Shown: positions 1 to 64,000 of the stretch, piece by piece
Numbering within the stretch: position 1 is the first letter of the stretch
Layout: each line of letters starts with the position of its first letter
Notes under the pieces: model-generated
Databases searched by the model: none
Told to the model about the DNA's origin: nothing
Seen by the model: only the letters and a program-made list of their open reading frames with translations
DNA from: Candidatus Melainabacteria bacterium
Lineage (GTDB): Bacteria; Cyanobacteriota; Vampirovibrionia; 2-02-FULL-35-15
Length of the DNA: 64,000 bases
NCBI GenBank assembly: GCA_023250195.1
Contig: JAHFBF010000003.1
Coordinates: 248,001-312,000, forward strand
Reading direction: 5' to 3'
Translations under genes and position numbers: made by a program

Positions 1-381
1 ATTTTTTTCAAGTATGTGCTGCACCAGATGAGTGGTAGTAGTCTTTCCGTTTGTCCCGGTAACTCCAAGAATTTTTATTTTTTTTGAAGGCTCTTTATAA
101 AATGAATTTGCAAGCCGGGCTATTGAAATTTGTGTATCCTTTACATAAATCACAGGAAGATTGGAATTAATCTTTTTTTGAGCCAGAATTGCTTTTGCAC
201 CTTTAGCTTCAGCTTCTTTTATATAGTTATGTCCATCAGTCTTTTCCCCAATTAAGCATACAAAGATGTCTCCATCTTTTATTTCTCTGGAATCATAAGA
301 GATTCCGGTAATAGCTGAATTGTTTTCAATGTTGTCTCCAAAGAGATTAGATATTTCTTTTATTGTCAGTTGATATTTCAT
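1..381 (-). CDS. murE: UDP-N-acetylmuramyl-tripeptide synthetase MurE, 5' part
   Basis: The 127 codons visible here start at an ATG at 381 and run off the left edge of the window. The N-terminal Mur-ligase domain shows SYDSREIKDGDIFVCLIG at residues 28-45, and the ATP-binding loop GVTGTNGKTTTTHL lies at residues 106-119. The double Thr and His after the P-loop are typical of MurE rather than MurF. The enzyme adds the third amino acid (usually diaminopimelate or lysine) to UDP-MurNAc-L-Ala-D-Glu in the cytoplasm. The specificity motif lies outside the window, so the substrate cannot be read. The gene is divergent from the toxin-antitoxin pair at 468. Confidence 0.9.
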   Translation of the reverse strand, partial: MKYQLTIKEISNLFGDNIENNSAITGISYDSREIKDGDIFVCLIGEKTDGHNYIKEAEAKGAKAILAQKKINSNLPVIYVKDTQISIARLANSFYKEPSKKIKILGVTGTNGKTTTTHLVQHILEKN

Positions 382-450
382 TGATTATCTTTTTAAGGGA
401 AGATTTTCATTAACTTAGCTTTAATTTTTAGTATTTTAACAAATTTAGGG

Positions 451-456
451 TATAAT
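451..456 (+). promoter_or_regulatory. -10 box (TATAAT) just upstream of the antitoxin
   Basis: A perfect TATAAT ends 11 nt before the ATG at 468. Transcription would start about 7 nt downstream, leaving an untranslated leader of only a few bases. No Shine-Dalgarno sequence is present. The same arrangement recurs at many other genes of this window. Confidence 0.55.
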
Positions 457-467
457 AAAGGTTAACT

Positions 468-659
468 ATGAGTTTGAGACCAAAGAAAAAAAAAGAAAAG
501 AAAGAAGAAGACTGGATTTATGATCCGATTGTTGTTAAGGGAATAATTCGTGCTAAACACGAATTAGATGAGTCTTTAAAAAAGGGTGAATATATGCCAA
601 CACTGGAAGAGGTAGTTGAAGAATTCCAAAAACGAGATGCAAAAAGAGTACGAGATTAG
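468..659 (+). CDS. Putative antitoxin of a RelE/ParE-type pair
   Basis: This 63-residue, highly charged protein starts with a lysine-rich stretch (KKKKEKKEE at residues 7-15) and continues as predicted helix. I do not recognise its family. The antitoxin role rests on context: it immediately precedes and overlaps by 23 nt a RelE/ParE-like toxin gene, the usual antitoxin-first order of type II modules. No clear DNA-binding fold can be read, so autoregulation is only presumed. The start sits 11 nt after a TATAAT box. Confidence 0.6.
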   Translation: MSLRPKKKKEKKEEDWIYDPIVVKGIIRAKHELDESLKKGEYMPTLEEVVEEFQKRDAKRVRD

Positions 660-924
660 ATTTACCGCAAGAGGTAAAAGAGACTTAGATAAATTTAGAA
701 AACGATATTGGAGATCTTATTTGGATTTTATGACAGTAGCCCCTGTGCTGAAAATTGATCCATATGGAGTTGGTAGACCGTTAAAAGGTAATTGTAAAGG
801 GTTATATTCATTACATTTTGGAAGAAAACCTGAATGCAGAGCATTGTATGAAATAAAAGATTACTTGGTTGTTGTCTTTGTTATGAGAATTGGCACAAGA
901 GAAAATTTTTATGATATTTTCTAA
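637..924 (+). CDS. RelE/ParE-family toxin
   Basis: I place the start at the ATG at 637 (MQKEYEIRF), giving 95 residues, rather than at a TTG 21 nt upstream that lies deeper in the antitoxin gene. The pattern is that of RelE/ParE toxins: an N-terminal strand and helices (RGKRDLDKF), the central PLKGNCKGLYSLHFGRKPECRALYEI block, and a terminal VVVFVMRIGTRENFYDIF. Family members either cleave mRNA at the ribosome or poison gyrase. Which activity applies cannot be told here. It is translationally coupled to the gene at 468. Confidence 0.75.
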   Translation: MQKEYEIRFTARGKRDLDKFRKRYWRSYLDFMTVAPVLKIDPYGVGRPLKGNCKGLYSLHFGRKPECRALYEIKDYLVVVFVMRIGTRENFYDIF

Positions 925-935
925 ACTTAATAAAT

Positions 936-1616
936 ATGAAACAAACTATCTTAGGTAAAAGTGTAAAAGGCAAAGAAATAAAAGGATATTTTTTTGGAGA
1001 TGAAAAATCGTTTAATAAAACTATTATTATTGGTGGTATTCATGGTGTAGAGCCTCAGTCTGCTGAGGTCTGTGAATTGTATATAGATGAAATAAAAAAT
1101 AAACCCTTCCCGGGAGATTGTTTCTTGGTTTTAATTCCATGTATAAATCCTGATGGCATAGAACTTAAAACAAGAGGGAATGCAAATGGTGTGGATTTAA
1201 ACAGAAATTTTCCTTCAAATGGCTGGCAAAGTATTCCACTGGCTAATAATAGTGCTTATTATCCCGGTGTAAAGCCGGCATCAGAACCGGAGACACAAAT
1301 AATAGTAAATCTTTTAAACAAATATAATTTTAAAAAGATTCTTGCAATCCATACAAATCACACAATCCAATTTCCAAATCCCCCAATGGTAAATTATGAT
1401 GGAGAGCAAAGCAGAGAGCTTGCAGAAAAAGTAAGTGCTGCTATCGGGCTTCCATCGCATCACGATATTGGTTATCCTACACCGGGCTCTTTAGGATGCT
1501 GGATTGGGAAAGATTTAAAAAAGATTTCTGTTACGGTTGAGCTGGATGATACAAAGACTGTAAGTGAACTTTATAAAAAACATGGAGTGATGTTTGAGGT
1601 GGGAGTGGTGAACTGA
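936..1616 (+). CDS. M14 zinc carboxypeptidase, MpaA-like murein peptide amidase
   Basis: This 226-residue protein carries the M14 zinc site: His36-x-x-Glu39 in GGIHGVEPQS, the third ligand His139 in AIHTNH, and the catalytic Glu202 in TVELDD. The substrate-binding Asn-Arg pair is in GNANGVDLNRNFP (residues 81-93), and GYPTPGSLG is at 179-187. These blocks match MpaA-type gamma-D-Glu-diaminopimelate amidases used in murein peptide recycling. No signal peptide is seen, which fits a cytoplasmic recycling enzyme. The start follows the toxin stop by 11 nt. Its last 121 bp are duplicated at 2572-2692. Confidence 0.82.
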   Translation: MKQTILGKSVKGKEIKGYFFGDEKSFNKTIIIGGIHGVEPQSAEVCELYIDEIKNKPFPGDCFLVLIPCINPDGIELKTRGNANGVDLNRNFPSNGWQSIPLANNSAYYPGVKPASEPETQIIVNLLNKYNFKKILAIHTNHTIQFPNPPMVNYDGEQSRELAEKVSAAIGLPSHHDIGYPTPGSLGCWIGKDLKKISVTVELDDTKTVSELYKKHGVMFEVGVVN

Positions 1617-1633
1617 GACAGTTGGATTTTAAT

Positions 1634-2014
1634 TTAAAACCCAACTGCTCTTGCAATTGCAGTACTAATGAACTGGTTAATGCTTATACCTTCTTTGGTT
1701 ACTCTTTTTATCAAATCTCTATGTAGTGAAGGTGGAATTCTGACTGTAAATTTTCCACTAAAACCTTCCGGCGTAGGGATTCTTTCTCCATTTAAAAGAG
1801 AGGTTTCGATCCAGTCATACATTGCATCTTTAATATTTTTTAAGGCTGCTTCAGCAGTATTACCATCAGAGACACAACCAGGTAATTCATTTACCTGAAC
1901 ATAAAAATATTCTTTTCCATCATGTTCTTTGTCTTTTCCTACTGTAAATGTATATGGGAGATTTAAAAAGTTTTTTATTTGTTTATCTAGATTTTTATCT
2001 CTTTTCATTTTCAT
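1634..2014 (-). CDS. hicB: HicB-family antitoxin
   Basis: The 126-residue protein has the two-part HicB layout. An N-terminal HicB-like fold (YFYVQVNELPGCVSDGNTAEAALKNIKDAM, written here in two pieces: YFYVQVNELPGC at about 37-48 and VSDGNTAEAALKNI after it) resembles a degenerate RNase H fold. The C-terminal ribbon-helix-helix runs from GKFTVRIPPSLHRDL to the end (about 87-126). Its gene overlaps the upstream toxin gene by 20 nt. HicB normally neutralises HicA and represses the operon through its DNA-binding domain. Confidence 0.85.
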   Translation of the reverse strand: MKMKRDKNLDKQIKNFLNLPYTFTVGKDKEHDGKEYFYVQVNELPGCVSDGNTAEAALKNIKDAMYDWIETSLLNGERIPTPEGFSGKFTVRIPPSLHRDLIKRVTKEGISINQFISTAIARAVGF

Positions 2015-2270
2015 TTCTGATCACCTCATCTATTGCCTTTAAACAGTTTCTTATATATATTGGCTTTACAAATCTCCCGGAATGTGGAGGAGCAACACCT
2101 ATTGTAATTGATTTGTAGTAAAAAATATAATGATTTTTTGAACCTCTTCTCCAGGTAAAACCTACTAATTCCATTAATTTAATTAACTCTGTTAAGGAAG
2201 TATGCTTGGGGCTCGAATTAACTTTGTTTAAAAGCCTATCATATTTATTCACATAAATATGATACCACAT
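1995..2270 (-). CDS. hicA: HicA-family mRNA interferase toxin
   Basis: This 91-residue protein has the short dsRBD-like HicA fold. The marker is GFTWRRGSKNHYIFYY (about 37-52), where the His corresponds to the catalytic histidine of the family, followed by PPHSGRFVKPIYIRNCLKAI. HicA toxins cleave mRNA. It is encoded first in the operon with overlapping hicB behind it. A TATATA-rich stretch lies just upstream (about 2276-2283). The first 24 residues are longer than in compact HicA proteins, so a downstream start is possible. Confidence 0.75.
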   Translation of the reverse strand: MWYHIYVNKYDRLLNKVNSSPKHTSLTELIKLMELVGFTWRRGSKNHYIFYYKSITIGVAPPHSGRFVKPIYIRNCLKAIDEVIRNENEKR

Positions 2271-2341
2271 TTGGTGGCATATATAACACCATGATATTTA
2301 TCAGGCTCATACCAAGTGTGAAAAATAAACTGACATATCAC

Positions 2342-2448
2342 GTCATTCCGAGGAGCCCTCACGCTTCGCTTAGGGTAAACTCCGCGACGTGGGAATCTCC
2401 AAAACGTTAGAAGATTGCCACGCCTCATTTCATTCGGCTCGCAATGAT
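2342..2448. repeat. Dispersed repeat R1 (TCATTGCGAGGAGC family), copy a
   Basis: This is an imperfect inverted repeat that begins GTCATTCCGAGGAGC and ends GGCTCGCAATGAT. Internal blocks GAATCTCCAAAACG and AGAAGATTGCCACGCC recur in other copies of the window. It fills part of the 423-bp gap between hicA and the next gene. Confidence 0.8.
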
Positions 2449-2571
2449 AGGAAGTGTTAGATTAATTTCCACAAACGGTATCACTATACTGAATGCAAGT
2501 GAAGGATTGGCATAGAAATAGCAAAGTCCTTGTTAAATTTGGGCGTATGCAGTTATTTTGCATTATATAAA

Positions 2572-2692
2572 ATGCTGGATTGGGAAAGATTTAAAAAAGA
2601 TTTCTGTTACGGTTGAGCTGGATGATACAAAGACTGTAAGTGAGCTCTATAAAAAACATGGAGTGATGTTTGAAGTGTGGGTGGTGAACTAG
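2572..2692 (+). pseudogene. Duplicated 3' end of the M14 peptidase gene
   Basis: These 121 bp repeat bases 1496-1616 (the last 40 codons of the M14 peptidase) with about six differences clustered near the end. No start codon or body of the gene accompanies it. It abuts the stop of the next minus-strand gene at 2694. A shorter third fragment lies at 3591-3632. The fragments appear to have been carried along as the neighbouring gene family was duplicated. Confidence 0.85.
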
Positions 2693-2693
2693 A

Positions 2694-3293
2694 TTATCTT
2701 TTCCAGTATGAATATGCACAACCAGCTAAAGCACCAAGACCTGTTCCAACTATAGGGATAGGAATTAATACTGTGCCAGCAGCAGCCCCAGCCAATGTGT
2801 CTCTTGTGCGGTTAGGTGGAGGAGATGATGAGGATGAATAAGATGAGTACACATAACCGCCTAAAGCACCAATACCTGTTCCAACTCCAGGGATAGGAAT
2901 TAATACTGTGCCAATTAATGCACCGGTAGTTATAGAACTCTTTTTGTGATTAGCTTCAGCCTCTTCTTTTAGAGCGTGTGTTGCAGCTAGTCTGCTGATA
3001 AACACATCTGCATCTCCGCTAAATACTCCATCTTGTTCAAATTTTGCACGAAGTCCTGATTCATTTCTGTCTCTAATGAGATCTTCATAGTTGGATAGTT
3101 CTAGGTGTGCATACATTCCACTCTCAAATGCTTTGAATTCATCAAATTGTGCGTTACCACTAGGGATTACTGAACGTCCATCAGCGAACAAACAGGCACC
3201 CGGCATGAAACCTCCTGCACATGTTCCATAACTAGGTAGTGATGGCAGGTCATTTGCAAATTTAAAACTTGGTATTGCAGCATTGTTTGGCAT
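2694..3293 (-). CDS. VFSGDA-box protein A1 with two glycine-rich hydrophobic hairpins (unknown function)
   Basis: I do not recognise this 199-residue protein. It starts MPNNAAIPSF with no Sec signal. A Gly/Pro-rich front is followed by the box VFSGDA at 90-95, a short charged helix, and two near-identical hydrophobic units (GTVLIPIPGVGTGIGALGG at 128-146 and GTVLIPIPIVGTGLGALAG at 173-191) separated by a Ser/Pro linker. The units have glycine-zipper spacing and could insert in membranes. Paralogue A2 has only one unit, so the second looks like an internal duplication. It shares the TGTCAA-N22-TATAGA promoter signature (3326-3359). The leader contains a run of six C. Confidence 0.65.
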   Translation of the reverse strand: MPNNAAIPSFKFANDLPSLPSYGTCAGGFMPGACLFADGRSVIPSGNAQFDEFKAFESGMYAHLELSNYEDLIRDRNESGLRAKFEQDGVFSGDADVFISRLAATHALKEEAEANHKKSSITTGALIGTVLIPIPGVGTGIGALGGYVYSSYSSSSSPPPNRTRDTLAGAAAGTVLIPIPIVGTGLGALAGCAYSYWKR

Positions 3294-3325
3294 AATCCCC
3301 CCAGTGTCTAGTACATTGTCCCCAC

Positions 3326-3359
3326 TCTATAAAACTGTTGTAAAAAGAGTTTTTTGACA
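3326..3359 (-). promoter_or_regulatory. Shared island promoter signature, gene A1
   Basis: On the minus strand this reads TGTCAA, 22 nt, TATAGA, ending 32 nt before the start codon. An A-tract follows the first box, and AT-rich sequence lies upstream of it. Confidence 0.6.
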
Positions 3360-3435
3360 GTGTAATAGATTAATTTTATTTAAGGTAGTTTTTTTATTTC
3401 ACAGAGATTAAAATATAGTAATCCTCTAAAGTAAC

Positions 3436-3556
3436 GTCATTGTGAAGAGCCACGGAGTTTTATCCGAGGCGACGGGCAATCTCCTAACGTTTGTGAGATT
3501 GCCATGCCTCACGGAGTTTACCCTGAGCACAGCGAATGGGTTTGGCTCGCAATGAC
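3436..3556. repeat. Dispersed repeat R1, copy b
   Basis: It begins GTCATTGTGAAGAGCC and ends GGCTCGCAATGAC, with AATCTCCTAACG and GAGATTGCCATGCC inside. It lies in the 357-bp gap between A1 and A2. The rest of that gap holds the A1 promoter, a degenerate terminator-like hairpin and a third fragment of the M14 peptidase tail. Confidence 0.8.
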
Positions 3557-3650
3557 ATGAAAAACAAAAAAGCTTTGAGATAATAATCAGAACTCTATAA
3601 AAAACATGGGGTGATGTTTGAGGTGGGGATGTTAGGGTAGTTACTCTCTA

Positions 3651-4097
3651 TCAACTGAAGCACCAGCCAAGGAACCCGCCAACAACTGTTCCAACACCAG
3701 GACATATACATGTACCGATTACTGCACCGGTAGTTACAGAACTTCTTGTATGGTTAGTTTCAGCTTCTTCTCTTGCAGTGCGTACTGCAACTGCTCTGCT
3801 GATAAATAAATCCGCATCTCCGCTAAATACTCCGTCTTCTTGAAGTTTTGCACGAAGTCCCGATTCATTTCCGTTTCTAATAAGAGCTTCATAGTTGTCA
3901 AATTCTAGGTGTGCATACATGCCACCCTCAAATGCTCTAAATTCATCAAATTGTGCGTTACCACTAGGAAGTACTGAACGTCCATCGGCAAACCAACAGG
4001 CACCAGGCATGAAGCCTCCTGCAAATGTTCCGTATCCAGGCGCTGATGGCAGGTCATTTGCAAAGCTAAAACTTTGTATTGCAGCATTGTTTGGCAT
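3651..4097 (-). CDS. VFSGDA-box protein A2 with one C-terminal hydrophobic hairpin (unknown function)
   Basis: This 148-residue paralogue of A1 is nearly identical over the first 120 residues (MPNNAAIQSFSFANDLPS, then GGFMPGACWFADGRS, then the VFSGDA box near 90-95). It ends after a single hydrophobic segment (GAVIGTCICPGVGTVVGG), where A1 has two. No signal peptide is present. A GGAGA Shine-Dalgarno-like sequence precedes the ATG. Expression is predicted from the shared TGTCAA-N22-TATAGA signature at 4132-4165. Function is unknown; a membrane-inserting exported protein is one possibility. Confidence 0.65.
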   Translation of the reverse strand: MPNNAAIQSFSFANDLPSAPGYGTFAGGFMPGACWFADGRSVLPSGNAQFDEFRAFEGGMYAHLEFDNYEALIRNGNESGLRAKLQEDGVFSGDADLFISRAVAVRTAREEAETNHTRSSVTTGAVIGTCICPGVGTVVGGFLGWCFS

Positions 4098-4131
4098 ATT
4101 TTTTCTCCGATAATTATCCTGCTTTATCTAA

Positions 4132-4165
4132 TCTATAAAACCGTTGTAAAAAAGATTTTTTGACA
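4132..4165 (-). promoter_or_regulatory. Shared island promoter signature, gene A2
   Basis: The minus strand reads TGTCAA, 22 nt, TATAGA, 34 nt before the start. The 60 bp around it are almost identical to those of A1, which is expected from recent duplication. The more distant family members are therefore the stronger evidence for the motif. Confidence 0.6.
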
Positions 4166-4208
4166 GTGTAATAGATTAATTTTATTTAAGGTAAATTTTT
4201 ATTATTAT

Positions 4209-4304
4209 CCTTGCGAGGGAGCATAAGCGACCGAAGCAATCCCAAACTATTTACATGAAAGCGATTGGGATTGCCACGCCTCATTTTATTCGGCTCGCAA
4301 GGAC
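4209..4304. repeat. Dispersed repeat R1, copy c
   Basis: It begins TTGCGAGGGAGC and ends GGCTCGCAAGGAC. The middle contains GCAATCCCAAAC and GGGATTGCCACGCC, which can pair with each other. It lies downstream of gene B1, in the gap between B1 and A2. Confidence 0.75.
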
Positions 4305-4356
4305 ATAAAAAACATAAAGTTAAGTCTGAGATAAAAATATTACTGGATAATTTTTA

Positions 4357-4860
4357 TTACCACCAGTTACACAGTCTGCCGAGTCCAAATACAGCAAGTG
4401 CTACAGCAGCTACCGCAACTACTACAATAGCTACTACAACAATGACTGGTGCTGTGATTACACATGCGGTTATAATAGCAGCAGTAGCAACAACGGCACC
4501 TGTATATAACATGGCTGTGCCCTGACGCTGATCAGCTAGTCTTCTTGCATTGCCTATTTCTTCTGCTTGTGTTGTTAATCCATTTGCATCTCCTGAAAAA
4601 ACTATTGGTTCTGGTGGTAATGTTTTTTGTACAGCAGTTCCTGCTCCTTCACCACGATGATTATCAATGATTCCTGCCAGAGGCTGCTGAGGTACGTCGT
4701 GAACATAACCAGGGTAATGAGATATAAAATCTGTATGCACCTCTTGTCCAGTTGGAATTGATGGTTGAGTAAATATACCTACAGGCGACCAGTGATACCA
4801 GCTTCCTGGTTGTATTGTTCTTCGCGCGGTGTAAGATGAAGTGGCATCGTTATTTGGCAT
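4357..4860 (-). CDS. VFSGDA-box protein B1 with long C-terminal hydrophobic region (unknown function)
   Basis: This 167-residue protein is not recognised. It has no signal peptide; the N-terminus is MPNNDATSSYTARR. The centre carries YPGYVHDVPQQPLAGIIDN (49-67) and VFSGDA at 87-92. A basic helix follows, then a 40-residue hydrophobic block (about 118-160) long enough for a membrane hairpin, ending CNWW. The order N-terminal MPxN, VFSGDA, helix, TGA, hydrophobic hairpin is the same as in A1/A2, so I group A and B in one family despite low similarity elsewhere. A perfect AGGAGG precedes the start by a few bases. Confidence 0.65.
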   Translation of the reverse strand: MPNNDATSSYTARRTIQPGSWYHWSPVGIFTQPSIPTGQEVHTDFISHYPGYVHDVPQQPLAGIIDNHRGEGAGTAVQKTLPPEPIVFSGDANGLTTQAEEIGNARRLADQRQGTAMLYTGAVVATAAIITACVITAPVIVVVAIVVVAVAAVALAVFGLGRLCNWW

Positions 4861-4893
4861 AATTCCTCCTAGTACTTAGTACATTATCCTCAC

Positions 4894-4927
4894 TCTATAC
4901 AACTGTTGTAAAAAGATTTTTTTGCTA
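4894..4927 (-). promoter_or_regulatory. Shared island promoter signature, gene B1
   Basis: The minus strand reads TAGCAA, 22 nt, TATAGA, 33 nt before the start. The upstream box deviates from TGTCAA at two positions. Confidence 0.5.
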
Positions 4928-4980
4928 GTGTAATAGATTAATTTTTTTTAAGGTAATTTTTAATTATTGTCATAAAAAAC

Positions 4981-5012
4981 AAAAAAGCTCTGAGATATAA
5001 TCAGAGCTTTTT
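4981..5012. terminator. Bidirectional hairpin terminator downstream of B2
   Basis: A stem AAAAAAGCTCTGA / TCAGAGCTTTTT with a 7-nt loop lies 50 bp past the B2 stop. The A and T runs make it a plausible intrinsic terminator on either strand. Degenerate relatives at about 3572-3600 and 4310-4340 follow the neighbouring paralogues. Confidence 0.7.
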
Positions 5013-5061
5013 AAAAGCATGGAGTTAAGTTTGAGATAAAAATTACAGGGTGACTTTTTTA

Positions 5062-5604
5062 TTACCACCAGCTAAATAGCTTACAAATTGCAAATACAAC
5101 AAGCACTGCAGCTACTACAACAAGTCCTACACCAGTACATGATAATAGAGTACCTGTAACGCCAATTGCAGCAAGGGTTGAACCGCCTGCAACTGCTGAA
5201 CCATATAAACAAGCAGCACCAACACCACCAACAACAGCTGCTGTTGTTGCACCATTTAAAGCTTGACGACCGTTTTCGTCTCTTCTTGCAGTGACTATGT
5301 CCTGTGCTTGTCCTTGTAATGCCGTTGCATCTCCTGAAAAAACTATTGGCTCTGGTGGTAATGCTTTTGTTATAGCAGCGTCTACTCCAGAACCACTATG
5401 ATTATCAATGATTCCTGCCAGAGGTTGCTGAGGTACGTCGTGAACATAACCAGGGAAATGAGCTATAAAATCTGAATGTACCTCTGCTCCAGTTGGAATT
5501 CTTGGTTGAGTAAACAAACCTATAACCGGTGTTTTGGTATACCATCCTGCTGGTTGTATTGTTCTTCTTGGTGTATAAGTGGATGTTGCATCATTACTTG
5601 GCAT
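5062..5604 (-). CDS. VFSGDA-box protein B2 with C-terminal hydrophobic hairpin (unknown function)
   Basis: This 180-residue paralogue of B1 shares the start (MPSNDATSTYTPRRTIQP), the FPGYVHDVPQQPLAGIIDNH block and PPEPIVFSGDA. Its hydrophobic tail (about 118-176) is longer, with Gly-rich and Val-rich lobes, and also ends with W-W. There is no signal peptide. An AGGAGA Shine-Dalgarno-like element is well placed before the ATG. The tail sequence differs strongly from B1 while the middle is conserved, suggesting the middle is the functional core. Confidence 0.65.
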   Translation of the reverse strand: MPSNDATSTYTPRRTIQPAGWYTKTPVIGLFTQPRIPTGAEVHSDFIAHFPGYVHDVPQQPLAGIIDNHSGSGVDAAITKALPPEPIVFSGDATALQGQAQDIVTARRDENGRQALNGATTAAVVGGVGAACLYGSAVAGGSTLAAIGVTGTLLSCTGVGLVVVAAVLVVFAICKLFSWW

Positions 5605-5637
5605 AAATTTTCTCCTGTTAAGTTAAGTTATCTTATA

Positions 5638-5670
5638 CCTATAAAACGTGGATAAAGTTTTTTTTTGACA
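5638..5670 (-). promoter_or_regulatory. Shared island promoter signature, gene B2
   Basis: The minus strand reads TGTCAA, 21 nt, TATAGG, 33 nt before the start codon. Confidence 0.55.
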
Positions 5671-5710
5671 GATAAGCAGATTAATTTTATTTAAGGTATT
5701 TTTTATTATT

Positions 5711-5970
5711 GTCATTGCTCGGCTCGCAAGAGGTTATCTCAAAACTACCATTATGGGAATGCAACATTTTTCTAGCATAAAGTCAAAAATGTCATTCCCT
5801 GGCTCGACCAGGGAATCCAGACAAGACTGCTACCGATACTGGATTCCCGCTGGAGTTTACCCTCTGCGAAAGCAGGGGGCGGGAATGACAAGCTACTTTC
5901 AGTCTTTCTATTTTGTCAGAAAAATAGCTAATCCCCATAGGCAGAACTTTGAGATATGCTCGCAATGACG
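5711..5970. repeat. Composite nested repeat, copy 1 (R1 ends, inner element X, R2 core)
   Basis: The outer ends are R1-like (GTCATTGCTCGGCTCGC at left, GCTCGCAATGACG at right). Inside are inverted blocks TATCTCAAAACTACC and AACTTTGAGATATGC (element X). Nested in X is an R2 element at 5791-5889 with ends GTCATTCCC and GGGAATGAC. The same three-level order recurs at 14195-14402 (inverted) and 20974-21272. It fills the 384-bp gap between B2 and the next gene. Confidence 0.75.
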
Positions 5971-5988
5971 TGTTATAAAATTTATTTT

Positions 5989-6924
5989 TTAAGCATATGC
6001 TGCACCCGGTTGTTGCATTTGAGGTTCAGACTTTCTAAATAATTTTGAAGCAAGATTTGTAAGTGAAACACCGCTGCAGACAGTAGCTAATATTGCAAAC
6101 CAGCCTACTGGTCCAGTGAATATTGCAAGACCAATTCCCAAACCAATTCCTATAGGTAGACTCCAGTTGCTGACTGTTGAATTATTTTCAGCAACTTTTC
6201 TTCTTTCATCCAAGAGTTGTACTTGGCTTATCATTGCTTGCTTGTCTGGACAACTGTTTGGTATTAAATGTGTTAAGCTTGCAAAATCTCCCTGTTCAAC
6301 TGCAATCCTAGTTCTTGTTCTGAGATCATCTCTATCGAATGCTGGATTGGCGCTAATCGTTAATGCAAGCTGGTTCCTCTCATTTTCTATAGAGTCTTGT
6401 TTCATGTGGTCATTAACTAATTCACCTACTGCAAAAACTGCTCCAAGAATAGAGCAAAATTTTATAAGACCACCAAACCAACCACCGCCTATTCCGAATT
6501 TGCTAACATAGCCTGCTCTAGTTAAATTATTTGCTGCAGTTAGTTCAGTCCTAGCCAGAGTAGCTGCATCTCTTAATCTAATTGTTTCAGCTATTAAAGC
6601 TGTATCAGTAGGTGCAAGCAAAAGAGCAGCTCTTGATGCTGCTTCTGCTGCTGCTGCATTTGCTGCTGTTGTTGTTGCAGATGCTATAGCTGCTGCTTTT
6701 CCAGTTCCATTAGCCCAGGTTACAGCAGTGCTGATACCTCTATATGCCATATATCCACTGGTTGGGGCAGCGACGAAAGGTTCATAAGGTGCGATAGCGT
6801 TATATGTCTGTTCAAAGCCTGTCTGTGATCCTCGTCTTCCACCACCACCACCACTGGTATTACGTCCAGGTGCTTCTTGCAGTGGGGCTAGCGGAGGCAA
6901 TAATTCAACTTGTAGAATAAACAT
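5989..6924 (-). CDS. Ala-rich helical protein C with two hydrophobic segments (unknown function)
   Basis: This 311-residue protein is not recognised. It begins MFILQVELLPPLAPL, an N-terminus resembling those of proteins H and E nearby (MFIL then prolines), and has no Sec signal. A Gly-rich stretch precedes an Ala-rich helical region (about 75-140). Hydrophobic segment 1 is GGWFGGLIKFCSILGAVFAV (about 150-170) and segment 2 is GIGLGIGLAIFTGPVGWFAI (about 255-275). A charged helical domain lies between them. Two membrane helices around a soluble domain, without a signal sequence, could fit an exported membrane-inserting protein, but this is only a topology guess. The start has an AAGGAT element upstream. 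Confidence 0.6.
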   Translation of the reverse strand: MFILQVELLPPLAPLQEAPGRNTSGGGGGRRGSQTGFEQTYNAIAPYEPFVAAPTSGYMAYRGISTAVTWANGTGKAAAIASATTTAANAAAAEAASRAALLLAPTDTALIAETIRLRDAATLARTELTAANNLTRAGYVSKFGIGGGWFGGLIKFCSILGAVFAVGELVNDHMKQDSIENERNQLALTISANPAFDRDDLRTRTRIAVEQGDFASLTHLIPNSCPDKQAMISQVQLLDERRKVAENNSTVSNWSLPIGIGLGIGLAIFTGPVGWFAILATVCSGVSLTNLASKLFRKSEPQMQQPGAAYA

Positions 6925-6980
6925 TTCTAAAATAATCCTTATATAAAATAAAAGAACATAAAAAAACTGATCTTTATCAT

Positions 6981-7014
6981 AATATATAAAGTAAGCTTGG
7001 TTAAAAAGTTGACA
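6981..7014 (-). promoter_or_regulatory. Shared island promoter signature, gene C
   Basis: The minus strand reads TGTCAA, 22 nt, TATATT, 56 nt before the start. The flanking sequence is unrelated to that of the A/B genes, so the match is independent support for the motif. Confidence 0.6.
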
Positions 7015-7094
7015 GAGAAAATTGGCTGAAAAATATTAATATTTAAAGTTAGCATGAATTTAATAATTAAAATAATTATAGTTATTAATTGATT

Positions 7095-7183
7095 ATCATT
7101 GCGAGGAGCTGCAAAGCAGCGACGTGGGAATTTCATAAACGTTAGAAGATTGCCACGCCTCATTTCATTCGGCTCGCAATGAC
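7095..7183. repeat. Dispersed repeat R1, copy d
   Basis: It begins ATCATTGCGAGGAGC and ends GGCTCGCAATGAC, and contains AAACGTTAGAAGATTGCC, also found in copy a. It and the gene C promoter occupy the 303-bp gap between C and D1. Confidence 0.8.
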
Positions 7184-7227
7184 GTGAAAAGATAAAATTT
7201 ATTTCTAAACAACCACAAAATATTTAA

Positions 7228-8577
7228 TTATGCTCTTGGTACTAAAGAATTTCCTACTGCATTAAGCATTGCAGTTCTTTGTCCATCGGGAGGTGCCTGC
7301 CATGCATAAGTAGTAGTAACTGTTCCCCCAGAAGTAGTTGTTCTTCTCATTAGAGCGTATGGACGACCTGCATGAATATAGAAGAAGTATCCATTTATAT
7401 AATTAAGATTAGCCCAATCACTTGTGGTTCCTACTTGTATTTGCGGGAGAAGTTCTGCAGTGCTAGGATCAAAAGTGTATCGAATTTGTCCTGGACAGTT
7501 ATTTCTTTCTGTATAGGCAGTTGGGCGGGTTGGATCATTTTGAAGGGATTGGGTAATATGATAATTCCCACCAGTCCCGGGTGAAGTGATTGTGAATACA
7601 CCACCTATGTTATCAGGAATAGGTGTACTTGCTGCTGTAGACTGTAGAGCGGGTATTTGAACCCACTGATTAGCTGCATAATTAATTGAAACTCGTGAGC
7701 CTGTTGAACTAGCAGCACCAAGAACTCCTTCACTTGAGCTTCTTGGTCTTAAACCCATCCTTCTAATAAACAATGCTGTATTCGTCTCTTGTGCAGTTAA
7801 ACTACCAGCACCACTTACTGGTAAAAAGCTGGCACCACGGACTCCTCTAGGGTCACCTAATGATCCACCTGTATAACTTAGTGTTCCATTATTACCCGGA
7901 ACGAGTAAAAATTCTCCTGAAGTTGCACTTCCTCCTCTACCATAACTGCAACCACCATTTATAGGTAATAGTCCACCTTGTAAAGCCATAGTTCTGCCCC
8001 ATGCTATGTTGGCATCATCATCGGCAACTACAGCTCTTGTTATTCGTCCACCAGCTCCATTTACAGTAATGATTTGTCGACTGGCAACTGTATCTTCATT
8101 ATCAGTTACTAAAAGTGAACCGTCCGGTAACCAGTAATATCTCTTGGTTGTATCTTCTGTAAGTGCAGTGGGGTTAGAAGGATCGAGTGCAGTTCTTGAT
8201 ATATAACATGGCGGTGGTCCATCTCGAAAGACAAGGCCTAATTGATTAAATAGTACCATTCGATTTCCAGTTCCGCCGCTACCACCAAGAGGGGTTAATG
8301 GTGCACCTATTGGAGGAAGTAATGGTCCACCTGCTTCACCTAGTCCACCGAGTGGAGGAAGTAATGGATTATCTGTTCCTGGAAGTGGAGGAAGTCCTTG
8401 AGGGTTGCCAGCGCCGCCTGGTGGTTGAAGTGGTGGTCCGTCTGGATTTCCGGGAACAGGGATTTGTGCAACAAACATATCCACTCCTCCAGCTCCAGTT
8501 CTAGTTCCTGGTAGTGGAGGTAGAGCAGTAGTAGCTCCTTGAAAAAATGGTGGGAATTGCGATACTCTTATGGACAT
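7228..8577 (-). CDS. Pro/Gly-rich protein D1 (unknown function)
   Basis: This 449-residue protein is not recognised. It starts MSIRVSQFPPFFQGATTALP with no signal peptide or membrane segment. Residues 20-105 are a Pro/Gly linker (repeats of PLPG, LLPPLGG, PVPGN). The rest looks like a beta-rich globular region with aromatic motifs: RYYWLPDGSLL, GEFLLVPGNNG, NNCPGQIRYTFDP, and SDWANLNYINGYFFYIHAG near the end. Lysine is scarce. It is a tandem paralogue of D2. The promoter signature is at 8606-8639. An extracellular or surface role is possible but unproven. Confidence 0.65.
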   Translation of the reverse strand: MSIRVSQFPPFFQGATTALPPLPGTRTGAGGVDMFVAQIPVPGNPDGPPLQPPGGAGNPQGLPPLPGTDNPLLPPLGGLGEAGGPLLPPIGAPLTPLGGSGGTGNRMVLFNQLGLVFRDGPPPCYISRTALDPSNPTALTEDTTKRYYWLPDGSLLVTDNEDTVASRQIITVNGAGGRITRAVVADDDANIAWGRTMALQGGLLPINGGCSYGRGGSATSGEFLLVPGNNGTLSYTGGSLGDPRGVRGASFLPVSGAGSLTAQETNTALFIRRMGLRPRSSSEGVLGAASSTGSRVSINYAANQWVQIPALQSTAASTPIPDNIGGVFTITSPGTGGNYHITQSLQNDPTRPTAYTERNNCPGQIRYTFDPSTAELLPQIQVGTTSDWANLNYINGYFFYIHAGRPYALMRRTTTSGGTVTTTYAWQAPPDGQRTAMLNAVGNSLVPRA

Positions 8578-8605
8578 AATTTTTCTCTTTAATTAGATCA
8601 CTCCA

Positions 8606-8639
8606 AATATAAAAAGCTAAAAGGATAAATTTTTTGATA
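8606..8639 (-). promoter_or_regulatory. Shared island promoter signature, gene D1
   Basis: The minus strand reads TATCAA, 22 nt, TATATT, 28 nt before the start. Confidence 0.55.
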
Positions 8640-8717
8640 GGACATTAAATTTATTTAATATTTTGATTTAGAAAATCTTATTTTGATTATGAAAGAGTTA
8701 AATCTTTATAGAGATAT

Positions 8718-10112
8718 TTAAGGCTTTGGTATTAAAGGGTTTCCTTCAATACCATTCATCTGATTTCTTAGAGCTTCTGAGGAAGGTATTTCCCATCTAT
8801 AGCTGGTTGGAGCTGCTGGAGGACGTTTTTGCCATAGATGATGCTTATACCAAAAAGAATTACTGTCTCCTCTGGTTAGAACTATTGGCTCACCGTTATG
8901 GACATAGAAGAAATTTTTATTTAAGTAATTAAGATTAACCCAGTCACTTGTGAATCCTCTTCTTATTTGTGCATGAACTTCTCCTGTTCCGGGATCAAAC
9001 GTGTATCGAATCTTCCCTGGACAATTATTTCTTTCTTCATAAGGACTTGGGCGGGTTGTATCGTTTGTAAGGGATTGAGTAATTATATAACCACTCTCTC
9101 CACCTGAAGTGATAGAGAATACACCACCGATTTCATCAGCAGGAACAGTTGTATTGGCTCTTGTAGACTGTATCCTATTTATTTGAATCCATTGATTAGG
9201 TTCGGCAGTAATTTTCTCACGTGCGCCGGTTTGAGTAAGAGTAGCAGCACCAAGAACTGTTTCACTGTGCCTTCTTGGTCTTAAACCCATCCTTTTTATA
9301 AAGGCTGCAGTGTTTGCTTGTTCTGGAGTTATAGCGAAAGTTTCACTAGCAGTTCCAGCTAAATTCAAACGGGATCCTCCTGTTGGACCTAATAATCCGC
9401 CTGTGTAATATATCTCTCCTCTATTGCCTGGGACAAGCAAAAATTCTCCTGCACCAGGAGTTGTATTTCCTCCTCTGGCATAACGGCAAGTATCATTTAC
9501 AGGTAATAGTCCACCTTTTAAAGCCATATTCCTACCCCATGCTATAAGCTCGTCATGATTAGCATTTGCAGCTACTGATGATTCTGTACCAGCTCCATTC
9601 ACAGAAATAATTTGTTGAGTGCGATAATCATTGCTAGTTTCTAAAAGTGAACCATCTGGTAGCCAGTAATATCTCTTCTCTGAATTTTCTACAAGTGGAC
9701 TGTTGGTGTTAGCAGGATCGGATGATATTCTTGCTCTATAATAGGGTGCTGGCCCCTCTTTGAATACAAGATTACGGCGGTTAAATAGTACCATTCTATT
9801 TCCAGTTCCGCCACTACCACCAAGAGGGGTTAAAGGTGGACCTATTGAAGGAAGTAATGGTGTTGTTGATGGTGCAGTAGATGTACTATCTATTGGAGGA
9901 AGTAAGTCTATTCCTGGAAGTGTAGGAAGTCCTATGCCACCAGAGCTTGGTGGTGGAAGAGGTGGTCCGTCTGGATTTCCAGGAACAGGGATTTGTGCAG
10001 CAAACATATCCTTTCCTCTAGTTCCAGCTTTTCCTGATATAAGAGGAAGTGAATGTAGAGCAGTAGTAATCCCTTGAAACGATGGTGTAAGTTTCGATAC
10101 TCCGGTGGACAT
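8718..10112 (-). CDS. Pro/Gly-rich protein D2 (unknown function)
   Basis: This 464-residue tandem paralogue of D1 keeps the same architecture: a short N-terminal module (MSTGVSKLTPSFQGITTAL), the block DMFAAQIPVPGNPDGPPL, a Pro-rich linker, and LGGSGGTGNRMVLFNRRNL. Beyond it lie the aromatic beta-like repeats RYYWLPDGSLLE, GEFLLVPGN, NNCPGKIRYTFDPGTGE and SDWVNLNYLNKNFFYVHNG. An 18-residue Trp/Tyr-containing insertion before the C-terminus distinguishes it. There is no signal peptide. An AAGGAA element precedes the ATG. The promoter spacing is 23 nt here. Confidence 0.65.
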   Translation of the reverse strand: MSTGVSKLTPSFQGITTALHSLPLISGKAGTRGKDMFAAQIPVPGNPDGPPLPPPSSGGIGLPTLPGIDLLPPIDSTSTAPSTTPLLPSIGPPLTPLGGSGGTGNRMVLFNRRNLVFKEGPAPYYRARISSDPANTNSPLVENSEKRYYWLPDGSLLETSNDYRTQQIISVNGAGTESSVAANANHDELIAWGRNMALKGGLLPVNDTCRYARGGNTTPGAGEFLLVPGNRGEIYYTGGLLGPTGGSRLNLAGTASETFAITPEQANTAAFIKRMGLRPRRHSETVLGAATLTQTGAREKITAEPNQWIQINRIQSTRANTTVPADEIGGVFSITSGGESGYIITQSLTNDTTRPSPYEERNNCPGKIRYTFDPGTGEVHAQIRRGFTSDWVNLNYLNKNFFYVHNGEPIVLTRGDSNSFWYKHHLWQKRPPAAPTSYRWEIPSSEALRNQMNGIEGNPLIPKP

Positions 10113-10140
10113 AATTTCCTTCTTTAGTTAGATCACTCCA

Positions 10141-10175
10141 AATATAAAAAGATAAGATAGTGATTCTTTTTGACA
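10141..10175 (-). promoter_or_regulatory. Shared island promoter signature, gene D2
   Basis: The minus strand reads TGTCAA, 23 nt, TATATT, 28 nt before the start. Confidence 0.55.
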
Positions 10176-10242
10176 AAAATTAAATTTATTTAATTTTTAA
10201 ATTTGCAATCAAATTTTCTTAAGCTAAAGCAGAGTTAAATTC

Positions 10243-10794
10243 TTATAGTGCTATCCCATCTGCTACAGCAATATAACTTCTCCTGGTTCTTGAAGCTGTT
10301 ATTTGTGCAGCAAATTGTCTATATTGAGCTGCGTTTGCATGACCTGCAATGTTTGTCCATCCTGGTGGGCCTACGGCTGCTCCAAGATGAGTAACAATCC
10401 TAAATTTTGTTCCATCTTGATTTAGTACAAAGAAGTTATTAGTGCCTGGTATTCTAGTTACAGAATCTCCACGTCTACCTGCTCCCCCCCTGTTATATCT
10501 AAATGTTCCATCTTCGAATAAGCCACTTACAGCAGTAGCACCTGCAGGCATAATTCGTGCTGGTAGTGCCTCCCATGCATTAGTTGTAGGATTAAATATT
10601 CTACTAATTGTGTTAACATCTACAATATAAAAAGTATTTGCTCCTAGACCAGCTGCTGTAAGTCCTGTTTGATGAGGGTTTGCAGCATTAAGAATTCCAA
10701 GAGGTAGCAATGTGTTTCCTATTGGCATATTTGGAGGTGCTGCAACTCCTCCAGCAATTGGTGCTCTGGTAGTAGCATTAATTTCTACAAACAT
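10243..10794 (-). CDS. 3' half of frameshifted gene E-prime (Gly/Pro-rich protein)
   Basis: These 183 codons match the C-terminal half of gene E (from MFVEIN onward, through APIAGGVAAPPNMPI, NTFYIVD, IFNPTTNAWEALPARIMPAG and ITASR). The upstream part lies in another frame at 10814-11308. The shift coincides with a run of eight G at 10843-10850, where intact gene E has GGGTGGG (seven bases). A second homopolymer, seven C, sits at 10484-10490. The half could be translated on its own only from the internal ATG at 10794. It is more likely expressed only if slippage restores the frame. Confidence 0.7.
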   Translation of the reverse strand: MFVEINATTRAPIAGGVAAPPNMPIGNTLLPLGILNAANPHQTGLTAAGLGANTFYIVDVNTISRIFNPTTNAWEALPARIMPAGATAVSGLFEDGTFRYNRGGAGRRGDSVTRIPGTNNFFVLNQDGTKFRIVTHLGAAVGPPGWTNIAGHANAAQYRQFAAQITASRTRRSYIAVADGIAL

Positions 10795-10813
10795 TAGAGG
10801 TTGTCCACCTGGA

Positions 10814-11308
10814 TTATGTCTGTAAACTATTCTTGCTGTAGCGGGGGGGGCCTGCTGAACCTCTTGAAATCAGGTCTCCATTATTTCTTATGTCAAATGT
10901 AATTGGTGGTTGTCCACCGCCTCTAAATTGAACAACACTGCCGTTAGGTCTTACAGTAAGTCCTAATTGTCTGGCTAAAAGTGCACTTGATGAAATTCTG
11001 GCTTGGAGTGCTGGTGGTAAAGCTAATGCAGCAGCATCAAGGTCATGCCATGTGATGGCTCCACCAGCTGCTGGTCTTACTCCTACCCTGTGAGGTCCAG
11101 TTCCTTGACCATCTCTATATGAAACAATTACTCTTGGAGGTGCTCCAGGAACAGGTATATTTCCTGGTACAGGAAGATCACCAGTGGGTGGTGCAATAGG
11201 TCCTCCTAACGGTCCTGCTCTTAAAGGTACTCCTCCTCTAGCTCGGAATGCTGCTAGAGCTGGTGGTACTGCTAATGGTCGTCCTAGAGGTGGTAATGGA
11301 TCGGGCAT
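10814..11308 (-). CDS. 5' half of frameshifted gene E-prime (Gly/Pro-rich protein)
   Basis: This 164-codon piece corresponds to residues from about 66 of gene E onward (PLPPLGRPLAVPPAL, then DLPVPGNIPVPG, VIVSYRDGQGTGPHRVGVRP, FDIRNNGDLISRGSAGPP). It then leaves the frame at the G8 tract and ends RYSKNSLQT. It lacks the first 65 residues of E (the MFIL start and the GGPxFGGP repeats). In their place upstream are two hairpins that separate it from its promoter-like signature at 11459-11492. It may be a decaying copy or a phase-variable one. Confidence 0.65.
   Translation of the reverse strand: MPDPLPPLGRPLAVPPALAAFRARGGVPLRAGPLGGPIAPPTGDLPVPGNIPVPGAPPRVIVSYRDGQGTGPHRVGVRPAAGGAITWHDLDAAALALPPALQARISSSALLARQLGLTVRPNGSVVQFRGGGQPPITFDIRNNGDLISRGSAGPPRYSKNSLQT
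10843..10850. repeat. G8 homopolymer at the frameshift of gene E-prime
   Basis: Eight consecutive G in an AT-rich genome sit exactly where the reading frame of E-prime breaks. Intact paralogue E has GGGTGGG at the same place. One base fewer would rejoin the two halves. Confidence 0.85.
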
Positions 11309-11332
11309 ATATTTTCTCGTTTCTATCTACCC

Positions 11333-11406
11333 GCCCTCTTAGCTTGCCAGTCTCGGCAGGCTAAGAGGGCTTTGCTGTAGAGGCTTACCGCAGCAAGCCT
11401 CTACAG
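11333..11406. repeat. Double hairpin between the E-prime promoter signature and its coding region
   Basis: Hairpin 1 (11333-11370) has arms GCCCTCTTAGC / GCTAAGAGGGC with an inner GCC/GGC pair. Hairpin 2 (11375-11406) has 12-nt arms CTGTAGAGGCTT / AAGCCTCTACAG. Gene E has no such insert between its promoter and ATG. The insert lengthens the leader to about 150 nt. Confidence 0.8.
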
Positions 11407-11458
11407 AAGGGTTACATTAGCTAGGCAGTAACATTTTCTCTTTAATCAAATCACTACA

Positions 11459-11492
11459 AATATAAAAAGCTAAGAAGCTATATTTTTTGACA
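11459..11492 (-). promoter_or_regulatory. Shared island promoter signature, gene E-prime
   Basis: The minus strand reads TGTCAA, 22 nt, TATATT. The sequence that follows (TTAAAGAGAAAATG) resembles the leader-start junction of D1, suggesting the original ATG at about 11434 was cut off by the hairpin insert. Confidence 0.5.
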
Positions 11493-11540
11493 GATCAAAT
11501 AATAAATCTTGTGATTATGAAGCAGTTATGATTATGATAA

Positions 11541-12824
11541 TTAATCTGCTGGAGGAGTATAAACTCTACCAGGTGTGCTTCTTGAAGCTGTTATTCGTGC
11601 AGCATATGCTGTATAGGTAGCTGCGTTTGCATGACCTGCAATATTTGTCCATCCTGCTGGGCCTACTGCTGCTCCAAGATGGTTGACAATCCTAAATTTT
11701 GTTCCATCTCGATTTAGCACAAAGAAGTTATTAGTGCCTGGTATTCTAATTAGAGAATCTCCTGCTCTACCTGCTAAAGTACCACCAACACCACATCGGT
11801 ATGTTCCATTTTCAAATAAGCCGGTTACAGCAGTAGCACCTGCAGGCATAATTCGTGCTGGTAGTGCTTCCCATGCATTAGTTGTAGGATTAAATATTCT
11901 GCTAATTACGTTACCAGTTAAAGGGTTAAAATCTACAATATAAAAAGTATTTGCTCCTAGACCTGCTGCTGTAAGTCCTGCTTGATGAGGGTTTGCAGCA
12001 TTAACAATTCCAAGAGGTAGTAAGCTATTTGTTATTGGCATGTTTGGAGGTGCTGCAACTCCTCCAGCAATTGGTGCTCTAGTAACATCATTAATTTCTA
12101 CAAACATTCGAGGTTGTCTACCTGGATTATGTCTGTAAACTATTCTTGCTGTAGCGGGTGGGCCTGCTGAACCTCTTGAAATTAAATCTCCATTATTTCT
12201 TATGTCAAATGGAATTGGTGGTAATCCACCGCCTCTAAATTGGATAACAGTGCCATCAGGTCTTACAGTAAGTCCTAATTGTCTGGCTAAAAGTGCACTT
12301 GATGAAATTCTAGTTTGGAGGTCTGCTGGTAAAGCTAATGTAGCGTCATCGAGGTCATGCCATGTAATGGGTCCACCGGCTGCTGGTCTTATTCCTACTC
12401 TGTGAGGTCCAACTCCTTGACCATCTCTGTATGAAACGATTACTCTTGCAGGTCCTCCGCCTGGAACAGGTATATTTCCTGGTACAGGAAGATCACCAGT
12501 GGGTGGTGCAACAGGTCCTCCTAAAGGTCCTGCTCCTCCTAAAGGTACTCCTCCTCTATCTCGGAATGCTTGTAGAGCTGGTGGTACTGCTAATGGTCGA
12601 TTAAGAGGGGGTAGTGCTGTTGGTGGGTCTCCTCCTATTTGTGCAACCGGTTGTGGTGGTTGAAGATTCAAGTATGGTGAGATAAATACAGGGCCACCAA
12701 AACCAGGACCACTAGCATTAAGAAAAGTTGGTCCTCCAATATTATAGTAAGGTGTAATATATGCAGGGCCGCCAAAACCAGGACCACCAGGACTAAAGGC
12801 AAGACGATTATATAAAATAAACAT
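11541..12824 (-). CDS. Gly/Pro-rich protein E (unknown function)
   Basis: This 427-residue intact paralogue of E-prime begins MFILYNRLAFSPGGPGFGGP. The N-terminal 60 residues contain two GPGFGGP(A/V)(Y/F)I repeats. A Pro-rich linker (DLPVPGNIPVPGGGP) and a beta-like body follow: VIVSYRDGQGVGPHRVGIRP, FDIRNNGDLISRGSAGPP, MFVEINDVTRAPIAGG and FNPTTNAWEALPARIM. There is no signal peptide and no membrane segment. AAGGAG precedes the ATG. The PVPGN linker motif is shared with D1/D2, so D and E may be related in construction. Function is unknown. Confidence 0.65.
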   Translation of the reverse strand: MFILYNRLAFSPGGPGFGGPAYITPYYNIGGPTFLNASGPGFGGPVFISPYLNLQPPQPVAQIGGDPPTALPPLNRPLAVPPALQAFRDRGGVPLGGAGPLGGPVAPPTGDLPVPGNIPVPGGGPARVIVSYRDGQGVGPHRVGIRPAAGGPITWHDLDDATLALPADLQTRISSSALLARQLGLTVRPDGTVIQFRGGGLPPIPFDIRNNGDLISRGSAGPPATARIVYRHNPGRQPRMFVEINDVTRAPIAGGVAAPPNMPITNSLLPLGIVNAANPHQAGLTAAGLGANTFYIVDFNPLTGNVISRIFNPTTNAWEALPARIMPAGATAVTGLFENGTYRCGVGGTLAGRAGDSLIRIPGTNNFFVLNRDGTKFRIVNHLGAAVGPAGWTNIAGHANAATYTAYAARITASRSTPGRVYTPPAD

Positions 12825-12872
12825 TTATGGTTTCTCCTTGCTGGTTTTTTTTGTGGATTTAAGATTCATCTA

Positions 12873-12906
12873 TAGATAAAAAGGAATTGCGGAATAAAAG
12901 TTGATA
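12873..12906 (-). promoter_or_regulatory. Shared island promoter signature, gene E
   Basis: The minus strand reads TATCAA, 22 nt, TATCTA, 48 nt before the start. The surrounding sequence is unrelated to the other copies. Confidence 0.5.
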
Positions 12907-13006
12907 TTAGATACGGAAAAATGTGATGAATGTTCTATATAATATGATTAATTTTTTTTAATTTAGTTAAGCACTGGTTAAAGCTTAATAAAGTTTTTAG
13001 AACTAC

Positions 13007-13040
13007 TGTCAAATTTTTTCTATTCATGTCTTTGTATGGT
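13007..13040 (+). promoter_or_regulatory. Possible island-type promoter signature facing gene F
   Basis: The plus strand reads TGTCAA, 22 nt, TATGGT. The first box and the spacing match the minus-strand set exactly, but the second box is weaker. It lies about 370 nt upstream of gene F, so a long leader containing the tandem 83-bp repeats would be needed. Confidence 0.3.
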
Positions 13041-13150
13041 ACGAGGTAGTAGAATCTATTTTACTATTTCAATATAATATATAATTTTTTGTTTTTAACT
13101 TGATATTACTTTGTAGTATTAAGTTGATTTCAAAAAATATATTTAATAAT

Positions 13151-13312
13151 AATTTAGAATCTTTATGTGAATAGCTTATTGGCTTTTTTAAAGCCATGAT
13201 GAGACTTTTTGCATGATGTTCTAAGTTAATAACAATTTAGAATTTTTGTGCAAATAGCTTATTGGCTTTTTTAAAGCCATGATGAGGCTTTTTGCATGAT
13301 GTTCTAAGTTAA
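13151..13312 (+). repeat. Tandem duplication of about 79 bp (period 83) upstream of gene F
   Basis: Copies at 13151-13229 and 13234-13312 share AATAGCTTATTGGC, the small hairpin GGCTTTTTTAAAGCC, TTTTTGCATGATG and TTCTAAGTTAA, with few differences. They take up much of the 583-bp gap between divergent genes E and F. Beyond them and the promoter boxes I see only AT-rich sequence there. Confidence 0.85.
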
Positions 13313-13407
13313 CGATAACTTAACCTATATTCTAGGAAGCAATTGCTGTTTGAATTATGGCTTGTTTCTCTGGTGTATGGTTTAGATAGTTATAATTTGA
13401 GGTTAAA

Positions 13408-14109
13408 ATGTTTATAGGTGCAGTTTCTAATGTAGGTCCACTCTGTAATGCCGCTTATGAGGTAGTTCGCGGTGCAGTTAGATTAACCGCTGGAAGCTGT
13501 ATTAGTTTTGGTGCAGGCGGATTGGCATCAACATCAGGAGTTGCACCAGCAGCACTTACTAGTCCCGGTTGGATAACTGGTGTATTAAATTGGATTAGAA
13601 ATTTTTCTTTTACTGGGAATAATGCGCTTAGAGCAAGTGGTGTAATACCTGAATTTTGGAGATGTATTGGAAATCTAAATTTTAGAGGATCAACTCTTTT
13701 AACAAGTCTTAGAGGTTTAAGTGGTCCTGGTATGGGGGTTCTTGCTATAACGGGTCTTATTGGTGTTATCGGACTAGGTCTATCTGTCAGAAATGCTATT
13801 TCAGATTTTGGAACCCTTAATGAGATTTCACATGATAGAAGTATGGAAAATGTTAGGAGTCCCATATATCATATGGGGAAAGTAGCTTCAGATGTAACAA
13901 TGGCAACAGGTTTTGGAATGCTCCTTTTTGGAGGGGCTTCAGCTGCCTTCCCTGTAATAATAGCTGGTGTTGCTGGTCTGGGTATATGTAAGATTATAGA
14001 ATGGTTTAGTTCATCAAGAAATCCAGCAAATAATGAAGGTGCAAATTTATGGTTCCCATTAAATCATATTCTGGCATTGTTTAAGAGCAATAATTTAAAC
14101 GTTAGTTAG
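13408..14109 (+). CDS. Hydrophobic-segment protein F (unknown function)
   Basis: This 233-residue protein is not recognised. It starts MFIGAVSNVGPLCNAAYEVV, again an MFI start with no cleavable signal. Two hydrophobic segments stand out: MGVLAITGLIGVIGLGLSV (about 111-129) and GFGMLLFGGASAAFPVIIAG (about 169-188, continuing to CKIIEWF). The linker between them is polar (ISHDRSMENVRSPIYHMGK). This resembles protein C in layout. It is the only island member on the plus strand in this stretch. GAGGT lies 8 nt before the ATG and TATAAT about 14 nt before it. Confidence 0.6.
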   Translation: MFIGAVSNVGPLCNAAYEVVRGAVRLTAGSCISFGAGGLASTSGVAPAALTSPGWITGVLNWIRNFSFTGNNALRASGVIPEFWRCIGNLNFRGSTLLTSLRGLSGPGMGVLAITGLIGVIGLGLSVRNAISDFGTLNEISHDRSMENVRSPIYHMGKVASDVTMATGFGMLLFGGASAAFPVIIAGVAGLGICKIIEWFSSSRNPANNEGANLWFPLNHILALFKSNNLNVS

Positions 14110-14194
14110 TTTCTGTAATATATGGAGTTTCCATGCAAAGCCCATAACTGTCAGGATAAGGACACGAAACATTCCTGAAAGCCTTTGCCAGCAT

Positions 14195-14402
14195 GTCATT
14201 GGAGCATATCTCAAAACTCTGTGTATAGTGAAAGTAGCTTGTCATTCCCGCCCCCTGCTTTCGCAGAGGGTAAACTCCAGCGGGAATCCAGTATCGGTAG
14301 CAGTCTTGTCTGGATTCCCATTTTCATGGGAATGACAATTGACCTTATGTTGAAAAAATCAGTTAAGCTCATAGTAGGACTTTTGGAATAGCCTCCAATG
14401 AC
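14195..14402. repeat. Composite nested repeat, copy 2 (inverted)
   Basis: The ends are GTCATTGGAGCATATCTC and GCCTCCAATGAC. An R2 element lies inside at 14241-14336, with CTGGAGTTTACCCTCTGCGA-type sequence of copy 1 in reverse orientation. It dominates the 516-bp gap between F and G. Nothing else in that gap looks like a gene. Confidence 0.75.
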
Positions 14403-14625
14403 GTATAATAGAAAGCATTTAGACAGCTATGTGGTTAAGCCAGTGAATAACAAAACGAATTATTTACTTGCCAGAGTCTTACTATTTTGAAGCTAGATCT
14501 TTTCTTTAAGACTAATCATGAAAATCTTAATATTTTGGGGTTGTTAATTTAACCTTAACTTTGATATAAAAGAAGTATAAGGCTGTAATTAGTTTTATAT
14601 TTAAGATTGAAAAAAGGGATTAAAA

Positions 14626-15054
14626 ATGGAAGATTCTAGCTATGCAGTAGCTTCATATCAAACACAGCTTGCCAAAGGTGCTGCTCGGCTTGCTTACCAG
14701 ACACAGAAAACAGCTACAAAGGTTGAAGCAGTAAATCGAGAAATAAAAACACTTCAATCTAAAGGTAGTCCAGTCCCGGAGAATCTGTCCAGAAAAGCAC
14801 ATGCTCTATGTGCAGCATCGAGATATTCTTTTGAAGCTGGGAAGTTGCTGGATCAAGAGACTATTGCTTTTGCAAGCAGTGCTATTCAGAGAACAGAGGC
14901 GATAGCCGGGGAACTGAAAAAAGAAGGAACTGGAGAAAAGAAGGAACCTGCTGCAACAACAGAGGCTAAAGCTAAAAAAGCTGTTAAAGATTCAAATCCT
15001 GATGTAGCACAAGCTAAAAAAGCTGCTAAAGATACAAATCCTGTTACTGCTTAG
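14626..15054 (+). CDS. Ala/Lys-rich helical protein G (unknown function)
   Basis: This 142-residue protein is almost entirely predicted helix (YQTQLAKGAARLAYQTQKTA near the start), with an Ala/Lys-rich tail holding the repeat KAKKAVKDSNPDVAQ / AKKAAKDTNPVTA (about 114-142). It has no signal peptide, membrane segment or cysteine-rich site. The composition recalls DNA-binding or coiled-coil proteins, but no family is recognised. A fragment of a second copy of its tail lies at 15201-15248. Confidence 0.6.
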   Translation: MEDSSYAVASYQTQLAKGAARLAYQTQKTATKVEAVNREIKTLQSKGSPVPENLSRKAHALCAASRYSFEAGKLLDQETIAFASSAIQRTEAIAGELKKEGTGEKKEPAATTEAKAKKAVKDSNPDVAQAKKAAKDTNPVTA

Positions 15055-15091
15055 CTTATGCAATATTTCTGAGTAGACTATTTATACGATA

Positions 15092-15120
15092 AAATTTTGA
15101 CGATTCAATCGTCAAAATTT
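15092..15120. repeat. Perfect 13-bp palindrome after gene G
   Basis: Arms AAATTTTGACGAT and ATCGTCAAAATTT flank a TCA loop, starting 38 nt past the stop. It could act as a transcript-stabilising hairpin or weak terminator. No T-run follows, so termination is uncertain. Confidence 0.6.
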
Positions 15121-15200
15121 GTATAATATTACAAGTAGCAGACTGTGAGCACATTGCAAAGCTTAACAAGCGAAGAATGAGCGAGGAATGCGGTAGGTAG

Positions 15201-15248
15201 AAACCAAATCCCGATGCAGCAGAAGCTAAAGTTAAAAAAGCGGCTTAA
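15201..15248 (+). pseudogene. Remnant of the C-terminus of a second G-like gene
   Basis: The bases encode KPNPDAAEAKVKKAA followed by a stop, matching the repeated tail of protein G. No start or body precedes it; the sequence between is unrelated. It marks a deletion within a former tandem pair. Confidence 0.65.
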
Positions 15249-15251
15249 CTA

Positions 15252-15521
15252 TTATGAGAACATTTGCCTGACAGCTTCCCACATATTTTTCACATAACCA
15301 TTACTTATCTGAAATAATGTCTTAGTACCTTCTTCCATATTTTTATGATCAGTCATTTGTCCTTGGTATGTTGCTCTTTGTTCTGCAGTTAAATCTGAGC
15401 GGCCTAGTTGTCCTGCAAGCCAGGTTTGTCGTCCTGCAATATCATTCATTCGTTGTGCGGCTGCTCTCACGGTTAGTCCCGCATTAAAGGGTGGTAGAAC
15501 AGCTGGTATTAAAATAAACAT
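15252..15521 (-). CDS. Small helical protein H with MFIL start (unknown function)
   Basis: This 89-residue protein begins MFILIPAVLPPFNAGL, close in style to protein C (MFILQVELLPPLAPL). The remainder is a predicted helical pair (RAAAQRMNDIAGRQTWLAGQ, then LTAEQRATYQGQMTDHKNME, then YVKNMWEAVRQMF). It has no signal peptide. Its size and all-helical character recall small exported substrates, but no family match is claimed. AAGGAC lies upstream of the start, and the promoter signature is at 15557-15590. Confidence 0.55.
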   Translation of the reverse strand: MFILIPAVLPPFNAGLTVRAAAQRMNDIAGRQTWLAGQLGRSDLTAEQRATYQGQMTDHKNMEEGTKTLFQISNGYVKNMWEAVRQMFS

Positions 15522-15556
15522 ATATTTGTCCTTAAATGTCTTTTATTACTTCTCAT

Positions 15557-15590
15557 GATATATAAAGCAATGAGTAGGAAAAATTTGATA
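15557..15590 (-). promoter_or_regulatory. Shared island promoter signature, gene H
   Basis: The minus strand reads TATCAA, 22 nt, TATATC, 35 nt before the start. Confidence 0.55.
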
Positions 15591-15773
15591 GGGAAATTAT
15601 TATTGAGATAAAAATTAATATTTTATTGTAAGTTTGTAATAGTAGAGGCTTTTCACGAAACGCCTCTAGAGGTTTAAGATGTGATTAAAAAATTTACACT
15701 TTAAGATTGGGTTAAAATAAAAAGTCATTCTTTTTATAGAGATAACTGGGTGTATAAAATTTTTACGAGTAGC

Positions 15774-15865
15774 GTCATTGCGAGGAGCGTAGCGACGCGG
15801 CAATCTCACTATGTGATACGTCAGCAGATTGCTTCGTCAGGGCTAAAACCCTTCCTTGCAATGAC
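15774..15865. repeat. Dispersed repeat R1, copy e
   Basis: It begins GTCATTGCGAGGAGCGTAGC and ends CCTTGCAATGAC, with GCGGCAATCTCACTAT and CAGATTGCTTCGTC inside. It lies in the 429-bp gap between H and serA, which otherwise holds the H promoter and a small hairpin (TAGAGGCTTTT...ACGCCTCTA near 15643-15669). Confidence 0.85.
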
Positions 15866-15950
15866 GTGGTTAGTTTAACCCGTATTTAGTTTGTCCCCCC
15901 GTTATATGAGTTTGTTACGATAGAATGTAATGTGGTTAAATTGAAATATT

Positions 15951-17540
15951 ATGCCAAAAGTCTTAGTTACTGACAAATTAAATACAGCAGGTCTGGATAT
16001 TTTAAAACAGGTTGCAGATGTTGATTATAAAGTCGGCATATCTGCCGAGGACTTAAAAAAAATAATCAAAGACTATAATGCCCTTCTTGTCCGCAGTCAG
16101 ACAAAAGTTACAAAAGATATTATTGATGCCTGTTCTCAGAATATGAAAATTATTGGCAGAGCCGGAGTAGGCGTTGACAATATTGATCTGGATGCTGCTA
16201 CTCAAAAAGGAATTATTGTAGTAAATTCTCCGGAAGGAAATACTACTGCCGCAAGTGAGCATACAATTGCAATGATGATGTCTCTTGCCAGATTGATTCC
16301 ACCTGCAGATGCATCAATGAAAAAAAAAGAATGGCGCAGGAGTGATTTTTTAGGATTTGAATTATTCAGTAAAACACTTGGAATCGTTGGTCTGGGAAAA
16401 ATTGGTGCAAGGGTTGGAAAAATTGCTCAGGCAATGGGAATGAAAATTATTGCTTATGATCCTTTTGTAAGTCAGGATTTTGCTTCACAGCTCAGATTTC
16501 AGCTTGTAACTCTGGATGAAATCTGGAAAAGAGCAGATATTATAACTTTCCATGTGCCAAAAACTTCTGAGACAGTAAATCTTTTAAACAAAGAAACAAT
16601 TCAAAAATGTAAGCGTGGAATAAGGATAATCAATTGTGCAAGAGGCGGGATAATTAATGAACAGGCTTTAGCTGAGGCTATTAAATCCGGTCATGCTGCA
16701 GGTGCAGCATTTGATGTTTTTAATGATGAACCTGTTAAGGACTCGCCGCTGCTTGAACTTGGAGATAGAGTAGTTTTAACTCCTCACCTTGGGGCAAGTA
16801 CAGAAGAAGCTCAGCTTAATGTTGCTCTGGATGTAGCTGAACAAATAAGAGATGTTTTATCCGGTGGTTTTGCCCGAAGTGCAGTTAATCTGCCTGCCAT
16901 GAAAGCAGAAACGATTGCTGAAGTTAAACCATTTATGACGCTGGCAGCAATCTTAGGAACCGTAGCAGGGCAGCTTGCTGAAGGAAAGATGCAGGAAATT
17001 CAGATTGAAGCAAAGGGAGAACTGGCAAAGAAAAATACCGATCCGCTTACTGTTGCTGTTTTAAAAGGAGTTTTATCAAGCAGTATTGAAGGAGTAAATT
17101 TTGTAAATGCACCGGTTATTGCAAAATCACGGGGAATAAAAATTATCGAATCAAAATCATTTGATTCCGGTGATTATGTCGAAGAATTAAAAATAACTTT
17201 AAAAACGGATAAAAATACAAAGATTTTATCCGGGACCCTGCTTGCTCAGGCTATTCCAGCTATTGTACAGATTGATAATTACAGTATTAATGCAACTCCT
17301 GCTGAACATATGCTTATTACTCATCATCAGGATAAGCCGGGGATGATTGCTCAAGTCTCAACTATTTTGTGGCAGGGAAATATTAATATCAGCTCTATGC
17401 ATGTTGGGAGAAAAGGCCCAAGAGAAATGTCGGTAATGATATTAAATTTGGATGATCCTCTTCCGGCAGAGCTTGTAAAAAAGGTTTCACAGGTTCAAGG
17501 TATTCTTGAAGCGAAGTATGTAAGACTGGTAGATTGCTGA
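15951..17540 (+). CDS. serA: D-3-phosphoglycerate dehydrogenase
   Basis: This 529-residue enzyme is the long form of SerA and commits 3-phosphoglycerate to serine synthesis (NAD-dependent oxidation, cytoplasm). It has the GLGKIG dinucleotide loop at 147-152 and the catalytic set Arg231 (CARGGIINE), Glu260 and His279 (TPHLGAST). An intervening ASB-type domain and a C-terminal ACT domain (about 455-529, DKPGMIAQVSTILWQGNINI) follow. The ACT domain is the usual site of serine feedback. A possible TAGAAT -10 lies 25 nt upstream. The gene stands alone between repeats. Confidence 0.95.
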   Translation: MPKVLVTDKLNTAGLDILKQVADVDYKVGISAEDLKKIIKDYNALLVRSQTKVTKDIIDACSQNMKIIGRAGVGVDNIDLDAATQKGIIVVNSPEGNTTAASEHTIAMMMSLARLIPPADASMKKKEWRRSDFLGFELFSKTLGIVGLGKIGARVGKIAQAMGMKIIAYDPFVSQDFASQLRFQLVTLDEIWKRADIITFHVPKTSETVNLLNKETIQKCKRGIRIINCARGGIINEQALAEAIKSGHAAGAAFDVFNDEPVKDSPLLELGDRVVLTPHLGASTEEAQLNVALDVAEQIRDVLSGGFARSAVNLPAMKAETIAEVKPFMTLAAILGTVAGQLAEGKMQEIQIEAKGELAKKNTDPLTVAVLKGVLSSSIEGVNFVNAPVIAKSRGIKIIESKSFDSGDYVEELKITLKTDKNTKILSGTLLAQAIPAIVQIDNYSINATPAEHMLITHHQDKPGMIAQVSTILWQGNINISSMHVGRKGPREMSVMILNLDDPLPAELVKKVSQVQGILEAKYVRLVDC

Positions 17541-17563
17541 ATAGCAATACATAATCTTTAGTT

Positions 17564-17637
17564 GTCATTCCCGCGAAAGCGGGAATCCAGTTAAGGTAGA
17601 TACCTTGTTTTGGATTCCCAATCAAGTTGGGAATGAC
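17564..17637. repeat. Dispersed repeat R2 (GTCATTCCC...GGGAATGAC)
   Basis: This inverted repeat has ends GTCATTCCC and GGGAATGAC and inner GCGGGAATCCAG and TTGGATTCCC. It sits between serA and rplI, where its hairpin could act as a transcript end. Confidence 0.85.
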
Positions 17638-17682
17638 ATTTATGTTTAATTAAGGTAAAATATTTTCCTGTTATTTAAAAAA

Positions 17683-18144
17683 ATGCCTAACGTAAAATTA
17701 TTACTTAAAGAAAAAGTTGAAAAACTTGGGGATGTAGGGGAAATTGTCTCTGTAAAACCCGGCTATGCTAGAAATTTTTTATTACCAAATGATTTAGCTG
17801 TTATGCCAACCCCGGGTGAAATTAAAAGGATTCAAAAGAAGAAAGAATTATTGGAAAAACAATATCAGGAAGAAAAAGTTCAGGCAGAAGGTATTGCAAA
17901 GCGGCTTACTGAAGTTATAAAGATTGAAATGAATTCTGAAGCAGGTGAAGCTGGAAAGCTTTTTGGAAGAATTAATGCAAAAGATATTGCCGAGAAGCTT
18001 AATAGTCAGCTTGATCTGGAGATTAATAAAAAGCAGATTTTACTTAAGACGCCTATAAGTGAGTTGGGTGAATTTGACATAAAAATTAAATTGCACAGTG
18101 AAGTTACCGCACAAATAAAGCTTGTAATTAAAAAAACTGAATGA
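17683..18144 (+). CDS. rplI: Large-subunit ribosomal protein bL9
   Basis: This 153-residue protein shows the bL9 N-terminal domain (VKLLLKEKVEKLGDVGEIVS, then VKPGYARNFLLPNDLA), the long connecting helix (about 40-75) and the C-terminal domain (GKLFGRINAKDIAE). It binds 23S rRNA near the L1 stalk. Length is normal for the family. TAAAAT lies 21 nt before the ATG. The usual rpsF-rpsR neighbours are absent here. Confidence 0.95.
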   Translation: MPNVKLLLKEKVEKLGDVGEIVSVKPGYARNFLLPNDLAVMPTPGEIKRIQKKKELLEKQYQEEKVQAEGIAKRLTEVIKIEMNSEAGEAGKLFGRINAKDIAEKLNSQLDLEINKKQILLKTPISELGEFDIKIKLHSEVTAQIKLVIKKTE

Positions 18145-18163
18145 GTGTAGGGGTTTAAATTAA

Positions 18164-18502
18164 ATGTTTAAGCAAATACCTATAGCTATAAGATTATTAA
18201 TATTATTGTTCTTAATTAATACCATTTTTATGGTGGCCAGTTTCTCAAGGTCTAACAATCCTGATAATTCTAAAGGGGAAAAAATATTTAAAGCTAATTG
18301 TTCCGGATGTCACTTGAATGGTCAAAATTTGATAAAGGCTAATAAGCCAGTAATTGGCTCTGCTAAACTGCAGTCAAAAATAGGATTTAAAGAGTTCCTG
18401 GAGTCACCTCCCAGGCCAATGCCAAAGTTTGAAAATATTACTTCTATGGAAATCCAATTCAACTCTTTGTATAACTATGTGAATACACTGATGGGTAAAT
18501 GA
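18164..18502 (+). CDS. Small class I cytochrome c, c6-like
   Basis: The 112-residue protein has an N-terminal hydrophobic signal or anchor (IRLLILLFLINTIFMVASF, about 9-27) and one haem c site CSGCH (about 45-49). A likely axial methionine is in PRPMPKF (near residue 86). Soluble monohaem cytochromes of this type shuttle electrons in the periplasm. No oxidase or reductase genes are adjacent, so its partner is unknown. It starts 19 nt after rplI and may be co-transcribed with rplI and tmk. Confidence 0.8.
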   Translation: MFKQIPIAIRLLILLFLINTIFMVASFSRSNNPDNSKGEKIFKANCSGCHLNGQNLIKANKPVIGSAKLQSKIGFKEFLESPPRPMPKFENITSMEIQFNSLYNYVNTLMGK

Positions 18503-18547
18503 GGCAAACAAAGCGAATTATGAGTGAGCCGGCGGTGGATAAATAAA

Positions 18548-19162
18548 ATGCCATTTGTTACTTTTGAAGGAATTGATTGTTCCGGCAAGACCACACAAAT
18601 TGAACTTTTAAAGAAACATTTTTCAAACAGAAAAGATGTAATTTTTACATTAAACCCTGGTGAAACACTGCTTGGCAAAGAGCTGAGAAAAATATTGCTT
18701 CATAGAAAGGATCTGAAGCTGTCTGAAATTAATGAATTGTTTTTGTTTTTTACCGGTATACATGATAATTATGAAAAAGTTATTTTACCTTCTACTTCCC
18801 AGAATAAAATAGTTTTTTGTGACAGATATTATGATTCTACGATTGCTTATCAGGGTTTTGGCCGCAGATTAGATATTAATAAGATTTTGAAGCTGGTAGA
18901 AGTGTCTGCTCTTCCTGAGCCAAATCTTACATTTTTATTTAGGATAGATTTTGAAGTTTTTATGGAGCGTTCTGAAAAAAAAGACTTGAAAGACAAAATG
19001 GAAAGCTCAAAAAGCCACTTTTATAAAAGCGTAATTGCCGGCTATGATGAACTTACAACAATATATAAGAACAGGTATATTGTTTTAGATGGCTTAAAGT
19101 CTATTGAATCATTGCATTTAGAAGTAAGAGGAATACTTAAAGAAAAGCTTGGAATTGAATAA
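18548..19162 (+). CDS. tmk: Thymidylate kinase
   Basis: I start the protein at ATG 18548 (MPFVTFEGIDCSGKTTQ), giving 204 residues. An in-frame GTG 24 nt upstream adds only unconserved residues. The P-loop is GIDCSGKTTQ at 8-17. The DR(Y/F) motif is FCDRYYDSTIAYQG, and the lid region EKKDLKDK follows. It phosphorylates dTMP to dTDP for DNA synthesis. It follows the cytochrome gene by 45 nt. Confidence 0.92.
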   Translation: MPFVTFEGIDCSGKTTQIELLKKHFSNRKDVIFTLNPGETLLGKELRKILLHRKDLKLSEINELFLFFTGIHDNYEKVILPSTSQNKIVFCDRYYDSTIAYQGFGRRLDINKILKLVEVSALPEPNLTFLFRIDFEVFMERSEKKDLKDKMESSKSHFYKSVIAGYDELTTIYKNRYIVLDGLKSIESLHLEVRGILKEKLGIE

Positions 19163-19191
19163 ATCTGTAAAATGTTTATCTAGATTTTTTA

Positions 19192-19235
19192 CTGATTCTC
19201 TGATACTCTGATTCTCTGATCTCTGATCTCTGATT
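19192..19235 (+). repeat. CTGATTCT/CTGATCT repeat array upstream of tRNA-Thr(TGT)
   Basis: Seven- to nine-base units of the form CTGATTCT, CTGATACT and CTGATCT run up to three bases before the tRNA. Similar arrays lie 5' of the tRNA-Glu and tRNA-Lys genes. Confidence 0.8.
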
Positions 19236-19237
19236 TT

Positions 19238-19309
19238 GCCGAAGTAGCTCAGTGGTAGAGCAACGGTTTTGTAAACCGTAGGTCGTCAGTTCAAATCTGA
19301 TCTTCGGCT
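19238..19309 (+). tRNA. tRNA-Thr (anticodon TGT)
   Basis: A full cloverleaf is visible. The acceptor GCCGAAG pairs with CTTCGGC, the D arm is AGCTCAGTGGTAGAGC, the anticodon loop is TTTGTAA between CGGTT and ACCG, and the T arm contains GTTCAAATC. CCA is not encoded. Confidence 0.95.
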
Positions 19310-19334
19310 TTCTGATTCTTTGATCTTCTGACAT

Positions 19335-19417
19335 GGGCGGCTGCCCGAGTGGCTAAAGGGGGCGGACTGTAAATCCGCTGACGTAAGTCTACGCTGGTTC
19401 GAACCCAGCGCCGCCCA
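19335..19417 (+). tRNA. tRNA-Tyr (anticodon GTA)
   Basis: This is a class II tRNA with a long variable arm. The acceptor GGGCGGC pairs with GCCGCCC, the anticodon loop contains GTA in GGACTGTAAATCC, and the T arm contains GGTTCGAACCC. It lies 25 nt after tRNA-Thr. Confidence 0.95.
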
Positions 19418-19436
19418 ATTCTAGTTAATCTACCTT

Positions 19437-19509
19437 GCCCCTCTAGCTCAGTTGGTAGAGCACGTCCTTGGTAAGGACGAGGTCGACGGTTCAATCCCGT
19501 TGGGGGGCT
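19437..19509 (+). tRNA. tRNA-Thr (anticodon GGT)
   Basis: The acceptor GCCCCTC pairs with GGGGGGC (one G-T wobble). The anticodon loop is TTGGTAA between GTCC and GGAC, and the T arm contains GGTTCAATCCC. Its last 18 bases recur exactly at 19623-19640. Confidence 0.95.
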
Positions 19510-19529
19510 TATTTATAACTTGAATAATA

Positions 19530-19563
19530 GCAGGCTTTGTCTGATTTATTCAGCAAAGCCTGC
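19530..19563 (+). ncRNA. Hairpin family Hx, copy a (covarying stem-loop)
   Basis: Outer stem GCAGGC/GCCTGC encloses TTTGT, inner stem CTG/CAG, loop ATTTATT, then C and AAA. Copies b (34911), c (63232) and d (59718) keep TTTGT, the 7-nt loop and YAAA while the stem bases change in pairs. Whether it acts as RNA or as a DNA repeat is not known. Confidence 0.5.
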
Positions 19564-19622
19564 CAAGCAAAAAGCAAAATTACTAAAGCACGAAGGCGTA
19601 AGCCGGAGTGCATATAAAAAAC

Positions 19623-19640
19623 CAATCCCGTTGGGGGGCT
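19623..19640 (+). repeat. Exact 18-bp copy of the tRNA-Thr(GGT) 3' end
   Basis: CAATCCCGTTGGGGGGCT repeats bases 19492-19509, the T-arm and acceptor end of tRNA-Thr. The two copies bracket 113 bp holding hairpin Hx copy a and a second small stem. Such duplicated tRNA ends commonly mark integration sites of mobile elements. No integrase is nearby, so this would be a scar. Confidence 0.75.
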
Positions 19641-19688
19641 AATTCAGTGGACAGAGAATCAGATGTTAGTGGTCAGAAAAAAAGTTTT

Positions 19689-20801
19689 TTACAAATCCTG
19701 GAAATCAACAAATTCTAATTCAACAATATCATCATAAAGACTTTCAGTAGCACCCTTTGTATATTTTTGTTTAAACCGAATTTTTAATTTATTGTCAGTA
19801 TCAGTATATGTAAATGTAAAAATATTACCATTTACGTCTGCTTCAGGCCGTATTACTTTTAGCGGACATTGACCGTTATTGTATTTAATTGCAAATGGAT
19901 GCCAGTTGTATGAGACAAAAAATGAATACTTTCCCTTAGGGGTTTCTAAAATTCTTATGCCTTGGATTAAATCATCATATTTAATACCATCTTCTTCAAT
20001 TAAGGCTAAAGCGAAAGTGCGATTACTTTTGTCTATAGGATAAAATATACACGGGTTTTTACCCTCACCCTTATAGAGCTCTGCAAAGGTCCTAATATAC
20101 TTTTTGTTATCAATAGTAAATAAGCAGCTTGGGGGGGGTAAAGAACTGAAAAGCTTTTCTCCAGCATTGTAGTCTATGTATGAAAGTATAGGATATCCAT
20201 CATTACCTTTAGAATATTTAAATCTTACTATTTCACAGTCAGAAGTATAGTATGTATAAACCCCATTTTCATCAGGTTTCATGACATATATATAAAGGAA
20301 ATCACATTTGGTTTCTGCAGGGTTATAAGGAAAGATAGTTGGGTTGTCTGAATCTCTTTCTACATAGAAAGTGTAACCAGGTTTATCTCCTTCTGCCGGT
20401 AGATGTCCTGTTACGAGTTTGTATACGTTGTCATGATATAAGGCAACAAATGGTAGGTTTGCATCTCCTGGCGAAGAAAAGATACAACTATCCTTACTTA
20501 AAGGTTTATACAAGACATCTTTGTAAGTAATACTTCCATCTTTGTTCTTAATCAAATCTTCCGCATTTTCAGTTAACACTTCTGCATTATTCTCAATCAA
20601 CTCTTCATTGTCTTCAATCAAACATTGGTTACTATTCTCAATCAATGCTTCATTGTTATTTTCAATCAACTCTTCATTATTGTTCTCAATCAAATCTTCT
20701 TTATCAGCAGCTGCTTTGCAGGGAAGTAAAATACATAACAATGAAAGTAATATTACTGAAACCACTAAAGATAAATTTTTATTTACTCTGTTAATGTTCA
20801 T
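19689..20801 (-). CDS. Secreted protein I with ELIENN repeats (unknown function)
   Basis: The 370-residue protein has a Sec-type signal (KNLSLVVSVILLSLLCILLP, about 8-27, then CKAAADK). The Cys after LLP also allows a lipoprotein reading. Residues 36-88 are seven units of the pattern (E)LIENN(N)E: DLIENNN, EELIENNN, EALIENSN, QCLIEDN, EELIENNA, EVLTENA, EDLIKNK. The rest is a beta-like body with YKDVLYKPL, Phe/Tyr-rich strands and DNKKYIRTF. A G8 run at 20131-20138 encodes part of PPPSC within the intact frame. I do not recognise the family. Confidence 0.65.
   Translation of the reverse strand: MNINRVNKNLSLVVSVILLSLLCILLPCKAAADKEDLIENNNEELIENNNEALIENSNQCLIEDNEELIENNAEVLTENAEDLIKNKDGSITYKDVLYKPLSKDSCIFSSPGDANLPFVALYHDNVYKLVTGHLPAEGDKPGYTFYVERDSDNPTIFPYNPAETKCDFLYIYVMKPDENGVYTYYTSDCEIVRFKYSKGNDGYPILSYIDYNAGEKLFSSLPPPSCLFTIDNKKYIRTFAELYKGEGKNPCIFYPIDKSNRTFALALIEEDGIKYDDLIQGIRILETPKGKYSFFVSYNWHPFAIKYNNGQCPLKVIRPEADVNGNIFTFTYTDTDNKLKIRFKQKYTKGATESLYDDIVELEFVDFQDL
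20131..20138. repeat. G8 homopolymer inside gene I
   Basis: Eight G (C8 on the coding strand, in PPPSC) lie mid-gene in an otherwise AT-rich frame. A change of one base would truncate the protein, as has apparently happened at the G8 of E-prime. Confidence 0.8.
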
Positions 20802-20973
20802 TTTGTTTTGTGCTTATAAAAATCAATAATCCATGTTTCCTATACCCTGAATATAATGCTTTAAAACTTAATTAAAAAACTTAGAAATGAGTGGAATGCT
20901 TTGTTTCTACAGAATTTAGCTTGTTTAAAAAATTAAAAACTACTCAGGCCTCTTTAAATTGACACCTAATTAC

Positions 20974-21272
20974 GTCATTGGAGGCTATCTCAAAACTACC
21001 ACTATGGAAATGCAACATTTTTCAGCATAAAGGCAACAATGTCATTCCCTGGCTCGACCAGGGAATCCAGACAAGACTGGTACCGATACTGGATTTCTGC
21101 TTTCGCAGGAATGACAAGCTACTTTCACTCTTTCTATTTTGTCAGAAAAATAGCTAATCCCATAGACAGAGTTTTGAGATGAGCTCTTGCGAGCCGAATG
21201 AAATGAGGTGTGGCAATCTACTAACGTATAACGTAATGAGATTGCTTCGTCGCTAACACTCCTTGCAATGAC
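20974..21272. repeat. Composite nested repeat, copy 3, with R1 tail
   Basis: It opens GTCATTGGAGGCTATCTC, passes element X (CTCAAAACTACC...), the R2 element at 21041-21115, and the X complement (GTTTTGAGATGAGC). It closes with an R1 half ending CCTTGCAATGAC. It fills most of the 520-bp gap between I and the HD protein. Confidence 0.75.
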
Positions 21273-21321
21273 ATGAATGGTTACAATTTAATTAAGCTGT
21301 TAACTATATAAATTTATACAA

Positions 21322-23937
21322 TTAGCCGGTTCTTTTTAATTGTTGTGGTTGTTCAAATGGTAGAACATGTGGCTCTTCAGTATTTGGTTCTGATGTTTTC
21401 AATGAATCGTCTTTATAACCGGGATCAATGTTTAATATGACTTCTAATAAGGTAGGATTGCTGACAACATCTACCATGTGTTTCATTGTATTGTAAACAT
21501 CAGGATTTTTTGTCCTTAAAATATTATGAAAATAATCCATAAATTCATAAGCCTGTTGTTTCCCGGCACCATCGTTTACTACTACATAAATAGTGTCTTT
21601 TGGACCGTATCCTGCATAAGCTTTTGATCCACCAAGAACATTTCTAATTACCTGTCTTGATTTTGCATGGACCTGGCGAACTGATTGAGAGGCACGTGTA
21701 TCCAGCTCTTCATCTGACATTTTATAGACTTCATCTAATGTTGCATTGGTTTGTCTGGCACCGGTTTTATATGCAGCTTCAACAGCTAATGTGACAGGGT
21801 GAGAATTTAAAAAGGCATTAAATAAAAGCCGGTAATAAAGATGCTTAAATGTAGTGATTGCACCTTCTTCAGTAAAACCAAATTTTACCTTTCCATCATT
21901 ATCTTCAAATACAGCTATCTGATCTGCATAGTGTTCATATTGTTCCTTATCCCAGGCAGCAAGGTTAAATGAAACCGGATAATCGCTGCCTTTACTTCTC
22001 ATATAATCTGCCATATCTGTCAGCTGCTTATATCTGTAATCAATAATTTTTTTCTCAGGTTTTCCGGTTTGTGGATTAACAGCTTCTACCTCGATGCTGT
22101 TATGTCCCAAAATTGCAATTGCATAGTTAATTGCTTTTTCTGCAATATCTTTGCCTTCTTTTTCACCATACTGTTCTATACAGCCTGCAGTAATTGCATT
22201 AGCCAGTTCACTGCCGGGTGCCAGACCTTGAATACTTAAATGATCATTTGCATCTTTAGCCATTGGAAATGCTGTTTCAGCAAGGTGACATCTGGGTAAA
22301 TCAGCATGTCCATTATCGTGCAGGAGAGATGTAATCTTTATACCTAATCGGACTGCAGGATTAAACAGATATGAATATTGAGGATTATTATTTACTGCAG
22401 CATCAACTACATTACACGCTAAAGTACCAGCTCTGATACTGTGAGGTCCTCTTTTCAGCTTATCTCTGTCAGGGGCCATCTCAGACGGCAAACCGGTTAA
22501 GTGTCTGTCGTTAAGCTGTTTAAATCGACTTGTTTTCAGAACTTTATCAAAAACAACTGCAAATTCATCACTCATTAATCTTGGATAAAAGTAATCACTA
22601 ATTGATGAATAATCTTTTTTACCTTCAGCATTTTCTCCTTTTCCATTTGCGTTTTTAATTAAGGACATAAGGTACTCTGTTACTGTCTGGGGATTTAATA
22701 TTACTTCAACTATATTTTTTACTTTTGGTCCCCATTGATCCGGGTTCAGCAGCTTAACCCCTGATTGTGCAGCAAATCCAATATATGCAATTCCAACACC
22801 GAATTGCCTCAAAGATTTTGCAACACATTCACCGGAACCAAAAACATCAATTCCAAAACCCTTTAAACCAAGCATTGCATAATTTAAAGCAATTACAGGA
22901 GAAGCAACTATTTTTGCCCATCCTTCTATTATTGTTGTTTTCTTTTCAATTGGTTTTACATCATTGTAAGTGTTAACTCTTTCTTTTGTAACCAGACCAT
23001 CTTTACCCAGTGCCCATAAATTAAGGAAAGAAGTCAAGCTGTATGGTATATATAGCAGGGACTTAACACTTTCAGACATCCACTTTGAGAATAAAGATGT
23101 AACTCCTAGAGCCATACCACCAGTAAGAAGTCCTCCACCAGCAGCATAATATAAGTCATATGGTTCAGATGTTGCTATTTGTTTCCAGCCTCTGGGAGAT
23201 GATAATTTTTGAAAGAAATTTCTTATAGCATACTCATATTGCTTTAAGAATTTAAATTTTTCTAAGCTGGGAGTATCAAATATAGAATTTTGCATAGCAA
23301 TAACATTCTTTTGATCTCTCAGCTTTACCTGTCCCATGCCTATAGCATTGATACCATCAAAAATAGAAAACAAGGATAAGCCCAATGGAGTATCCAGGTA
23401 CTTTCCAAGAAATCCCATTCCGGCAGAACCTATTCCCCAATTAACATTTTCTTGAGCCAGAGAATTCCCAAGTCCTGCAATTGCTGCAATTCCAAATGAG
23501 TTTGCTGATGCCTGGTTAGCATCATCCTGATCACCGCCATTTGATACTGCACTAATAGTTTTTGCACCTGAATAAAAAAGCCCAAGAGTTGCTCCAAGAC
23601 TTACAAGGCTGCCTAGTCCAGCTGCCGTTGCACGTGTTCCTCTTTCAAGGCTTAGTCTCGTCTCCGATTCTCTTTTATGAGAAATAACTTTAAGCCCGGG
23701 CAGTTTATAACCCTCTAAATTTTCATAATCAATATAAGGTAAATTTTGGGATGGCTGTCTTAGTGCCGGCGGTAGTTTGGCGGTAAGGTTATCAGATAAA
23801 CTTCTCTGAGTATAAGTACTAAAAAAACCAGGAGATTCGTCTTTTGCAGCTTCTAAAAGTTCACTTGGGTTAGCTGGTTCTACACACTTTGCCCCCGATG
23901 ATATCGTAGAGGCTGAAATGGGTGTAGGTTTTACCAT
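21322..23937 (-). CDS. Large HD-domain protein with hydrophobic segments (unknown function)
   Basis: The 871-residue protein has several glycine-rich hydrophobic segments in the first half (about 106-124, 146-160, 266-284, 375-392). An HD-type phosphohydrolase core follows: His499 in KRGPHSIRAGTLACNV, His540-Asp541 in LLHDNGHADLPRCHLAE, a later His612 in ILGHNSIEVE and Asp641 in DMADYMRS. This spacing resembles dNTPase/SAMHD1-like HD enzymes, which hydrolyse nucleotides, but the substrate cannot be deduced. The N-terminus (MVKPTPISASTISSG) has no Sec signal. The promoter signature of the island is absent. Confidence 0.65.
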   Translation of the reverse strand: MVKPTPISASTISSGAKCVEPANPSELLEAAKDESPGFFSTYTQRSLSDNLTAKLPPALRQPSQNLPYIDYENLEGYKLPGLKVISHKRESETRLSLERGTRATAAGLGSLVSLGATLGLFYSGAKTISAVSNGGDQDDANQASANSFGIAAIAGLGNSLAQENVNWGIGSAGMGFLGKYLDTPLGLSLFSIFDGINAIGMGQVKLRDQKNVIAMQNSIFDTPSLEKFKFLKQYEYAIRNFFQKLSSPRGWKQIATSEPYDLYYAAGGGLLTGGMALGVTSLFSKWMSESVKSLLYIPYSLTSFLNLWALGKDGLVTKERVNTYNDVKPIEKKTTIIEGWAKIVASPVIALNYAMLGLKGFGIDVFGSGECVAKSLRQFGVGIAYIGFAAQSGVKLLNPDQWGPKVKNIVEVILNPQTVTEYLMSLIKNANGKGENAEGKKDYSSISDYFYPRLMSDEFAVVFDKVLKTSRFKQLNDRHLTGLPSEMAPDRDKLKRGPHSIRAGTLACNVVDAAVNNNPQYSYLFNPAVRLGIKITSLLHDNGHADLPRCHLAETAFPMAKDANDHLSIQGLAPGSELANAITAGCIEQYGEKEGKDIAEKAINYAIAILGHNSIEVEAVNPQTGKPEKKIIDYRYKQLTDMADYMRSKGSDYPVSFNLAAWDKEQYEHYADQIAVFEDNDGKVKFGFTEEGAITTFKHLYYRLLFNAFLNSHPVTLAVEAAYKTGARQTNATLDEVYKMSDEELDTRASQSVRQVHAKSRQVIRNVLGGSKAYAGYGPKDTIYVVVNDGAGKQQAYEFMDYFHNILRTKNPDVYNTMKHMVDVVSNPTLLEVILNIDPGYKDDSLKTSEPNTEEPHVLPFEQPQQLKRTG

Positions 23938-24225
23938 TTATTTTCGTTTGTTTTTATATCTACTATATCTAGTGTTCATACTTATTTATTTTAAATAAAA
24001 CTACACTATATATTAGACTACACTTAAAGTTCCCAGTCAACGTAAGACAGGTTGCATGGTTATCATTTTCTTAGTCTTTTCTCTATTATAGCTTCAAAAT
24101 TAAAATTAAATTTACTCTTAACTTGTAAAATCTTTCTTACTTAAGTAAGTCCTTTAACAACTCAAATTAGAATTACAATAATAGGATCTTTTAAGATAAA
24201 TTTGTAAGGTTATTAGGATTGAAAT

Positions 24226-24564
24226 ATGAGAATTACCCTTGAGCAGACGCATTTAGTTGGACAAAAAAGTACTGTCTTACATCACGTCCCTGTTAAGAGT
24301 GAAGTTGATACAGATGACTTGTCTCCTAAAATAAAAAAAATTGCAGATATATTTATTGCAAGGAATATCAAAATTAGAAGCATAGGTTTAGATTCAGATG
24401 GAAATCTTACCAGCCTCATCACGGATTACATTCCAAATAGAAATATAGTTAATGCATTAAAACTCGACTTTGCAAAAAATTTAGATTTGGTTGCAGCGAT
24501 AGTATTTGATGGTTATATAAAGACTGAGCATTCCTGGATTTTTTATGAAGTTAAAGAGACATAA
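24226..24564 (+). CDS. Conserved-looking small protein (unknown function)
   Basis: This 112-residue soluble protein is not recognised. It is a mixed alpha/beta sequence: MRITLEQTHLVGQKSTVLHH, a helix KIKKIADIFIARNIKI, strands around IGLDSDGNLTSLITDYIP, a helix NALKLDFAKNLDLVA and the ending WIFYEVKET. It has no signal, membrane or metal motif. It lies downstream of a 288-bp AT-rich stretch in which I see nothing else, and upstream of the oppositely oriented tRNA-Glu. Confidence 0.55.
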   Translation: MRITLEQTHLVGQKSTVLHHVPVKSEVDTDDLSPKIKKIADIFIARNIKIRSIGLDSDGNLTSLITDYIPNRNIVNALKLDFAKNLDLVAAIVFDGYIKTEHSWIFYEVKET

Positions 24565-24580
24565 TTAAATTTTAAATCTT

Positions 24581-24653
24581 TACCCCCAACCGGATTTGAA
24601 CCGGTGTTACCGCCGTGAAAGGGCGATGTCCTAGGCCACTAGACGATGAGGGC
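24581..24653 (-). tRNA. tRNA-Glu (anticodon TTC)
   Basis: On the minus strand the anticodon loop is CTTTCAC between TCGCC and GGCGG. The D arm TCGTCTAGTGGCCTAGGAC is typical of tRNA-Glu, and the T arm is ACCGG-TTCAAAT-CCGGT. The acceptor GCCCTCA pairs with TGGGGGT with two wobble pairs. Confidence 0.93.
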
Positions 24654-24696
24654 GGAATCAGAAAATCAGTTGTCAGAGAATCAAAAAATCAGATTA
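24654..24696 (-). repeat. CTGATT-type repeat array upstream of tRNA-Glu
   Basis: Read on the tRNA strand it contains CTGATTTTTTGATTCTCTGA and CTGATTTTCTGATTC directly before the tRNA. It is the same theme as the arrays before tRNA-Thr and tRNA-Lys. Confidence 0.65.
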
Positions 24697-24769
24697 GAAC
24701 ACTTAACATAGTGATTTTAGATTAATATGAAGATAAAAGCAATATAAGTATAGAGTTTTGGCTGCAGGG

Positions 24770-24775
24770 TAAAAT
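24770..24775 (+). promoter_or_regulatory. -10 box (TAAAAT), leaderless-type
   Basis: TAAAAT ends 8 nt before the ATG at 24784. The predicted transcript would begin at or next to the start codon. Confidence 0.45.
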
Positions 24776-24783
24776 AGACTCCT

Positions 24784-25314
24784 ATGAAAAGAAGTTTCCC
24801 AGCGATAGTATTTACAGGCATTTTTCTCTTATATTTTTCCAATGCATATTCACAGGTAGAATCAAATCCTCAAGTAAATGTAAATGAATCAATAAATGTT
24901 CAGGAAGATTTGCAGAATCAGCTCGGGTTAATTTATACAGTGAAAAAACTTGATGTGGCAAGAAAGTTTATTGAAGAAGGAAACTATGAAGAAGCTGAAA
25001 AGATTCTTGTTGAAGCAAAAAGTTGGTTAACTGATGCTACAGAATTTCACTATAATTTATTTCAAACTTTTAATAAACAACAAAAAAATGTTGGGTTTTC
25101 AAAAATCGAAAAAGCACATGCAGCAGACTTTGGGCAGGTCCGGGATCAGGCGTATTTTTTGTTGGCAAAGACATATATTGGGCAAAATAAGCTGAAAGAA
25201 GGAATAAGCCTGCTTGTTGAAATTATAAAATCACAAAGTGGCTCTTTGCTTGCTGAACAGGCGTATAAAACTTTGCAGGATATAAAATTTTCTGATAAAG
25301 CAAAAACAAATTGA
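24784..25314 (+). CDS. Exported TPR-like protein
   Basis: The 176-residue protein has a Sec signal peptide (FPAIVFTGIFLLYFSNAYSQ, residues 5-24, likely cut after AYS). One or two TPR-like helical pairs follow: ARKFIEEGNYEEAEKILVEA (about 60-79) and AYFLLAKTYIGQNKLKEGIS (about 121-140). TPR proteins mediate protein contacts; here the location would be periplasmic. No partner is apparent in the neighbourhood. A larger TPR protein lies at 59930. Confidence 0.7.
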   Translation: MKRSFPAIVFTGIFLLYFSNAYSQVESNPQVNVNESINVQEDLQNQLGLIYTVKKLDVARKFIEEGNYEEAEKILVEAKSWLTDATEFHYNLFQTFNKQQKNVGFSKIEKAHAADFGQVRDQAYFLLAKTYIGQNKLKEGISLLVEIIKSQSGSLLAEQAYKTLQDIKFSDKAKTN

Positions 25315-25367
25315 GAATTTACAAGAACAAATTCCTTAATTTTTAATTCTCAGTTGTCAATTCTCAA

Positions 25368-26192
25368 TTACTCTTTGATTCCGGTCATAGCAATGCCCTG
25401 TACAAAGGTTTTCTGAGCCAGGAAGAAAATTAAAACAATTGGCAAAATTGTAATTGTTGTAGCTGCCATAAGCATAGCCCACTCTGTGCCTCCATGCTGG
25501 GCTTTAAATTGCTGTAGTGCAAGAGATAGAGTGTATTGATTTTGATCTATCAGGTATACGGAAGGTTTCATTAAATCATTCCAGCTAAATAAAAATTGGA
25601 ATAAAGCAACTACCGATAAAGCAGGAACAGAAAGTTTCAAATAAATATTTTTAAAAATATTAAATTCTGAACAGCCATCTATGCTTGCTGCTTCATGCAG
25701 TTCCCGAGGAATAGTAAGGAAAAATTGCCTGAGCAAAAAAATATAAAATGCATTCCCGCAAAAATATGGAGCAATTAACGGTAGAAAGGTACCATACCAT
25801 CCAAGTTTTTGAAATAAAACAAATTGTGGTACAAGTGTTACCATCTCAGGAAGCATCATTGTTGCAAGGGTTAAATAAAAACAGGGCTCTCTGAATCTCC
25901 AGTTTAAAACACTGAATGCATAAGCAGCCAGGGAGCATGAAAAGAGCACACCTATTACGTTTAGTAGGGCAATAAACACAGTGTTTTTAAATGCATTAAT
26001 TAAGTCAACAAAACGAAAGGCACTTGCATAATTTTCAAATGCAACCGGGTTTGGTATCCATTTTATATCAGGTGAAAAGATTTGTTCCGGGGTCTTAAGT
26101 GAAGTTGAAATCATCCATAAGATAGGCATTAAAAACATGCATGAACAAAAGATTACAAGCAGATATAGAATTATTTTAGATAGAAACCTCAT
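25368..26192 (-). CDS. Carbohydrate-type ABC transporter permease (MalG/UgpE family)
   Basis: The 274-residue protein has six predicted membrane helices and the permease EAA loop (ELHEAASIDGCSEFNIFKNI followed by YLKLSVPAL). The N-terminal LMPILWMISTSLKTPEQIF is typical of MalG/UgpE proteins. It would form one half of an inner-membrane sugar or glycerol-phosphate importer with the ATPase at 28896. Its ATG overlaps the stop of the PilM-PilN gene by 4 nt, so it is last in a four-gene operon. The partner MalF-type permease and binding protein are not in the window. Confidence 0.85.
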   Translation of the reverse strand: MRFLSKIILYLLVIFCSCMFLMPILWMISTSLKTPEQIFSPDIKWIPNPVAFENYASAFRFVDLINAFKNTVFIALLNVIGVLFSCSLAAYAFSVLNWRFREPCFYLTLATMMLPEMVTLVPQFVLFQKLGWYGTFLPLIAPYFCGNAFYIFLLRQFFLTIPRELHEAASIDGCSEFNIFKNIYLKLSVPALSVVALFQFLFSWNDLMKPSVYLIDQNQYTLSLALQQFKAQHGGTEWAMLMAATTITILPIVLIFFLAQKTFVQGIAMTGIKE

Positions 26193-27772
26193 AAACTGTC
26201 TGTATTTTTAGGATTTGTCTTAGAAGTAATATTTTTATCCTTGCTCGATGTATTTTGCTCAGAATCTTCTTTAACCTGTGTAGAAACCTGATATTCAATA
26301 AGCTCAATCCCTTCTTCCTGGTATTTTCTCAAAGAGACGATTTTTGTCTTTCCAAGTAGTTTCGCGGTGTAATTTAAATTAATGGAAAAATTTGCTACAG
26401 AATCTATGTCCAGAGCCCTGCCAAAAATATTTACCAGATTATCTTTTATTTCAAGTCTGTCAATCCATAATCCTTTAGGTGTCATATCACCAATTTCTCT
26501 TAAAATTTTTGACCAGGGTTTTCTTTTCTCAATAAGTGATGATAAAAAATCAGCTTTTAAGTTAAGTACTTTATTTGTTTTTTCAAAATTTAAAAGTTTT
26601 GCTAAATGTAACTGAGCAATTGTTAATTTATTCGTCATAGTTGCCTGATTTGACTGGATCCCGGTAGCTAAAACATTCTGGATTAAAAAGTTTGCAACCA
26701 AGGAAAAAATAATTATGAAGACAGCAGCATAGATAAATTTTAGAAATATTGGATCAAGTGATTTTATTATTGAACCAAAAGGTAATTTGATCGTTTTGCC
26801 CTGGTTAGTCTGAGCTTTTGCGAAATCTTTAAATAAACCACTTATGCTTTCTGTCTTTGTTTTTATTGGGTTTAGTAAGTTAGGCACAGTATATGAAAAA
26901 TTATTGCTTGTGGATAATGCTAAGCCGGCTGCTACAACAATTTCTAAAGGATCTATTCTTTGAAGGACTTTTCTGGCATCATATAAATTTGAAGGGAAAG
27001 AAAATGGCTGTATGTTGTATGGGATTTGTGATAAATTGACTTCTTTCGTAAAGGATCCGGAAGATAATATTACAGATATTTGTGTACCGGGTAATTGTGT
27101 CTGAATGAAATTTGCTGACTGAAAAATCTGCTCATTTAACAGGTGTGTTAAAAATAAATGTTCATAAATTGGTTCCTGACCGGACCAGACGACAAACTCA
27201 GTTCTTATCTGAGATACATTTAGTGTAGCTATTAAGTTACGCTCCGCCTGTGGTTCTAAAAATGCACCGTATCCAAAAAACGATGGTGTTACAGAGAGTA
27301 ATTTTAAATTACACCTTTGAGTTACTAATCTTGAAAAATTAATTAGTGTTTTTTCGATTGAAATACCAAGAACGTCCTGCCTGCTTACACCATCAGTATC
27401 CTGTCTCTGAGTATTGTTTAGTGGTAGCCATGAAGTTGCGTGATTGTCAGGATCTGCATTTCCTTCCTGTACTATTATTGAATCTATTTCATTTGCTGGA
27501 ATTGAGGTAGGAATTGGGACTGGGAAAAGTTTGCAGTACTGCATTGAAAAACCAAAAGTGCATTCTTTGGTTCTTATGTTAAATGCTTTTAGGTTTTGTT
27601 TTATTAATTGGATAGTTTGATTCAGATCCTGAAAAGTCGGATTATTTATCTGAAATCCGTTAATAATATTTATGTTGTTTTTTACAAATTGGATTTCAAT
27701 TGCAACAATAGAATTTTCTGAAATATCAAATCCCAGAATCCTGTTATATTTTTTTTGTGGTTTAACTGCCAT
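26189..27772 (-). CDS. PilM-PilN fusion, type IV pilus or type II secretion inner-membrane assembly protein
   Basis: The 527-residue protein joins two pilus parts usually encoded separately. Residues about 10-330 look like PilM, an actin-like ATPase (start LGFDISENSIVAIEI). A membrane helix (FIYAAVFIIIFSLVANFLIQ, about 348-367) and a PilN-type periplasmic domain follow (coiled coil near 380-410, then KPWSKILREIGDMTPKGLWI and VNIFGRALDIDSVANF). PilM and PilN form the alignment complex linking the motor to the pore. The tail is Ser/Lys-rich. The gene overlaps the prepilin peptidase gene by 11 nt. Confidence 0.75.
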   Translation of the reverse strand: MAVKPQKKYNRILGFDISENSIVAIEIQFVKNNINIINGFQINNPTFQDLNQTIQLIKQNLKAFNIRTKECTFGFSMQYCKLFPVPIPTSIPANEIDSIIVQEGNADPDNHATSWLPLNNTQRQDTDGVSRQDVLGISIEKTLINFSRLVTQRCNLKLLSVTPSFFGYGAFLEPQAERNLIATLNVSQIRTEFVVWSGQEPIYEHLFLTHLLNEQIFQSANFIQTQLPGTQISVILSSGSFTKEVNLSQIPYNIQPFSFPSNLYDARKVLQRIDPLEIVVAAGLALSTSNNFSYTVPNLLNPIKTKTESISGLFKDFAKAQTNQGKTIKLPFGSIIKSLDPIFLKFIYAAVFIIIFSLVANFLIQNVLATGIQSNQATMTNKLTIAQLHLAKLLNFEKTNKVLNLKADFLSSLIEKRKPWSKILREIGDMTPKGLWIDRLEIKDNLVNIFGRALDIDSVANFSINLNYTAKLLGKTKIVSLRKYQEEGIELIEYQVSTQVKEDSEQNTSSKDKNITSKTNPKNTDSL

Positions 27773-28892
27773 GAGACATTATTATAATAATAAAGCAAGC
27801 CATAGAAAGGTAAGGAACAAATGGAATTTGTAGAGCTGAGAGCTGAGAATCCGGGAACTTTTTAACAACTCTAAATATAAAATGACTCAAAATTGCCAAT
27901 AAAGATGCAATAAATAACACTACAAATCCAAGCTTATATCCTAAAAACACACTAATTAAAGCAAATACAGTAATATCTCCTCCCCCAATAGAGATTTTTG
28001 AAGTAATAGACATATTTTCACTCTCAGAAATGTTTTTATCACCGGGTAAAAAGAGACTAATAAAATAAAACATTATTTCACAGATAAAGTAAATTATTCC
28101 ACAACCTGCAAATAGTAAACTCAGATTATCAAAGTTAAAATCAATAAAAACTATTTTATATATTTGCAGTAACAAAAGTAGGGAGAGGACTATCCAGAGA
28201 GTTATGTAGGATGTGTGTGAAACTTTAAATCTTGTAAGAATTAAATAAATTAAACAGGCTATTAAAGAAAGATAAATATTGTGAATATAAAAAAATGAAG
28301 TTATCCAGATTATAAGTGGAATTGCAATGATGTTAATCTCAGGTTTAAATTTTTTAATTATTGTTGTGAAGAAATAAAGCAAATCCATGAAGATGTATAC
28401 GATGCCTAGATTTAAGAAGAAAGATAAAATAGGTTCTTTTAAAATGAAGTTAGATATAAAAAATAATATTATTGCACTGTAGGTGATTGTATGAGGAATT
28501 ATTCTGTGCTTTAAATCAAAAATCGATAATAGAATTAAAAATGAAGAAAGCAATAGAGTTAATCCAATCTCAAAATTATTTTGGTTCTTTGTTATTCCGG
28601 AGATAAAAATGGCTGCAATGATTGAGCCTGTGCTTACTTCAGAATAAAGGCAGTTGACATCGATTCTTTTTTTACAGAAAGAACATTTTCCCTGAAGGAT
28701 TAAATAGCTGATTATTGGGATATTGTGCCACCATAAGAGCCTATTTTTACAATTAAAACAATAAGAGGGCTTAAAAACAAACGAGTCATTTGAATTATAA
28801 CGATCAGCCGTTAACTTGAAAAAGCTTCCCAGGCATGCTCCAATAAAAAAAACAGCCAGTATTACAATTGTATTTTCAAGAGTTAGTAGCAT
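27762..28892 (-). CDS. Prepilin peptidase (PilD/GspO family)
   Basis: The 376-residue polytopic protein has an N-terminal domain with two CxxC pairs (CFNCKNRLLW and CSFCKKRI). The aspartyl catalytic sites appear as FDLKHRIIPH (about 126-135) and GGGDITVF near residue 311. It cleaves and N-methylates type IV prepilins at the inner membrane. It is longer than typical (about 250-290) because of extra membrane segments between the two Asp motifs. It starts 3 nt after the ABC ATPase gene and overlaps the PilM-PilN gene. Confidence 0.85.
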   Translation of the reverse strand: MLLTLENTIVILAVFFIGACLGSFFKLTADRYNSNDSFVFKPSYCFNCKNRLLWWHNIPIISYLILQGKCSFCKKRIDVNCLYSEVSTGSIIAAIFISGITKNQNNFEIGLTLLLSSFLILLSIFDLKHRIIPHTITYSAIILFFISNFILKEPILSFFLNLGIVYIFMDLLYFFTTIIKKFKPEINIIAIPLIIWITSFFYIHNIYLSLIACLIYLILTRFKVSHTSYITLWIVLSLLLLLQIYKIVFIDFNFDNLSLLFAGCGIIYFICEIMFYFISLFLPGDKNISESENMSITSKISIGGGDITVFALISVFLGYKLGFVVLFIASLLAILSHFIFRVVKKFPDSQLSALQIPFVPYLSMACFIIIIMSHGS

Positions 28893-28895
28893 GAT

Positions 28896-29987
28896 TTAAC
28901 AATATATTCTTTTCCCGGTATCTTCATTAAAAAAAAGGGCTTTGCTTAAATCAATCGCAACTTTTATCTGCTCATTTCTTTTTAAGGCAGAGTTTTCAGT
29001 TAATCTGATTGAAAAATTTGATCCGCCGGTTTTTAAATTTGCATAAATTAAAAACTCATTGCCAAGCATTTCAATTAAATCTATAGTGGCATTGAAAGTA
29101 ATATCTTTTTCCTGGGTTACAAATAAGTGCTCCGGTCTTACTCCTAAAATTATTTTTTTGTTAAGTAAGTCTTTTTCTTTGGGTATCAGGCTGATCTTTG
29201 GGTTTAGTGTGATAATTTGGTCATAAAACATTATTTTTGAGTCGTCAATTATTTTTAAATCAAAAAAATTCATTCCCGGATTTCCAATAAATCCAGCTAC
29301 AAAAGTATTGGTCGGGTTATTGTAAATATCACTTGGTGTACCCACTTGCTGCATCTTTCCATGATTTAAAACCGCAATTTTATTCCCCATGGTTAATGCT
29401 TCTATCTGATCGTGTGTCACATAGATTACTGTGGATGAAAGTGTTTTATGTAACTTTAAAAGCTCTGCTCTCATTTGTGTTCTGAGTTTTGCATCCAAAT
29501 TGCTTAATGGCTCATCCATTAAAAAAAGCTGTGGTTTCCTTATTATTGCTCTGCCAAGTGCTACACGCTGCCTCTCTCCACCCGAAAGCTCTTTTGGCTT
29601 TTTGGTTAGATAATGTTGAATGCCAAGCATTGAAGAAATATCATTAACAGATTTATTAATTGTTTTTTTATCAATGTTTTTCATCTTTAATGGAAATGCC
29701 AGATTATCAAATACGTTCATATGAGGATAAAGAGCGTAGTTCTGGAAAACCATTGCAATGTCTCTGTCTTTGGGTTTTAAATCATTAATTATTTCATTGT
29801 TTATTAAAACTTCACCGGTACTTGGAGTTTCTAAGCCTGCAATAATTCTTAAGATTGTTGATTTACCTGAACCAGATGGACCTACTAATACAACAAACTC
29901 ACCCTCTTCAATCTTCAAATTAAGATCTTCCAATATTTTTGTGTTTCCAAAATTTTTTGTGAGATTTTTTATTTGGAGCTTTGACAT
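28896..29987 (-). CDS. ugpC: Sugar-type ABC transporter ATP-binding protein (UgpC/MalK family)
   Basis: The 363-residue protein has Walker A GPSGSGKSTILRI (about 37-49), signature LSGGERQRVALGRA, Walker B LFLMDEPLSNLDA and the H-loop VTHDQIEAL. A C-terminal TOBE/MalK regulatory region (about 240-363) includes LGVRPEHL. It would power import with the MalG-type permease at 25368. It is first in an operon that then encodes two pilus proteins. The gene symbol reflects family only; substrate is unknown. Confidence 0.85.
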   Translation of the reverse strand: MSKLQIKNLTKNFGNTKILEDLNLKIEEGEFVVLVGPSGSGKSTILRIIAGLETPSTGEVLINNEIINDLKPKDRDIAMVFQNYALYPHMNVFDNLAFPLKMKNIDKKTINKSVNDISSMLGIQHYLTKKPKELSGGERQRVALGRAIIRKPQLFLMDEPLSNLDAKLRTQMRAELLKLHKTLSSTVIYVTHDQIEALTMGNKIAVLNHGKMQQVGTPSDIYNNPTNTFVAGFIGNPGMNFFDLKIIDDSKIMFYDQIITLNPKISLIPKEKDLLNKKIILGVRPEHLFVTQEKDITFNATIDLIEMLGNEFLIYANLKTGGSNFSIRLTENSALKRNEQIKVAIDLSKALFFNEDTGKRIYC

Positions 29988-30043
29988 ATTAGATAATTAT
30001 GACATTGATAAGCTCAGTGAAGCAATGCTAGTAAAAACATATT

Positions 30044-30128
30044 GTCATTCTGAGCGTTAGCGAAGAATCTCACAAAACCACTATCGGTTAACAGAGATTC
30101 TTCAGTCGTTACACTCCTTCAGAATGAT
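30044..30128. repeat. Dispersed repeat, R1-like variant (GTCATTCTGAGC...CAGAATGAT)
   Basis: This inverted repeat opens GTCATTCTGAGCGTTAGCGA and ends CTCCTTCAGAATGAT. GAAGAATCTC pairs with GAGATTCTTC. It separates bioF and the ABC ATPase gene. Confidence 0.75.
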
Positions 30129-30134
30129 ATAGAT

Positions 30135-31334
30135 TTAATTACTAACACCTAGAGGTTGTGGCTTTATATCTTTTGACAGATAATCAAATGCTTTGATTAC
30201 ATACTCTATGTCGTCCTGACTATGGGTAGCGATGGGGGTTAAACGAATTCGTGATTCTTTTACAGTAGGAGGTCTGATAGCTGGTGCCCAGATATGACAT
30301 TCATTAAATAACTTTTCGTCAATGTTCATTGCTTCTTCAATTGAATTAAAATAAATTATAATTATTGGGGTTTTAAAATCATTTAATTTAAGTTTGAAAT
30401 TCTTTTTTAAACCTGAATGTAAAAGCTTTGCATTTTGCCAGAGTTTTTCTCTTCTCCAGCTCCCGTCGATAACGAGTTCTAAAGATTTTAATATTGCACC
30501 GATTATAGCCGGGCTTGGACTGGTGGAAAACATAAAAGATCTGGCTTTGTTTTTAATTAATTCGATTACACTTTTTGGTCCTGCGCAGAACCCGCCCTCT
30601 ACACCAAAGGCTTTTGAACAGGTCCCGATTTTAACAGGAAAAGATTTCCCCAGATTTAATTCTTCAACAATGCCAGAGCCCTTTTTGCCAAATACACCGG
30701 TAGCGTGTGCTTCATCTGCGATTGTAAAACAATTATATTTTTCAGCAATTATCCCTATCTGTTCCAGTGGAGCAATGTCTCCATCCATACTAAAAACAGT
30801 ATCTGTTACTATGAAATTTCTTTTGAAATTATCTTTATTCTCTTTGAGTAGTGATTCAAGGTGAGAAATATTATTGTGGTTATAAATAAATTTTTGTGCA
30901 CCTGAAAGCTTTATGCCATCAATAATAGAGGCATGATTTAATTCGTCTGAATAAACAGCATCATCTTTATTTATTAAGGCTGACAAAACCCCTGAATTAG
31001 CAGCATAACCCGAGCTGAAAAAAACAGAACTTTCTGTATTTTCAAATTCAGCAAGTGCTTTTTCAAGTGAGGCATGTAATTCGGTAGTACCGCTTAATAG
31101 TCTTGAGCCGGTACTTCCAGTTCCATACTTGCTTACAGCAGCTTTGCATGCATTTATAACTTCAGGATGATTTGAAAGTCCAAGATAGTTATTTGAACTG
31201 AATTGTAAAACTCTTTTTCCACCGGAAAGTTCTACCCATGGGCCACCGGCAGTTATAACTGTTTTTAATTCACGTTTTAAGCCATTTTGGCTTAATAAAT
31301 CCAACTCTTCATCAACAAAATTGAAATCGTTCAT
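30135..31334 (-). CDS. bioF: 8-amino-7-oxononanoate synthase / glycine C-acetyltransferase family
   Basis: This 399-residue PLP enzyme belongs to the alpha-oxoamine synthase family. It shows SSNNYLGLSNHPEV, the glycine-rich GTGSTGSRLLSGTTELH, the Asp/His cofactor motif IADEAHATGVFG, and the Schiff-base lysine in GTCSKAFGVEGG. BioF condenses pimeloyl-ACP and alanine for biotin. Kbl condenses glycine and acetyl-CoA. Sequence alone does not separate the two, and no other biotin or threonine genes are nearby. It follows ubiX by 4 nt and is probably co-transcribed with it. Confidence 0.8.
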   Translation of the reverse strand: MNDFNFVDEELDLLSQNGLKRELKTVITAGGPWVELSGGKRVLQFSSNNYLGLSNHPEVINACKAAVSKYGTGSTGSRLLSGTTELHASLEKALAEFENTESSVFFSSGYAANSGVLSALINKDDAVYSDELNHASIIDGIKLSGAQKFIYNHNNISHLESLLKENKDNFKRNFIVTDTVFSMDGDIAPLEQIGIIAEKYNCFTIADEAHATGVFGKKGSGIVEELNLGKSFPVKIGTCSKAFGVEGGFCAGPKSVIELIKNKARSFMFSTSPSPAIIGAILKSLELVIDGSWRREKLWQNAKLLHSGLKKNFKLKLNDFKTPIIIIYFNSIEEAMNIDEKLFNECHIWAPAIRPPTVKESRIRLTPIATHSQDDIEYVIKAFDYLSKDIKPQPLGVSN

Positions 31335-31338
31335 CTTT

Positions 31339-32037
31339 TTATCTGACTATTTTAAAGCTTTCTCTCCATCTCTTAAACAGTGAGTGATCTATTCCAATTA
31401 AATCCAAAACCTTTCCAACTACAAAATGAATTACATCATTTAATTCTTTTGGATTATGATAAAAACCTGGACATGCTGGAGCTATTATGGCTCCTGCTCT
31501 ACTGAGTTTTAAAAGATTTTCTAAATGAATTGAGCTTAGTGGTGTTTCTCGCGGCACAAGGATCAGTTTTCTTCTTTCTTTTAAGCAGACATCTGCTGCC
31601 CTTGTAATTAAATTGTCAGAGGTTCCGGATGCAATTGCTCCTATAGTACCCATGCTTGCTGGAATAATAATCATGCCTGATGTTCTATAGGAACCACTTG
31701 ATATTGAGGCTGCAATATCGTTATGAGACCAGACATTTAATAATTCTGAGAGATGGGAGATGAGAGATGGGAGATGGGAATTTTCCTTTCTGATCTCTGA
31801 TCTCTGACCTCTGACCTCTGATAAATAAGATAATACTTGTTCTTTTAATATTTTTGGATTCAAAGAAAGATTTAAATTTATTTCAGCTTCTGCTACTTTA
31901 GAAGCACTTTCAGAAATAACCAGTTCAACTTTATAGTTGTTTTCAAGCAGGAAGTGCAGAAGTCTCATTCCATAAACAGTTCCACTTGCTCCTGATATAG
32001 CAACTATTACTGGTAGACTTAAGTTTGAATTATCCAT
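31339..32037 (-). CDS. ubiX: Flavin prenyltransferase UbiX, with in-frame repeat insertion
   Basis: The 232-residue protein carries UbiX motifs: AISGASGTVYGMRLLHFL at about 13-30, SGSYRTSGMIIIPASMGTIG, and LILVPRETPLSSIHLENLLK. It makes prenylated FMN for UbiD-type decarboxylases. UbiX is usually about 190 residues. The excess is explained by residues about 72-96 (SEVRGQRSEIRKEN, then SHLPSLISHLSE), which translate the compound heptamer repeat at 31750-31822. A TATAAT lies 7 nt before the ATG on the minus strand, so a leaderless transcript is predicted. Confidence 0.88.
   Translation of the reverse strand: MDNSNLSLPVIVAISGASGTVYGMRLLHFLLENNYKVELVISESASKVAEAEINLNLSLNPKILKEQVLSYLSEVRGQRSEIRKENSHLPSLISHLSELLNVWSHNDIAASISSGSYRTSGMIIIPASMGTIGAIASGTSDNLITRAADVCLKERRKLILVPRETPLSSIHLENLLKLSRAGAIIAPACPGFYHNPKELNDVIHFVVGKVLDLIGIDHSLFKRWRESFKIVR
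31750..31822. repeat. Compound heptamer repeat inside ubiX
   Basis: About four GAGATGG/GAGATGA units, a short spacer (GAATTTTCCTT), then five TCTGATC/TCTGACC units. The two halves can pair imperfectly into a hairpin. The same compound element lies in priA at 41108-41184. Confidence 0.85.
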
Positions 32038-32043
32038 AAGTAA

Positions 32044-32050
32044 TATTATA
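32044..32050. promoter_or_regulatory. Bidirectional -10 region between ubiX and the radical SAM gene
   Basis: The minus strand has TATAAT (32050-32045), 7 nt before the ubiX ATG. The plus strand has TATTAT (32044-32049), 9 nt before the GTG of the radical SAM gene. Only 21 bp separate the two start codons. Confidence 0.5.
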
Positions 32051-32058
32051 TCGAAGAA

Positions 32059-34875
32059 GTGAAAACAGCTACAGATATGAATTTCAATGAGAAAGCTGCG
32101 ATTAATCGCGGCTCTACTATAAATACTTACTCAAAGCTTGTTAATGACCTTTTGTTAAGGGTTCAAAAACCTGGTCAATACTTGGGGATTGAGTTAGGAC
32201 ACCTTGTAAGCAACCCATCTGAATTAAAAAGCAAAACCAAATTGAAGGACTGGCAGGATGTAAAAGCTACTCTTGCATTAATTTATCCGGATTTATATGA
32301 ACTTGGAATGGCGAATTTTGGTACAAAGATTTTATATCAGGTTATAAATAATCATCCTGATTTCATTTGTGACAGAGCTTATGCACCTATGAAGGATATG
32401 GATGAACTGCTCAGGAAAGAAAAAACCTGTTTATGGGGCTGGGAAAGTTTTCAGCCACTGAACAAGTTTGATCTTTTAGGGTTTTCATTGTCTTATGAAT
32501 TATCTTATACAAATGTCTTAAATATTCTTGAGCTTTCTAATCTGGAAGTTTTATCTTCAGAGAGAAAGGGTTTATTCCCATTAGTTTTTGCAGGAGGTCC
32601 GGCTACATTTAATCCTGAACCAATGGCGGATTTCATTGACTTTTTTATTATTGGTGATGGTGAAGAAGTAATTATAGAAGTTTTGGAACTGATAAAAAAA
32701 TATAAAGGAGCAGAGACGCGATTAATCGCGTCTCAACAGGATGATAAGGAAAAATTGCTTCTTAAGCTGGCACAAATACCAGGAATTTACGTTCCGAAAT
32801 TTTACATTCCTGATTCAAATGAAAACTATCTGCCAAAACTTTCTTTGGATTTGAAGGGGAAGTTACCAGAAAAAATTTCTAAAAGAGTAGTGAATTTGAG
32901 TGATTTAAATCAGCCGACATCCAGTCCAATTCCTTATTTAGCATCTGTTCAGGATAGACAGGTATTGGAAATTAGACGTGGATGTGATCGCGGATGCAGG
33001 TTTTGCCAGCCTGGCTATGTTTATTTACCTGTAAGAGAAAGAACTCCGGATGATCTGGTGAGGCTTTCGACTGAAGCTCTAAAAAATACTGGATATGATG
33101 AATATTCTTTACTTTCACTTTCCGCAAGTGATTACACAAAATTACATGAAGTTGCTTCAAAGTTAAATAGTGCACATTGTTCCAAAGGAGTTTCTTTATC
33201 AATGCCGTCACAGAGAGCTGACAGATTTGATATGAGAATTGCAAATGAATTGAACTCTGTAAGAAAATCCGGAATTACTCTTGCGCCGGAAGCAGGTACA
33301 GAGAGGCTTAGAGAAGTTATAAATAAAGGACTTAAAGGACTGGAAATAAAGCAGGCAATTGAAAACGTTTATGACAGTGGGTTTAAGCATGTGAAACTTT
33401 ATTTTATGATTGGTCTGCCGACAGAAGAAAAAGCAGATCTGGATGGAATTATAAATCTTTTAAAGTGGGCATCTGATCTGTCAAAAACAAAAAACAAAAA
33501 ACCACTTGACATAACATGTACAATTTCTACTTTTGTACCTAAAGCTTTTACTCCGTTTCAATGGTTTAGCCAGAATACACAGGATGAGTTTAGGCAAAAA
33601 ATCAATTACCTGAAACAAAGAATAAAAGAACTCAGACTGAGAACAGTTAAATTAAATTGTACCGATCCAAAAATTGCTCTGCTTGAAGTCGTTATGAGTA
33701 GAGGTGACAGGAGAATCTCAAAATTAATTTACAATGCATATAAAAAAGGAGCAAAGTTTGATGCATGGGATGAGTCACTAGATATGAGTATTTGGCATCA
33801 ATCCGCAAATGAAATAGGAATTGATTTGAATAATGAGGCTACAAAGATTAGAGAAATCGGCTCATCAAATCCATGGGAAATGATTGATAGTGGGCTTTTG
33901 AAAAAGTTTTTAATAGAAGAATATAAAAAAGCTACTGAAGTTATTGAAACACCTCCATGTACTGAAAATGCCTGCCATGCCTGTGGAGTATGTTTTGAAC
34001 TTGATGTTTTAAATTTAGTTAGTGAGGATAAGTCAAAAAATAATAAGTTTGTGAAAACTATTCCAAGTCCTAAACAAGACGAACAAAATTTTAAGAAAGA
34101 AATTTTAATTCTTTCAGAGCCTCCTTGCAATGAAACTTTAAAAAATTCAAAAAAACATAATCTTCCTGTAAAGGTGGTTCAAAAAGTTGAAATAGTACAT
34201 ACTAAAACCTCAAATCTAAGATTTATATCTCACTTGGATGTACAAAGACTTTTTGAAAGAGCATTAAGAAGGGCGGAAATACCATTTTCTTACTCTGAAG
34301 GGTTTAACCCTAGACCAAAGATGCAGTGGTTAATGCCTTTGCCTATATATTATGAAAGTAATTATGAGCTCATGCATCTGGAATTATCAGAAACTATTAA
34401 GGAATTAGAGCTATTAGAGAGATTTAATAAGCAATTACCTGAAGAATTTCAGATAAGAGCTGTTAAATCAGTGAATTTGCATGACAAATTGCCAAATATT
34501 GAAAATATTAAAGTTTTGTATAAAATTTTGACTTGTGACCCCTTATTGTGGGAAAAGTATACATGTGAGACTAAAACTGCAATAGAAAGTTTTCTGTCAC
34601 AAAAATCTTTAATTCTAAAAGTTTTAAAAAAAAGACAAGATCAAAATAGTCAGTTCGAAAAACAATTAGATATAAGACCTCTCGTAGAAAGGTTAGAAGT
34701 TTTAAATACGACTCCGTTAGAAATAGAGTTGATTTTGTCAGGGAATACTAGAGCAGAAATAGTTTTAGATCAAATTATGCCAGAAGCTTTAAAACTTGAA
34801 ATTCAAAAAAATAATTTTAATGAATGGCAGGCAAGTTGGAAAATCACAAGAGAGATGATCATTAATCGTGAATAG
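32059..34875 (+). CDS. B12-binding radical SAM protein fused to DUF2344 (TIGR03960-type)
   Basis: The 938-residue protein has an N-terminal cobalamin-binding-like domain (LALIYPDLYELGMANFGTKI), then the radical SAM cluster motif RRGCDRGCRFCQPGYVY (about 305-321). A Cys-rich spot CTENACHACGVC follows near 635, then a C-terminal DUF2344 domain (NLRFISHLDVQRLFERALRR and AEIPFSYSEGFNPRPKMQW). Such proteins often neighbour RNase E/G, as here; their reaction is not established. Residues 219-226 come from a palindrome at 32713-32734, and a degenerate one lies near the start (32095-32112). The start is GTG; ATG 32077 is an alternative. Confidence 0.85.
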   Translation: MKTATDMNFNEKAAINRGSTINTYSKLVNDLLLRVQKPGQYLGIELGHLVSNPSELKSKTKLKDWQDVKATLALIYPDLYELGMANFGTKILYQVINNHPDFICDRAYAPMKDMDELLRKEKTCLWGWESFQPLNKFDLLGFSLSYELSYTNVLNILELSNLEVLSSERKGLFPLVFAGGPATFNPEPMADFIDFFIIGDGEEVIIEVLELIKKYKGAETRLIASQQDDKEKLLLKLAQIPGIYVPKFYIPDSNENYLPKLSLDLKGKLPEKISKRVVNLSDLNQPTSSPIPYLASVQDRQVLEIRRGCDRGCRFCQPGYVYLPVRERTPDDLVRLSTEALKNTGYDEYSLLSLSASDYTKLHEVASKLNSAHCSKGVSLSMPSQRADRFDMRIANELNSVRKSGITLAPEAGTERLREVINKGLKGLEIKQAIENVYDSGFKHVKLYFMIGLPTEEKADLDGIINLLKWASDLSKTKNKKPLDITCTISTFVPKAFTPFQWFSQNTQDEFRQKINYLKQRIKELRLRTVKLNCTDPKIALLEVVMSRGDRRISKLIYNAYKKGAKFDAWDESLDMSIWHQSANEIGIDLNNEATKIREIGSSNPWEMIDSGLLKKFLIEEYKKATEVIETPPCTENACHACGVCFELDVLNLVSEDKSKNNKFVKTIPSPKQDEQNFKKEILILSEPPCNETLKNSKKHNLPVKVVQKVEIVHTKTSNLRFISHLDVQRLFERALRRAEIPFSYSEGFNPRPKMQWLMPLPIYYESNYELMHLELSETIKELELLERFNKQLPEEFQIRAVKSVNLHDKLPNIENIKVLYKILTCDPLLWEKYTCETKTAIESFLSQKSLILKVLKKRQDQNSQFEKQLDIRPLVERLEVLNTTPLEIELILSGNTRAEIVLDQIMPEALKLEIQKNNFNEWQASWKITREMIINRE
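32713..32734. repeat. Palindrome GAGACGCGATT/AATCGCGTCTC inside the radical SAM gene
   Basis: This perfect 22-bp palindrome is in frame, encoding ETRLIAS. A degenerate relative ending GATTAATCGCGGCTCTAC lies at 32095-32115 near the start of the same gene. Confidence 0.85.
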
Positions 34876-34910
34876 AAATAAGTTTGGAGTTGAATCGTTT
34901 TTAGAGAGAA

Positions 34911-34988
34911 GGATTTGTCTCATTTATTGGGTAAATCCGATCTGACAAAAATAAACTACTGACGGAAGCTGCAAACTTATTTTGCGGC
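34911..34988 (+). ncRNA. Hairpin family Hx copy b plus second hairpin in the rng leader
   Basis: Copy b (34911-34938) has outer stem GGA/TCC, TTTGT, inner stem CTC/GGG, loop ATTTATT, then T and AAA. Downstream GACGGAAGCT leads into hairpin GCTGCAAA/TTTGCGGC (34968-34988), 21 nt before the rng ATG. The grx leader has the same two-hairpin order. RNase E/G genes are often autoregulated through their leaders, so a role here is possible. Confidence 0.45.
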
Positions 34989-35009
34989 ATTATAAAAGGA
35001 AGGTTAAAA

Positions 35010-36686
35010 ATGAAATCGTTAATAATTTCGGAAAGAGATAAAATGGCTGCAATTATGGACAATGAAAAAGCAGTTGAATTTTTTATACATAAGGGAGATT
35101 TAATATTAGGAGATATTTACACAGCTAAAGTTGAAAATATTATGCCAAGTATTGATGCTGTGTTTGTAAATCTTGGTAATAACAGAATGGGATTTTTACA
35201 TGCAAGCGATATTCCTGGTCAGGGACATTTAAATGACAGGGTGCAGCCAAATCAAAAATTACTGGTTCAAATAGTAAAAGAACCCACAAGCAATAAAGGA
35301 CCAAGAGTTAATACTGGTATAAGTTTGCCAGGGAGATTTTTAGTTCTTACTACTGAAAATTCAAATGTTTCAGTAAGCAGGAAAATTGTTGATTATCAGG
35401 AAAGAAATCGTTTAAAAGCAATGGTTTCATTATTGAAGCCGCCTGGTGTTGGTATTGTAGTGCGGACTGAAGCAGAAGGAAAAGATGAGTATGATCTTGA
35501 AGAAGATTTTAAAATGCTTTGGGATTTATGGAAAGAAATTTCTGACAAACATGAAAACCATAAATATCCAGGACTGGTTTATAGAGATCAGGATTTTATT
35601 TATAGAGTAATTAGAGATGCATACACTTCTGAAATTGACGAAGTTGTTTTAGATACTGCAAGTGGACAGGTTAAAGCACAGCAAATATTAAAAAACTGGA
35701 CTGGAAAAGATGTAGAGATTACCCTTAATAAGGAAGGAAATATTCTTTCAGCCCGGGGAGTTGAAAGAGAAATATTAATTTCTCTTCAAACAAAAGTAGA
35801 ACTTCCAAGCGGCGGGTATTTATTTATCCAGACTACAGAAGCAATGTCTGTTGTAGATGTAAATTCTGGTAGATTTACTACTTCAAGAACTTTGAGAGAA
35901 ACAGTTTTAAAAACAAATCTTGAAGCAGCACATGAAATTGGAAGGCAGCTTAAGCTTAGAAACATTGGTGGCATGATTGTAGTTGATTTTATTGATATGG
36001 ATGAAAGAAAAGATCAAATCAATGTTCTGGAAGCCTTTGAAAATGCTCTTATGTCTGACAGGGCTAAACCACAGATTGGACAATTAAGTGATCTTGGACT
36101 TGTTGAATTAACAAGAAGAAGACAGGGGCAAAGTTTACAGGAAATATTTGGACATCAATGCTCAAGTTGTCGAGGTTCAGGTTTAATATTTGAAATTAAC
36201 TTAACTGGTGAATTAAGGCGAGCAAGAGGGGAAGAGCAACAGGATAGAGGAGACAGATCTCAGGATAGAGGAGATAGATCTCAGGACAGAGGAGACAGAT
36301 CTCAGGATAGAAATGACTGGCGCTCACAGAGAAATAATCGTGGTAGAGGTGGTGGAATGCAGCGAAGATATGACCAAAGAAGAAGACCTTCTCGGGATGA
36401 GCAGCAGTCCGGAGATAATACAGAGGTAAAACCACCGGAAGAAGAAATAACTGGTTTGCAGCCTGAGGATGAAATTATGGAAAGAGGAGTTCCTGGAGAT
36501 TCTCAAACTGAAGAACAGGAGAATGAATTTGAAAATGAATTTGATGAAGAAGGGAATTATGAAGAAGAAACTTCAGAAGATGAAACTGAAGGTGGTTCTT
36601 CACTCGAATCGAAATATAATGTAAAAGCTGAAGATGTATCCGGTGTTTTTACATTAACTCCAAGGGAAACTCAGGAAAGCGAATAA
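35010..36686 (+). CDS. rng: Ribonuclease E/G family endoribonuclease
   Basis: The 558-residue enzyme has an S1-type RNA-binding domain (about 30-120, VDAVFVNLGNNRMGFLHASD after SI). The catalytic region has VVDVNSGRF and VVDFIDMDERKDQ, whose Asp residues hold Mg, and the zinc-link CSSCRGSG (about 388-395). The C-terminal 150 residues are low-complexity: QDRGDRS repeats, an Arg/Gly patch (NRGRGGG) and an acidic tail. Such tails serve as RNA and partner binding sites in RNase E. AAGGAAGG lies 7 nt before the ATG. It processes rRNA, tRNA and mRNA in the cytoplasm. Confidence 0.92.
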   Translation: MKSLIISERDKMAAIMDNEKAVEFFIHKGDLILGDIYTAKVENIMPSIDAVFVNLGNNRMGFLHASDIPGQGHLNDRVQPNQKLLVQIVKEPTSNKGPRVNTGISLPGRFLVLTTENSNVSVSRKIVDYQERNRLKAMVSLLKPPGVGIVVRTEAEGKDEYDLEEDFKMLWDLWKEISDKHENHKYPGLVYRDQDFIYRVIRDAYTSEIDEVVLDTASGQVKAQQILKNWTGKDVEITLNKEGNILSARGVEREILISLQTKVELPSGGYLFIQTTEAMSVVDVNSGRFTTSRTLRETVLKTNLEAAHEIGRQLKLRNIGGMIVVDFIDMDERKDQINVLEAFENALMSDRAKPQIGQLSDLGLVELTRRRQGQSLQEIFGHQCSSCRGSGLIFEINLTGELRRARGEEQQDRGDRSQDRGDRSQDRGDRSQDRNDWRSQRNNRGRGGGMQRRYDQRRRPSRDEQQSGDNTEVKPPEEEITGLQPEDEIMERGVPGDSQTEEQENEFENEFDEEGNYEEETSEDETEGGSSLESKYNVKAEDVSGVFTLTPRETQESE

Positions 36687-36697
36687 AACTTACTCAC

Positions 36698-36810
36698 GTC
36701 ATTGCGAGAATGCACAAAGTGCTGACCCGCTCCGACTCGTCGGAGACAAGGCGAGCGCGGCAATCTGATAATGTTTGGAGATTGCTTCGTTGATGATACT
36801 CCTCGCAATG
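36698..36810. repeat. Dispersed repeat R1, copy g
   Basis: It begins GTCATTGCGAGAATGC and ends CTCCTCGCAATG. A further inner palindrome CTCCGACTCGTCGGAG sits at about 36730-36745. It lies between rng and folC and ends only 11 bp before the folC -10 box. Confidence 0.8.
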
Positions 36811-36821
36811 GCATATTTTGC

Positions 36822-36827
36822 TAAAAT
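36822..36827 (+). promoter_or_regulatory. -10 box (TAAAAT) of folC, leaderless-type
   Basis: TAAAAT ends 6 nt before the folC ATG, so the transcript would begin at about the start codon. No Shine-Dalgarno is present. Confidence 0.55.
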
Positions 36828-36833
36828 ATTCTC

Positions 36834-38048
36834 ATGTTTAAAGATTATGTAGAAAAGACCAGGGGTCCAAGCATAAAGTATGATCTTGAGAGGATCAGAG
36901 TCTGTCTTAATTACTTAGGTAATCCTCAGAAAAAATATAAATCAGTTTTAATTACCGGGACTAATGGAAAAGGTTCAGTTACTTTTTATCTTTCAAATTC
37001 AGCTTGTAAGTTTACAGATTATAAGACTGGGCGATATATCAGCCCGCATCTGGTTTATTGGAATGAGAGATTTGTTGTTAATGAAAAGCAGGTGGACAGT
37101 GAGTCTCTTGAAAAATTTTCATATGAAGTTCTAAAAAGAATAGAAGATTGTGAAAGTCAAACTAATATTGGAAAGCTTAGTACCTTTGAAGTTAATACAG
37201 TGATTGCTTTTTGTTTATTTGAAAGAGAAAGAGTAGACGTTGCTTTCCTTGAAATAGGGATGGGAGGTAGACTAGATGCTACAAATGTCGTTGATTCAGA
37301 GGATGTCTTATGCTCAGTAATTACAAGTGTTTCTTTTGATCATATGAATCATTTAGGAGATAGTATTGAAGAAATTGCATATGAAAAGGCAGGAATTATA
37401 AAAGAAAATAATGATGTAGTAACAGCTGCCAGCGGAATTGCATTGGAAATCATTAAGCAAGAAGCAAAAAAAGTAAATTCAAAATTAATTTGTTTAAGTT
37501 CTACAAATAAGTTATATCCCGAAAAGAATATAGAAACTGCTCTTGCTGCATGGGGTGTAATTTCGAAAAAGATAAAAATTAAAGATTTAACATTAGACAA
37601 AAAAGAGTTTTTAAAATCCTTGCAATTCCCGGGAAGATTTCATTTTTTAAAAGAGCATAATTTATTATTGGATGGAGCGCATAATCCTGCCGGGGCATAT
37701 GAGCTGCGAAAAATGCTGGATAAATATTACTCGAATAAAAAAATAATCTATATATTTGGAATGCTGAATAAAGATTTTCAAAGCTTTATAAATAATTTAA
37801 TTCCAAAAAATAGTTTTGTTATTTGTGTTGAGCCAAAGTCAGAAAGAGCAACAGGTGCAAAGTGTTTATCTAATTATCTCTTAGAATGTGATTGTAAAAC
37901 CTTTATCTGTAAGGATTTGAAAGAGGCTATTGATAAGGCACAGACATTTGAGCATGACCTAATTGTTATAACTGGTTCATTGTATTTAGTAGGGGAAGCA
38001 TTAGAATTTGTTAGTAAGAAGCAGATTAAGGAACTTGTTGTAAAATAA
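36834..38048 (+). CDS. folC: Folylpolyglutamate synthase / dihydrofolate synthase
   Basis: This 404-residue Mur-ligase-like protein shows the folC P-loop LITGTNGKGSVTFYLS (about 40-55), the GRYISPHLVYWNERF loop, FLEIGMGGRLDATNVV (about 140-155), SFDHMNHLGDSIEEIAYEKA and LLLDGAHNPAGAYEL. It adds glutamate to dihydropteroate and/or folates. Length is slightly short for the family but all core motifs are present. It is followed by a thioredoxin-fold gene 22 nt downstream, probably in the same transcript. Confidence 0.92.
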   Translation: MFKDYVEKTRGPSIKYDLERIRVCLNYLGNPQKKYKSVLITGTNGKGSVTFYLSNSACKFTDYKTGRYISPHLVYWNERFVVNEKQVDSESLEKFSYEVLKRIEDCESQTNIGKLSTFEVNTVIAFCLFERERVDVAFLEIGMGGRLDATNVVDSEDVLCSVITSVSFDHMNHLGDSIEEIAYEKAGIIKENNDVVTAASGIALEIIKQEAKKVNSKLICLSSTNKLYPEKNIETALAAWGVISKKIKIKDLTLDKKEFLKSLQFPGRFHFLKEHNLLLDGAHNPAGAYELRKMLDKYYSNKKIIYIFGMLNKDFQSFINNLIPKNSFVICVEPKSERATGAKCLSNYLLECDCKTFICKDLKEAIDKAQTFEHDLIVITGSLYLVGEALEFVSKKQIKELVVK

Positions 38049-38070
38049 AATCAGAAATGAGGTAATAAAA

Positions 38071-38613
38071 ATGATCACTCAAACACCATTAAAAATCGGG
38101 TCAAAACTGCCTGAATTTAATTTACCTGGAGTCGATGAAAAGAATCATTCACCTGCTTCTTTCAGTTCAAATAAAATACTAGTAGTAATGTTTACGTGTA
38201 ACCATTGCCCTTATGTGCAGGCCTATGAAGATAGGTTAATAAAACTACAAAGTGATTATAAAAATAAAGGAGTTACGTTTGTAGCTATTAATTCAAACGA
38301 TGAAAAAAATTATCCTGAAGATAGTTTTGAAAGTATGGTGAAGAGAGCTAAAGAAAAGGGATTTAACTTCCCTTATTTAAGAGATAAGACTCAGGAAATA
38401 GCTAGAATATTTGGAGCAGTTCGTACTCCTGAAATTTTTGTTTTTGATAAAGAGCGAATTCTGAAATATCATGGTGAGATTGATGATAACTGGAAAGAAC
38501 CTGCTGAAGTAACTAAACATACTTTAAGAGAAGCCATTGAGTCTCTTCTTTCAGATAAAATAATTAATGAGCCGGAAACACATGCAATAGGCTGTACGGT
38601 GAAGTGGGAATAG
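38071..38613 (+). CDS. Thioredoxin-fold / AhpC-TSA-like protein
   Basis: This 180-residue cytoplasmic protein has a peroxiredoxin/TlpA-like fold: KIGSKLPEFNLPGVDEK at the start, the redox site FTCNHCPYVQAYE (CNHC, about 49-52), VAINSNDEKNYPEDSFESM, and the cis-Pro region RTPEIFVFDKE. The last residues carry another Cys (IGCTVKW). The family is widespread but the substrate is unassigned. GAGGT lies 8 nt before the ATG. It is convergent with the integrase-like gene. Confidence 0.8.
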   Translation: MITQTPLKIGSKLPEFNLPGVDEKNHSPASFSSNKILVVMFTCNHCPYVQAYEDRLIKLQSDYKNKGVTFVAINSNDEKNYPEDSFESMVKRAKEKGFNFPYLRDKTQEIARIFGAVRTPEIFVFDKERILKYHGEIDDNWKEPAEVTKHTLREAIESLLSDKIINEPETHAIGCTVKWE

Positions 38614-38631
38614 GGACTTCTGCCCCAGTCT

Positions 38632-39459
38632 TTAACCAACCAGTCTGCATTTCTTACCAAGAATCATTTCTCTTGTAGTTTTATTTATATTCTTCTCGCT
38701 TAAGCTTTTTGCAAACAATCTTCTTAGAATTGTGGGTGAAAGCCTTGCTTCAAATCTTTTTTCTTTTGCAGTTTTATCTACTATTAGATTTATAGTTCTT
38801 GTGGATAGCGGTATTTTGCTTGATTTAGCATGATTGGCAAGTAAATAGTCATCAAGAGAAATTGGTGCTCTGCAATTTAACCGGGAAAAATATTTTTCAA
38901 GCAGTTTTATAGTATTCGAATCTAAAAAAGTCAAATGATTCCTTGAAAGTATAATTTGATTTGAGGCTAAATTTAAATCTTTTGTTTTTAAAGATAGTAA
39001 TTGTTTTATAGTCAGTCCGCTTTTTGTAATTAATGAAAAAATAAGTTTATCCCTTATTTCAAGCTCTGTATCTTCTGACAAAGAATTAATAAGAGCTAAA
39101 ACATCTTCATACTTTGCGGGAATGTTAAAATTTATTTCCGGCATTGGAAGTCTAATGGACATTAAAGAATCCGGAACATTAATCCCTGACTCGATTAGAT
39201 ACTTTGTGAAATTTCTTAGAACTGTTACTTTGCGTCTGTAAGAGGCATAGTTAAATTTTTCTTTAATTGATCCCAGATACTCTTCCATTTCGTTTTTATT
39301 TGGGAAATCATTTCTATCGATTCGAAGAAAGTATTTTAAGAACTGATTTAAGTCTACTTGATAAGCTCTTAGCGTATGGTATGGAGCTTTTTTAATATCC
39401 TTCAGCCATGCAAGGTAATTTTGTACTGATTCATCAAGGTGTATGTGTAGGAAGGTCAT
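38632..39459 (-). CDS. XerC-like tyrosine recombinase lacking catalytic residues
   Basis: The 275-residue protein has a XerC-type N-terminal SAM-like domain (VQNYLAWLKDIKKAPYHTLR followed by AYQVDLNQFLKYF) and a recognisable catalytic-domain skeleton. The active site is broken. The first Arg (family TGLRISEL) is Thr in SGLTIKQLLSL. The HxLRH box is SPTILRRLFA, keeping only one Arg. The C-terminus stops at ILGKKCRLVG, where the family has LGH and the nucleophilic Tyr. It is likely a structural or DNA-binding relic or has a non-recombinase role. It follows priA by 9 nt. Confidence 0.75.
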   Translation of the reverse strand: MTFLHIHLDESVQNYLAWLKDIKKAPYHTLRAYQVDLNQFLKYFLRIDRNDFPNKNEMEEYLGSIKEKFNYASYRRKVTVLRNFTKYLIESGINVPDSLMSIRLPMPEINFNIPAKYEDVLALINSLSEDTELEIRDKLIFSLITKSGLTIKQLLSLKTKDLNLASNQIILSRNHLTFLDSNTIKLLEKYFSRLNCRAPISLDDYLLANHAKSSKIPLSTRTINLIVDKTAKEKRFEARLSPTILRRLFAKSLSEKNINKTTREMILGKKCRLVG

Positions 39460-39468
39460 AAGGGATAA

Positions 39469-41796
39469 TTATAAAAGATTTACTGAGTCAACATCCAATA
39501 TTACTTCTACTTTAGCATTTCTATTTGGTCTTTTAAACAAATTGTTAAACAGTTGACTCTTTACTTTACTGTCTTTGCTTTTACATAAGATGTGATATCG
39601 GTATTTGTCATGCAATCTGGTAAAAAAACATGGTGCAGGTCCTAGAAAAGAGCATTGAGTATTGAGTGCTGATAGCTCTTTTAATGTTTCATTTGCGAAA
39701 TCAAGGCATTGCTTCTCATCGTTTGATTGAAAAATAATTCTTGATAAGTTGGTAAAAGGCGGATATTCAAATAATTTTCTTTGTTCTATTTCAGTATTGT
39801 AAAAACTTTTAAAGTCATGGTTTTCTATATAGCTAAAAATTGGATTTTCACTTTGGTAAGTTTGTATAAAAACCCTTCCTAGCTTATTCCCACGGCCGGT
39901 TCTTCCTGTAACCTGTGTTAAAAGTTGAAATGCTCTTTCATATGATACATAATCAGGGAAATTCAGCATTGTGTCAGCTATTATTACCCCTACGACAGTA
40001 ACATTAGGCAAATCCAGTCCTTTAGCTACAAGCTGTGTGCCTATTAAAATATCTGCATTACCAGAAGAAAATTCCTGCCATAAATCGAGATATTGATCTT
40101 TCTTTTTCAGTTGATCTTTATCAACCCTTATCGTTTTAGCAGCAGGAAAAATCTTTTTAACCTCTTCTTCTAATTGTTGTGTGCCAAGTCCAAAGTATTT
40201 AAAATGTGGACTTTTACATTCAGGACAGATTTGTGAGGTTCTTAATTCATAACCACAGTGGTGGCATAACATTGAATCAAGATTTTTATGATAGACAAGA
40301 GGAACAGAGCAGTTCTTACACTTTTGAATAAAGCTGCAAATCCTGCAAAAAATATGACTTGAATAACCCCGCCTGTTTAAAAGAAGGATTATCTGTTCTT
40401 TTTTGTTTAACGCCTCATTAATGCTCGACTTTAAAACATTTGAAATTATATTTTTGTTTGTTGCCGGGAATTCATTTTTTAAATCTACAATGTATACTTT
40501 TGGCATTGGAAAGTCTTCAATTCTTTTTGTCAGCTTTAATATAGTGTGATTTTCAAGGCATTTAAAATAATCGCTGATATTTGGAGTAGCAGTACCTAAG
40601 ACTACTGGACAGTTTTCAAGCTCACTCCTTTTTGTGGCAACTTTTATTGCATCATAACGTGGTGCTGGTGAAGCCTGTTTATATGCTGCATCATGTGCTT
40701 CATCAATCACAATTAATCCAAGATCTTTTATTGGAGCTAGTATTGCTGATCTTGCACCGAGAATTATTTTGCCGGATTTTGAATTAGTTAATATTTTTTT
40801 CCAGTTATCTGTTCTTTCTTTCCTGGTAAGTGCGCTGTGCCAGATGACTACATTTGATGAACCGAATCTGGCAATTAGTCTTTGTAGTACTTGTGGAACA
40901 AGATAAATCTCAGGGACAAGATAAACAGCAGATTTATTTGTTTTTAAAACCTCTTCAATTAGATTTAAATATATTTCTGTCTTTCCTGAACCTGTTATAC
41001 CGTGTATTAGAAAAGTTTTTGAAAATAATCCTGGTTGATTGCTGTTTTTCAGAGAGCTTGCAATTGTGTTGTAGGCATGCTCCTGTTCTTTATTGAGAAT
41101 AAGTCTAGAGATGGGAGATAAGAGGTGGGAGGTGAGATTCTTTTTAACTTTCTGATCTCTGATCTCTGATCTCTGATCTCTGATTTTTATGATTTGTTTA
41201 CTTTTTAATTTGTTTATAGATTTATAGAATATTTCTTTATTCAACGCTGTTTTTTTTAGTAGATGTCTGTAACTAAGGCTGTTTTTCTTACTGCTTATAA
41301 ATTTGCTTAAGATTAGCTTTTCTTCGTGGGTACAATCTGTCAGCTTTTTTATCTCCTCCTTTGTTTTTGTTAATTCAAGCTCGTGTTTTGCCTGGTTAAA
41401 AAACTCAGTGATTAGTGAAGCAGAAAGAACTGTACCAATGCCTGTAAAATAATAATTACTTACCCATTTTGCAAGTTCTAAAAATTTTTCATTCCAGATA
41501 TCTTCACTGGTTACCACATAATATATAGGTTTAACTTGAAAATCATTTGTAAAGTCTGGAGTAAAATCATTTTTTCTTCCAATTTCAGTTACAAATCCAA
41601 TTAGTTCCTGTCTGCCAAATGGAACATAAACAGCACTTCCAATTTTTATTTCACTGTTTATTTCTTCAGGAATTGAGTAGTAGTAAATAGAGGTTTCTAT
41701 ATTAATAGGAAGATCAATTGCTACTTTTGCATAAAGTAGAGTCTCCTGGGTCTCTGAGGTTTTAATTTCTAATAAAGGAGTTTGGCTGTCAGGCAT
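39469..41796 (-). CDS. priA: Primosomal protein N' (replication restart helicase PriA), with in-frame repeat insertion
   Basis: The 775-residue helicase shows an N-terminal 3'-DNA-binding domain (GSAVYVPFGRQELIGFVTEI), Walker A HGITGSGKTEIYL, DEAH box VIDEAHDAAYKQ, and a zinc module of CxxC pairs (CRICSFIQKCKNC, CHHCGY, CPECKS). The late helicase motif TQVTGRTGRG completes it. It reloads replisomes at stalled forks. Residues about 205-230 (IRDQRSEIRDQ, then SHLLSPISRL) are translated from a compound heptamer repeat. A weak TATCAT lies 7 nt before the ATG. Confidence 0.92.
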   Translation of the reverse strand: MPDSQTPLLEIKTSETQETLLYAKVAIDLPINIETSIYYYSIPEEINSEIKIGSAVYVPFGRQELIGFVTEIGRKNDFTPDFTNDFQVKPIYYVVTSEDIWNEKFLELAKWVSNYYFTGIGTVLSASLITEFFNQAKHELELTKTKEEIKKLTDCTHEEKLILSKFISSKKNSLSYRHLLKKTALNKEIFYKSINKLKSKQIIKIRDQRSEIRDQKVKKNLTSHLLSPISRLILNKEQEHAYNTIASSLKNSNQPGLFSKTFLIHGITGSGKTEIYLNLIEEVLKTNKSAVYLVPEIYLVPQVLQRLIARFGSSNVVIWHSALTRKERTDNWKKILTNSKSGKIILGARSAILAPIKDLGLIVIDEAHDAAYKQASPAPRYDAIKVATKRSELENCPVVLGTATPNISDYFKCLENHTILKLTKRIEDFPMPKVYIVDLKNEFPATNKNIISNVLKSSINEALNKKEQIILLLNRRGYSSHIFCRICSFIQKCKNCSVPLVYHKNLDSMLCHHCGYELRTSQICPECKSPHFKYFGLGTQQLEEEVKKIFPAAKTIRVDKDQLKKKDQYLDLWQEFSSGNADILIGTQLVAKGLDLPNVTVVGVIIADTMLNFPDYVSYERAFQLLTQVTGRTGRGNKLGRVFIQTYQSENPIFSYIENHDFKSFYNTEIEQRKLFEYPPFTNLSRIIFQSNDEKQCLDFANETLKELSALNTQCSFLGPAPCFFTRLHDKYRYHILCKSKDSKVKSQLFNNLFKRPNRNAKVEVILDVDSVNLL
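41108..41184. repeat. Compound heptamer repeat inside priA
   Basis: Four GAGATGG-type units, spacer ATTCTTTTTAACTT, then five TCTGATC units, in the same order, orientation and reading frame as the copy in ubiX. Confidence 0.85.
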
Positions 41797-41876
41797 AGGG
41801 AATATGATAACGTATGGCGTCCTGCCTATTGTGTACTAGAGAAGCATAGAATAATCACTACTCAATACGCCATACT

Positions 41877-42842
41877 CTATACACGATTAAAAATTCCCAG
41901 CCTTCTGAATTTTTCCTGCCTGTCTGTTTTTAATTCTTCCGGCGATAGTTCTTTTAATTCTCTTAAGTGACTTTTAATTGCGTTTAATATATTTTCACAG
42001 GTTTGATTATGATTATAATGTGCTCCGCCTTCAACCTCAGGGATTATTTCATCAATCACACCCAGTTTATATAAGTCCTGCGCAGTTATTTTTAAAGCAC
42101 TTGCAGCTTCAGATGCCTTGTCTTTAGTACGCCATAAAATAGCTGCGCAACCTTCTGCAGATATTACTGAGTAAATGGAGTTTTCAAGCATTAAAACCCT
42201 ATTTGCAACACCAAGTGCAAGTGCTCCTCCAGAACCACCTTCACCTGTAACTATTGCAATTATAGGGACAGTAAGTCCAGCTAGTTCTCTTAAATTCATT
42301 GCAATTGCATGGCTTTGATTGTGTTCCTCAGCTTCTAAGCCAGGATAAGCACCTGGAGTATCAATAAATGTAACTATTGGGAAATTAAATTTTTCTGCAT
42401 GATAAAAAAGCCTGAGTGCTTTTCTATATCCTTCAGGAGATGGCATGCCAAAGTTTCTCCTTTGATTTTCTTTTATATTTCTGCCTTTTTGTGTTCCAAT
42501 AGCCATAATCGTTTGACCATCTATTTCAATTAACCCGCCAACGATGGCTGCATCATCTTTACCTGTTCTGTCTCCATGTAATTCATACCAGGCTGGACTA
42601 ATTGACTGGATGTAATCAAGAGGATAAGGTCTTTGAGGGTGTCTTGCAATTTTAATTCTTTCTATTGGGGAAAGATTTTTATAAATTTGCTCTTTAACCT
42701 TTTCATATTGATTTTTTAAATCAATAATTATTTTACTGTTGCCATTTTTTAAAGCTTTTTCCTCAAGCTCGGATATCTGCTTTGATAAAGCTATGAGTGG
42801 CTTTTCAAAGTCTAGATGGATAATTTCTTGTTTAGTTTTCAT
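41877..42842 (-). CDS. accA: Acetyl-CoA carboxylase carboxyltransferase subunit alpha
   Basis: This 321-residue protein has AccA hallmarks: RIKIARHPQRPYPLDYIQ, HGDRTGKDDAAIVGG, FIDTPGAYPGLEAEE, and the carboxyltransferase core GEGGSGGALALGVANRVLML with SVISAEGCAAILWR. With AccD it transfers CO2 from biotin carboxyl carrier to acetyl-CoA, the first step of fatty acid synthesis. It lies 16 nt after accD in the same operon. Confidence 0.95.
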   Translation of the reverse strand: MKTKQEIIHLDFEKPLIALSKQISELEEKALKNGNSKIIIDLKNQYEKVKEQIYKNLSPIERIKIARHPQRPYPLDYIQSISPAWYELHGDRTGKDDAAIVGGLIEIDGQTIMAIGTQKGRNIKENQRRNFGMPSPEGYRKALRLFYHAEKFNFPIVTFIDTPGAYPGLEAEEHNQSHAIAMNLRELAGLTVPIIAIVTGEGGSGGALALGVANRVLMLENSIYSVISAEGCAAILWRTKDKASEAASALKITAQDLYKLGVIDEIIPEVEGGAHYNHNQTCENILNAIKSHLRELKELSPEELKTDRQEKFRRLGIFNRV

Positions 42843-42858
42843 TTTTTAAACACTCTTT

Positions 42859-43824
42859 TTAGACCCCTGCAAATAAGGGGATTTTTGAAAATGGACTTAT
42901 ACCAGTCTTTAGTTTTGTATTTTGAGAGTGTAATCGTATTAGATCAGATACAAGGGGTTTTAAATTTTGTCTTGGTATTACAAGATCAATTTGTCCATTT
43001 TCAAGTAGATATTCGGCAGTCTGAAAATCTTTTGGTATTTTTTGTCTTATTGTTTCTTCTATAACACGGCGACCGGCAAAACCAATCCTTGCGCGTGGTT
43101 CAGCAATAAGAATATCACCAAGCATTGCAAAACTTGCAGTTACTCCGCCAAAAGTCGGCTCGGTTAAAAGAGAAACATAAAGCAGCTTTTCTTCATGTAG
43201 TTTTTTAAGAATACCGGCTGTTTTTGCCATTTGCATTAAACTTAAAATTCCTTCATGCATTCTTGCTCCACCAGAGCTGGATACAAGAATTAATGGAATT
43301 CTTTTTTCTATAGCTCTTTCAGCCAGACTTACAATTTTTTCTCCAACAACAGAACCCATACTTCCGCCAATATACTGAAACTCCATTGCTCCAATTGCAA
43401 CTGGCTGATTATTTATACTTCCAATGCCTGTAATAATTGCTTCTTTGGAGTTTGAAGTTTTTTCTGCTTCTTTTAAACGATCTTTATAAGGTTTTAAGTC
43501 TTTAAAATTCAGGGGATCACTGGGCAGTATATTATCGTCAATTTCCAAAAAGCTTCCATAATCAGTTAATAGGTCAATTCTTTCTTGTGCAGTAAGTCTA
43601 TGATGATGTCCGCAGTGCTTACATACTGAATGATTCTTTTTTAATTCACTTGTATATAAAAGTTCATTACAACCCTGACACTTTGTCCATAAAACACACA
43701 ATTGATCATCACAAATAGAGGGCTCTACTTTCAGGTCATGTCCATTTCCATTTGTTGATAACTGACTTTGCAGCTTTGCGGCCTTTTTAAGTTGTCTGGT
43801 TTTAAAGAAGTCTTTTAATCCCAT
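42859..43824 (-). CDS. accD: Acetyl-CoA carboxylase carboxyltransferase subunit beta
   Basis: The 321-residue protein has the N-terminal four-Cys zinc ribbon (WTKCQGCNELLY and SVCKHCGHHHRL, about 47-78). The carboxyltransferase fold carries EFQYIGGSMGSVVGEKI, SSSGGARMHEGILSLMQM and PTFGGVTASFAMLGDI. It pairs with AccA downstream. An AGGTG element precedes the ATG. The gene is divergent from gshB. Confidence 0.95.
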   Translation of the reverse strand: MGLKDFFKTRQLKKAAKLQSQLSTNGNGHDLKVEPSICDDQLCVLWTKCQGCNELLYTSELKKNHSVCKHCGHHHRLTAQERIDLLTDYGSFLEIDDNILPSDPLNFKDLKPYKDRLKEAEKTSNSKEAIITGIGSINNQPVAIGAMEFQYIGGSMGSVVGEKIVSLAERAIEKRIPLILVSSSGGARMHEGILSLMQMAKTAGILKKLHEEKLLYVSLLTEPTFGGVTASFAMLGDILIAEPRARIGFAGRRVIEETIRQKIPKDFQTAEYLLENGQIDLVIPRQNLKPLVSDLIRLHSQNTKLKTGISPFSKIPLFAGV

Positions 43825-44015
43825 AATTCACCTATGTTTATTTGCCTGTTCCCTTTTGCATTCGTTATATTGTAGTCCTTTAATAGTCATCTTTAAATTT
43901 TTTGTTATGATTTTTGTAGTTTGATTTGTATATAAAGGAATTATACAATTCGAAAATTAAGTATACAGACGTAAAAAATGAAAAAAAAATTAATTTAAAA
44001 AGGAGATTGATATCA

Positions 44016-45053
44016 GTGTCAGATGTTAAAAAAAATGTTTCAATAAATGGACTAAAAGTGGCATTTATTGCAGATGACATTAAGAACCTTACAGAGTTTG
44101 AATTCTTTCATAATGCAACCTTTGCCTTAATGCTTGCTGCTCAGGAATTAAATGTAAAGATTTTACTTACAGAATCAAATAATTTAAAAATTATTAACAA
44201 TAAAGTTATTGCAAGATTTGATGAAGTTATCTTAAATAGAGAAGTTGGTAACCACCTGAAAGTCAAATTAAGCAGTGAATATTCTCTTGACTCTTTAAAT
44301 ATTATTTTTGCAAGGAAAGATCCTCCTGTAGATGAGAATTATATTTCTTACCTTCAAACTCTTTGTTTGTTATCAGACAAGCAAACCAATAATCAACAAT
44401 TGCCGTTTATTGTAAATAAACCAGAAGGTATTTTAAAAGCAAATGAAAAATTGTATGCATTAAATTTCCCGAATTTTATTCCACCAACCTTGGTAAGTTC
44501 TAAAAAAACAGAATTTTTGGATTTTTTAAATGAATATAAGGAAGTGGTACTTAAACCTTTATTTAAGAATAGTGGTGAAGGAGTTCTTTATCTTAATAAA
44601 AATGATAAAAATGCCAGTCAGATTCTTGAAGCAAACTTGCAGTCAGATATCCGTATGCTCTTAGTGCAAAAATATATTCCTGATGTAATGGGTGGTGATA
44701 AAAGAATAATTCTTTTAAACGGAGTCCCAATTGGAGCGATTCTTAGAATACCAAAAGCTGGTGAGTTTAGGGCAAATATTCACAGAGGTGCAAGTGTAGC
44801 AGCTTATGAACTGTCAAAAAGAGATCTTGAGATTTGTGAAGCATTAAAACCATGCCTTGTAAGAGATGGACTTTATTTTACTGCAATTGATATTATTGCT
44901 GATTATTTGATTGAAGTAAATGTTACCTGTCCTGCTGGTATTCAAGAGGTTGAAAATCTTACTGGTAAGCCTTTGTCAAAGATGATAGTTGAATGGGTGA
45001 TTGAAACAGCTGTAAGCCCTCAACAATCAGCTGTCAATAAGGTCTATTCCTGA
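44016..45053 (+). CDS. gshB: Glutathione synthetase (ATP-grasp)
   Basis: I start at GTG 44016 because AGGAGA lies 9 nt before it and GLKVAFIADD, the normal GshB beginning, follows soon after. An in-frame TTG at 43926 would add 30 Lys-rich residues of no known counterpart. The product has 345 residues with GshB/ATP-grasp motifs: VVLKPLFKNSGEGVLYL, LLVQKYIPDVMGGDKRIILL, GEFRANIHRGASVAAYEL and IEVNVTCPAGIQEVENLTG. It joins gamma-glutamylcysteine and glycine. A glutaredoxin at 63319 would use the product. Confidence 0.88.
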   Translation: MSDVKKNVSINGLKVAFIADDIKNLTEFEFFHNATFALMLAAQELNVKILLTESNNLKIINNKVIARFDEVILNREVGNHLKVKLSSEYSLDSLNIIFARKDPPVDENYISYLQTLCLLSDKQTNNQQLPFIVNKPEGILKANEKLYALNFPNFIPPTLVSSKKTEFLDFLNEYKEVVLKPLFKNSGEGVLYLNKNDKNASQILEANLQSDIRMLLVQKYIPDVMGGDKRIILLNGVPIGAILRIPKAGEFRANIHRGASVAAYELSKRDLEICEALKPCLVRDGLYFTAIDIIADYLIEVNVTCPAGIQEVENLTGKPLSKMIVEWVIETAVSPQQSAVNKVYS

Positions 45054-45156
45054 TAATTTCTATATAGAATTACAGTGTATACGGGTATATATTTAATGAA
45101 ATGTTACCTAAAGGGTTTGTCCCGGCTCAGCTTTTCTGAGGCTTAGAAGTAAAAGA

Positions 45157-45660
45157 ATGATAGAAGTAATAACAACGGATCTCCAAGAAGCACAAACAAT
45201 AATAATAAGAATTTTAGTTTCTTTTATTTTAGGTGTAATTATTGGAATTGAAAGAGGGATGAGTCATAAGACAGTTGGATTTAGAACTGTCTCTTTAGTA
45301 TGTGTTGGTTCTACTGCATTTACACTGATTTCAATTTATGGATTTCATGATGTGGATGCTTCAAGAGTAGCTGCACAAATTGTAACTGGTATAGGGTTTC
45401 TAGGCGCAGGTGCAATACTGCACAGGGGTTATGTTACAAAAGGACTTACTACTGCTGCTGCACTGTGGGTCTCTGCTGCAGTAGGAATGGCATGTGGTAC
45501 AGGAATGTTTGTGCTGGCATTTATAGTAACTTTAATGTCCGTAATTTTACTCTGGGTTTTAAAGCCATTTAAGGTTCATTTAGACAGAATGCTTGATAAT
45601 GAAAATGGAAATGGGGAACGTGGTAAGAAGAAAAGCTCTGATAGTGAAGAGGAATTATAA
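45157..45660 (+). CDS. MgtC/SapB family membrane protein
   Basis: The 167-residue protein has four or five predicted membrane helices. It shows the family core GVIIGIERGMSHKTVGFRTV, RVAAQIVTGIGFLGAGAILH, and KGLTTAAALWVSAAVGMACG (about 36-115). The tail after residue 135 is polar and charged. MgtC proteins are linked to magnesium limitation, acid tolerance and inhibition of ATP synthase. No magnesium-responsive leader could be identified. A small hairpin (CTCAG/CTGAG) lies in its leader at about 45128-45142. Confidence 0.88.
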   Translation: MIEVITTDLQEAQTIIIRILVSFILGVIIGIERGMSHKTVGFRTVSLVCVGSTAFTLISIYGFHDVDASRVAAQIVTGIGFLGAGAILHRGYVTKGLTTAAALWVSAAVGMACGTGMFVLAFIVTLMSVILLWVLKPFKVHLDRMLDNENGNGERGKKKSSDSEEEL

Positions 45661-45663
45661 CTT

Positions 45664-45735
45664 TGCGCCAGGCGCGAATTGAACGCGCGACCAATCGGTT
45701 AAAAGCCGAGTGCTCTACCCCTGAGCTACTGGCGC
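45664..45735 (-). tRNA. tRNA-Lys (anticodon TTT)
   Basis: On the minus strand the acceptor GCGCCAG pairs with CTGGCGC. The D arm is AGCTCAGGGGTAGAGC, the anticodon loop is CTTTTAA between TCGG and CCGA, and the T arm contains CGTTCAATTCG. CCA is not encoded. Confidence 0.95.
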
Positions 45736-45780
45736 ATTTTAGAGAACCAGAGAACTAGAGTATCAGAGAATCAGATTTAG
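45736..45780 (-). repeat. CTGATTCT-type repeat array upstream of tRNA-Lys
   Basis: On the tRNA strand it reads CTGATTCTCTGATACTCTAG, then TTCTCTGGTTCTCT, just before the tRNA. The first 18 bases are the same as in the array before tRNA-Thr(TGT). Confidence 0.8.
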
Positions 45781-45792
45781 TTCAATACCTTT

Positions 45793-46842
45793 TTATTTTG
45801 ATTTGCCAAGTTGTGTAAGTAAGTATTTCAAAGTTACATTTACAACACCGAAAATAGGCAAAGCAAATAGTACTCCAACTAGTCCTGCTGTTTTTAAGCC
45901 AGCTAGAACTGCTATTAATACTAAAACAGGATGCATACCAATGGCATCTCCCATAATCCTTGGGGTAATAAAATTGTCTTTGATTAACCTTGTGAAGCCT
46001 TCATATACTATAAGTGGAATCCATATTTTGAGAGGGTCTGTAAAAAGAATAACCAGGAGTGCTGGAATAAGACCTACCCACCCGCCTACAACTGGAATAA
46101 TGCACCATAAAAAATGCCATAGTGCAAGTAATAATGAATAAGGAACTTTCATTATCAGGTAAGTGGTAAACATGACTATTGCATTTATTGCAGCCAGTTT
46201 TACCATTCCGCCAAAAAATCCTCTAAGGCATTTATCCAGCTCAATAGTCAGATTATGAATATGATGTTGATAGTTGGTCGGAATAAATTTTGTAAGGTCT
46301 TTAACTATTTTGTGTCCGTCCAGAAGAAAATAATATGAAGTAACAGAAGTAACCAGGATATAAAAAATAAAATGAAATGTATTAAGTGCTACTCCGAGGA
46401 TATTGCCTATTTCAAGAGTTAGATTGCTGAATTTGCCTGTAAGCCTGCTTGTAGCAGAAGGAAGTGTTACAGGCATATTGTTTTGATTTAAGTAGATTTG
46501 AATTCTATGAATCAAGCTATCTAAAGAAGCCAAAATATCCGGTATTTGTTTGGTAAACTCTCCAAATTCTTTTGTGACTTTTGGAGCCACAAAAACAAAT
46601 AGAGCTGTAACAAATCCAATTAAAAGCAAATAAACAAGCATCACTGCAATAGATCGAAATCTAACTATCTTTGTTAAAAAGTCAACTGGTCCAATCAATA
46701 GATAGGCAATTAAAATTGAAATTCCAACAATAATAAAAATATCAGCAAAATATTTTGCAAACCTGAAAGCAGCAAAAATCAGGAAGAGGATTCCTCCAAT
46801 TACTAAAAGTTGCTTTGCTCTTCTATCCCAAAATTCAGTCAT
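45793..46842 (-). CDS. AI-2E family transporter (PerM/TqsA-like)
   Basis: The 349-residue polytopic protein has about eight membrane helices arranged 2-2-4 around a cytoplasmic helical region, with the C-terminal family signature WHFLWCIIPVVGGWVGLIPA and ITPRIMGDAIGMHPVLVLIA. Members include exporters of autoinducer-2 and ion antiporters; the substrate here is unknown. It overlaps the upstream FAH-family gene by 4 nt, so the two are co-translated. Confidence 0.85.
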   Translation of the reverse strand: MTEFWDRRAKQLLVIGGILFLIFAAFRFAKYFADIFIIVGISILIAYLLIGPVDFLTKIVRFRSIAVMLVYLLLIGFVTALFVFVAPKVTKEFGEFTKQIPDILASLDSLIHRIQIYLNQNNMPVTLPSATSRLTGKFSNLTLEIGNILGVALNTFHFIFYILVTSVTSYYFLLDGHKIVKDLTKFIPTNYQHHIHNLTIELDKCLRGFFGGMVKLAAINAIVMFTTYLIMKVPYSLLLALWHFLWCIIPVVGGWVGLIPALLVILFTDPLKIWIPLIVYEGFTRLIKDNFITPRIMGDAIGMHPVLVLIAVLAGLKTAGLVGVLFALPIFGVVNVTLKYLLTQLGKSK

Positions 46843-47699
46843 GGTTGATTTTCAAGACGACGTTGGTTGTCTTTTGTGGCAGTTAAAGGCTGTTTTATAG
46901 CAGTGGATTCTCCACCAACTCTGTTTATAAGTGTGCCAATGGGTTCAATTTCAATAGCAATTTTATAATTTCGCTTTATTGGGCCAACACCGTTTGGAGT
47001 TCCGGTTAATATAATATCTCCAGGATATAATGTCATTACTCGGGATATAAAACTTACAAGATAAGGAATACTGAATATCATTGAACCTGCTCTTGCTCCC
47101 TGAACAGGTTTATCATTTACATAGGTGGTTAGTGCAAGATTTTGATATTTTGGAAACTGCTCCACAGGTAAAATCCATGGACCAACAGGACAAAATGTCC
47201 TAAAGCTTTTTGCTCTAACCCATTGACCGTCTTTTTTTTGTAAATCTCTTGCTGTAACATCATTTGTACAGGTATAACCTAAAACATAATCCATTGCAGC
47301 TTCTTCACTTATATTTTCTGCTTCTTTTTTTATTATCACCCCAATTTCACCTTCATATTCAACCATTCCAATATCATTTGGTAAAATAATTTTTTCTTCT
47401 GGTCCAATAATTGAATTTGATGCTTTTAAAAACATAATTGGTTCAGTTGGAACTTCGGAATTCATTTCTTTCACATGAGCTCTGTAGTTTTTCCCAATAC
47501 CAATTATTTTTGATGGATTTATACAAAGTATAGGATGTAGCTGATTGAAGTTATATGGACTACCTGTTTTACTTGGATAAAAGATAGACTCAATTGGGTA
47601 AACCAAATTTTCCTCTGAGTCGTACAAACCGAAAAACTTTAGTTTTTTTCGTGAATGAAAGAATTTTCCTAAATATTTCATAATTTTGTTTAGCGTCAT
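46839..47699 (-). CDS. Fumarylacetoacetate hydrolase (FAH) family protein
   Basis: This 286-residue protein has the FAH fold core: IIGIGKNYRAHVKEMNSEVP, then VEYEGEIGVIIKKEAENI (metal-binding Glu-x-Glu), GYTCTNDVTARDLQKKDGQW, KSFRTFCPVGPW and GDIILTGTPNGVGPI. Members hydrolyse or decarboxylate acylpyruvate-like diketo acids. The C-terminal 20 residues are unusual (ATKDNQRRLENQP). The first ATG overlaps the end of an R1 repeat; the ATG at 47681 (MKYLGKFF) is a good alternative start. Confidence 0.85.
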   Translation of the reverse strand: MTLNKIMKYLGKFFHSRKKLKFFGLYDSEENLVYPIESIFYPSKTGSPYNFNQLHPILCINPSKIIGIGKNYRAHVKEMNSEVPTEPIMFLKASNSIIGPEEKIILPNDIGMVEYEGEIGVIIKKEAENISEEAAMDYVLGYTCTNDVTARDLQKKDGQWVRAKSFRTFCPVGPWILPVEQFPKYQNLALTTYVNDKPVQGARAGSMIFSIPYLVSFISRVMTLYPGDIILTGTPNGVGPIKRNYKIAIEIEPIGTLINRVGGESTAIKQPLTATKDNQRRLENQP

Positions 47700-47786
47700 T
47701 GCGAGGAGCGAAGCGACGCGGCAATCTCATATTGCTTCACGTTTTGGAGATTGCTTTGTCAGTCCTTTGGACTTCCTCGCAATGAC
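47695..47786. repeat. Dispersed repeat R1, copy h
   Basis: It begins GTCATTGCGAGGAGCGAAGC and ends CCTCGCAATGAC. It is nearly the same as copy e at both ends. It abuts the start of the FAH-family gene and supplies its first ATG. Confidence 0.85.
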
Positions 47787-47813
47787 GTGTTGAGTTTATC
47801 CTTTCCATAATCC

Positions 47814-49100
<1,287 letters not shown>

Positions 49101-49140
49101 TTATATTCCGCAACTAGCTAATTCTAGCAGATAAATGTTC

Positions 49141-49168
49141 GTAGGGACGTAGCATGCTATGTCCCTAC
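49141..49168. repeat. GTAGGGAC...GTCCCTAC palindrome upstream of uvrC
   Basis: This 28-bp palindrome with a central AGCATGCT and one mismatched pair ends 17 bp before the uvrC -10 box. Confidence 0.85.
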
Positions 49169-49185
49169 CTCGTCTTGTAAAAGAA

Positions 49186-49191
49186 TATAAT
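49186..49191 (+). promoter_or_regulatory. -10 box (TATAAT) of uvrC, leaderless-type
   Basis: A perfect TATAAT ends 6 nt before the uvrC ATG; no Shine-Dalgarno is present. Confidence 0.6.
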
Positions 49192-49197
49192 TAACAT

Positions 49198-51045
49198 ATG
49201 AAGGAAATAAATCCAGGCTTGAAAAAACAATTGAAAGATATTCCTAAAGCATCTGGCATTTACATGATGTTGGATAAAAAAGGAGATGTTATATACATTG
49301 GGAAAGCATTGAATTTAAAAAGCAGGGTTAGATCTTACTTTAATGTTGCTTCATGGAAAGATAGACCAAAATTAAATTTCATGATGCCAAAAGTCTCTGA
49401 AGTCAAAACTGTTGTTACAAGGTCGGAACAAGAAGCACTTATTTTAGAAGCTAATTTAGTAAATAAATATCAACCAAAATACAATGTAACCTTAAAAGAT
49501 GACAAGAAATTTCCATGGCTCATGATTACCTGTGATGAAAATTATCCTAGAGTTGTACCTATTCGTGATGTGGCAGGTTTTAAAAGAAAATATCCTAAGA
49601 CCAAAAACAAATTTTTTGGACCATACAGTGACTCAGGTGCAATGTGGGAAACATATAAGATTATAAAAGAAGGGTTTCAGTTAAGACTCAGGCGTAAACC
49701 ACTCTTTAAAGACAGACCATGTATGAATTATCATCTTAAGCTTTGTTCTGGTCCATGTCAAAAATTAATTACTGACAGTGATTATCAAAATATTGTAAAA
49801 CAGGTAGAAGATTTTCTTCTTGGGAAATATGATACGGTTTTAAAAGACTTAAAAAATCAGATGAAAACAGCCAGCAAGAATCTTGAGTATGAAAAAGCTG
49901 CAAAGGTTCGCGACACAGTTAAAAAAATAGAAAAAGTTTTGGAAAAACAAATTGTGGTTAGTGATAATGCTGCTTTGACTCAGGATGTCTTTGCGTGCAG
50001 TTTCCAGGATTTAAATATGATTCTTGAGCTTATCCTCATTCGGGAAGGGAAGATTATTGCTGTTGAATCTATGGCGATTAATCTTCCGAAAGATTCTGAG
50101 TCTGAATATGCTTTTTGTGAAGCAATTAAACAATATTATGCCAGGGTAGATGATAAGAATCTTCCTAAAGAAATTATTGTTCAGTATAAGCTTCAGAATG
50201 AAGATTATATAAAAGAATGGTTGTCTGTTAGAGCAAATCAAAAAATTACAATAATGACTCCTCAGAGAGGAAGAAAGCTTGAACTCGTAAAAATGGCTGA
50301 ACAAAATGCCAGATTGTCTTTGCAGAGGGTTTTATTGACACATGTTCCAGGTGTAGAGATGTTGCCTGCAACGGCACTACAGGAATTGCAACATGAATTA
50401 AATTTAAAAAATTATCCGCATCGCATCGAATGTTTTGATATTTCTCATCTTGGTGGGACAGGTACTGTAGGGAGTATGGCTTGTTTCATTGATGGTAAGC
50501 TGGATAAGAGCGAGTATAGAAAATTTAAATTAAAAACAGTGTTAAATAAAATTGATGATTTTCAATCAATGAGGGAAATTATTACAAGAAGATATTCGAA
50601 TCAAGACACCCCTGATTTAATAGTTGTTGATGGTGGAAAAGGTCAGTTAAGTACAGCAAAAGAAGCTCTTGAAAATCTGGGAATTGATTTAACTGGAGTA
50701 GATTTAATAAGTCTTGCAAAAAGATTAGAAGAGGTTTTTAAGCCTGATAAAAAAGAATCCATCAAACTTGACAGAAAATCAAAAGCATTACATTTACTTC
50801 AAAGAATTAGAGATGAAGCCCATAGATTTGCAATTACATTTCAAAGAGAACGAAGAAAAAAGGATACATTTCGATCTGAATTAGAAAATATTCCAGGTTT
50901 AAATCCTGCAAAAATAAAGAGATTGATTAATTATTTTGGATCAGTGAAAAATATCCAGACAATTGATTTGAAAACCTTTGCAAAGGTTCTGGGGCAGAAA
51001 GAAGAAGATGTTAAATTGGACTTTGACAAAATAAAAGATTTATAG
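49198..51045 (+). CDS. uvrC: Excinuclease ABC subunit C
   Basis: The 615-residue protein shows the GIY-YIG nuclease (ASGIYMMLDKKGDVIYIGKA, about 18-37), a Cys-rich loop (CMNYHLKLCSGPC), the UVR domain (YEKAAKVRDTVKKIEKVLEK), the RNase H-like C-terminal nuclease (IECFDISHLGGTGTVGSM and LIVVDGGKGQLSTA) and terminal helix-hairpin-helix motifs (ENIPGLNPAKIKRLINYFGS). It makes both incisions in nucleotide excision repair. Its last 6 bp overlap the end of the convergent rimO gene. Confidence 0.95.
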   Translation: MKEINPGLKKQLKDIPKASGIYMMLDKKGDVIYIGKALNLKSRVRSYFNVASWKDRPKLNFMMPKVSEVKTVVTRSEQEALILEANLVNKYQPKYNVTLKDDKKFPWLMITCDENYPRVVPIRDVAGFKRKYPKTKNKFFGPYSDSGAMWETYKIIKEGFQLRLRRKPLFKDRPCMNYHLKLCSGPCQKLITDSDYQNIVKQVEDFLLGKYDTVLKDLKNQMKTASKNLEYEKAAKVRDTVKKIEKVLEKQIVVSDNAALTQDVFACSFQDLNMILELILIREGKIIAVESMAINLPKDSESEYAFCEAIKQYYARVDDKNLPKEIIVQYKLQNEDYIKEWLSVRANQKITIMTPQRGRKLELVKMAEQNARLSLQRVLLTHVPGVEMLPATALQELQHELNLKNYPHRIECFDISHLGGTGTVGSMACFIDGKLDKSEYRKFKLKTVLNKIDDFQSMREIITRRYSNQDTPDLIVVDGGKGQLSTAKEALENLGIDLTGVDLISLAKRLEEVFKPDKKESIKLDRKSKALHLLQRIRDEAHRFAITFQRERRKKDTFRSELENIPGLNPAKIKRLINYFGSVKNIQTIDLKTFAKVLGQKEEDVKLDFDKIKDL

Positions 51046-52491
51046 CTTGCAAAATAAATCATACTCATCACAGTCAATCACACGGACTTTAATAAATTCT
51101 CCAGGCTGAATTGTCATTCCCGGCTTGACCGGGAATCCAGGCGATTTCTTAGATAACAAACTCTCCTGGATTCCCACTTTCGTGGGAATGACATTTCCTA
51201 AATCAATATAAAGTTGTCCGTCGATTTCGGGGGCGTCGCGGAATGAGCGTCCGACAATCCTGGGCAGACCATGATCCGCCCCTACAGTGTTGTGTTCAAC
51301 GTATTCGATCAACATGTCCATTTCTTTTCCAATAAACGATTTATTTTTCTCTAAAGAGATTTTTTGCTGTAATTTCATGATTTTATCTCTACGTTCCTGT
51401 TTAATTTCTTCTGGAACTTGATTTTCAAAATCGAATGCTGGAGTTCCTTGTTCTTTTGAATAAGTAAAAACTCCTACTCGATCAAATCTGATTTCTTTTA
51501 CAAAATTATAAAGCTCATTAAAATCTTCTTCTGTTTCACCTGGGAAGCCTACTACAAAGGTGGTTCGAATAGTGCCACCTGGAAGTTTTTTCTTTATTAA
51601 TTCAACAGTATCTCTTACTGTAGATGGACGACGCATTAATTTTAGAACTTTTGCACTGGCATGTTGTAGTGGAATATCAATGTATTTAACTATGTTTTTC
51701 TTTTCAGCAATTATATCAAGCATTTCTTCATCCATTTCTGTAGGATATGCATACATAAGCCTGAGCCAATGAACTCCCGATTTGTCTGCTACTTCTCTAA
51801 GTAAGTCAGCAAGTGCCCTTCGTTTGTAAAGATCAGTTCCATAAGCAGTACTATCCTGTGAAACTAAAACAATTTCTTTTACCCCGCTTTTAACCAGTCT
51901 TTTTGCTTCAGTAACTATATCTTCAATAGTTCTTGATTTCATATCTCCACGAAGATAAGGGATTATACAAAAAGCACATCTGTGATCACAGCCTTCTGCG
52001 ATTTTTAAATATGCACTTGGTCCAATTTGGGTGTTTAAGCGCGGGGTAGAGGAGTTTGCTACAGCCATTGGAATTTCATCTACTTTTACAATCTTTGTAT
52101 TTTTACCATTGTTTAAATTTGAAGTAACTTTTTTTACAACATCAAGGATGTCTGAAATATTTCCAGTACCTACTACTGCCTGTGTTTGTGTAAATTCATC
52201 AAAAAGCTTTTCTTTATAGCGCTGAGCCATACAGCCAGCAATAATTAACTTTTGTCCTTGTTTTGATAAGTCATTTAAAACCTCTTTGCTCTCATTTGTA
52301 CTTCCTTCTATAAAAGTACAGGTGTTAACAAGAGAGATATCTGCTTTTGTATGATCTGCTGTAATTGGATAGCCTGCTCCGTGCAAGATACCTACTATGT
52401 TTTCAGTGTCTACAAGATTTTTAGGGCAACCTAAGGTGCTTATACCAATGGTTGGAAGAATTTTAGTTTTACGTTGTTTAGTCTTTGTCAT
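51040..52491 (-). CDS. rimO: Ribosomal protein S12 methylthiotransferase RimO, with two in-frame repeats in the C-terminus
   Basis: The 483-residue enzyme has the N-terminal MTTase domain (STLGCPKNLVDTENIVG) and the radical SAM core EGCDHRCAFCIIPYLRGDMK. A C-terminal TRAM domain (GRSFRDAPEIDGQLYIDLG ... FIKVRVIDCDEYDL) follows. It methylthiolates an Asp of uS12. RimO is usually about 430-450 residues; the excess here comes from dispersed repeats. Residues about 434-460 (VIPTKVGIQE ... GFPVKPGMT) translate an R2 element, and residues about 403-411 come from a degenerate GTAGGGGC palindrome. Both keep the frame. TATAAT lies 4 nt before the ATG. Confidence 0.92.
   Translation of the reverse strand: MTKTKQRKTKILPTIGISTLGCPKNLVDTENIVGILHGAGYPITADHTKADISLVNTCTFIEGSTNESKEVLNDLSKQGQKLIIAGCMAQRYKEKLFDEFTQTQAVVGTGNISDILDVVKKVTSNLNNGKNTKIVKVDEIPMAVANSSTPRLNTQIGPSAYLKIAEGCDHRCAFCIIPYLRGDMKSRTIEDIVTEAKRLVKSGVKEIVLVSQDSTAYGTDLYKRRALADLLREVADKSGVHWLRLMYAYPTEMDEEMLDIIAEKKNIVKYIDIPLQHASAKVLKLMRRPSTVRDTVELIKKKLPGGTIRTTFVVGFPGETEEDFNELYNFVKEIRFDRVGVFTYSKEQGTPAFDFENQVPEEIKQERRDKIMKLQQKISLEKNKSFIGKEMDMLIEYVEHNTVGADHGLPRIVGRSFRDAPEIDGQLYIDLGNVIPTKVGIQESLLSKKSPGFPVKPGMTIQPGEFIKVRVIDCDEYDLFCKL
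51113..51192. repeat. R2 element inside rimO
   Basis: Ends GTCATTCCC and GGGAATGAC with CCGGGAATCCAGG and TCCTGGATTCCC inside. The coding strand reads through it in frame within the TRAM domain. Confidence 0.9.
51258..51285. repeat. Degenerate GTAGGGGC palindrome inside rimO
   Basis: One arm GATCCGCCCCTAC is intact; the other is decayed (TGGGCAGACC). Center and spacing match the 28-bp palindromes at 49141, 53115 and 61726. Confidence 0.6.
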
Positions 52492-52495
52492 GAGG

Positions 52496-52503
52496 ATTAT
52501 AAT
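52496..52503. promoter_or_regulatory. Bidirectional -10 box (ATTATAAT) shared by rimO and queG
   Basis: ATTATAAT gives TATAAT on both strands. On plus (52498-52503) it is 8 nt before the queG ATG. On minus (52501-52496) it is 4 nt before the rimO ATG. Only 20 bp separate the two start codons. TTGTTT 18 bp upstream may serve as the plus-strand -35. Confidence 0.6.
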
Positions 52504-52511
52504 TGTAACAA

Positions 52512-53564
52512 ATGCTGAATCTTAAACAATTAATCACAAATATTGCATTTGACCTTGGTTTTGATGCTGTAGGTATTACGCTTGCAGATGATTTACCAAA
52601 GTCGAATGAGCATTTTTTAAGCTGGCGTGAAAGTGGTTTTGCTGGTGAGATGAACTATTTGCTTAGAGAAGATCCTATTAATGCTAAGCCACAAAGAATT
52701 GTTCCTGAAGCAAAGTCTGTGATTAGTCTACTTGTAAATTATTACACTGAACCTCATCCTGATCCCGGCTCTGACTTTGGAAGAGTTGCAGCTTATGCTG
52801 TCGGGGTGGATTATCATAAGGTTTTAAAGGGAAAAATCAAACAGTTTCAGGAGAGAATTAAAAAAGAGATTTCAGGACAATTTATTTCAAAAGGCTTCTC
52901 TGATTCTGTGCCGTTACTTGAAAAATCTTTTGCCAGGAATTCCGGCTTAGGCTTTTTTGGGAAACACACTTTGATAATTAATAAACCTTTTGGTTCTTAT
53001 TTCTTTATTTGTGAATTGATTTCTGATTTGGAGATTGAAGCATCTGTAGAACAAACAGGGACATGCGGGAAATGTACAAGGTGTATTGATATCTGTCCGA
53101 CGGAGGCATTAAATGTAGGGGCAAGTCGCGACTTGCCCCTACTAGATGCACGTCTTTGCATCTCTTATTTAACTATTGAAAATAAGGAATCAATTCCTGT
53201 TGAACTTAGAGAAAAAATTGGTGAATGGATTTTTGGCTGTGACCTTTGTCAGATAGTCTGTCCCTATAATAATAAAACCAAAGAGACAACCTGGGAAGAA
53301 TTTAAACCAAAAGCAGGAATTGGCCACTGGCTAAATTTAAAAGAGGTCTTAAGTATTAGATCAGATGAAGACTTTCAAAGTAAATTTTCTCACACCCCAC
53401 TTATACGACCAAAGAGAAAAGGACTTATTAGAAATGCAGCAATTGTAGCTGGAAACAGGCTTTCACCAAACGCATTGCCTGAGCTTATTTGGCTGGCTGA
53501 GAATGAAACGGATCTTATAATTAGAGAACATGTTTTATGGGCATTATCAAAGTATGATGATTAG
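52512..53564 (+). CDS. queG: Epoxyqueuosine reductase QueG, with in-frame palindrome
   Basis: The 350-residue protein shows QueG features: the N-terminal cobalamin domain (FDAVGITLADDLPKSNEHFL), two ferredoxin-type cluster motifs (CGKCTRCIDICPTEAL, CDLCQIVCPYN) and a C-terminal HEAT-like part. It converts epoxyqueuosine to queuosine in tRNA. Between CPTEAL and LDARLCISYLT, residues about 202-211 (VGASRDLPL) are encoded by a perfect 28-bp palindrome that has no counterpart in the family as I know it. Confidence 0.92.
   Translation: MLNLKQLITNIAFDLGFDAVGITLADDLPKSNEHFLSWRESGFAGEMNYLLREDPINAKPQRIVPEAKSVISLLVNYYTEPHPDPGSDFGRVAAYAVGVDYHKVLKGKIKQFQERIKKEISGQFISKGFSDSVPLLEKSFARNSGLGFFGKHTLIINKPFGSYFFICELISDLEIEASVEQTGTCGKCTRCIDICPTEALNVGASRDLPLLDARLCISYLTIENKESIPVELREKIGEWIFGCDLCQIVCPYNNKTKETTWEEFKPKAGIGHWLNLKEVLSIRSDEDFQSKFSHTPLIRPKRKGLIRNAAIVAGNRLSPNALPELIWLAENETDLIIREHVLWALSKYDD
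53115..53142. repeat. GTAGGGGC...GCCCCTAC palindrome inside queG
   Basis: A perfect 28-bp palindrome with centre AAGTCGCGACTT, read in frame by queG. Confidence 0.92.
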
Positions 53565-53572
53565 GAAGCAAG

Positions 53573-54355
53573 TTATTTCAAATGCTTCAATAGCTCTTTA
53601 TGAATAAGCCCATTGGTTGCGACGATTTGTTTGTTAAAGATATTATATTTTCCACCTTTAAAATCACTAACTTTTCCACCGGCTTCTTCTAAAATTAACA
53701 CTCCGGCAGCTACATCCCATGGGCTAAGTTTCATTTCCCAATATCCATCTGCTTTTCCTGAAGCAATGTAACATAAATCAAGTGCTGCGGCACCATCTCT
53801 TCTAACTCCATGTGTAAGAAGCGTTAGATTACAGAAATTTTTAAGATTGTTTACTTTAGAGGTTCTTTTGTCGTAAGGAAATCCTGTGATTAAAAGGCTT
53901 TCATTTAACTTTTTAATTTTAGATACAAAAATTGGTCTTTTATTTAATTTGGCTCCTTGGCTCCTTCTGGCAGAGTAGAGTTCGTTTGTTAGAGGATCTT
54001 TTATAAGTCCAAATTCCAGAATATTGTTTTTTACAAATCCAATTGATGTACAAAAGAATGGATAACTGTGTGCAAAATTTGTTGTTCCATCAATTGGATC
54101 TATAAACCACTGGTAATTTGGATCTTTTTTTTGTGCTTTTGATTCTTCAGCTATTATTGAATGATTTGGATACTTTGAAACTATTTCTTTTATAATTAAA
54201 GCTTCAACTTCTTTATCTACATTAGTAACTAAATTTGAATCTCCTTTTTTATAGGAGATATTTCTAATCTTTTTATGGTTTTTGAGTATTAGCTTTGAAG
54301 CTTTTTCAATTAGTTCTTCTGCAAAGTTGTAAGTATTGTTCAGGGTGTTATTCAT
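53573..54355 (-). CDS. Inositol monophosphatase family protein (SuhB-like)
   Basis: I start at ATG 54355, giving 260 residues, because TATAAA lies 9 nt before it. An ATG three codons upstream (54364) directly abuts or overlaps that box. The metal-binding motifs are clear: EESKAQ, DPIDGTTNFAHSYPFFCTSI (about 85-104) and SPWDVAAGVLILEEAGG. Family members hydrolyse inositol-1-phosphate, other sugar phosphates or PAP. The exact substrate is not readable. It is convergent with queG (8 nt apart). Confidence 0.88.
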   Translation of the reverse strand: MNNTLNNTYNFAEELIEKASKLILKNHKKIRNISYKKGDSNLVTNVDKEVEALIIKEIVSKYPNHSIIAEESKAQKKDPNYQWFIDPIDGTTNFAHSYPFFCTSIGFVKNNILEFGLIKDPLTNELYSARRSQGAKLNKRPIFVSKIKKLNESLLITGFPYDKRTSKVNNLKNFCNLTLLTHGVRRDGAAALDLCYIASGKADGYWEMKLSPWDVAAGVLILEEAGGKVSDFKGGKYNIFNKQIVATNGLIHKELLKHLK

Positions 54356-54597
54356 GTCATTCATTTTATAGTCTTATGCTTTTCCTCGACCCGTTTTTCT
54401 TAACCTTCTTAAGATAATAGGTTTAGTAAGCAAATCTGGTATTTTTCCTAAAAAAAGAGCTAAAAAATATTAGAATTTCTTTTAACTTAGATTAAGTCAT
54501 ATGCAATTATAAAATATTTATGTATTTTTTGATGTATTCGTCAATACTGGGATAGATTATAATGCGTAATGGTAATTAAAAAGTAAAGAGGAGAGAT

Positions 54598-54855
54598 ATG
54601 GACACATTAACTCAATCACAACAACAAAGCCGAAAAAAAACAGGTCCAAAACCACTCTACGGAGAAGCAAAAAAGATGGTCTCATTCCGTCTATCTCCAA
54701 GAGCATTGGAAATAATCAGACTTGTTGCTACACAAAAGGGTGTTAGTCAAGCTGAAGTTATTGAACAATGGGCTCGTTTGATTGGTAGTAATTCAGACAG
54801 TTTTTTCACACAAAAGACTGAAGTTTCAAATGAATTAGTACCTTCATTAAACTAG
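54598..54855 (+). CDS. Small ribbon-helix-helix-like DNA-binding protein
   Basis: The 85-residue protein has a Gln/Ser-rich start, a basic linker (SRKKTGPKPLYG), then MVSFRLSPRALEIIRLVATQKGVSQAEVIEQWARLIG (about 27-63), given here as a beta strand followed by two helices, as in ribbon-helix-helix regulators. It probably binds DNA as a dimer. AGAGGAGA precedes the ATG and TATAAT lies about 40 nt upstream, so unlike many neighbours it has a normal leader. A strong terminator follows. Confidence 0.65.
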   Translation: MDTLTQSQQQSRKKTGPKPLYGEAKKMVSFRLSPRALEIIRLVATQKGVSQAEVIEQWARLIGSNSDSFFTQKTEVSNELVPSLN

Positions 54856-54876
54856 TACAGTAGGCTAAATAAAAAT

Positions 54877-54908
54877 AAAAAGCTCTGCATTGATTTGCAG
54901 AGCTTTTT
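54877..54908. terminator. Strong bidirectional intrinsic terminator
   Basis: A 13-bp perfect stem (AAAAAGCTCTGCA / TGCAGAGCTTTTT) with a 6-nt loop and flanking A and T runs lies between two convergent small regulators. It probably ends both transcripts. Confidence 0.9.
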
Positions 54909-54981
54909 ATTTTTTACCGCCGGCTTGCTCTTTGTTTATAAATTTGGGCTTTGCCAGCTTTACATAATGCTTCTGATTTAT

Positions 54982-55200
54982 TTAACTTGCTTTACTTACC
55001 GGATAAATTATTTTATTTGTAGGTACTTTTGATGGAGTGTCCGTTTCTTTTTGTTGTTGTATTGATTCAGTTTTAAACTGGGATAAATATCTTCTGAGTG
55101 CTTCTCTTATAAGTGAACTTCTTGTCCTGTGTTCCAGCTCAGCAATTTTATCGATCTCTTGTAAAAAATCATCTTGAAAATTCACTAAAACTTTTGCCAT
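54982..55200 (-). CDS. CopG-family ribbon-helix-helix protein
   Basis: The 72-residue protein opens with the CopG/MetJ pattern AKVLVNFQDDFLQEIDKIAE followed by RTRSSLIREALRRYLSQF (about 2-42): strand, helix, turn, helix. The polar tail has no clear domain. Such proteins are transcriptional repressors or antitoxins; no toxin gene is adjacent. Together with the regulator at 54598 it forms a small convergent regulator pair. Confidence 0.75.
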   Translation of the reverse strand: MAKVLVNFQDDFLQEIDKIAELEHRTRSSLIREALRRYLSQFKTESIQQQKETDTPSKVPTNKIIYPVSKAS

Positions 55201-55407
55201 AATTTAATTCCCCTTTTTCATAACTAATTTTAGCAGTTAATTTTTCTATAAACATATGAGGTCTAGTTATAAAAAGTTATCATAAAAATTACCTGGTAAG
55301 CTTTTTTAAATCTAAATGTAATTTTAATAATACTTATCTAAATTGAAAGATTATGAAAAGTTATTTAGTCAGGTCTTAGTTTGTCATACTTGATTTTTTA
55401 GTTAAAT

Positions 55408-56382
55408 TTATACAATAAATTTGCTTGCAGAACTGATCATTTCATTTATGTCATTCAATTTTGGCTCCCAGTTTAAATCTTCCTTTATTTTTCTTGAATC
55501 AGCTATTAAAACAGGAGGATCTCCAGGGCGTTTATTGGAAATTTTATACGGAATCTTGGTCTTAAAAACTTCCTGTACTGAATTTATAATTTCAAGCACA
55601 GAATATCCATGTCCATACCCGATGTTATAAATGTTTTGGTGTTTTTTGTTGTTAAGCAATGCTTTTATTGCAAGAATATGGGCATAGACTAAATCAACTA
55701 CATGAACATAATCTCTAACTGTAGTTCCATCTTTTGTCGGGTAATCATTTCCATAAACATTAAGCCCATAATTCTTGTTTTTAACAGCTCTGATTAAAAG
55801 AGGGATTAAATGTGTTTCAGGATTATGTCTTTCGCCACGATTTTTTGAGGCACCTGCAACATTAAAATATCTAAGCGTAATATACTCTAATTCAGCTGAA
55901 TTCTTATACCATTCAAGAGCTTTTTCAAAAAGTAGTTTTGATTCACCATATGGATTTATTGGTTTTGTCTGAGTACTTTCTTTAATTGGAATTTCTTCAG
56001 GTTTTGGTATTCCATACACTGCACAGGTAGATGAAAATACAATTTTTTTAATATTGAAAAGAATCATTACATCTAATAGGTTTTGTGCTTGACAAAAATT
56101 TATGTTGAAGTACTTAAAGGGATTTTCCATTGATTCTGCTACTAATGCAGCCCCTGCAAAATGAAGAACAACATCAATCTTATTTTTGGAAAAAATATTT
56201 TTCAATTCAGCAATATTTCCAAAGTCGGTATGATAAAAATGTACTGAATTAAATAAAGCTTCTTTGTGGCCTTTTGAAAGGTCATCTAATGCTATTACGT
56301 TATAACCTTCTTGAAGAAGTATTTCAGTAGCTATTGAACCTATATATCCAGCAGCACCAATTACCAATATTGTATGTGGCAA
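55408..56382 (-). CDS. galE: UDP-glucose 4-epimerase
   Basis: The 324-residue SDR enzyme begins at TTG 56382 (HTILVIGAAGYIGSIATEIL). No ATG is available before the glycine-rich loop GAAGYIGS. The catalytic SSTCAVYG and YGESKLLFEK (Tyr-x-x-x-Lys) are present, as are LRYFNVAGAS and GDDYPTKDGTTVRDYVHV-type sequence (here GNDYPTKDGTTVRDYVHV). It interconverts UDP-glucose and UDP-galactose for surface polysaccharides. It lies 12 nt after the sigma factor gene and is probably co-transcribed with it. Confidence 0.92.
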   Translation of the reverse strand: MPHTILVIGAAGYIGSIATEILLQEGYNVIALDDLSKGHKEALFNSVHFYHTDFGNIAELKNIFSKNKIDVVLHFAGAALVAESMENPFKYFNINFCQAQNLLDVMILFNIKKIVFSSTCAVYGIPKPEEIPIKESTQTKPINPYGESKLLFEKALEWYKNSAELEYITLRYFNVAGASKNRGERHNPETHLIPLLIRAVKNKNYGLNVYGNDYPTKDGTTVRDYVHVVDLVYAHILAIKALLNNKKHQNIYNIGYGHGYSVLEIINSVQEVFKTKIPYKISNKRPGDPPVLIADSRKIKEDLNWEPKLNDINEMISSASKFIV

Positions 56383-56394
56383 GGCAATAACCCT

Positions 56395-57225
56395 TTATTT
56401 CGGATTCTTTTTGTTTGTTAAATTTAACTTGTTGCCAAGTAAAATTCTCTGGAGCTCTGCAGTAGCAGCTCTTAGTCTTCTTGAAACCTGCATCTGGGAA
56501 ATCCCAAGTCTTCTGGCAACCTCAGTTTGACTTAAGTCTTGATAAAAAGTCATGCTGATAACTTCTCTTAGATTATCTTTTAGTTGTTTAATTGCGCTTT
56601 GTAGCATTATATTATCTTCTTCAGAACTGAATTTAATTTGATGTGAACTGTCTTCAAGTGTATCTAGCAATAATTGTTCACTTGTTCCATCAGTAGTTAA
56701 AGTCTGGTCTAATGAGATAAGAGTTCTTCTGCGATCCACTTCATAAGCTTCTGAAATTTTATCTGGATGTATCTGCAGAACCTCAGCTACTTCTGCATCT
56801 GATGGTTCTCTGCCTAGTTCGTGGATTAAGTCCTGAACTAATCTTGAAATTCTAAAACTTAATTCCTGTAACTCTCTTGGAGCTCTGATCATTGCTGTCT
56901 TATCTCTAAGGTAATGCCTTATTTCCCCTGTTATTAAATGTGTGGCATATGTATGAAATTTTGCTCCTGCAGTTGGATCAAATTGTTCTATTGCTTTAAC
57001 TAAACCAATACTGCCAACCTGAATTAAATCGTCGACAGGGTCTGTACTTCTTCTTGCTAAACCATAAGCAATTCGTTTAACAAGTGATATGGTTACTTGA
57101 ACAATTTTGTCCCTGATTGTTTTATCTTTGGTTTTGTTATATTCAGAAAGTAGTTTATGAATATCTTTGCTATCGATATCAGTATCGATATTTGTTGAAT
57201 TTGTATTTAGAGGCTGGGGTAACAT
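56395..57225 (-). CDS. Alternative sigma factor (SigB/SigF/SigG type)
   Basis: The 276-residue sigma-70 family protein lacks region 1.1. Region 2 shows DDLIQVGSIGLVKAIEQFDP and AKFHTYATHLITGEIRHYLR. Region 3 is ELQELSFRISRLVQDLIHEL onward, and region 4 ends with the helix-turn-helix LSQTEVARRLGISQMQVSRR. The layout matches the SigB/F/G group found in Gram-positives and cyanobacteria. No anti-sigma gene is adjacent. TATAAG lies 8 nt before the ATG. It is a natural candidate, unproven, for recognising the unusual promoter set at 3-15.6 kb. Confidence 0.85.
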   Translation of the reverse strand: MLPQPLNTNSTNIDTDIDSKDIHKLLSEYNKTKDKTIRDKIVQVTISLVKRIAYGLARRSTDPVDDLIQVGSIGLVKAIEQFDPTAGAKFHTYATHLITGEIRHYLRDKTAMIRAPRELQELSFRISRLVQDLIHELGREPSDAEVAEVLQIHPDKISEAYEVDRRRTLISLDQTLTTDGTSEQLLLDTLEDSSHQIKFSSEEDNIMLQSAIKQLKDNLREVISMTFYQDLSQTEVARRLGISQMQVSRRLRAATAELQRILLGNKLNLTNKKNPK

Positions 57226-57327
57226 TGATTAACCTTATAATTTTTATTTGTAGAATCTTAACAAGATTTACTAAAATGTTACCACAATAGGATTTCTCAG
57301 CAAAAGATTGATAAAATCCAATGAATA

Positions 57328-58275
57328 ATGAGTGTATTAGAAATTAAAAATCTGACAATATCATTCGACGGTAAAAAAGCTGTGGATAATTTGTCTTTGG
57401 AGCTGAATCAAAATGAAATTGTAGGTTTGGTTGGAGAGTCAGGTTGTGGTAAATCATTAACTGCATTTTCAATACTGGGGATTACTCCCCCTAATAGCAA
57501 TTTAGAAGGACAAATACTTTATAAAGAGCAGGATCTTCTGAAATTAGATGATGAGTCTAAACGAAAAATAAGAGGCAATAAAATATCACTAATTCCGCAG
57601 GACCCGCTATCAGCTTTAAATCCGGTTTTTACAGTAGGTGAACAAATCTCTGAGGTTTTGGAAGCTCATAAGAAACTTCCTTATCTTGAAGCAGTAAAAA
57701 TATCTAAAGCGGCCCTTGAGAGTGTAAATATTCCTAATCCTGCACAGAGATTAAAAGATTATCCGTATCAATTTTCAGGAGGGATGAAACAAAGGGTTCT
57801 GATTGCAATGGCACTTGTTAATGAACCTGATCTATTAATTGCAGATGAGCCAACTACTGCACTGGATGTAACGATACAACTACAGATTCTGGAAATAATG
57901 AAAGACTTAAAGAAGAAGGGGAAAGCAGTTTTACTTATAACTCATGATCTTGGTGTTGTTTCTGAAGTTTGTGATCGTGTTTATGTTATGTATTCGGGGA
58001 ATATTGTTGAAGCTGCTTCCACAAAAGAAATTTTTACAAATCCAAAGCATCCTTACACTATTGGGTTGTTAAACTCTCTTCCGGGTGAAAATAAAAAGAA
58101 TCTTTTACCAATTAAAGGACAACCTCCGAGCATTGACTCGATTCCCTCAGGATGTGCTTTTCACCCACGTTGTGATTTTGTTATGGATAGGTGTAAAAGT
58201 AAAATTCCTGAACTCTATGAAATTAAATCAACAAAAGAACATAAGAGCAGATGTTTTTTGGAAGTTGATAATTGA
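57328..58275 (+). CDS. Dipeptide/oligopeptide ABC transporter ATP-binding protein (DppD/OppD family)
   Basis: The 315-residue protein has Walker A GESGCGKSLTAF (about 35-46), signature FSGGMKQRVLIAMAL, Walker B LLIADEPTTALDVT and H-loop LITHDLGVV. The C-terminal oligopeptide-type extension has GCAFHPRCDFVMDRCKSK, whose Cys residues bind an iron-sulphur cluster in relatives. It powers peptide or nickel import. No permease, binding protein or DppF partner is adjacent. TAAAAT lies 10 nt before the ATG. Confidence 0.88.
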   Translation: MSVLEIKNLTISFDGKKAVDNLSLELNQNEIVGLVGESGCGKSLTAFSILGITPPNSNLEGQILYKEQDLLKLDDESKRKIRGNKISLIPQDPLSALNPVFTVGEQISEVLEAHKKLPYLEAVKISKAALESVNIPNPAQRLKDYPYQFSGGMKQRVLIAMALVNEPDLLIADEPTTALDVTIQLQILEIMKDLKKKGKAVLLITHDLGVVSEVCDRVYVMYSGNIVEAASTKEIFTNPKHPYTIGLLNSLPGENKKNLLPIKGQPPSIDSIPSGCAFHPRCDFVMDRCKSKIPELYEIKSTKEHKSRCFLEVDN

Positions 58276-58324
58276 AAATTTGAAAAAATCCTTAATTGTC
58301 AATTTCTCAATTCTTAATTCTCAA

Positions 58325-59050
58325 TTAATGTTCTTCAGCGTGCTCGCTATGAGCCATTGCAGTGCCAATATAAACTGTAGTCAGCAGTGAAAATACAAGA
58401 GCCTGTATTAAACCTACAAAAAGCTCAAAAGCAAGTGCAAACATAGGTAAAACAAGTGCAACAAGGCCAAGGATGGAAGCTACCAGAACTTCACCGGCAA
58501 TAGTATTTGCAAAAAGTCGGAGAGATAAAGTTAGTGGTCTTATAAGCATATCCAGCCATTCAACAAAACCAAGAGGTTTGAAATAGTTCATTATGTAACC
58601 TAATCCGCCGTTCTTTACCCCGGCGGCCATGTATGTAATAAGAGAAATTAAAGCCATTCCACCAGTTACGTTTATGTCTGCCGCAGGTGAAGATCCCTCC
58701 CACTGTTCTCCATTATCAAGTGTTGGCCAAAAACTGAAAGCTTCGCCAATTTTCCATGGCATAAGACCAATCCAGTATGCAAAGATTGTAAAAATAAAAA
58801 TTCCACCAATTAGAGGAATAAAGCTTTTCCCTTTATTACCCGGGATTTGTGATGAGGTCAGTCCATTTATCAGGCCCCATAAAGTTTCTAAAAAAGTTTC
58901 TTTGAGTCCATATCCATCGATTTTTAAATTTCTTGTAAGAAAAAAAGAGAAAAATAATATTGTAGCCATAATTGCCCAGGAATAAACGAGTGTGTCCATG
59001 TGGACCTTTTGTCCTAATACTGCGCCTGTTAAATGAACTCCAAGAGACAT
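58325..59050 (-). CDS. atpB: ATP synthase F0 subunit a
   Basis: The 241-residue membrane protein carries the subunit a signature RPLTLSLRLFANTIAGEVLV (about 166-185), containing the essential Arg facing the c-ring, and the final helix region FVGLIQALVFSLLTTVYIG. It ends with a His/Glu-rich tail. With AtpZ and AtpI upstream it forms the start of an ATP synthase cluster; subunit c and the rest are not in the window. It lies 28 nt after atpI. Confidence 0.93.
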   Translation of the reverse strand: MSLGVHLTGAVLGQKVHMDTLVYSWAIMATILFFSFFLTRNLKIDGYGLKETFLETLWGLINGLTSSQIPGNKGKSFIPLIGGIFIFTIFAYWIGLMPWKIGEAFSFWPTLDNGEQWEGSSPAADINVTGGMALISLITYMAAGVKNGGLGYIMNYFKPLGFVEWLDMLIRPLTLSLRLFANTIAGEVLVASILGLVALVLPMFALAFELFVGLIQALVFSLLTTVYIGTAMAHSEHAEEH

Positions 59051-59078
59051 TTGCTTTAATTTCCTTTTTCTTTTCTAA

Positions 59079-59447
59079 TCACTGATCTCTGATTTCTGAC
59101 TTTGCGTATTGCAACATGATTAGAATATATATAAGTATGCCAAATGCAAAACCAATAAATAATGCTATCAGATTAGGGTGTAGCTTGTGAACGAGTATTG
59201 CGCACAATGATCCAATTACAATTAGTCTTATAGGAAAGCCAAATAGTGACATAAACTTATTCTGACTGGATAATTTGACCAGCTGTATAAAAGAAAACAA
59301 AGTTATTCCACTAATTAAAAAACCACTAAAAGCAGTATATTCCTTATAAAAAAAATAAAAAAGACTAATTGTCCCAAGAAAAAAGATTTGTAAAAAAGAT
59401 ATCTTGTTTAGTGTGTAATTAATATTGTTATTTATTTTGATCTTCAT
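59079..59447 (-). CDS. atpI: AtpI-like protein (ATP synthase subunit I family), repeat-derived tail
   Basis: I start at ATG 59447 (MKIKINNNINYTLNK) because AAGG lies 5 nt before it and it overlaps atpZ by only 20 nt; an ATG at 59486 is also in frame. The 122-residue protein has four hydrophobic helices (about 15-36, 40-58, 67-83, 90-112), as expected for AtpI, which helps c-ring assembly. The C-terminal residues KSEIRDQ are translated from the TCTGATC repeat family, so the original end was apparently replaced. Confidence 0.65.
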   Translation of the reverse strand: MKIKINNNINYTLNKISFLQIFFLGTISLFYFFYKEYTAFSGFLISGITLFSFIQLVKLSSQNKFMSLFGFPIRLIVIGSLCAILVHKLHPNLIALFIGFAFGILIYILIMLQYAKSEIRDQ

Positions 59448-59652
59448 TGCTGCCTTCATTTTTTGATGTGTCTTTGTAAATCTCATTTGATTTTATAACC
59501 AGCCTGGTAAGTCCAAAAATTATTGCAGTTATTCCAAATAAAATTGAAAGTGCTGGTGTTGAATGGAAGATTTTGTCTAAGTAGTTGCCAAATGTAGCAG
59601 CTAACGCTGTAAGAACAAAAACACTAAAAATTAAGTCATATAAGAGTCTCAT
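59428..59652 (-). CDS. atpZ: AtpZ-like small membrane protein
   Basis: The 74-residue protein has two membrane helices (LLYDLIFSVFVLTALAATFG and ILFGITAIIFGLTRLVI) and a charged tail, the usual form of AtpZ proteins that precede atpI-atpB. TATAAT lies 6 nt before the ATG on the minus strand, so a leaderless transcript is predicted for the operon. Confidence 0.7.
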   Translation of the reverse strand: MRLLYDLIFSVFVLTALAATFGNYLDKIFHSTPALSILFGITAIIFGLTRLVIKSNEIYKDTSKNEGSNEDQNK

Positions 59653-59658
59653 GGGAAC

Positions 59659-59664
59659 ATTATA
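59659..59664 (-). promoter_or_regulatory. -10 box (TATAAT) of the atpZ-atpI-atpB operon, leaderless-type
   Basis: The perfect hexamer on the minus strand is followed by 6 nt and the atpZ ATG. Confidence 0.6.
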
Positions 59665-59717
59665 GCTATAACGACTTAGTATACGGTAATTGACCAGATG
59701 AGATGTTTAACATAGAA

Positions 59718-59747
59718 AGGTTTTGTTCAACTTGTTTGACAAAACCT
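59718..59747 (+). ncRNA. Hairpin family Hx, copy d
   Basis: Outer stem AGGT/ACCT, TTTGT, inner stem TCA/TGA, loop ACTTGTT, then C and AAA. The inner stem differs at all positions from copies a-c yet pairs perfectly. Confidence 0.45.
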
Positions 59748-59788
59748 GAATAATGAAACATTAGACATACCAGAAAGACTTTGCAAAG

Positions 59789-59892
59789 CAACACAATTTT
59801 CTACGCAGCGAAGCTTAAAATATAAAGCTTATTGTTAATATTTTAAGCGAGCAAATTCAAAGCGCGTAGCGCTTTATTAGAAAATTGTGTTG
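59789..59892 (+). repeat. Nested inverted repeats upstream of the TPR gene
   Basis: Outer arms of 14 bp (CAACACAATTTTCT at 59789-59802, AGAAAATTGTGTTG at 59879-59892) enclose inner 11-bp arms (GCTTAAAATAT at 59813-59823, ATATTTTAAGC at 59838-59848). The 277-bp gap between atpZ and the TPR gene consists mainly of this and hairpin Hx copy d. Confidence 0.8.
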
Positions 59893-59929
59893 CGGAGTAG
59901 ATACTAATAGCTTAAAATAGTTAATTGAA

Positions 59930-61729
59930 ATGCTTAAAAGATATATAATTTCTGCTGTTGTTATTTCCTCCTTTGTTGTTGGAAATTTATTTGTACTTGC
60001 TCAAGAAGATTATGAGCCAAATGCAGGTGTGGCTAAACTTGTAAATGAGGGTGTTCGTTTACACAAAAACAAGGATTTTGTGGGGGCCTTAAAAACATTT
60101 GAAGAAGCACTTTCTCTAGAACCCAATAATGTAATTGTCAGGCAGAATATAAGCATTGCTCATAATAACTATGGAAAATTTCTTGTTGAAAGAACTGATT
60201 TTGAAAAAGCTTTAAGGGAATTCAGACTTGCAATTTATTTTGATCCGGCAAATAAAACAGCAGATTCAAATCTTGATGCACTCTTAAATGAGAAAGGAGT
60301 TAAAGCAAGCGCTCCTCAGACCAGAGTACAGCTTGGTGACAAATTAAGAGCAGATGCAAATTTTGAACTTGCCCTTGTTGAATATCAGAAAGCACTGACA
60401 CTCTCTACGACTCCGGATCAGAATATTTTTATAAGTATCGGAGATATTTATTACATCTTATATTTAAGAGAGGGTCAAAATACGAATGATATTAATAAAG
60501 CTGTTGATTATTACAAAAAAGCACTTGAAATTAAAGAGACTGCAGCGGCTCATATTAAAGTTGGTGATGGACTGTTAGCGCTGAAAGATATTATTACTGC
60601 AATTGATCACTATAAAAAGGCAGTTCAGCTTGAGCCAAATTTAGAAGATGCACTTACTGCAAATGTTAGGGGTTGGAATGAAGCTGTAAGGCTTGCTCCG
60701 CTGGTTGCTGAAAATCATATAGGTCTGGCTATAGCACTCCAGGCTAAAAAAGATTTTGTAAACGCTGAAGAGGAATATAATCAAGCTTTGAAGCTTGACC
60801 CTAATAATGAAATTGCACAGCGTGGATTGCAGTCTCTTCAGCAGGACAAACTGAGACTACAAGCATCTAAGCTTGTGGAAGTTGGTTTAAAACTCCAACT
60901 TGAAGGAAAATATAGTGAAGCTATTAATCAATATGTAAAAGCTGTAGAATTAAGTCCAAATGATTCAAAGCTTCACTATAATATTGGAACTGCATTTCAG
61001 GCTACAGATGATTTTGAACATGCTGAAAAAGCATATAAAAAGTCACTGGAGATTGATCCAAATAATGAAAAAACAAAAGCTGCTCTGGATCTTCTTGTAA
61101 AGCAGGTTAATGATAAAAAAGTAAAAGAGCTTTCTGTCCGTGCTGTTGAACTTCAAAATTCAAACAACTATCAGGAAGCAATTATTACTTATCTTGCAGC
61201 TCTTTCAATTAATCCACATGATCCATCTCTTTATTACAATCTTGGAACTGCATATCAAGCATCAAGTGATTTAAACAATGCCCAAATCCAGTATCAGAAA
61301 GCTCTTGAGCTGGATAAAACAAATCAGACTTATATTAATGTTATAAAATCTCTTAAATCTGATCTTGCAGCTCCATTTATTCAAAGTGCAGTTAACAAAC
61401 AATCTGCAAATGATCTCCCTGGTGCAATAGGTGATTATTTGAAAGCTATTGAACTGATTCCTGATGATGCACAGACCTACTTTAATTTAGGAACTGCTTA
61501 TCAGGCAAGTAAACAAACTGATGAGGCTATAAAATCATATCAAAAAGCAATTGAGATTGATTCTAAGGGGCAATCTGATGCTTTATTCTTTTTAGCAACT
61601 CTTTATGAAGAGAAAAAGAACAATAAAACTGCAATTGAAAATTACCAAAAATATATTCAGCTGGCTCCAACCGGTCAATATGTTAAAGATGCAAAAGAGC
61701 GGATGGCTTACTTGAAGACACTAAAGTAG
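59930..61729 (+). CDS. Exported protein of TPR repeats
   Basis: The 599-residue protein has a signal peptide (YIISAVVISSFVVGNLFVLA, 4-24) and then about a dozen TPR units, for example GALKTFEEALSLEPNNVIVR, YNIGTAFQATDDFEHAEKAY and YFNLGTAYQASKQTDEAIKS, spaced by 34 residues with some irregular linkers. It is expected in the periplasm as a scaffold. The substrate is unknown. TAAAAT ends 11 nt before the ATG. Its stop codon lies inside a GTAGGCG palindrome. Confidence 0.85.
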   Translation: MLKRYIISAVVISSFVVGNLFVLAQEDYEPNAGVAKLVNEGVRLHKNKDFVGALKTFEEALSLEPNNVIVRQNISIAHNNYGKFLVERTDFEKALREFRLAIYFDPANKTADSNLDALLNEKGVKASAPQTRVQLGDKLRADANFELALVEYQKALTLSTTPDQNIFISIGDIYYILYLREGQNTNDINKAVDYYKKALEIKETAAAHIKVGDGLLALKDIITAIDHYKKAVQLEPNLEDALTANVRGWNEAVRLAPLVAENHIGLAIALQAKKDFVNAEEEYNQALKLDPNNEIAQRGLQSLQQDKLRLQASKLVEVGLKLQLEGKYSEAINQYVKAVELSPNDSKLHYNIGTAFQATDDFEHAEKAYKKSLEIDPNNEKTKAALDLLVKQVNDKKVKELSVRAVELQNSNNYQEAIITYLAALSINPHDPSLYYNLGTAYQASSDLNNAQIQYQKALELDKTNQTYINVIKSLKSDLAAPFIQSAVNKQSANDLPGAIGDYLKAIELIPDDAQTYFNLGTAYQASKQTDEAIKSYQKAIEIDSKGQSDALFFLATLYEEKKNNKTAIENYQKYIQLAPTGQYVKDAKERMAYLKTLK

Positions 61730-61753
61730 GCGGAGGTCGCGACCTGCGCCTAC
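61726..61753. repeat. GTAGGCG...CGCCTAC palindrome at the TPR stop codon
   Basis: A 28-bp palindrome (centre AGGTCGCGACCT, one mismatched pair) supplies the TAG stop of the TPR gene and ends 6 bp before the ispG -10 box. Confidence 0.85.
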
Positions 61754-61759
61754 TGTTGA

Positions 61760-61765
61760 TATAAT
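61760..61765 (+). promoter_or_regulatory. -10 box (TATAAT) of ispG, leaderless-type
   Basis: TATAAT ends 7 nt before the ATG at 61773. An earlier in-frame ATG (61764) overlaps the hexamer itself and would lie upstream of the transcript start. Confidence 0.6.
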
Positions 61766-61772
61766 GGTTTTT

Positions 61773-62885
61773 ATGACTTATCTTGTATCAAATCCCAAAT
61801 ATAAAAGAAGAAAGTCCAAAACATTATTAATTGGTTCTGTTCTGATTGGTGGCGATGCTCCTATTGTTATTCAATCAATGACTACAACTGATACCAGGGA
61901 TGTCACTGCGACTTTAAACCAAATAAAAGCACTTGCAGATGCAGGATGTGACATAGTAAGGGTTGCTGTTCCGGATAAAGAAGCTGCAGGTAAGTTATCA
62001 GAAATAAAATCAAAATCACCTGTTCCGTTAGTTGCAGATATTCACTTTGATTGGAGGTTAGCACTGGAGGCTATTAAGCAGGGTGTTGATGCTCTTCGTT
62101 TAAACCCGGGCAATATTGGTGAGCATTCACGGGTAAAAGAAGTAGTTAAGGCAGCTAAAGAAAGAAAGATTCCCATAAGAATAGGTGTTAATGCAGGCTC
62201 TCTTGATGCAAAATGGGGTGCTATTTATGGTGCTGATCGTGTTCATGAAGCAATGGTAGCAAGTGCGCTTGAACATGTGAAGATTTTGGAAGATCTGGAT
62301 TTTGATTTAATAAAGATTTCTTTGAAAGCTTCAGATGTACCTGTAATGTTAGAAGCATATCGTCTTATGGCTGACAAAGTAAATTATCCACTTCATCTGG
62401 GTGTTACAGAAGCAGGAACTCCAAAAGGCGGGACAATAAAATCATGTGTTGGAATTGGTTCTCTCCTTTCAGAAGGGATAGGGGATACTATTAGAGTTTC
62501 TCTGACGGGGGATCCAACAGTTGAGGTGGAAGTAGCCAAAGGGATTTTAAAATCACTTGGACTTAGAATTGAAGGATTAAATTTAGTTAGTTGCCCAAGT
62601 TGTGGACGAATGGAATTAAATGGTTTTGAAAATATGGCAAAAACAATTGAAGAAAAATTAAAAGATTTAAAGATGCCAATAACTGTTGCAGTTATGGGAT
62701 GTGTAGTTAATGGACCGGGTGAGTCTAAAGCTGCAGATATAGGTATTGCCGGAGGGAATGGAAAAGGTGTAATTTATAAAAAAGGTGAGGTTTTTAAGGT
62801 ATTACCTGAAGAGCAATTATTGGATGCATTGTTAAAAGAAATTGATAATATGGTAAATGAAAAGACTGAAGCTGTATTACGTTGA
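61773..62885 (+). CDS. ispG: 4-hydroxy-3-methylbut-2-en-1-yl diphosphate synthase
   Basis: I start at ATG 61773, giving 370 residues, because the upstream ATG lies inside the -10 box. IspG motifs: VIQSMTTTDTRDVTATLNQI, RLNPGNIG, RIGVNAGSLD, and the three Cys that hold the 4Fe-4S cluster in SCPSCGR (two) and MGCVVNGPGES (one). It converts MEcPP to HMBPP in the MEP isoprenoid pathway. It is the compact bacterial form without the plant-type insert. Confidence 0.94.
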   Translation: MTYLVSNPKYKRRKSKTLLIGSVLIGGDAPIVIQSMTTTDTRDVTATLNQIKALADAGCDIVRVAVPDKEAAGKLSEIKSKSPVPLVADIHFDWRLALEAIKQGVDALRLNPGNIGEHSRVKEVVKAAKERKIPIRIGVNAGSLDAKWGAIYGADRVHEAMVASALEHVKILEDLDFDLIKISLKASDVPVMLEAYRLMADKVNYPLHLGVTEAGTPKGGTIKSCVGIGSLLSEGIGDTIRVSLTGDPTVEVEVAKGILKSLGLRIEGLNLVSCPSCGRMELNGFENMAKTIEEKLKDLKMPITVAVMGCVVNGPGESKAADIGIAGGNGKGVIYKKGEVFKVLPEEQLLDALLKEIDNMVNEKTEAVLR

Positions 62886-62926
62886 AATATTTAGATTTAT
62901 TAGTTATTATTAATTTCCCTAAGCGA

Positions 62927-62994
62927 AGAATGTTCCGATGAGGAATATTCTGAGCGTTGAAAAGAAGAGCAAAAATTTAAGCCTAAATTTTTGC
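62927..62994 (+). ncRNA. Two hairpins in the rpmE leader
   Basis: Hairpin 1 has arms AGAATGTTCC / GGAATATTCT (62927-62951, one wobble). Hairpin 2 has perfect 11-bp arms GCAAAAATTTA / TAAATTTTTGC (62969-62994), ending 10 nt before the rpmE ATG. They could form a regulatory leader for L31 or be dispersed repeats. Confidence 0.45.
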
Positions 62995-63004
62995 AAATAC
63001 AAAA

Positions 63005-63211
63005 ATGAAAGAAAAAACTCATCCGGAATATCACAAAATAGTAGCTACATGCATATGTGGTAATGAAATAGAAATTGGTTCTACAAAACCTGAGCTCAGG
63101 GTAGAAATTTGTAGTGCCTGTCATCCTTTTTATACAGGAACACAAAAAATTCTTGATGCTGAAGGACGCGTAGACAGGTTCCAAAAACGTTACGGTAAGA
63201 AGAATAAATAA
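63005..63211 (+). CDS. rpmE: Large-subunit ribosomal protein bL31, zinc-binding form
   Basis: This 68-residue protein has the zinc form of bL31: Cys residues in [18 protein letters not shown] (about 17-34) and [15 protein letters not shown] (about 37-51), then [12 protein letters not shown]. Zinc-containing L31 is commonly replaced by a Cys-less paralogue under zinc limitation. Two hairpins occupy the leader. Confidence 0.93.
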
Positions 63212-63220
63212 TTTTCGTTT

Positions 63221-63309
63221 TCACTGTATAAAGCATTTGTCCGATTTATTCGGTAAATGCTGTCCAGTGAAAGGAGTTGACCGAAGGAAGCTCCAGCTTG
63301 TCTGGAGCT
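63221..63309 (+). ncRNA. Hairpin family Hx copy c plus second hairpin in the grx leader
   Basis: Copy c (63232-63261) has stem AGCA/TGCT, TTTGT, inner stem CCG/CGG, loop ATTTATT, then T and AAA. An outer TCACTG/CAGTGA pair adds to it (63221-63270). GACCGAAGG leads to a second hairpin AGCTCCAG/CTGGAGCT (63289-63309), 9 nt before the grx ATG. The rng leader has the same order. Confidence 0.45.
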
Positions 63310-63318
63310 AAATAAAAA

Positions 63319-63588
63319 ATGATTCAAAAAGTTAGTGTTGAAATATATACATGGGACCATTGTCCTTATTGCCAAAAGGTTATTGAACTATTTGAGAAGA
63401 AAGAGGTTAAATACACTCGATACAGAATTGATGGTGATGAATCTGCCAGAGAAAAAATGGCAGTAAGAGCCAGTGGAAGAAGGAGTGTCCCGCAGGTGTT
63501 TATTGATGGAAAGCATGTTGGTGGTTGTGATGATACCAACGCTATGGATGCAAAAGGTGAGCTGGACAGGCTTATCTTTGAAAAGTAA
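63319..63588 (+). CDS. grxC: Glutaredoxin 3 family (GrxC-like)
   Basis: The 89-residue protein has the dithiol site CPYC (about 13-16) in YTWDHCPYCQKVIELF, the cis-Pro loop RRSVPQVFIDGKHVGGCDDT and a helical end. It reduces disulphides with glutathione in the cytoplasm, consistent with gshB at 44 kb. It ends 6 nt before rsmA. Confidence 0.92.
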   Translation: MIQKVSVEIYTWDHCPYCQKVIELFEKKEVKYTRYRIDGDESAREKMAVRASGRRSVPQVFIDGKHVGGCDDTNAMDAKGELDRLIFEK

Positions 63589-63594
63589 GATCCG

Positions 63595-64000
63595 ATGAAA
63601 AAATCTTTCGGGCAGAATCTTTTAATTGACACAACTTTTTTGGAAAAGATTATAAAAGCAGTCAACTTGCAGCCTGATGATATTGTCGTTGAAATAGGCT
63701 CTGGCTCCGGGGTTTTAACTATTCTTCTGGCGAAACAGGTAAAAAAGGTTTTTGCTGTTGAGCCGGAAAGAGATATTTTAAAAAAATTAAAAGAAAACAT
63801 AAAGCAAAATAAGTTAACAAATGTAGAAATCGTTGAAAATAGTTTTTTAAAGGTTGACTTAGGCAAGTTATCAAATAAGCCATTTAAGGTTATTGGGAAT
63901 ATTCCTTATAATCTTACCTCTAAGATATTGCTTAAGTTATTTGGTGAGTTTGATTTCCCGGCAAGCCATTTGAAATATTTAAATGATGTATATCTTATGC
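63595..64000 (+). CDS. rsmA: 16S rRNA dimethyladenosine transferase, 5' part
   Basis: The 135 codons in the window start at ATG 63595 (MKKSFGQNLLIDTTFLEKII) and run off the right edge. The SAM-binding motif I is VVEIGSGSGVLTILL (about 32-46), FAVEPERDI follows, and the adenine-site motif IGNIPYNLTS is at about 101-110. It dimethylates two adenines at the 3' end of 16S rRNA. It follows the glutaredoxin gene by 6 nt, so the two are likely co-transcribed. Confidence 0.93.
   Translation, partial: MKKSFGQNLLIDTTFLEKIIKAVNLQPDDIVVEIGSGSGVLTILLAKQVKKVFAVEPERDILKKLKENIKQNKLTNVEIVENSFLKVDLGKLSNKPFKVIGNIPYNLTSKILLKLFGEFDFPASHLKYLNDVYLM

Follow-up and report, generated by a model that had tools for sequence, protein, structure and literature searches.

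The 64,000-nt stretch of Candidatus Melainabacteria DNA analysed here (referred to as the window; contig JAHFBF010000003.1, positions 248,001 to 312,000) contains an accessory island in which ten minus-strand genes (A1, A2, B1, B2, C, D1, D2, E', E, and H) are preceded by a shared bipartite element. A first-pass annotation had described it as T(G/A)TCAA followed after 21-23 nt by a TATA-like box, and its observation is confirmed, since all ten sites are present. The gap from hexamer to TATA is 22 nt in eight of them (A1, A2, B1, C, D1, E', E, and H), 21 nt in B2 and 23 nt in D2, B1 has TAGCAA and E ends in TATC. The start codon lies 30-58 nt after the site, or 152 nt in E'. The sites, with one further site that had not been listed, are given below with the scores of a weight matrix trained on 86 sites, none of which came from the window.

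3328..3359, minus strand: promoter site of A1 (ORF 2694-3293), TGTCAA-N17-AGTTTTATA, variant -10, score 10.2
4134..4165, minus strand: promoter site of A2 (ORF 3651-4097), TGTCAA-N17-GGTTTTATA, variant -10, score 11.6
4896..4927, minus strand: promoter site of B1 (ORF 4357-4860), TAGCAA-N17-AGTTGTATA, weak, score 3.9, within the noise and retained by homology of its flanks with A1/A2/B2
5640..5670, minus strand: promoter site of B2 (ORF 5062-5604), TGTCAA-N16-CGTTTTATA, score 12.9
6983..7014, minus strand: promoter site of C (ORF 5989-6924), TGTCAA-N17-CTTTATATA, exact genome hit, score 29.7
8608..8639, minus strand: promoter site of D1 (ORF 7228-8577), TATCAA-N17-CTTTTTATA, exact genome hit, score 26.1
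10143..10175, minus strand: promoter site of D2 (ORF 8718-10112), TGTCAA-N18-CTTTTTATA, score 14.4 after a spacing penalty
11461..11492, minus strand: promoter site of E' (ORF 10814-11308), TGTCAA-N17-CTTTTTATA, exact genome hit, 152 nt from the start, score 23.7
12875..12906, minus strand: promoter site of E (ORF 11541-12824), TATCAA-N17-CTTTTTATC, score 22.1
15559..15590, minus strand: promoter site of H (ORF 15252-15521), TATCAA-N17-CTTTATATA, exact genome hit, score 32.7, the best site in the window
13007..13038, plus strand: additional site, TGTCAA-N17-CTTTGTATG, 369 nt before the plus-strand ORF 13408-14109 (begins MFIGAV), score 23.5, the fifth best in the window

Nine of the ten sites are among the ten best window hits of this matrix. 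At a score of at least 10 there are 11 window hits, against a mean of 0.7 in Markov-shuffled copies, the other two being the plus-strand site at 13007 and a hit inside a housekeeping ORF at 47147 (score 10.1). A1, A2, B1, and B2 carry a variant -10 (NGTTDTATA) and are the weakest evidence. By contrast, the loose pattern first proposed is not above chance: TRTCAA-N22-TATA with one mismatch occurs 23 times in the window against 19.6 +/- 3.9 expected, and TRTCAA-N21-23-TATA occurs 90 times in the genome against 80 for the reversed control. The extended motif TRTCAA-N17-CTTTDTATA is far above chance, with 17 exact copies in the genome against 0 reversed, and 34 against 9 when up to one mismatch is allowed (genome-wide counts rest on pattern searches and retrieved stretches of sequence).

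The interpretation offered by the first-pass annotation is only partly supported. A shared, non-standard promoter that is not only the result of duplication, is absent from the housekeeping upstream regions of the window and precedes proteins that mostly lack signal peptides is borne out; by a crude heuristic, signal peptide-like N-termini are found in 4 of 108 regulon proteins against 15 of 129 background ORFs. A spacing about 5 bp longer than usual is not supported, since it came from taking only TATA as the -10, whereas the conserved block is CTTTDTATA. Start codons at 3-5 nt after TATA in several genes (+3/+5), together with the Y/R composition downstream (a Y35/R36/A38 bias, counted from the first T of TRTCAA), fit a transcript start at positions 34-38, about 4-6 nt after TATA, so that TRTCAA and CTTTDT sit at ordinary -35 and -10 positions with a 17-bp spacer. 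The original reading was also incomplete, in that the motif is not an island feature but marks a genome-wide and family-wide regulon that includes a sigma-factor gene. A dedicated sigma factor or activator remains a fair inference, which does not decide between the two.

The exact sites lie nearly all just upstream of ORFs, mostly orphans, and 14 of the 17 in this genome are 3-75 nt before an ORF of 89 residues or more. Thirteen of them are outside the window. Compared with the reversed pattern, exact copies are enriched in the organism's own family (f1; 82 vs. 4, 11 genomes) and in one other family (f4; 50 vs. 2, nine genomes), but not in seven further families (6 vs. 9, 40 genomes). At one syntenic promoter, located between a conserved 153-aa gene and a divergent syntenic gene, the elements are kept in 10 of 10 f1 assemblies while the spacer diverges freely. 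In these two families of uncultured Melainabacteria, which are non-photosynthetic relatives of cyanobacteria, the signal stands before dozens of mostly unknown, fast-changing genes. Of 91 representative regulon proteins only a handful match any Pfam domain, a search of named genomes with the D1 protein found no relative, and PHROGs gave no support for a phage origin of the regulon beyond sigma-factor, acetyltransferase and single weak hits.

The most conserved target is the gene of a group-2 (RpoD-like) sigma factor, here called sigma X, whose close orthologs occur only in f1 and f4 (72-100% identity in all 11 f1 genomes, 61-64% in seven f4 genomes, at most 58% elsewhere). The motif precedes X in 16 of the 18 promoters checked, corresponding to 11/11 f1 and 5/7 f4 genomes; the two f4 genomes G028 and G033 lack a good site. 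However, X keeps canonical RpoD residues in regions 2.4 and 4.2, which predicts TTGACA/TATAAT-type promoters, and another of the sampled families, f6, has an RpoD-like factor that branches next to X (with a long-branch warning) yet lacks the motif.

The signature is best explained, with moderate confidence, as a complete core promoter consisting of a -35 TRTCAA, a 17-bp spacer and a -10 CTTTDTATA, with transcription starting about 4-6 nt after the last A. In this view it would be read by RNA polymerase with an alternative sigma specificity that exists only in two of the nine families of Melainabacteria sampled, and would drive a regulon of mostly orphan, fast-evolving proteins, among them the island in the window. 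This points to a dedicated gene-control system for which no description was found. Sigma X would then be either the autoregulated reader or a node in a sigma cascade; it is the best candidate reader, although its identification as such is unproven and remains tentative. The computational analysis itself establishes the motif, its enrichment, its restriction to these lineages, its position before genes and its conservation at a syntenic promoter, whereas the transcript start, the view that the reader is a sigma factor rather than an activator, the identity of that sigma as X and any transcription directed by it from the element are inferred from sequence alone.

Two alternatives concerning the reader appear unlikely, but are not excluded. 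TRTCAA may be the box of a lineage-specific activator, with TATA being a -10 read by the primary or X sigma at a long spacing. The canonical -10/-35 contact residues of X and the primary sigma would fit this arrangement, as would the resemblance of TATA to half of TATAAT and the additional C before TRTCAA and T-tract after it in f1 sites. However, CTTT is as conserved as TATA in the chance-corrected counts, and with TATANN as the -10 the transcript would start at position 39 or later, after the start codon in genes whose ATG is 3-5 nt from TATA. Alternatively, another sigma factor shared by f1 and f4 may have acquired this specificity, since SigF-type (in the window at 56395-57225), SigG-type ECF and FliA-type orthologs are present in both. 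None of them has the motif within the 200 nt upstream that were read. SigF and SigG types also occur in the families f3 and f5, which lack the motif, and are disfavoured because they are class-wide and show no obvious shared change; known SigF/SigJ promoters have a GG-rich extended -10 (PMC6495340; PMC2758279), and there is no GG in the present element. Canonical sigma-28 sites are missing in the f1 genomes tested (0 exact in G000 and G009) although a FliA-like factor is kept there, and FliA remains possible as the reader in f1. In f4 canonical sigma-28 sites form a separate set and lie before flagellin genes (locus L278, and G023:C31), while the f4 flagellin locus L328 has no TRTCAA site, so that FliA is rejected as the reader in this family.

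A further RpoD-like factor, L060, has changed region 3.0 and 4.2 residues but is found only in f1, and was rejected as the common reader. Among the ECF factors of this genome, with L061 and L065 (the latter beside a DnaC-like gene) left out of the tracing through relatives, none has a matching distribution. Chance in an AT-rich genome combined with duplication of neighbouring genes is very unlikely. Homologous flanks are indeed shared by A1/A2/B1/B2 and by D1/D2/E', and the loose pattern is at chance level. However, C, E, H and the 13 exact sites outside the window have unrelated surroundings, and this explanation, which would need the 132 exact f1/f4 sites to be copies of one repeat, is already contradicted by the enrichment and lineage restriction, the footprint with a free spacer and the recovery of the sites by an outside-trained matrix.

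A conserved bipartite element at -35/-10 upstream of many unlinked genes is what is expected of an alternative-sigma regulon, and such an element is present here. The J-Box (GGGaAtacT) of the cyanobacterial SigJ promoter, which belongs to the hormogonium sigma cascade of Nostoc punctiforme (PMC6495340), is likewise a lineage-wide element recognised first from its consensus and marks a large regulon that includes another sigma-factor gene (sigC). However, the J-Box is an extended -10 with a GGG and a weak -35, and its regulon members have known roles, whereas here both elements are strong, there is no GGG, the -10 is CTTTDTATA and the members are orphans. The sigma-28/FliA promoter (TAAAGTTT-N11-GCCGATAA, with -35 TAAA and -10 GCCGATAA about 15 bp apart) is also bipartite and, in other bacteria, serves a regulon tied to flagellar-type export, but both elements differ. 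The RpoD/SigA promoter (TTGACA-N17-TATAAT) and the cyanobacterial group-2 sigma promoters (PMC2758279) share the 17-bp spacer, and sigma X belongs to this RpoD-like group 2; neither TRTCAA nor CTTTDT fits the consensus, however, and the essential A at -11 is missing. ECF41/ECF42 promoters have a TGTC-containing -35 and a 16-17 bp spacer, but their -10 is CGTC-like.

A more speculative and rather unlikely possibility is that this is a previously undescribed promoter class, in which an RpoD-like group-2 sigma factor, or a partner of it, has switched to TRTCAA/CTTTDTATA, autoregulates itself and turns on a large set of orphan proteins exported by a flagellin-less type III-like apparatus, possibly for contact with other cells. 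A FlhA/SctV-type gene is present in f1, in which no flagellin was found in any of 11 genomes, and a conserved motif site lies about 13 kb away from it, but searches found no effector or needle homology. An identity of the helical proteins of 88-91 aa as needle proteins was considered and rejected, since one structural model is of low confidence and the other is a confidently predicted helical hairpin without an informative sequence or fold match.

The motif gives a sequence handle on a large block of genes of unknown function in uncultured relatives of cyanobacteria, and defines a promoter class that scans with standard sigma consensus sequences would miss. It also poses the testable question of whether a sigma factor with canonical contact residues can read such a promoter, or whether something else does so. 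With few signal peptides, fast evolution and one conserved site near a flagellar-type export gene in a lineage without detected flagellin, the regulon is a candidate list of exported proteins.

The window (G000:C2:248001-312000) belongs to a 2.21-Mb genome (G000) assembled in seven contigs and 98.9% complete. The first-pass annotation described a TRTCAA hexamer followed after about 22 nt by TATA upstream of ten genes, and this observation is correct, as all ten sites exist as described. The pattern is not sufficient by itself, however, since TRTCAA-N22-TATA with one mismatch occurs 23 times in the window against 19.6 expected, and the loose form occurs 90 times in the genome against 80 for the reversed control. 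Reading the genome hits showed that the convincing ones share CTTT before the last five bases. The refined motif, TRTCAA-N17-CTTTDTATA, occurs 17 times exactly with no reversed-control match, and 34 times against 9 when up to one mismatch is allowed.

A weight matrix built from 86 sites, none of them in the window, places nine of the ten sites among its ten best window hits. The remaining one of these hits is a plus-strand site at 13007, whereas the B1 site scores only 3.9. At a score of 10 or more the window has 11 hits, against a mean of 0.7 in Markov-shuffled sequence. The matrix was trained mostly on exact matches to the refined motif, and is not an unbiased picture of what is tolerated. 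The promoters of the A and B genes have a variant -10 (NGTTDTATA) and partly homologous flanks, and so they add less than those of C, D1, D2, E', E and H. Three regions of the window bear on individual sites:
10243-11308, minus strand: the E' gene, split into two ORFs (10814-11308 and 10243-10794) that together match the intact E protein; the break falls at a run of C's near 10850, and may reflect a pseudogene or a phase-variable tract.
13007, plus strand: the additional motif site, with a 369-nt leader before the ORF at 13408.
About 13130-13330: near-identical direct repeats (AACTTAGAACATCATGCAAAAAG...) between this site and the ORF, which may explain the long leader.

The motif is not a feature of the island, as 13 of the 17 exact sites lie outside the window. 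Fourteen of the 17 lie 3-75 nt before an ORF of 89 residues or more, and the others are E' (152 nt), locus L036 (180 nt) and locus L043, which precedes a short ORF. Very short ORFs (30-40 residues), which look like single-pass membrane peptides, follow two motif sites:
G000:C6:386432: the site at L043.
G000:C4:227354: the site at L053.
The products of the regulon are Pro/Gly/Ala-rich or small helical proteins, and of 91 representatives from the window's own family (f1) and a second family (f4) only a handful match Pfam. Many begin with MFI or MFL (for example MFILQ, MFILY, MFILI and MFILD), including the C, E, H and F ORFs of the window and the products at loci L040, L052, L142 and L248, a recurring N-terminus without a recognized signal.

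Exact copies of the motif, counted against the reversed control, number 82 vs 4 in f1 (11 genomes) and 50 vs 2 in f4 (nine genomes), but 6 vs 9 in the other 40 genomes, which belong to seven families. One of the sites lies beside a gene encoding a conserved 153-aa protein (alignment A4); the assemblies that encode this family are all recorded as Candidatus Melainabacteria, several of them from groundwater, and include contig MFRN01000031 (92,855 bases; G001:C31). In ten f1 assemblies the motif lies 17-153 nt after the A4 gene and 70-96 nt before a syntenic but highly divergent gene, and the elements are kept while the spacer is not. This is a phylogenetic footprint, and it rules out recent duplication as the general explanation. 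No description of such a promoter was found in the literature on sigma factors, promoters or type III secretion in Melainabacteria, on secretion in Vampirovibrionia, or under one lineage name, although only open-licence PubMed Central papers were covered and its novelty is thus provisional.

The first-pass annotation also proposed a spacing about 5 bp longer than usual and a regulon under a dedicated sigma factor or activator. This interpretation is only partly supported: the regulon inference is right and the signature is more general than claimed, but the spacing argument is wrong in detail. When the first T of TRTCAA is numbered 1, several start codons lie at position 36 or 38, that is, 3 or 5 nt after TATA, and in two small families (L136/L151/L075 and L187/L207) alignment of homologs supports those starts. 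In 63 f1 sites with longer leaders, position 35 is a pyrimidine in 51, position 36 a purine in 41 and position 38 an A in 47. A transcript start at about 36 would put TRTCAA at -35 to -30 and CTTTDT at -12 to -7, with an ordinary 17-bp spacer. In four f4 genomes the gene of the sigma factor designated sigma X has its Shine-Dalgarno directly after the motif, which fits a start at 34-35 best and fits TATA as a -10 hexamer worst. The motif, its enrichment, its restriction to the two families and its footprint are established by sequence analysis, whereas the transcript start and the resulting geometry, the reading by an alternative sigma factor and the role of any particular factor in transcription from these sites are inferred.

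The genome encodes nine sigma-70-family proteins, of which sigma X (L058) is the leading candidate for the reader. The motif precedes the sigma X gene in all 11 f1 genomes and in five of seven f4 genomes. Its orthologs (72-100% identity in f1, 61-64% in f4) stop there, and elsewhere the best match is at most 58%. In f1 the spacer of the sigma X promoter itself is conserved, with CTTAACCTC just before the -10 (for example at L038, L067, L069 and L096-L104), unlike that of other regulon promoters, and it is perhaps the site of a second regulator. Against sigma X as the reader, its contact residues in regions 2.4 and 4.2 are RpoD-like, and a further family, f6, has an RpoD-like protein branching next to sigma X, without the motif, albeit in a tree that carries a long-branch warning.

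The other candidate sigma factors considered fit less well. The FliA-like sigma is present in all 47 genomes with a clear FlhA/SctV gene, plus genome G033, but in f4 canonical sigma-28 sites precede flagellin (locus L278), so it is not the f4 reader. L060, another of the sigma factors, is found only in f1. SigF and the SigG-type ECF also occur in families f3 and f5, and known SigF/SigJ promoters carry GG. The interpretation adopted here is that of an alternative-sigma promoter, with sigma X as its leading but unproven reader.

The 11 f1 genomes (G000-G010) encode an FlhA/SctV-type protein, whose best match is FlhA but which falls below the curated cut-offs of both the FlhA and SctV models, a FliI/SctN-type ATPase beside it and a FliA-like sigma, and no flagellin was found in them. 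About 13 kb from the FlhA/SctV-type gene in G000, G008 and G009, the footprinted site lies in a small-gene cluster that is conserved in f1:
L248:2396-4200, with L251, L253 and L315-L322: genes for an MFI-type protein of about 120 aa, an 88-aa helical protein and the 153-aa A4 protein, then the motif, a hypervariable 80-108-aa gene, a 61-aa gene and a gene for a protein of about 470 aa.
No Pfam or NCBIfam family was found for those members tested. One regulon family is confidently predicted to form a two-helix hairpin, without an informative match. N-termini resembling signal peptides are rarer among regulon proteins than in background ORFs (4/108 vs 15/129), as judged by a crude heuristic. The gene content of f1 points to a flagellin-less or non-flagellar type III apparatus, and that the regulon proteins are exported is a reasonable hypothesis rather than a result.
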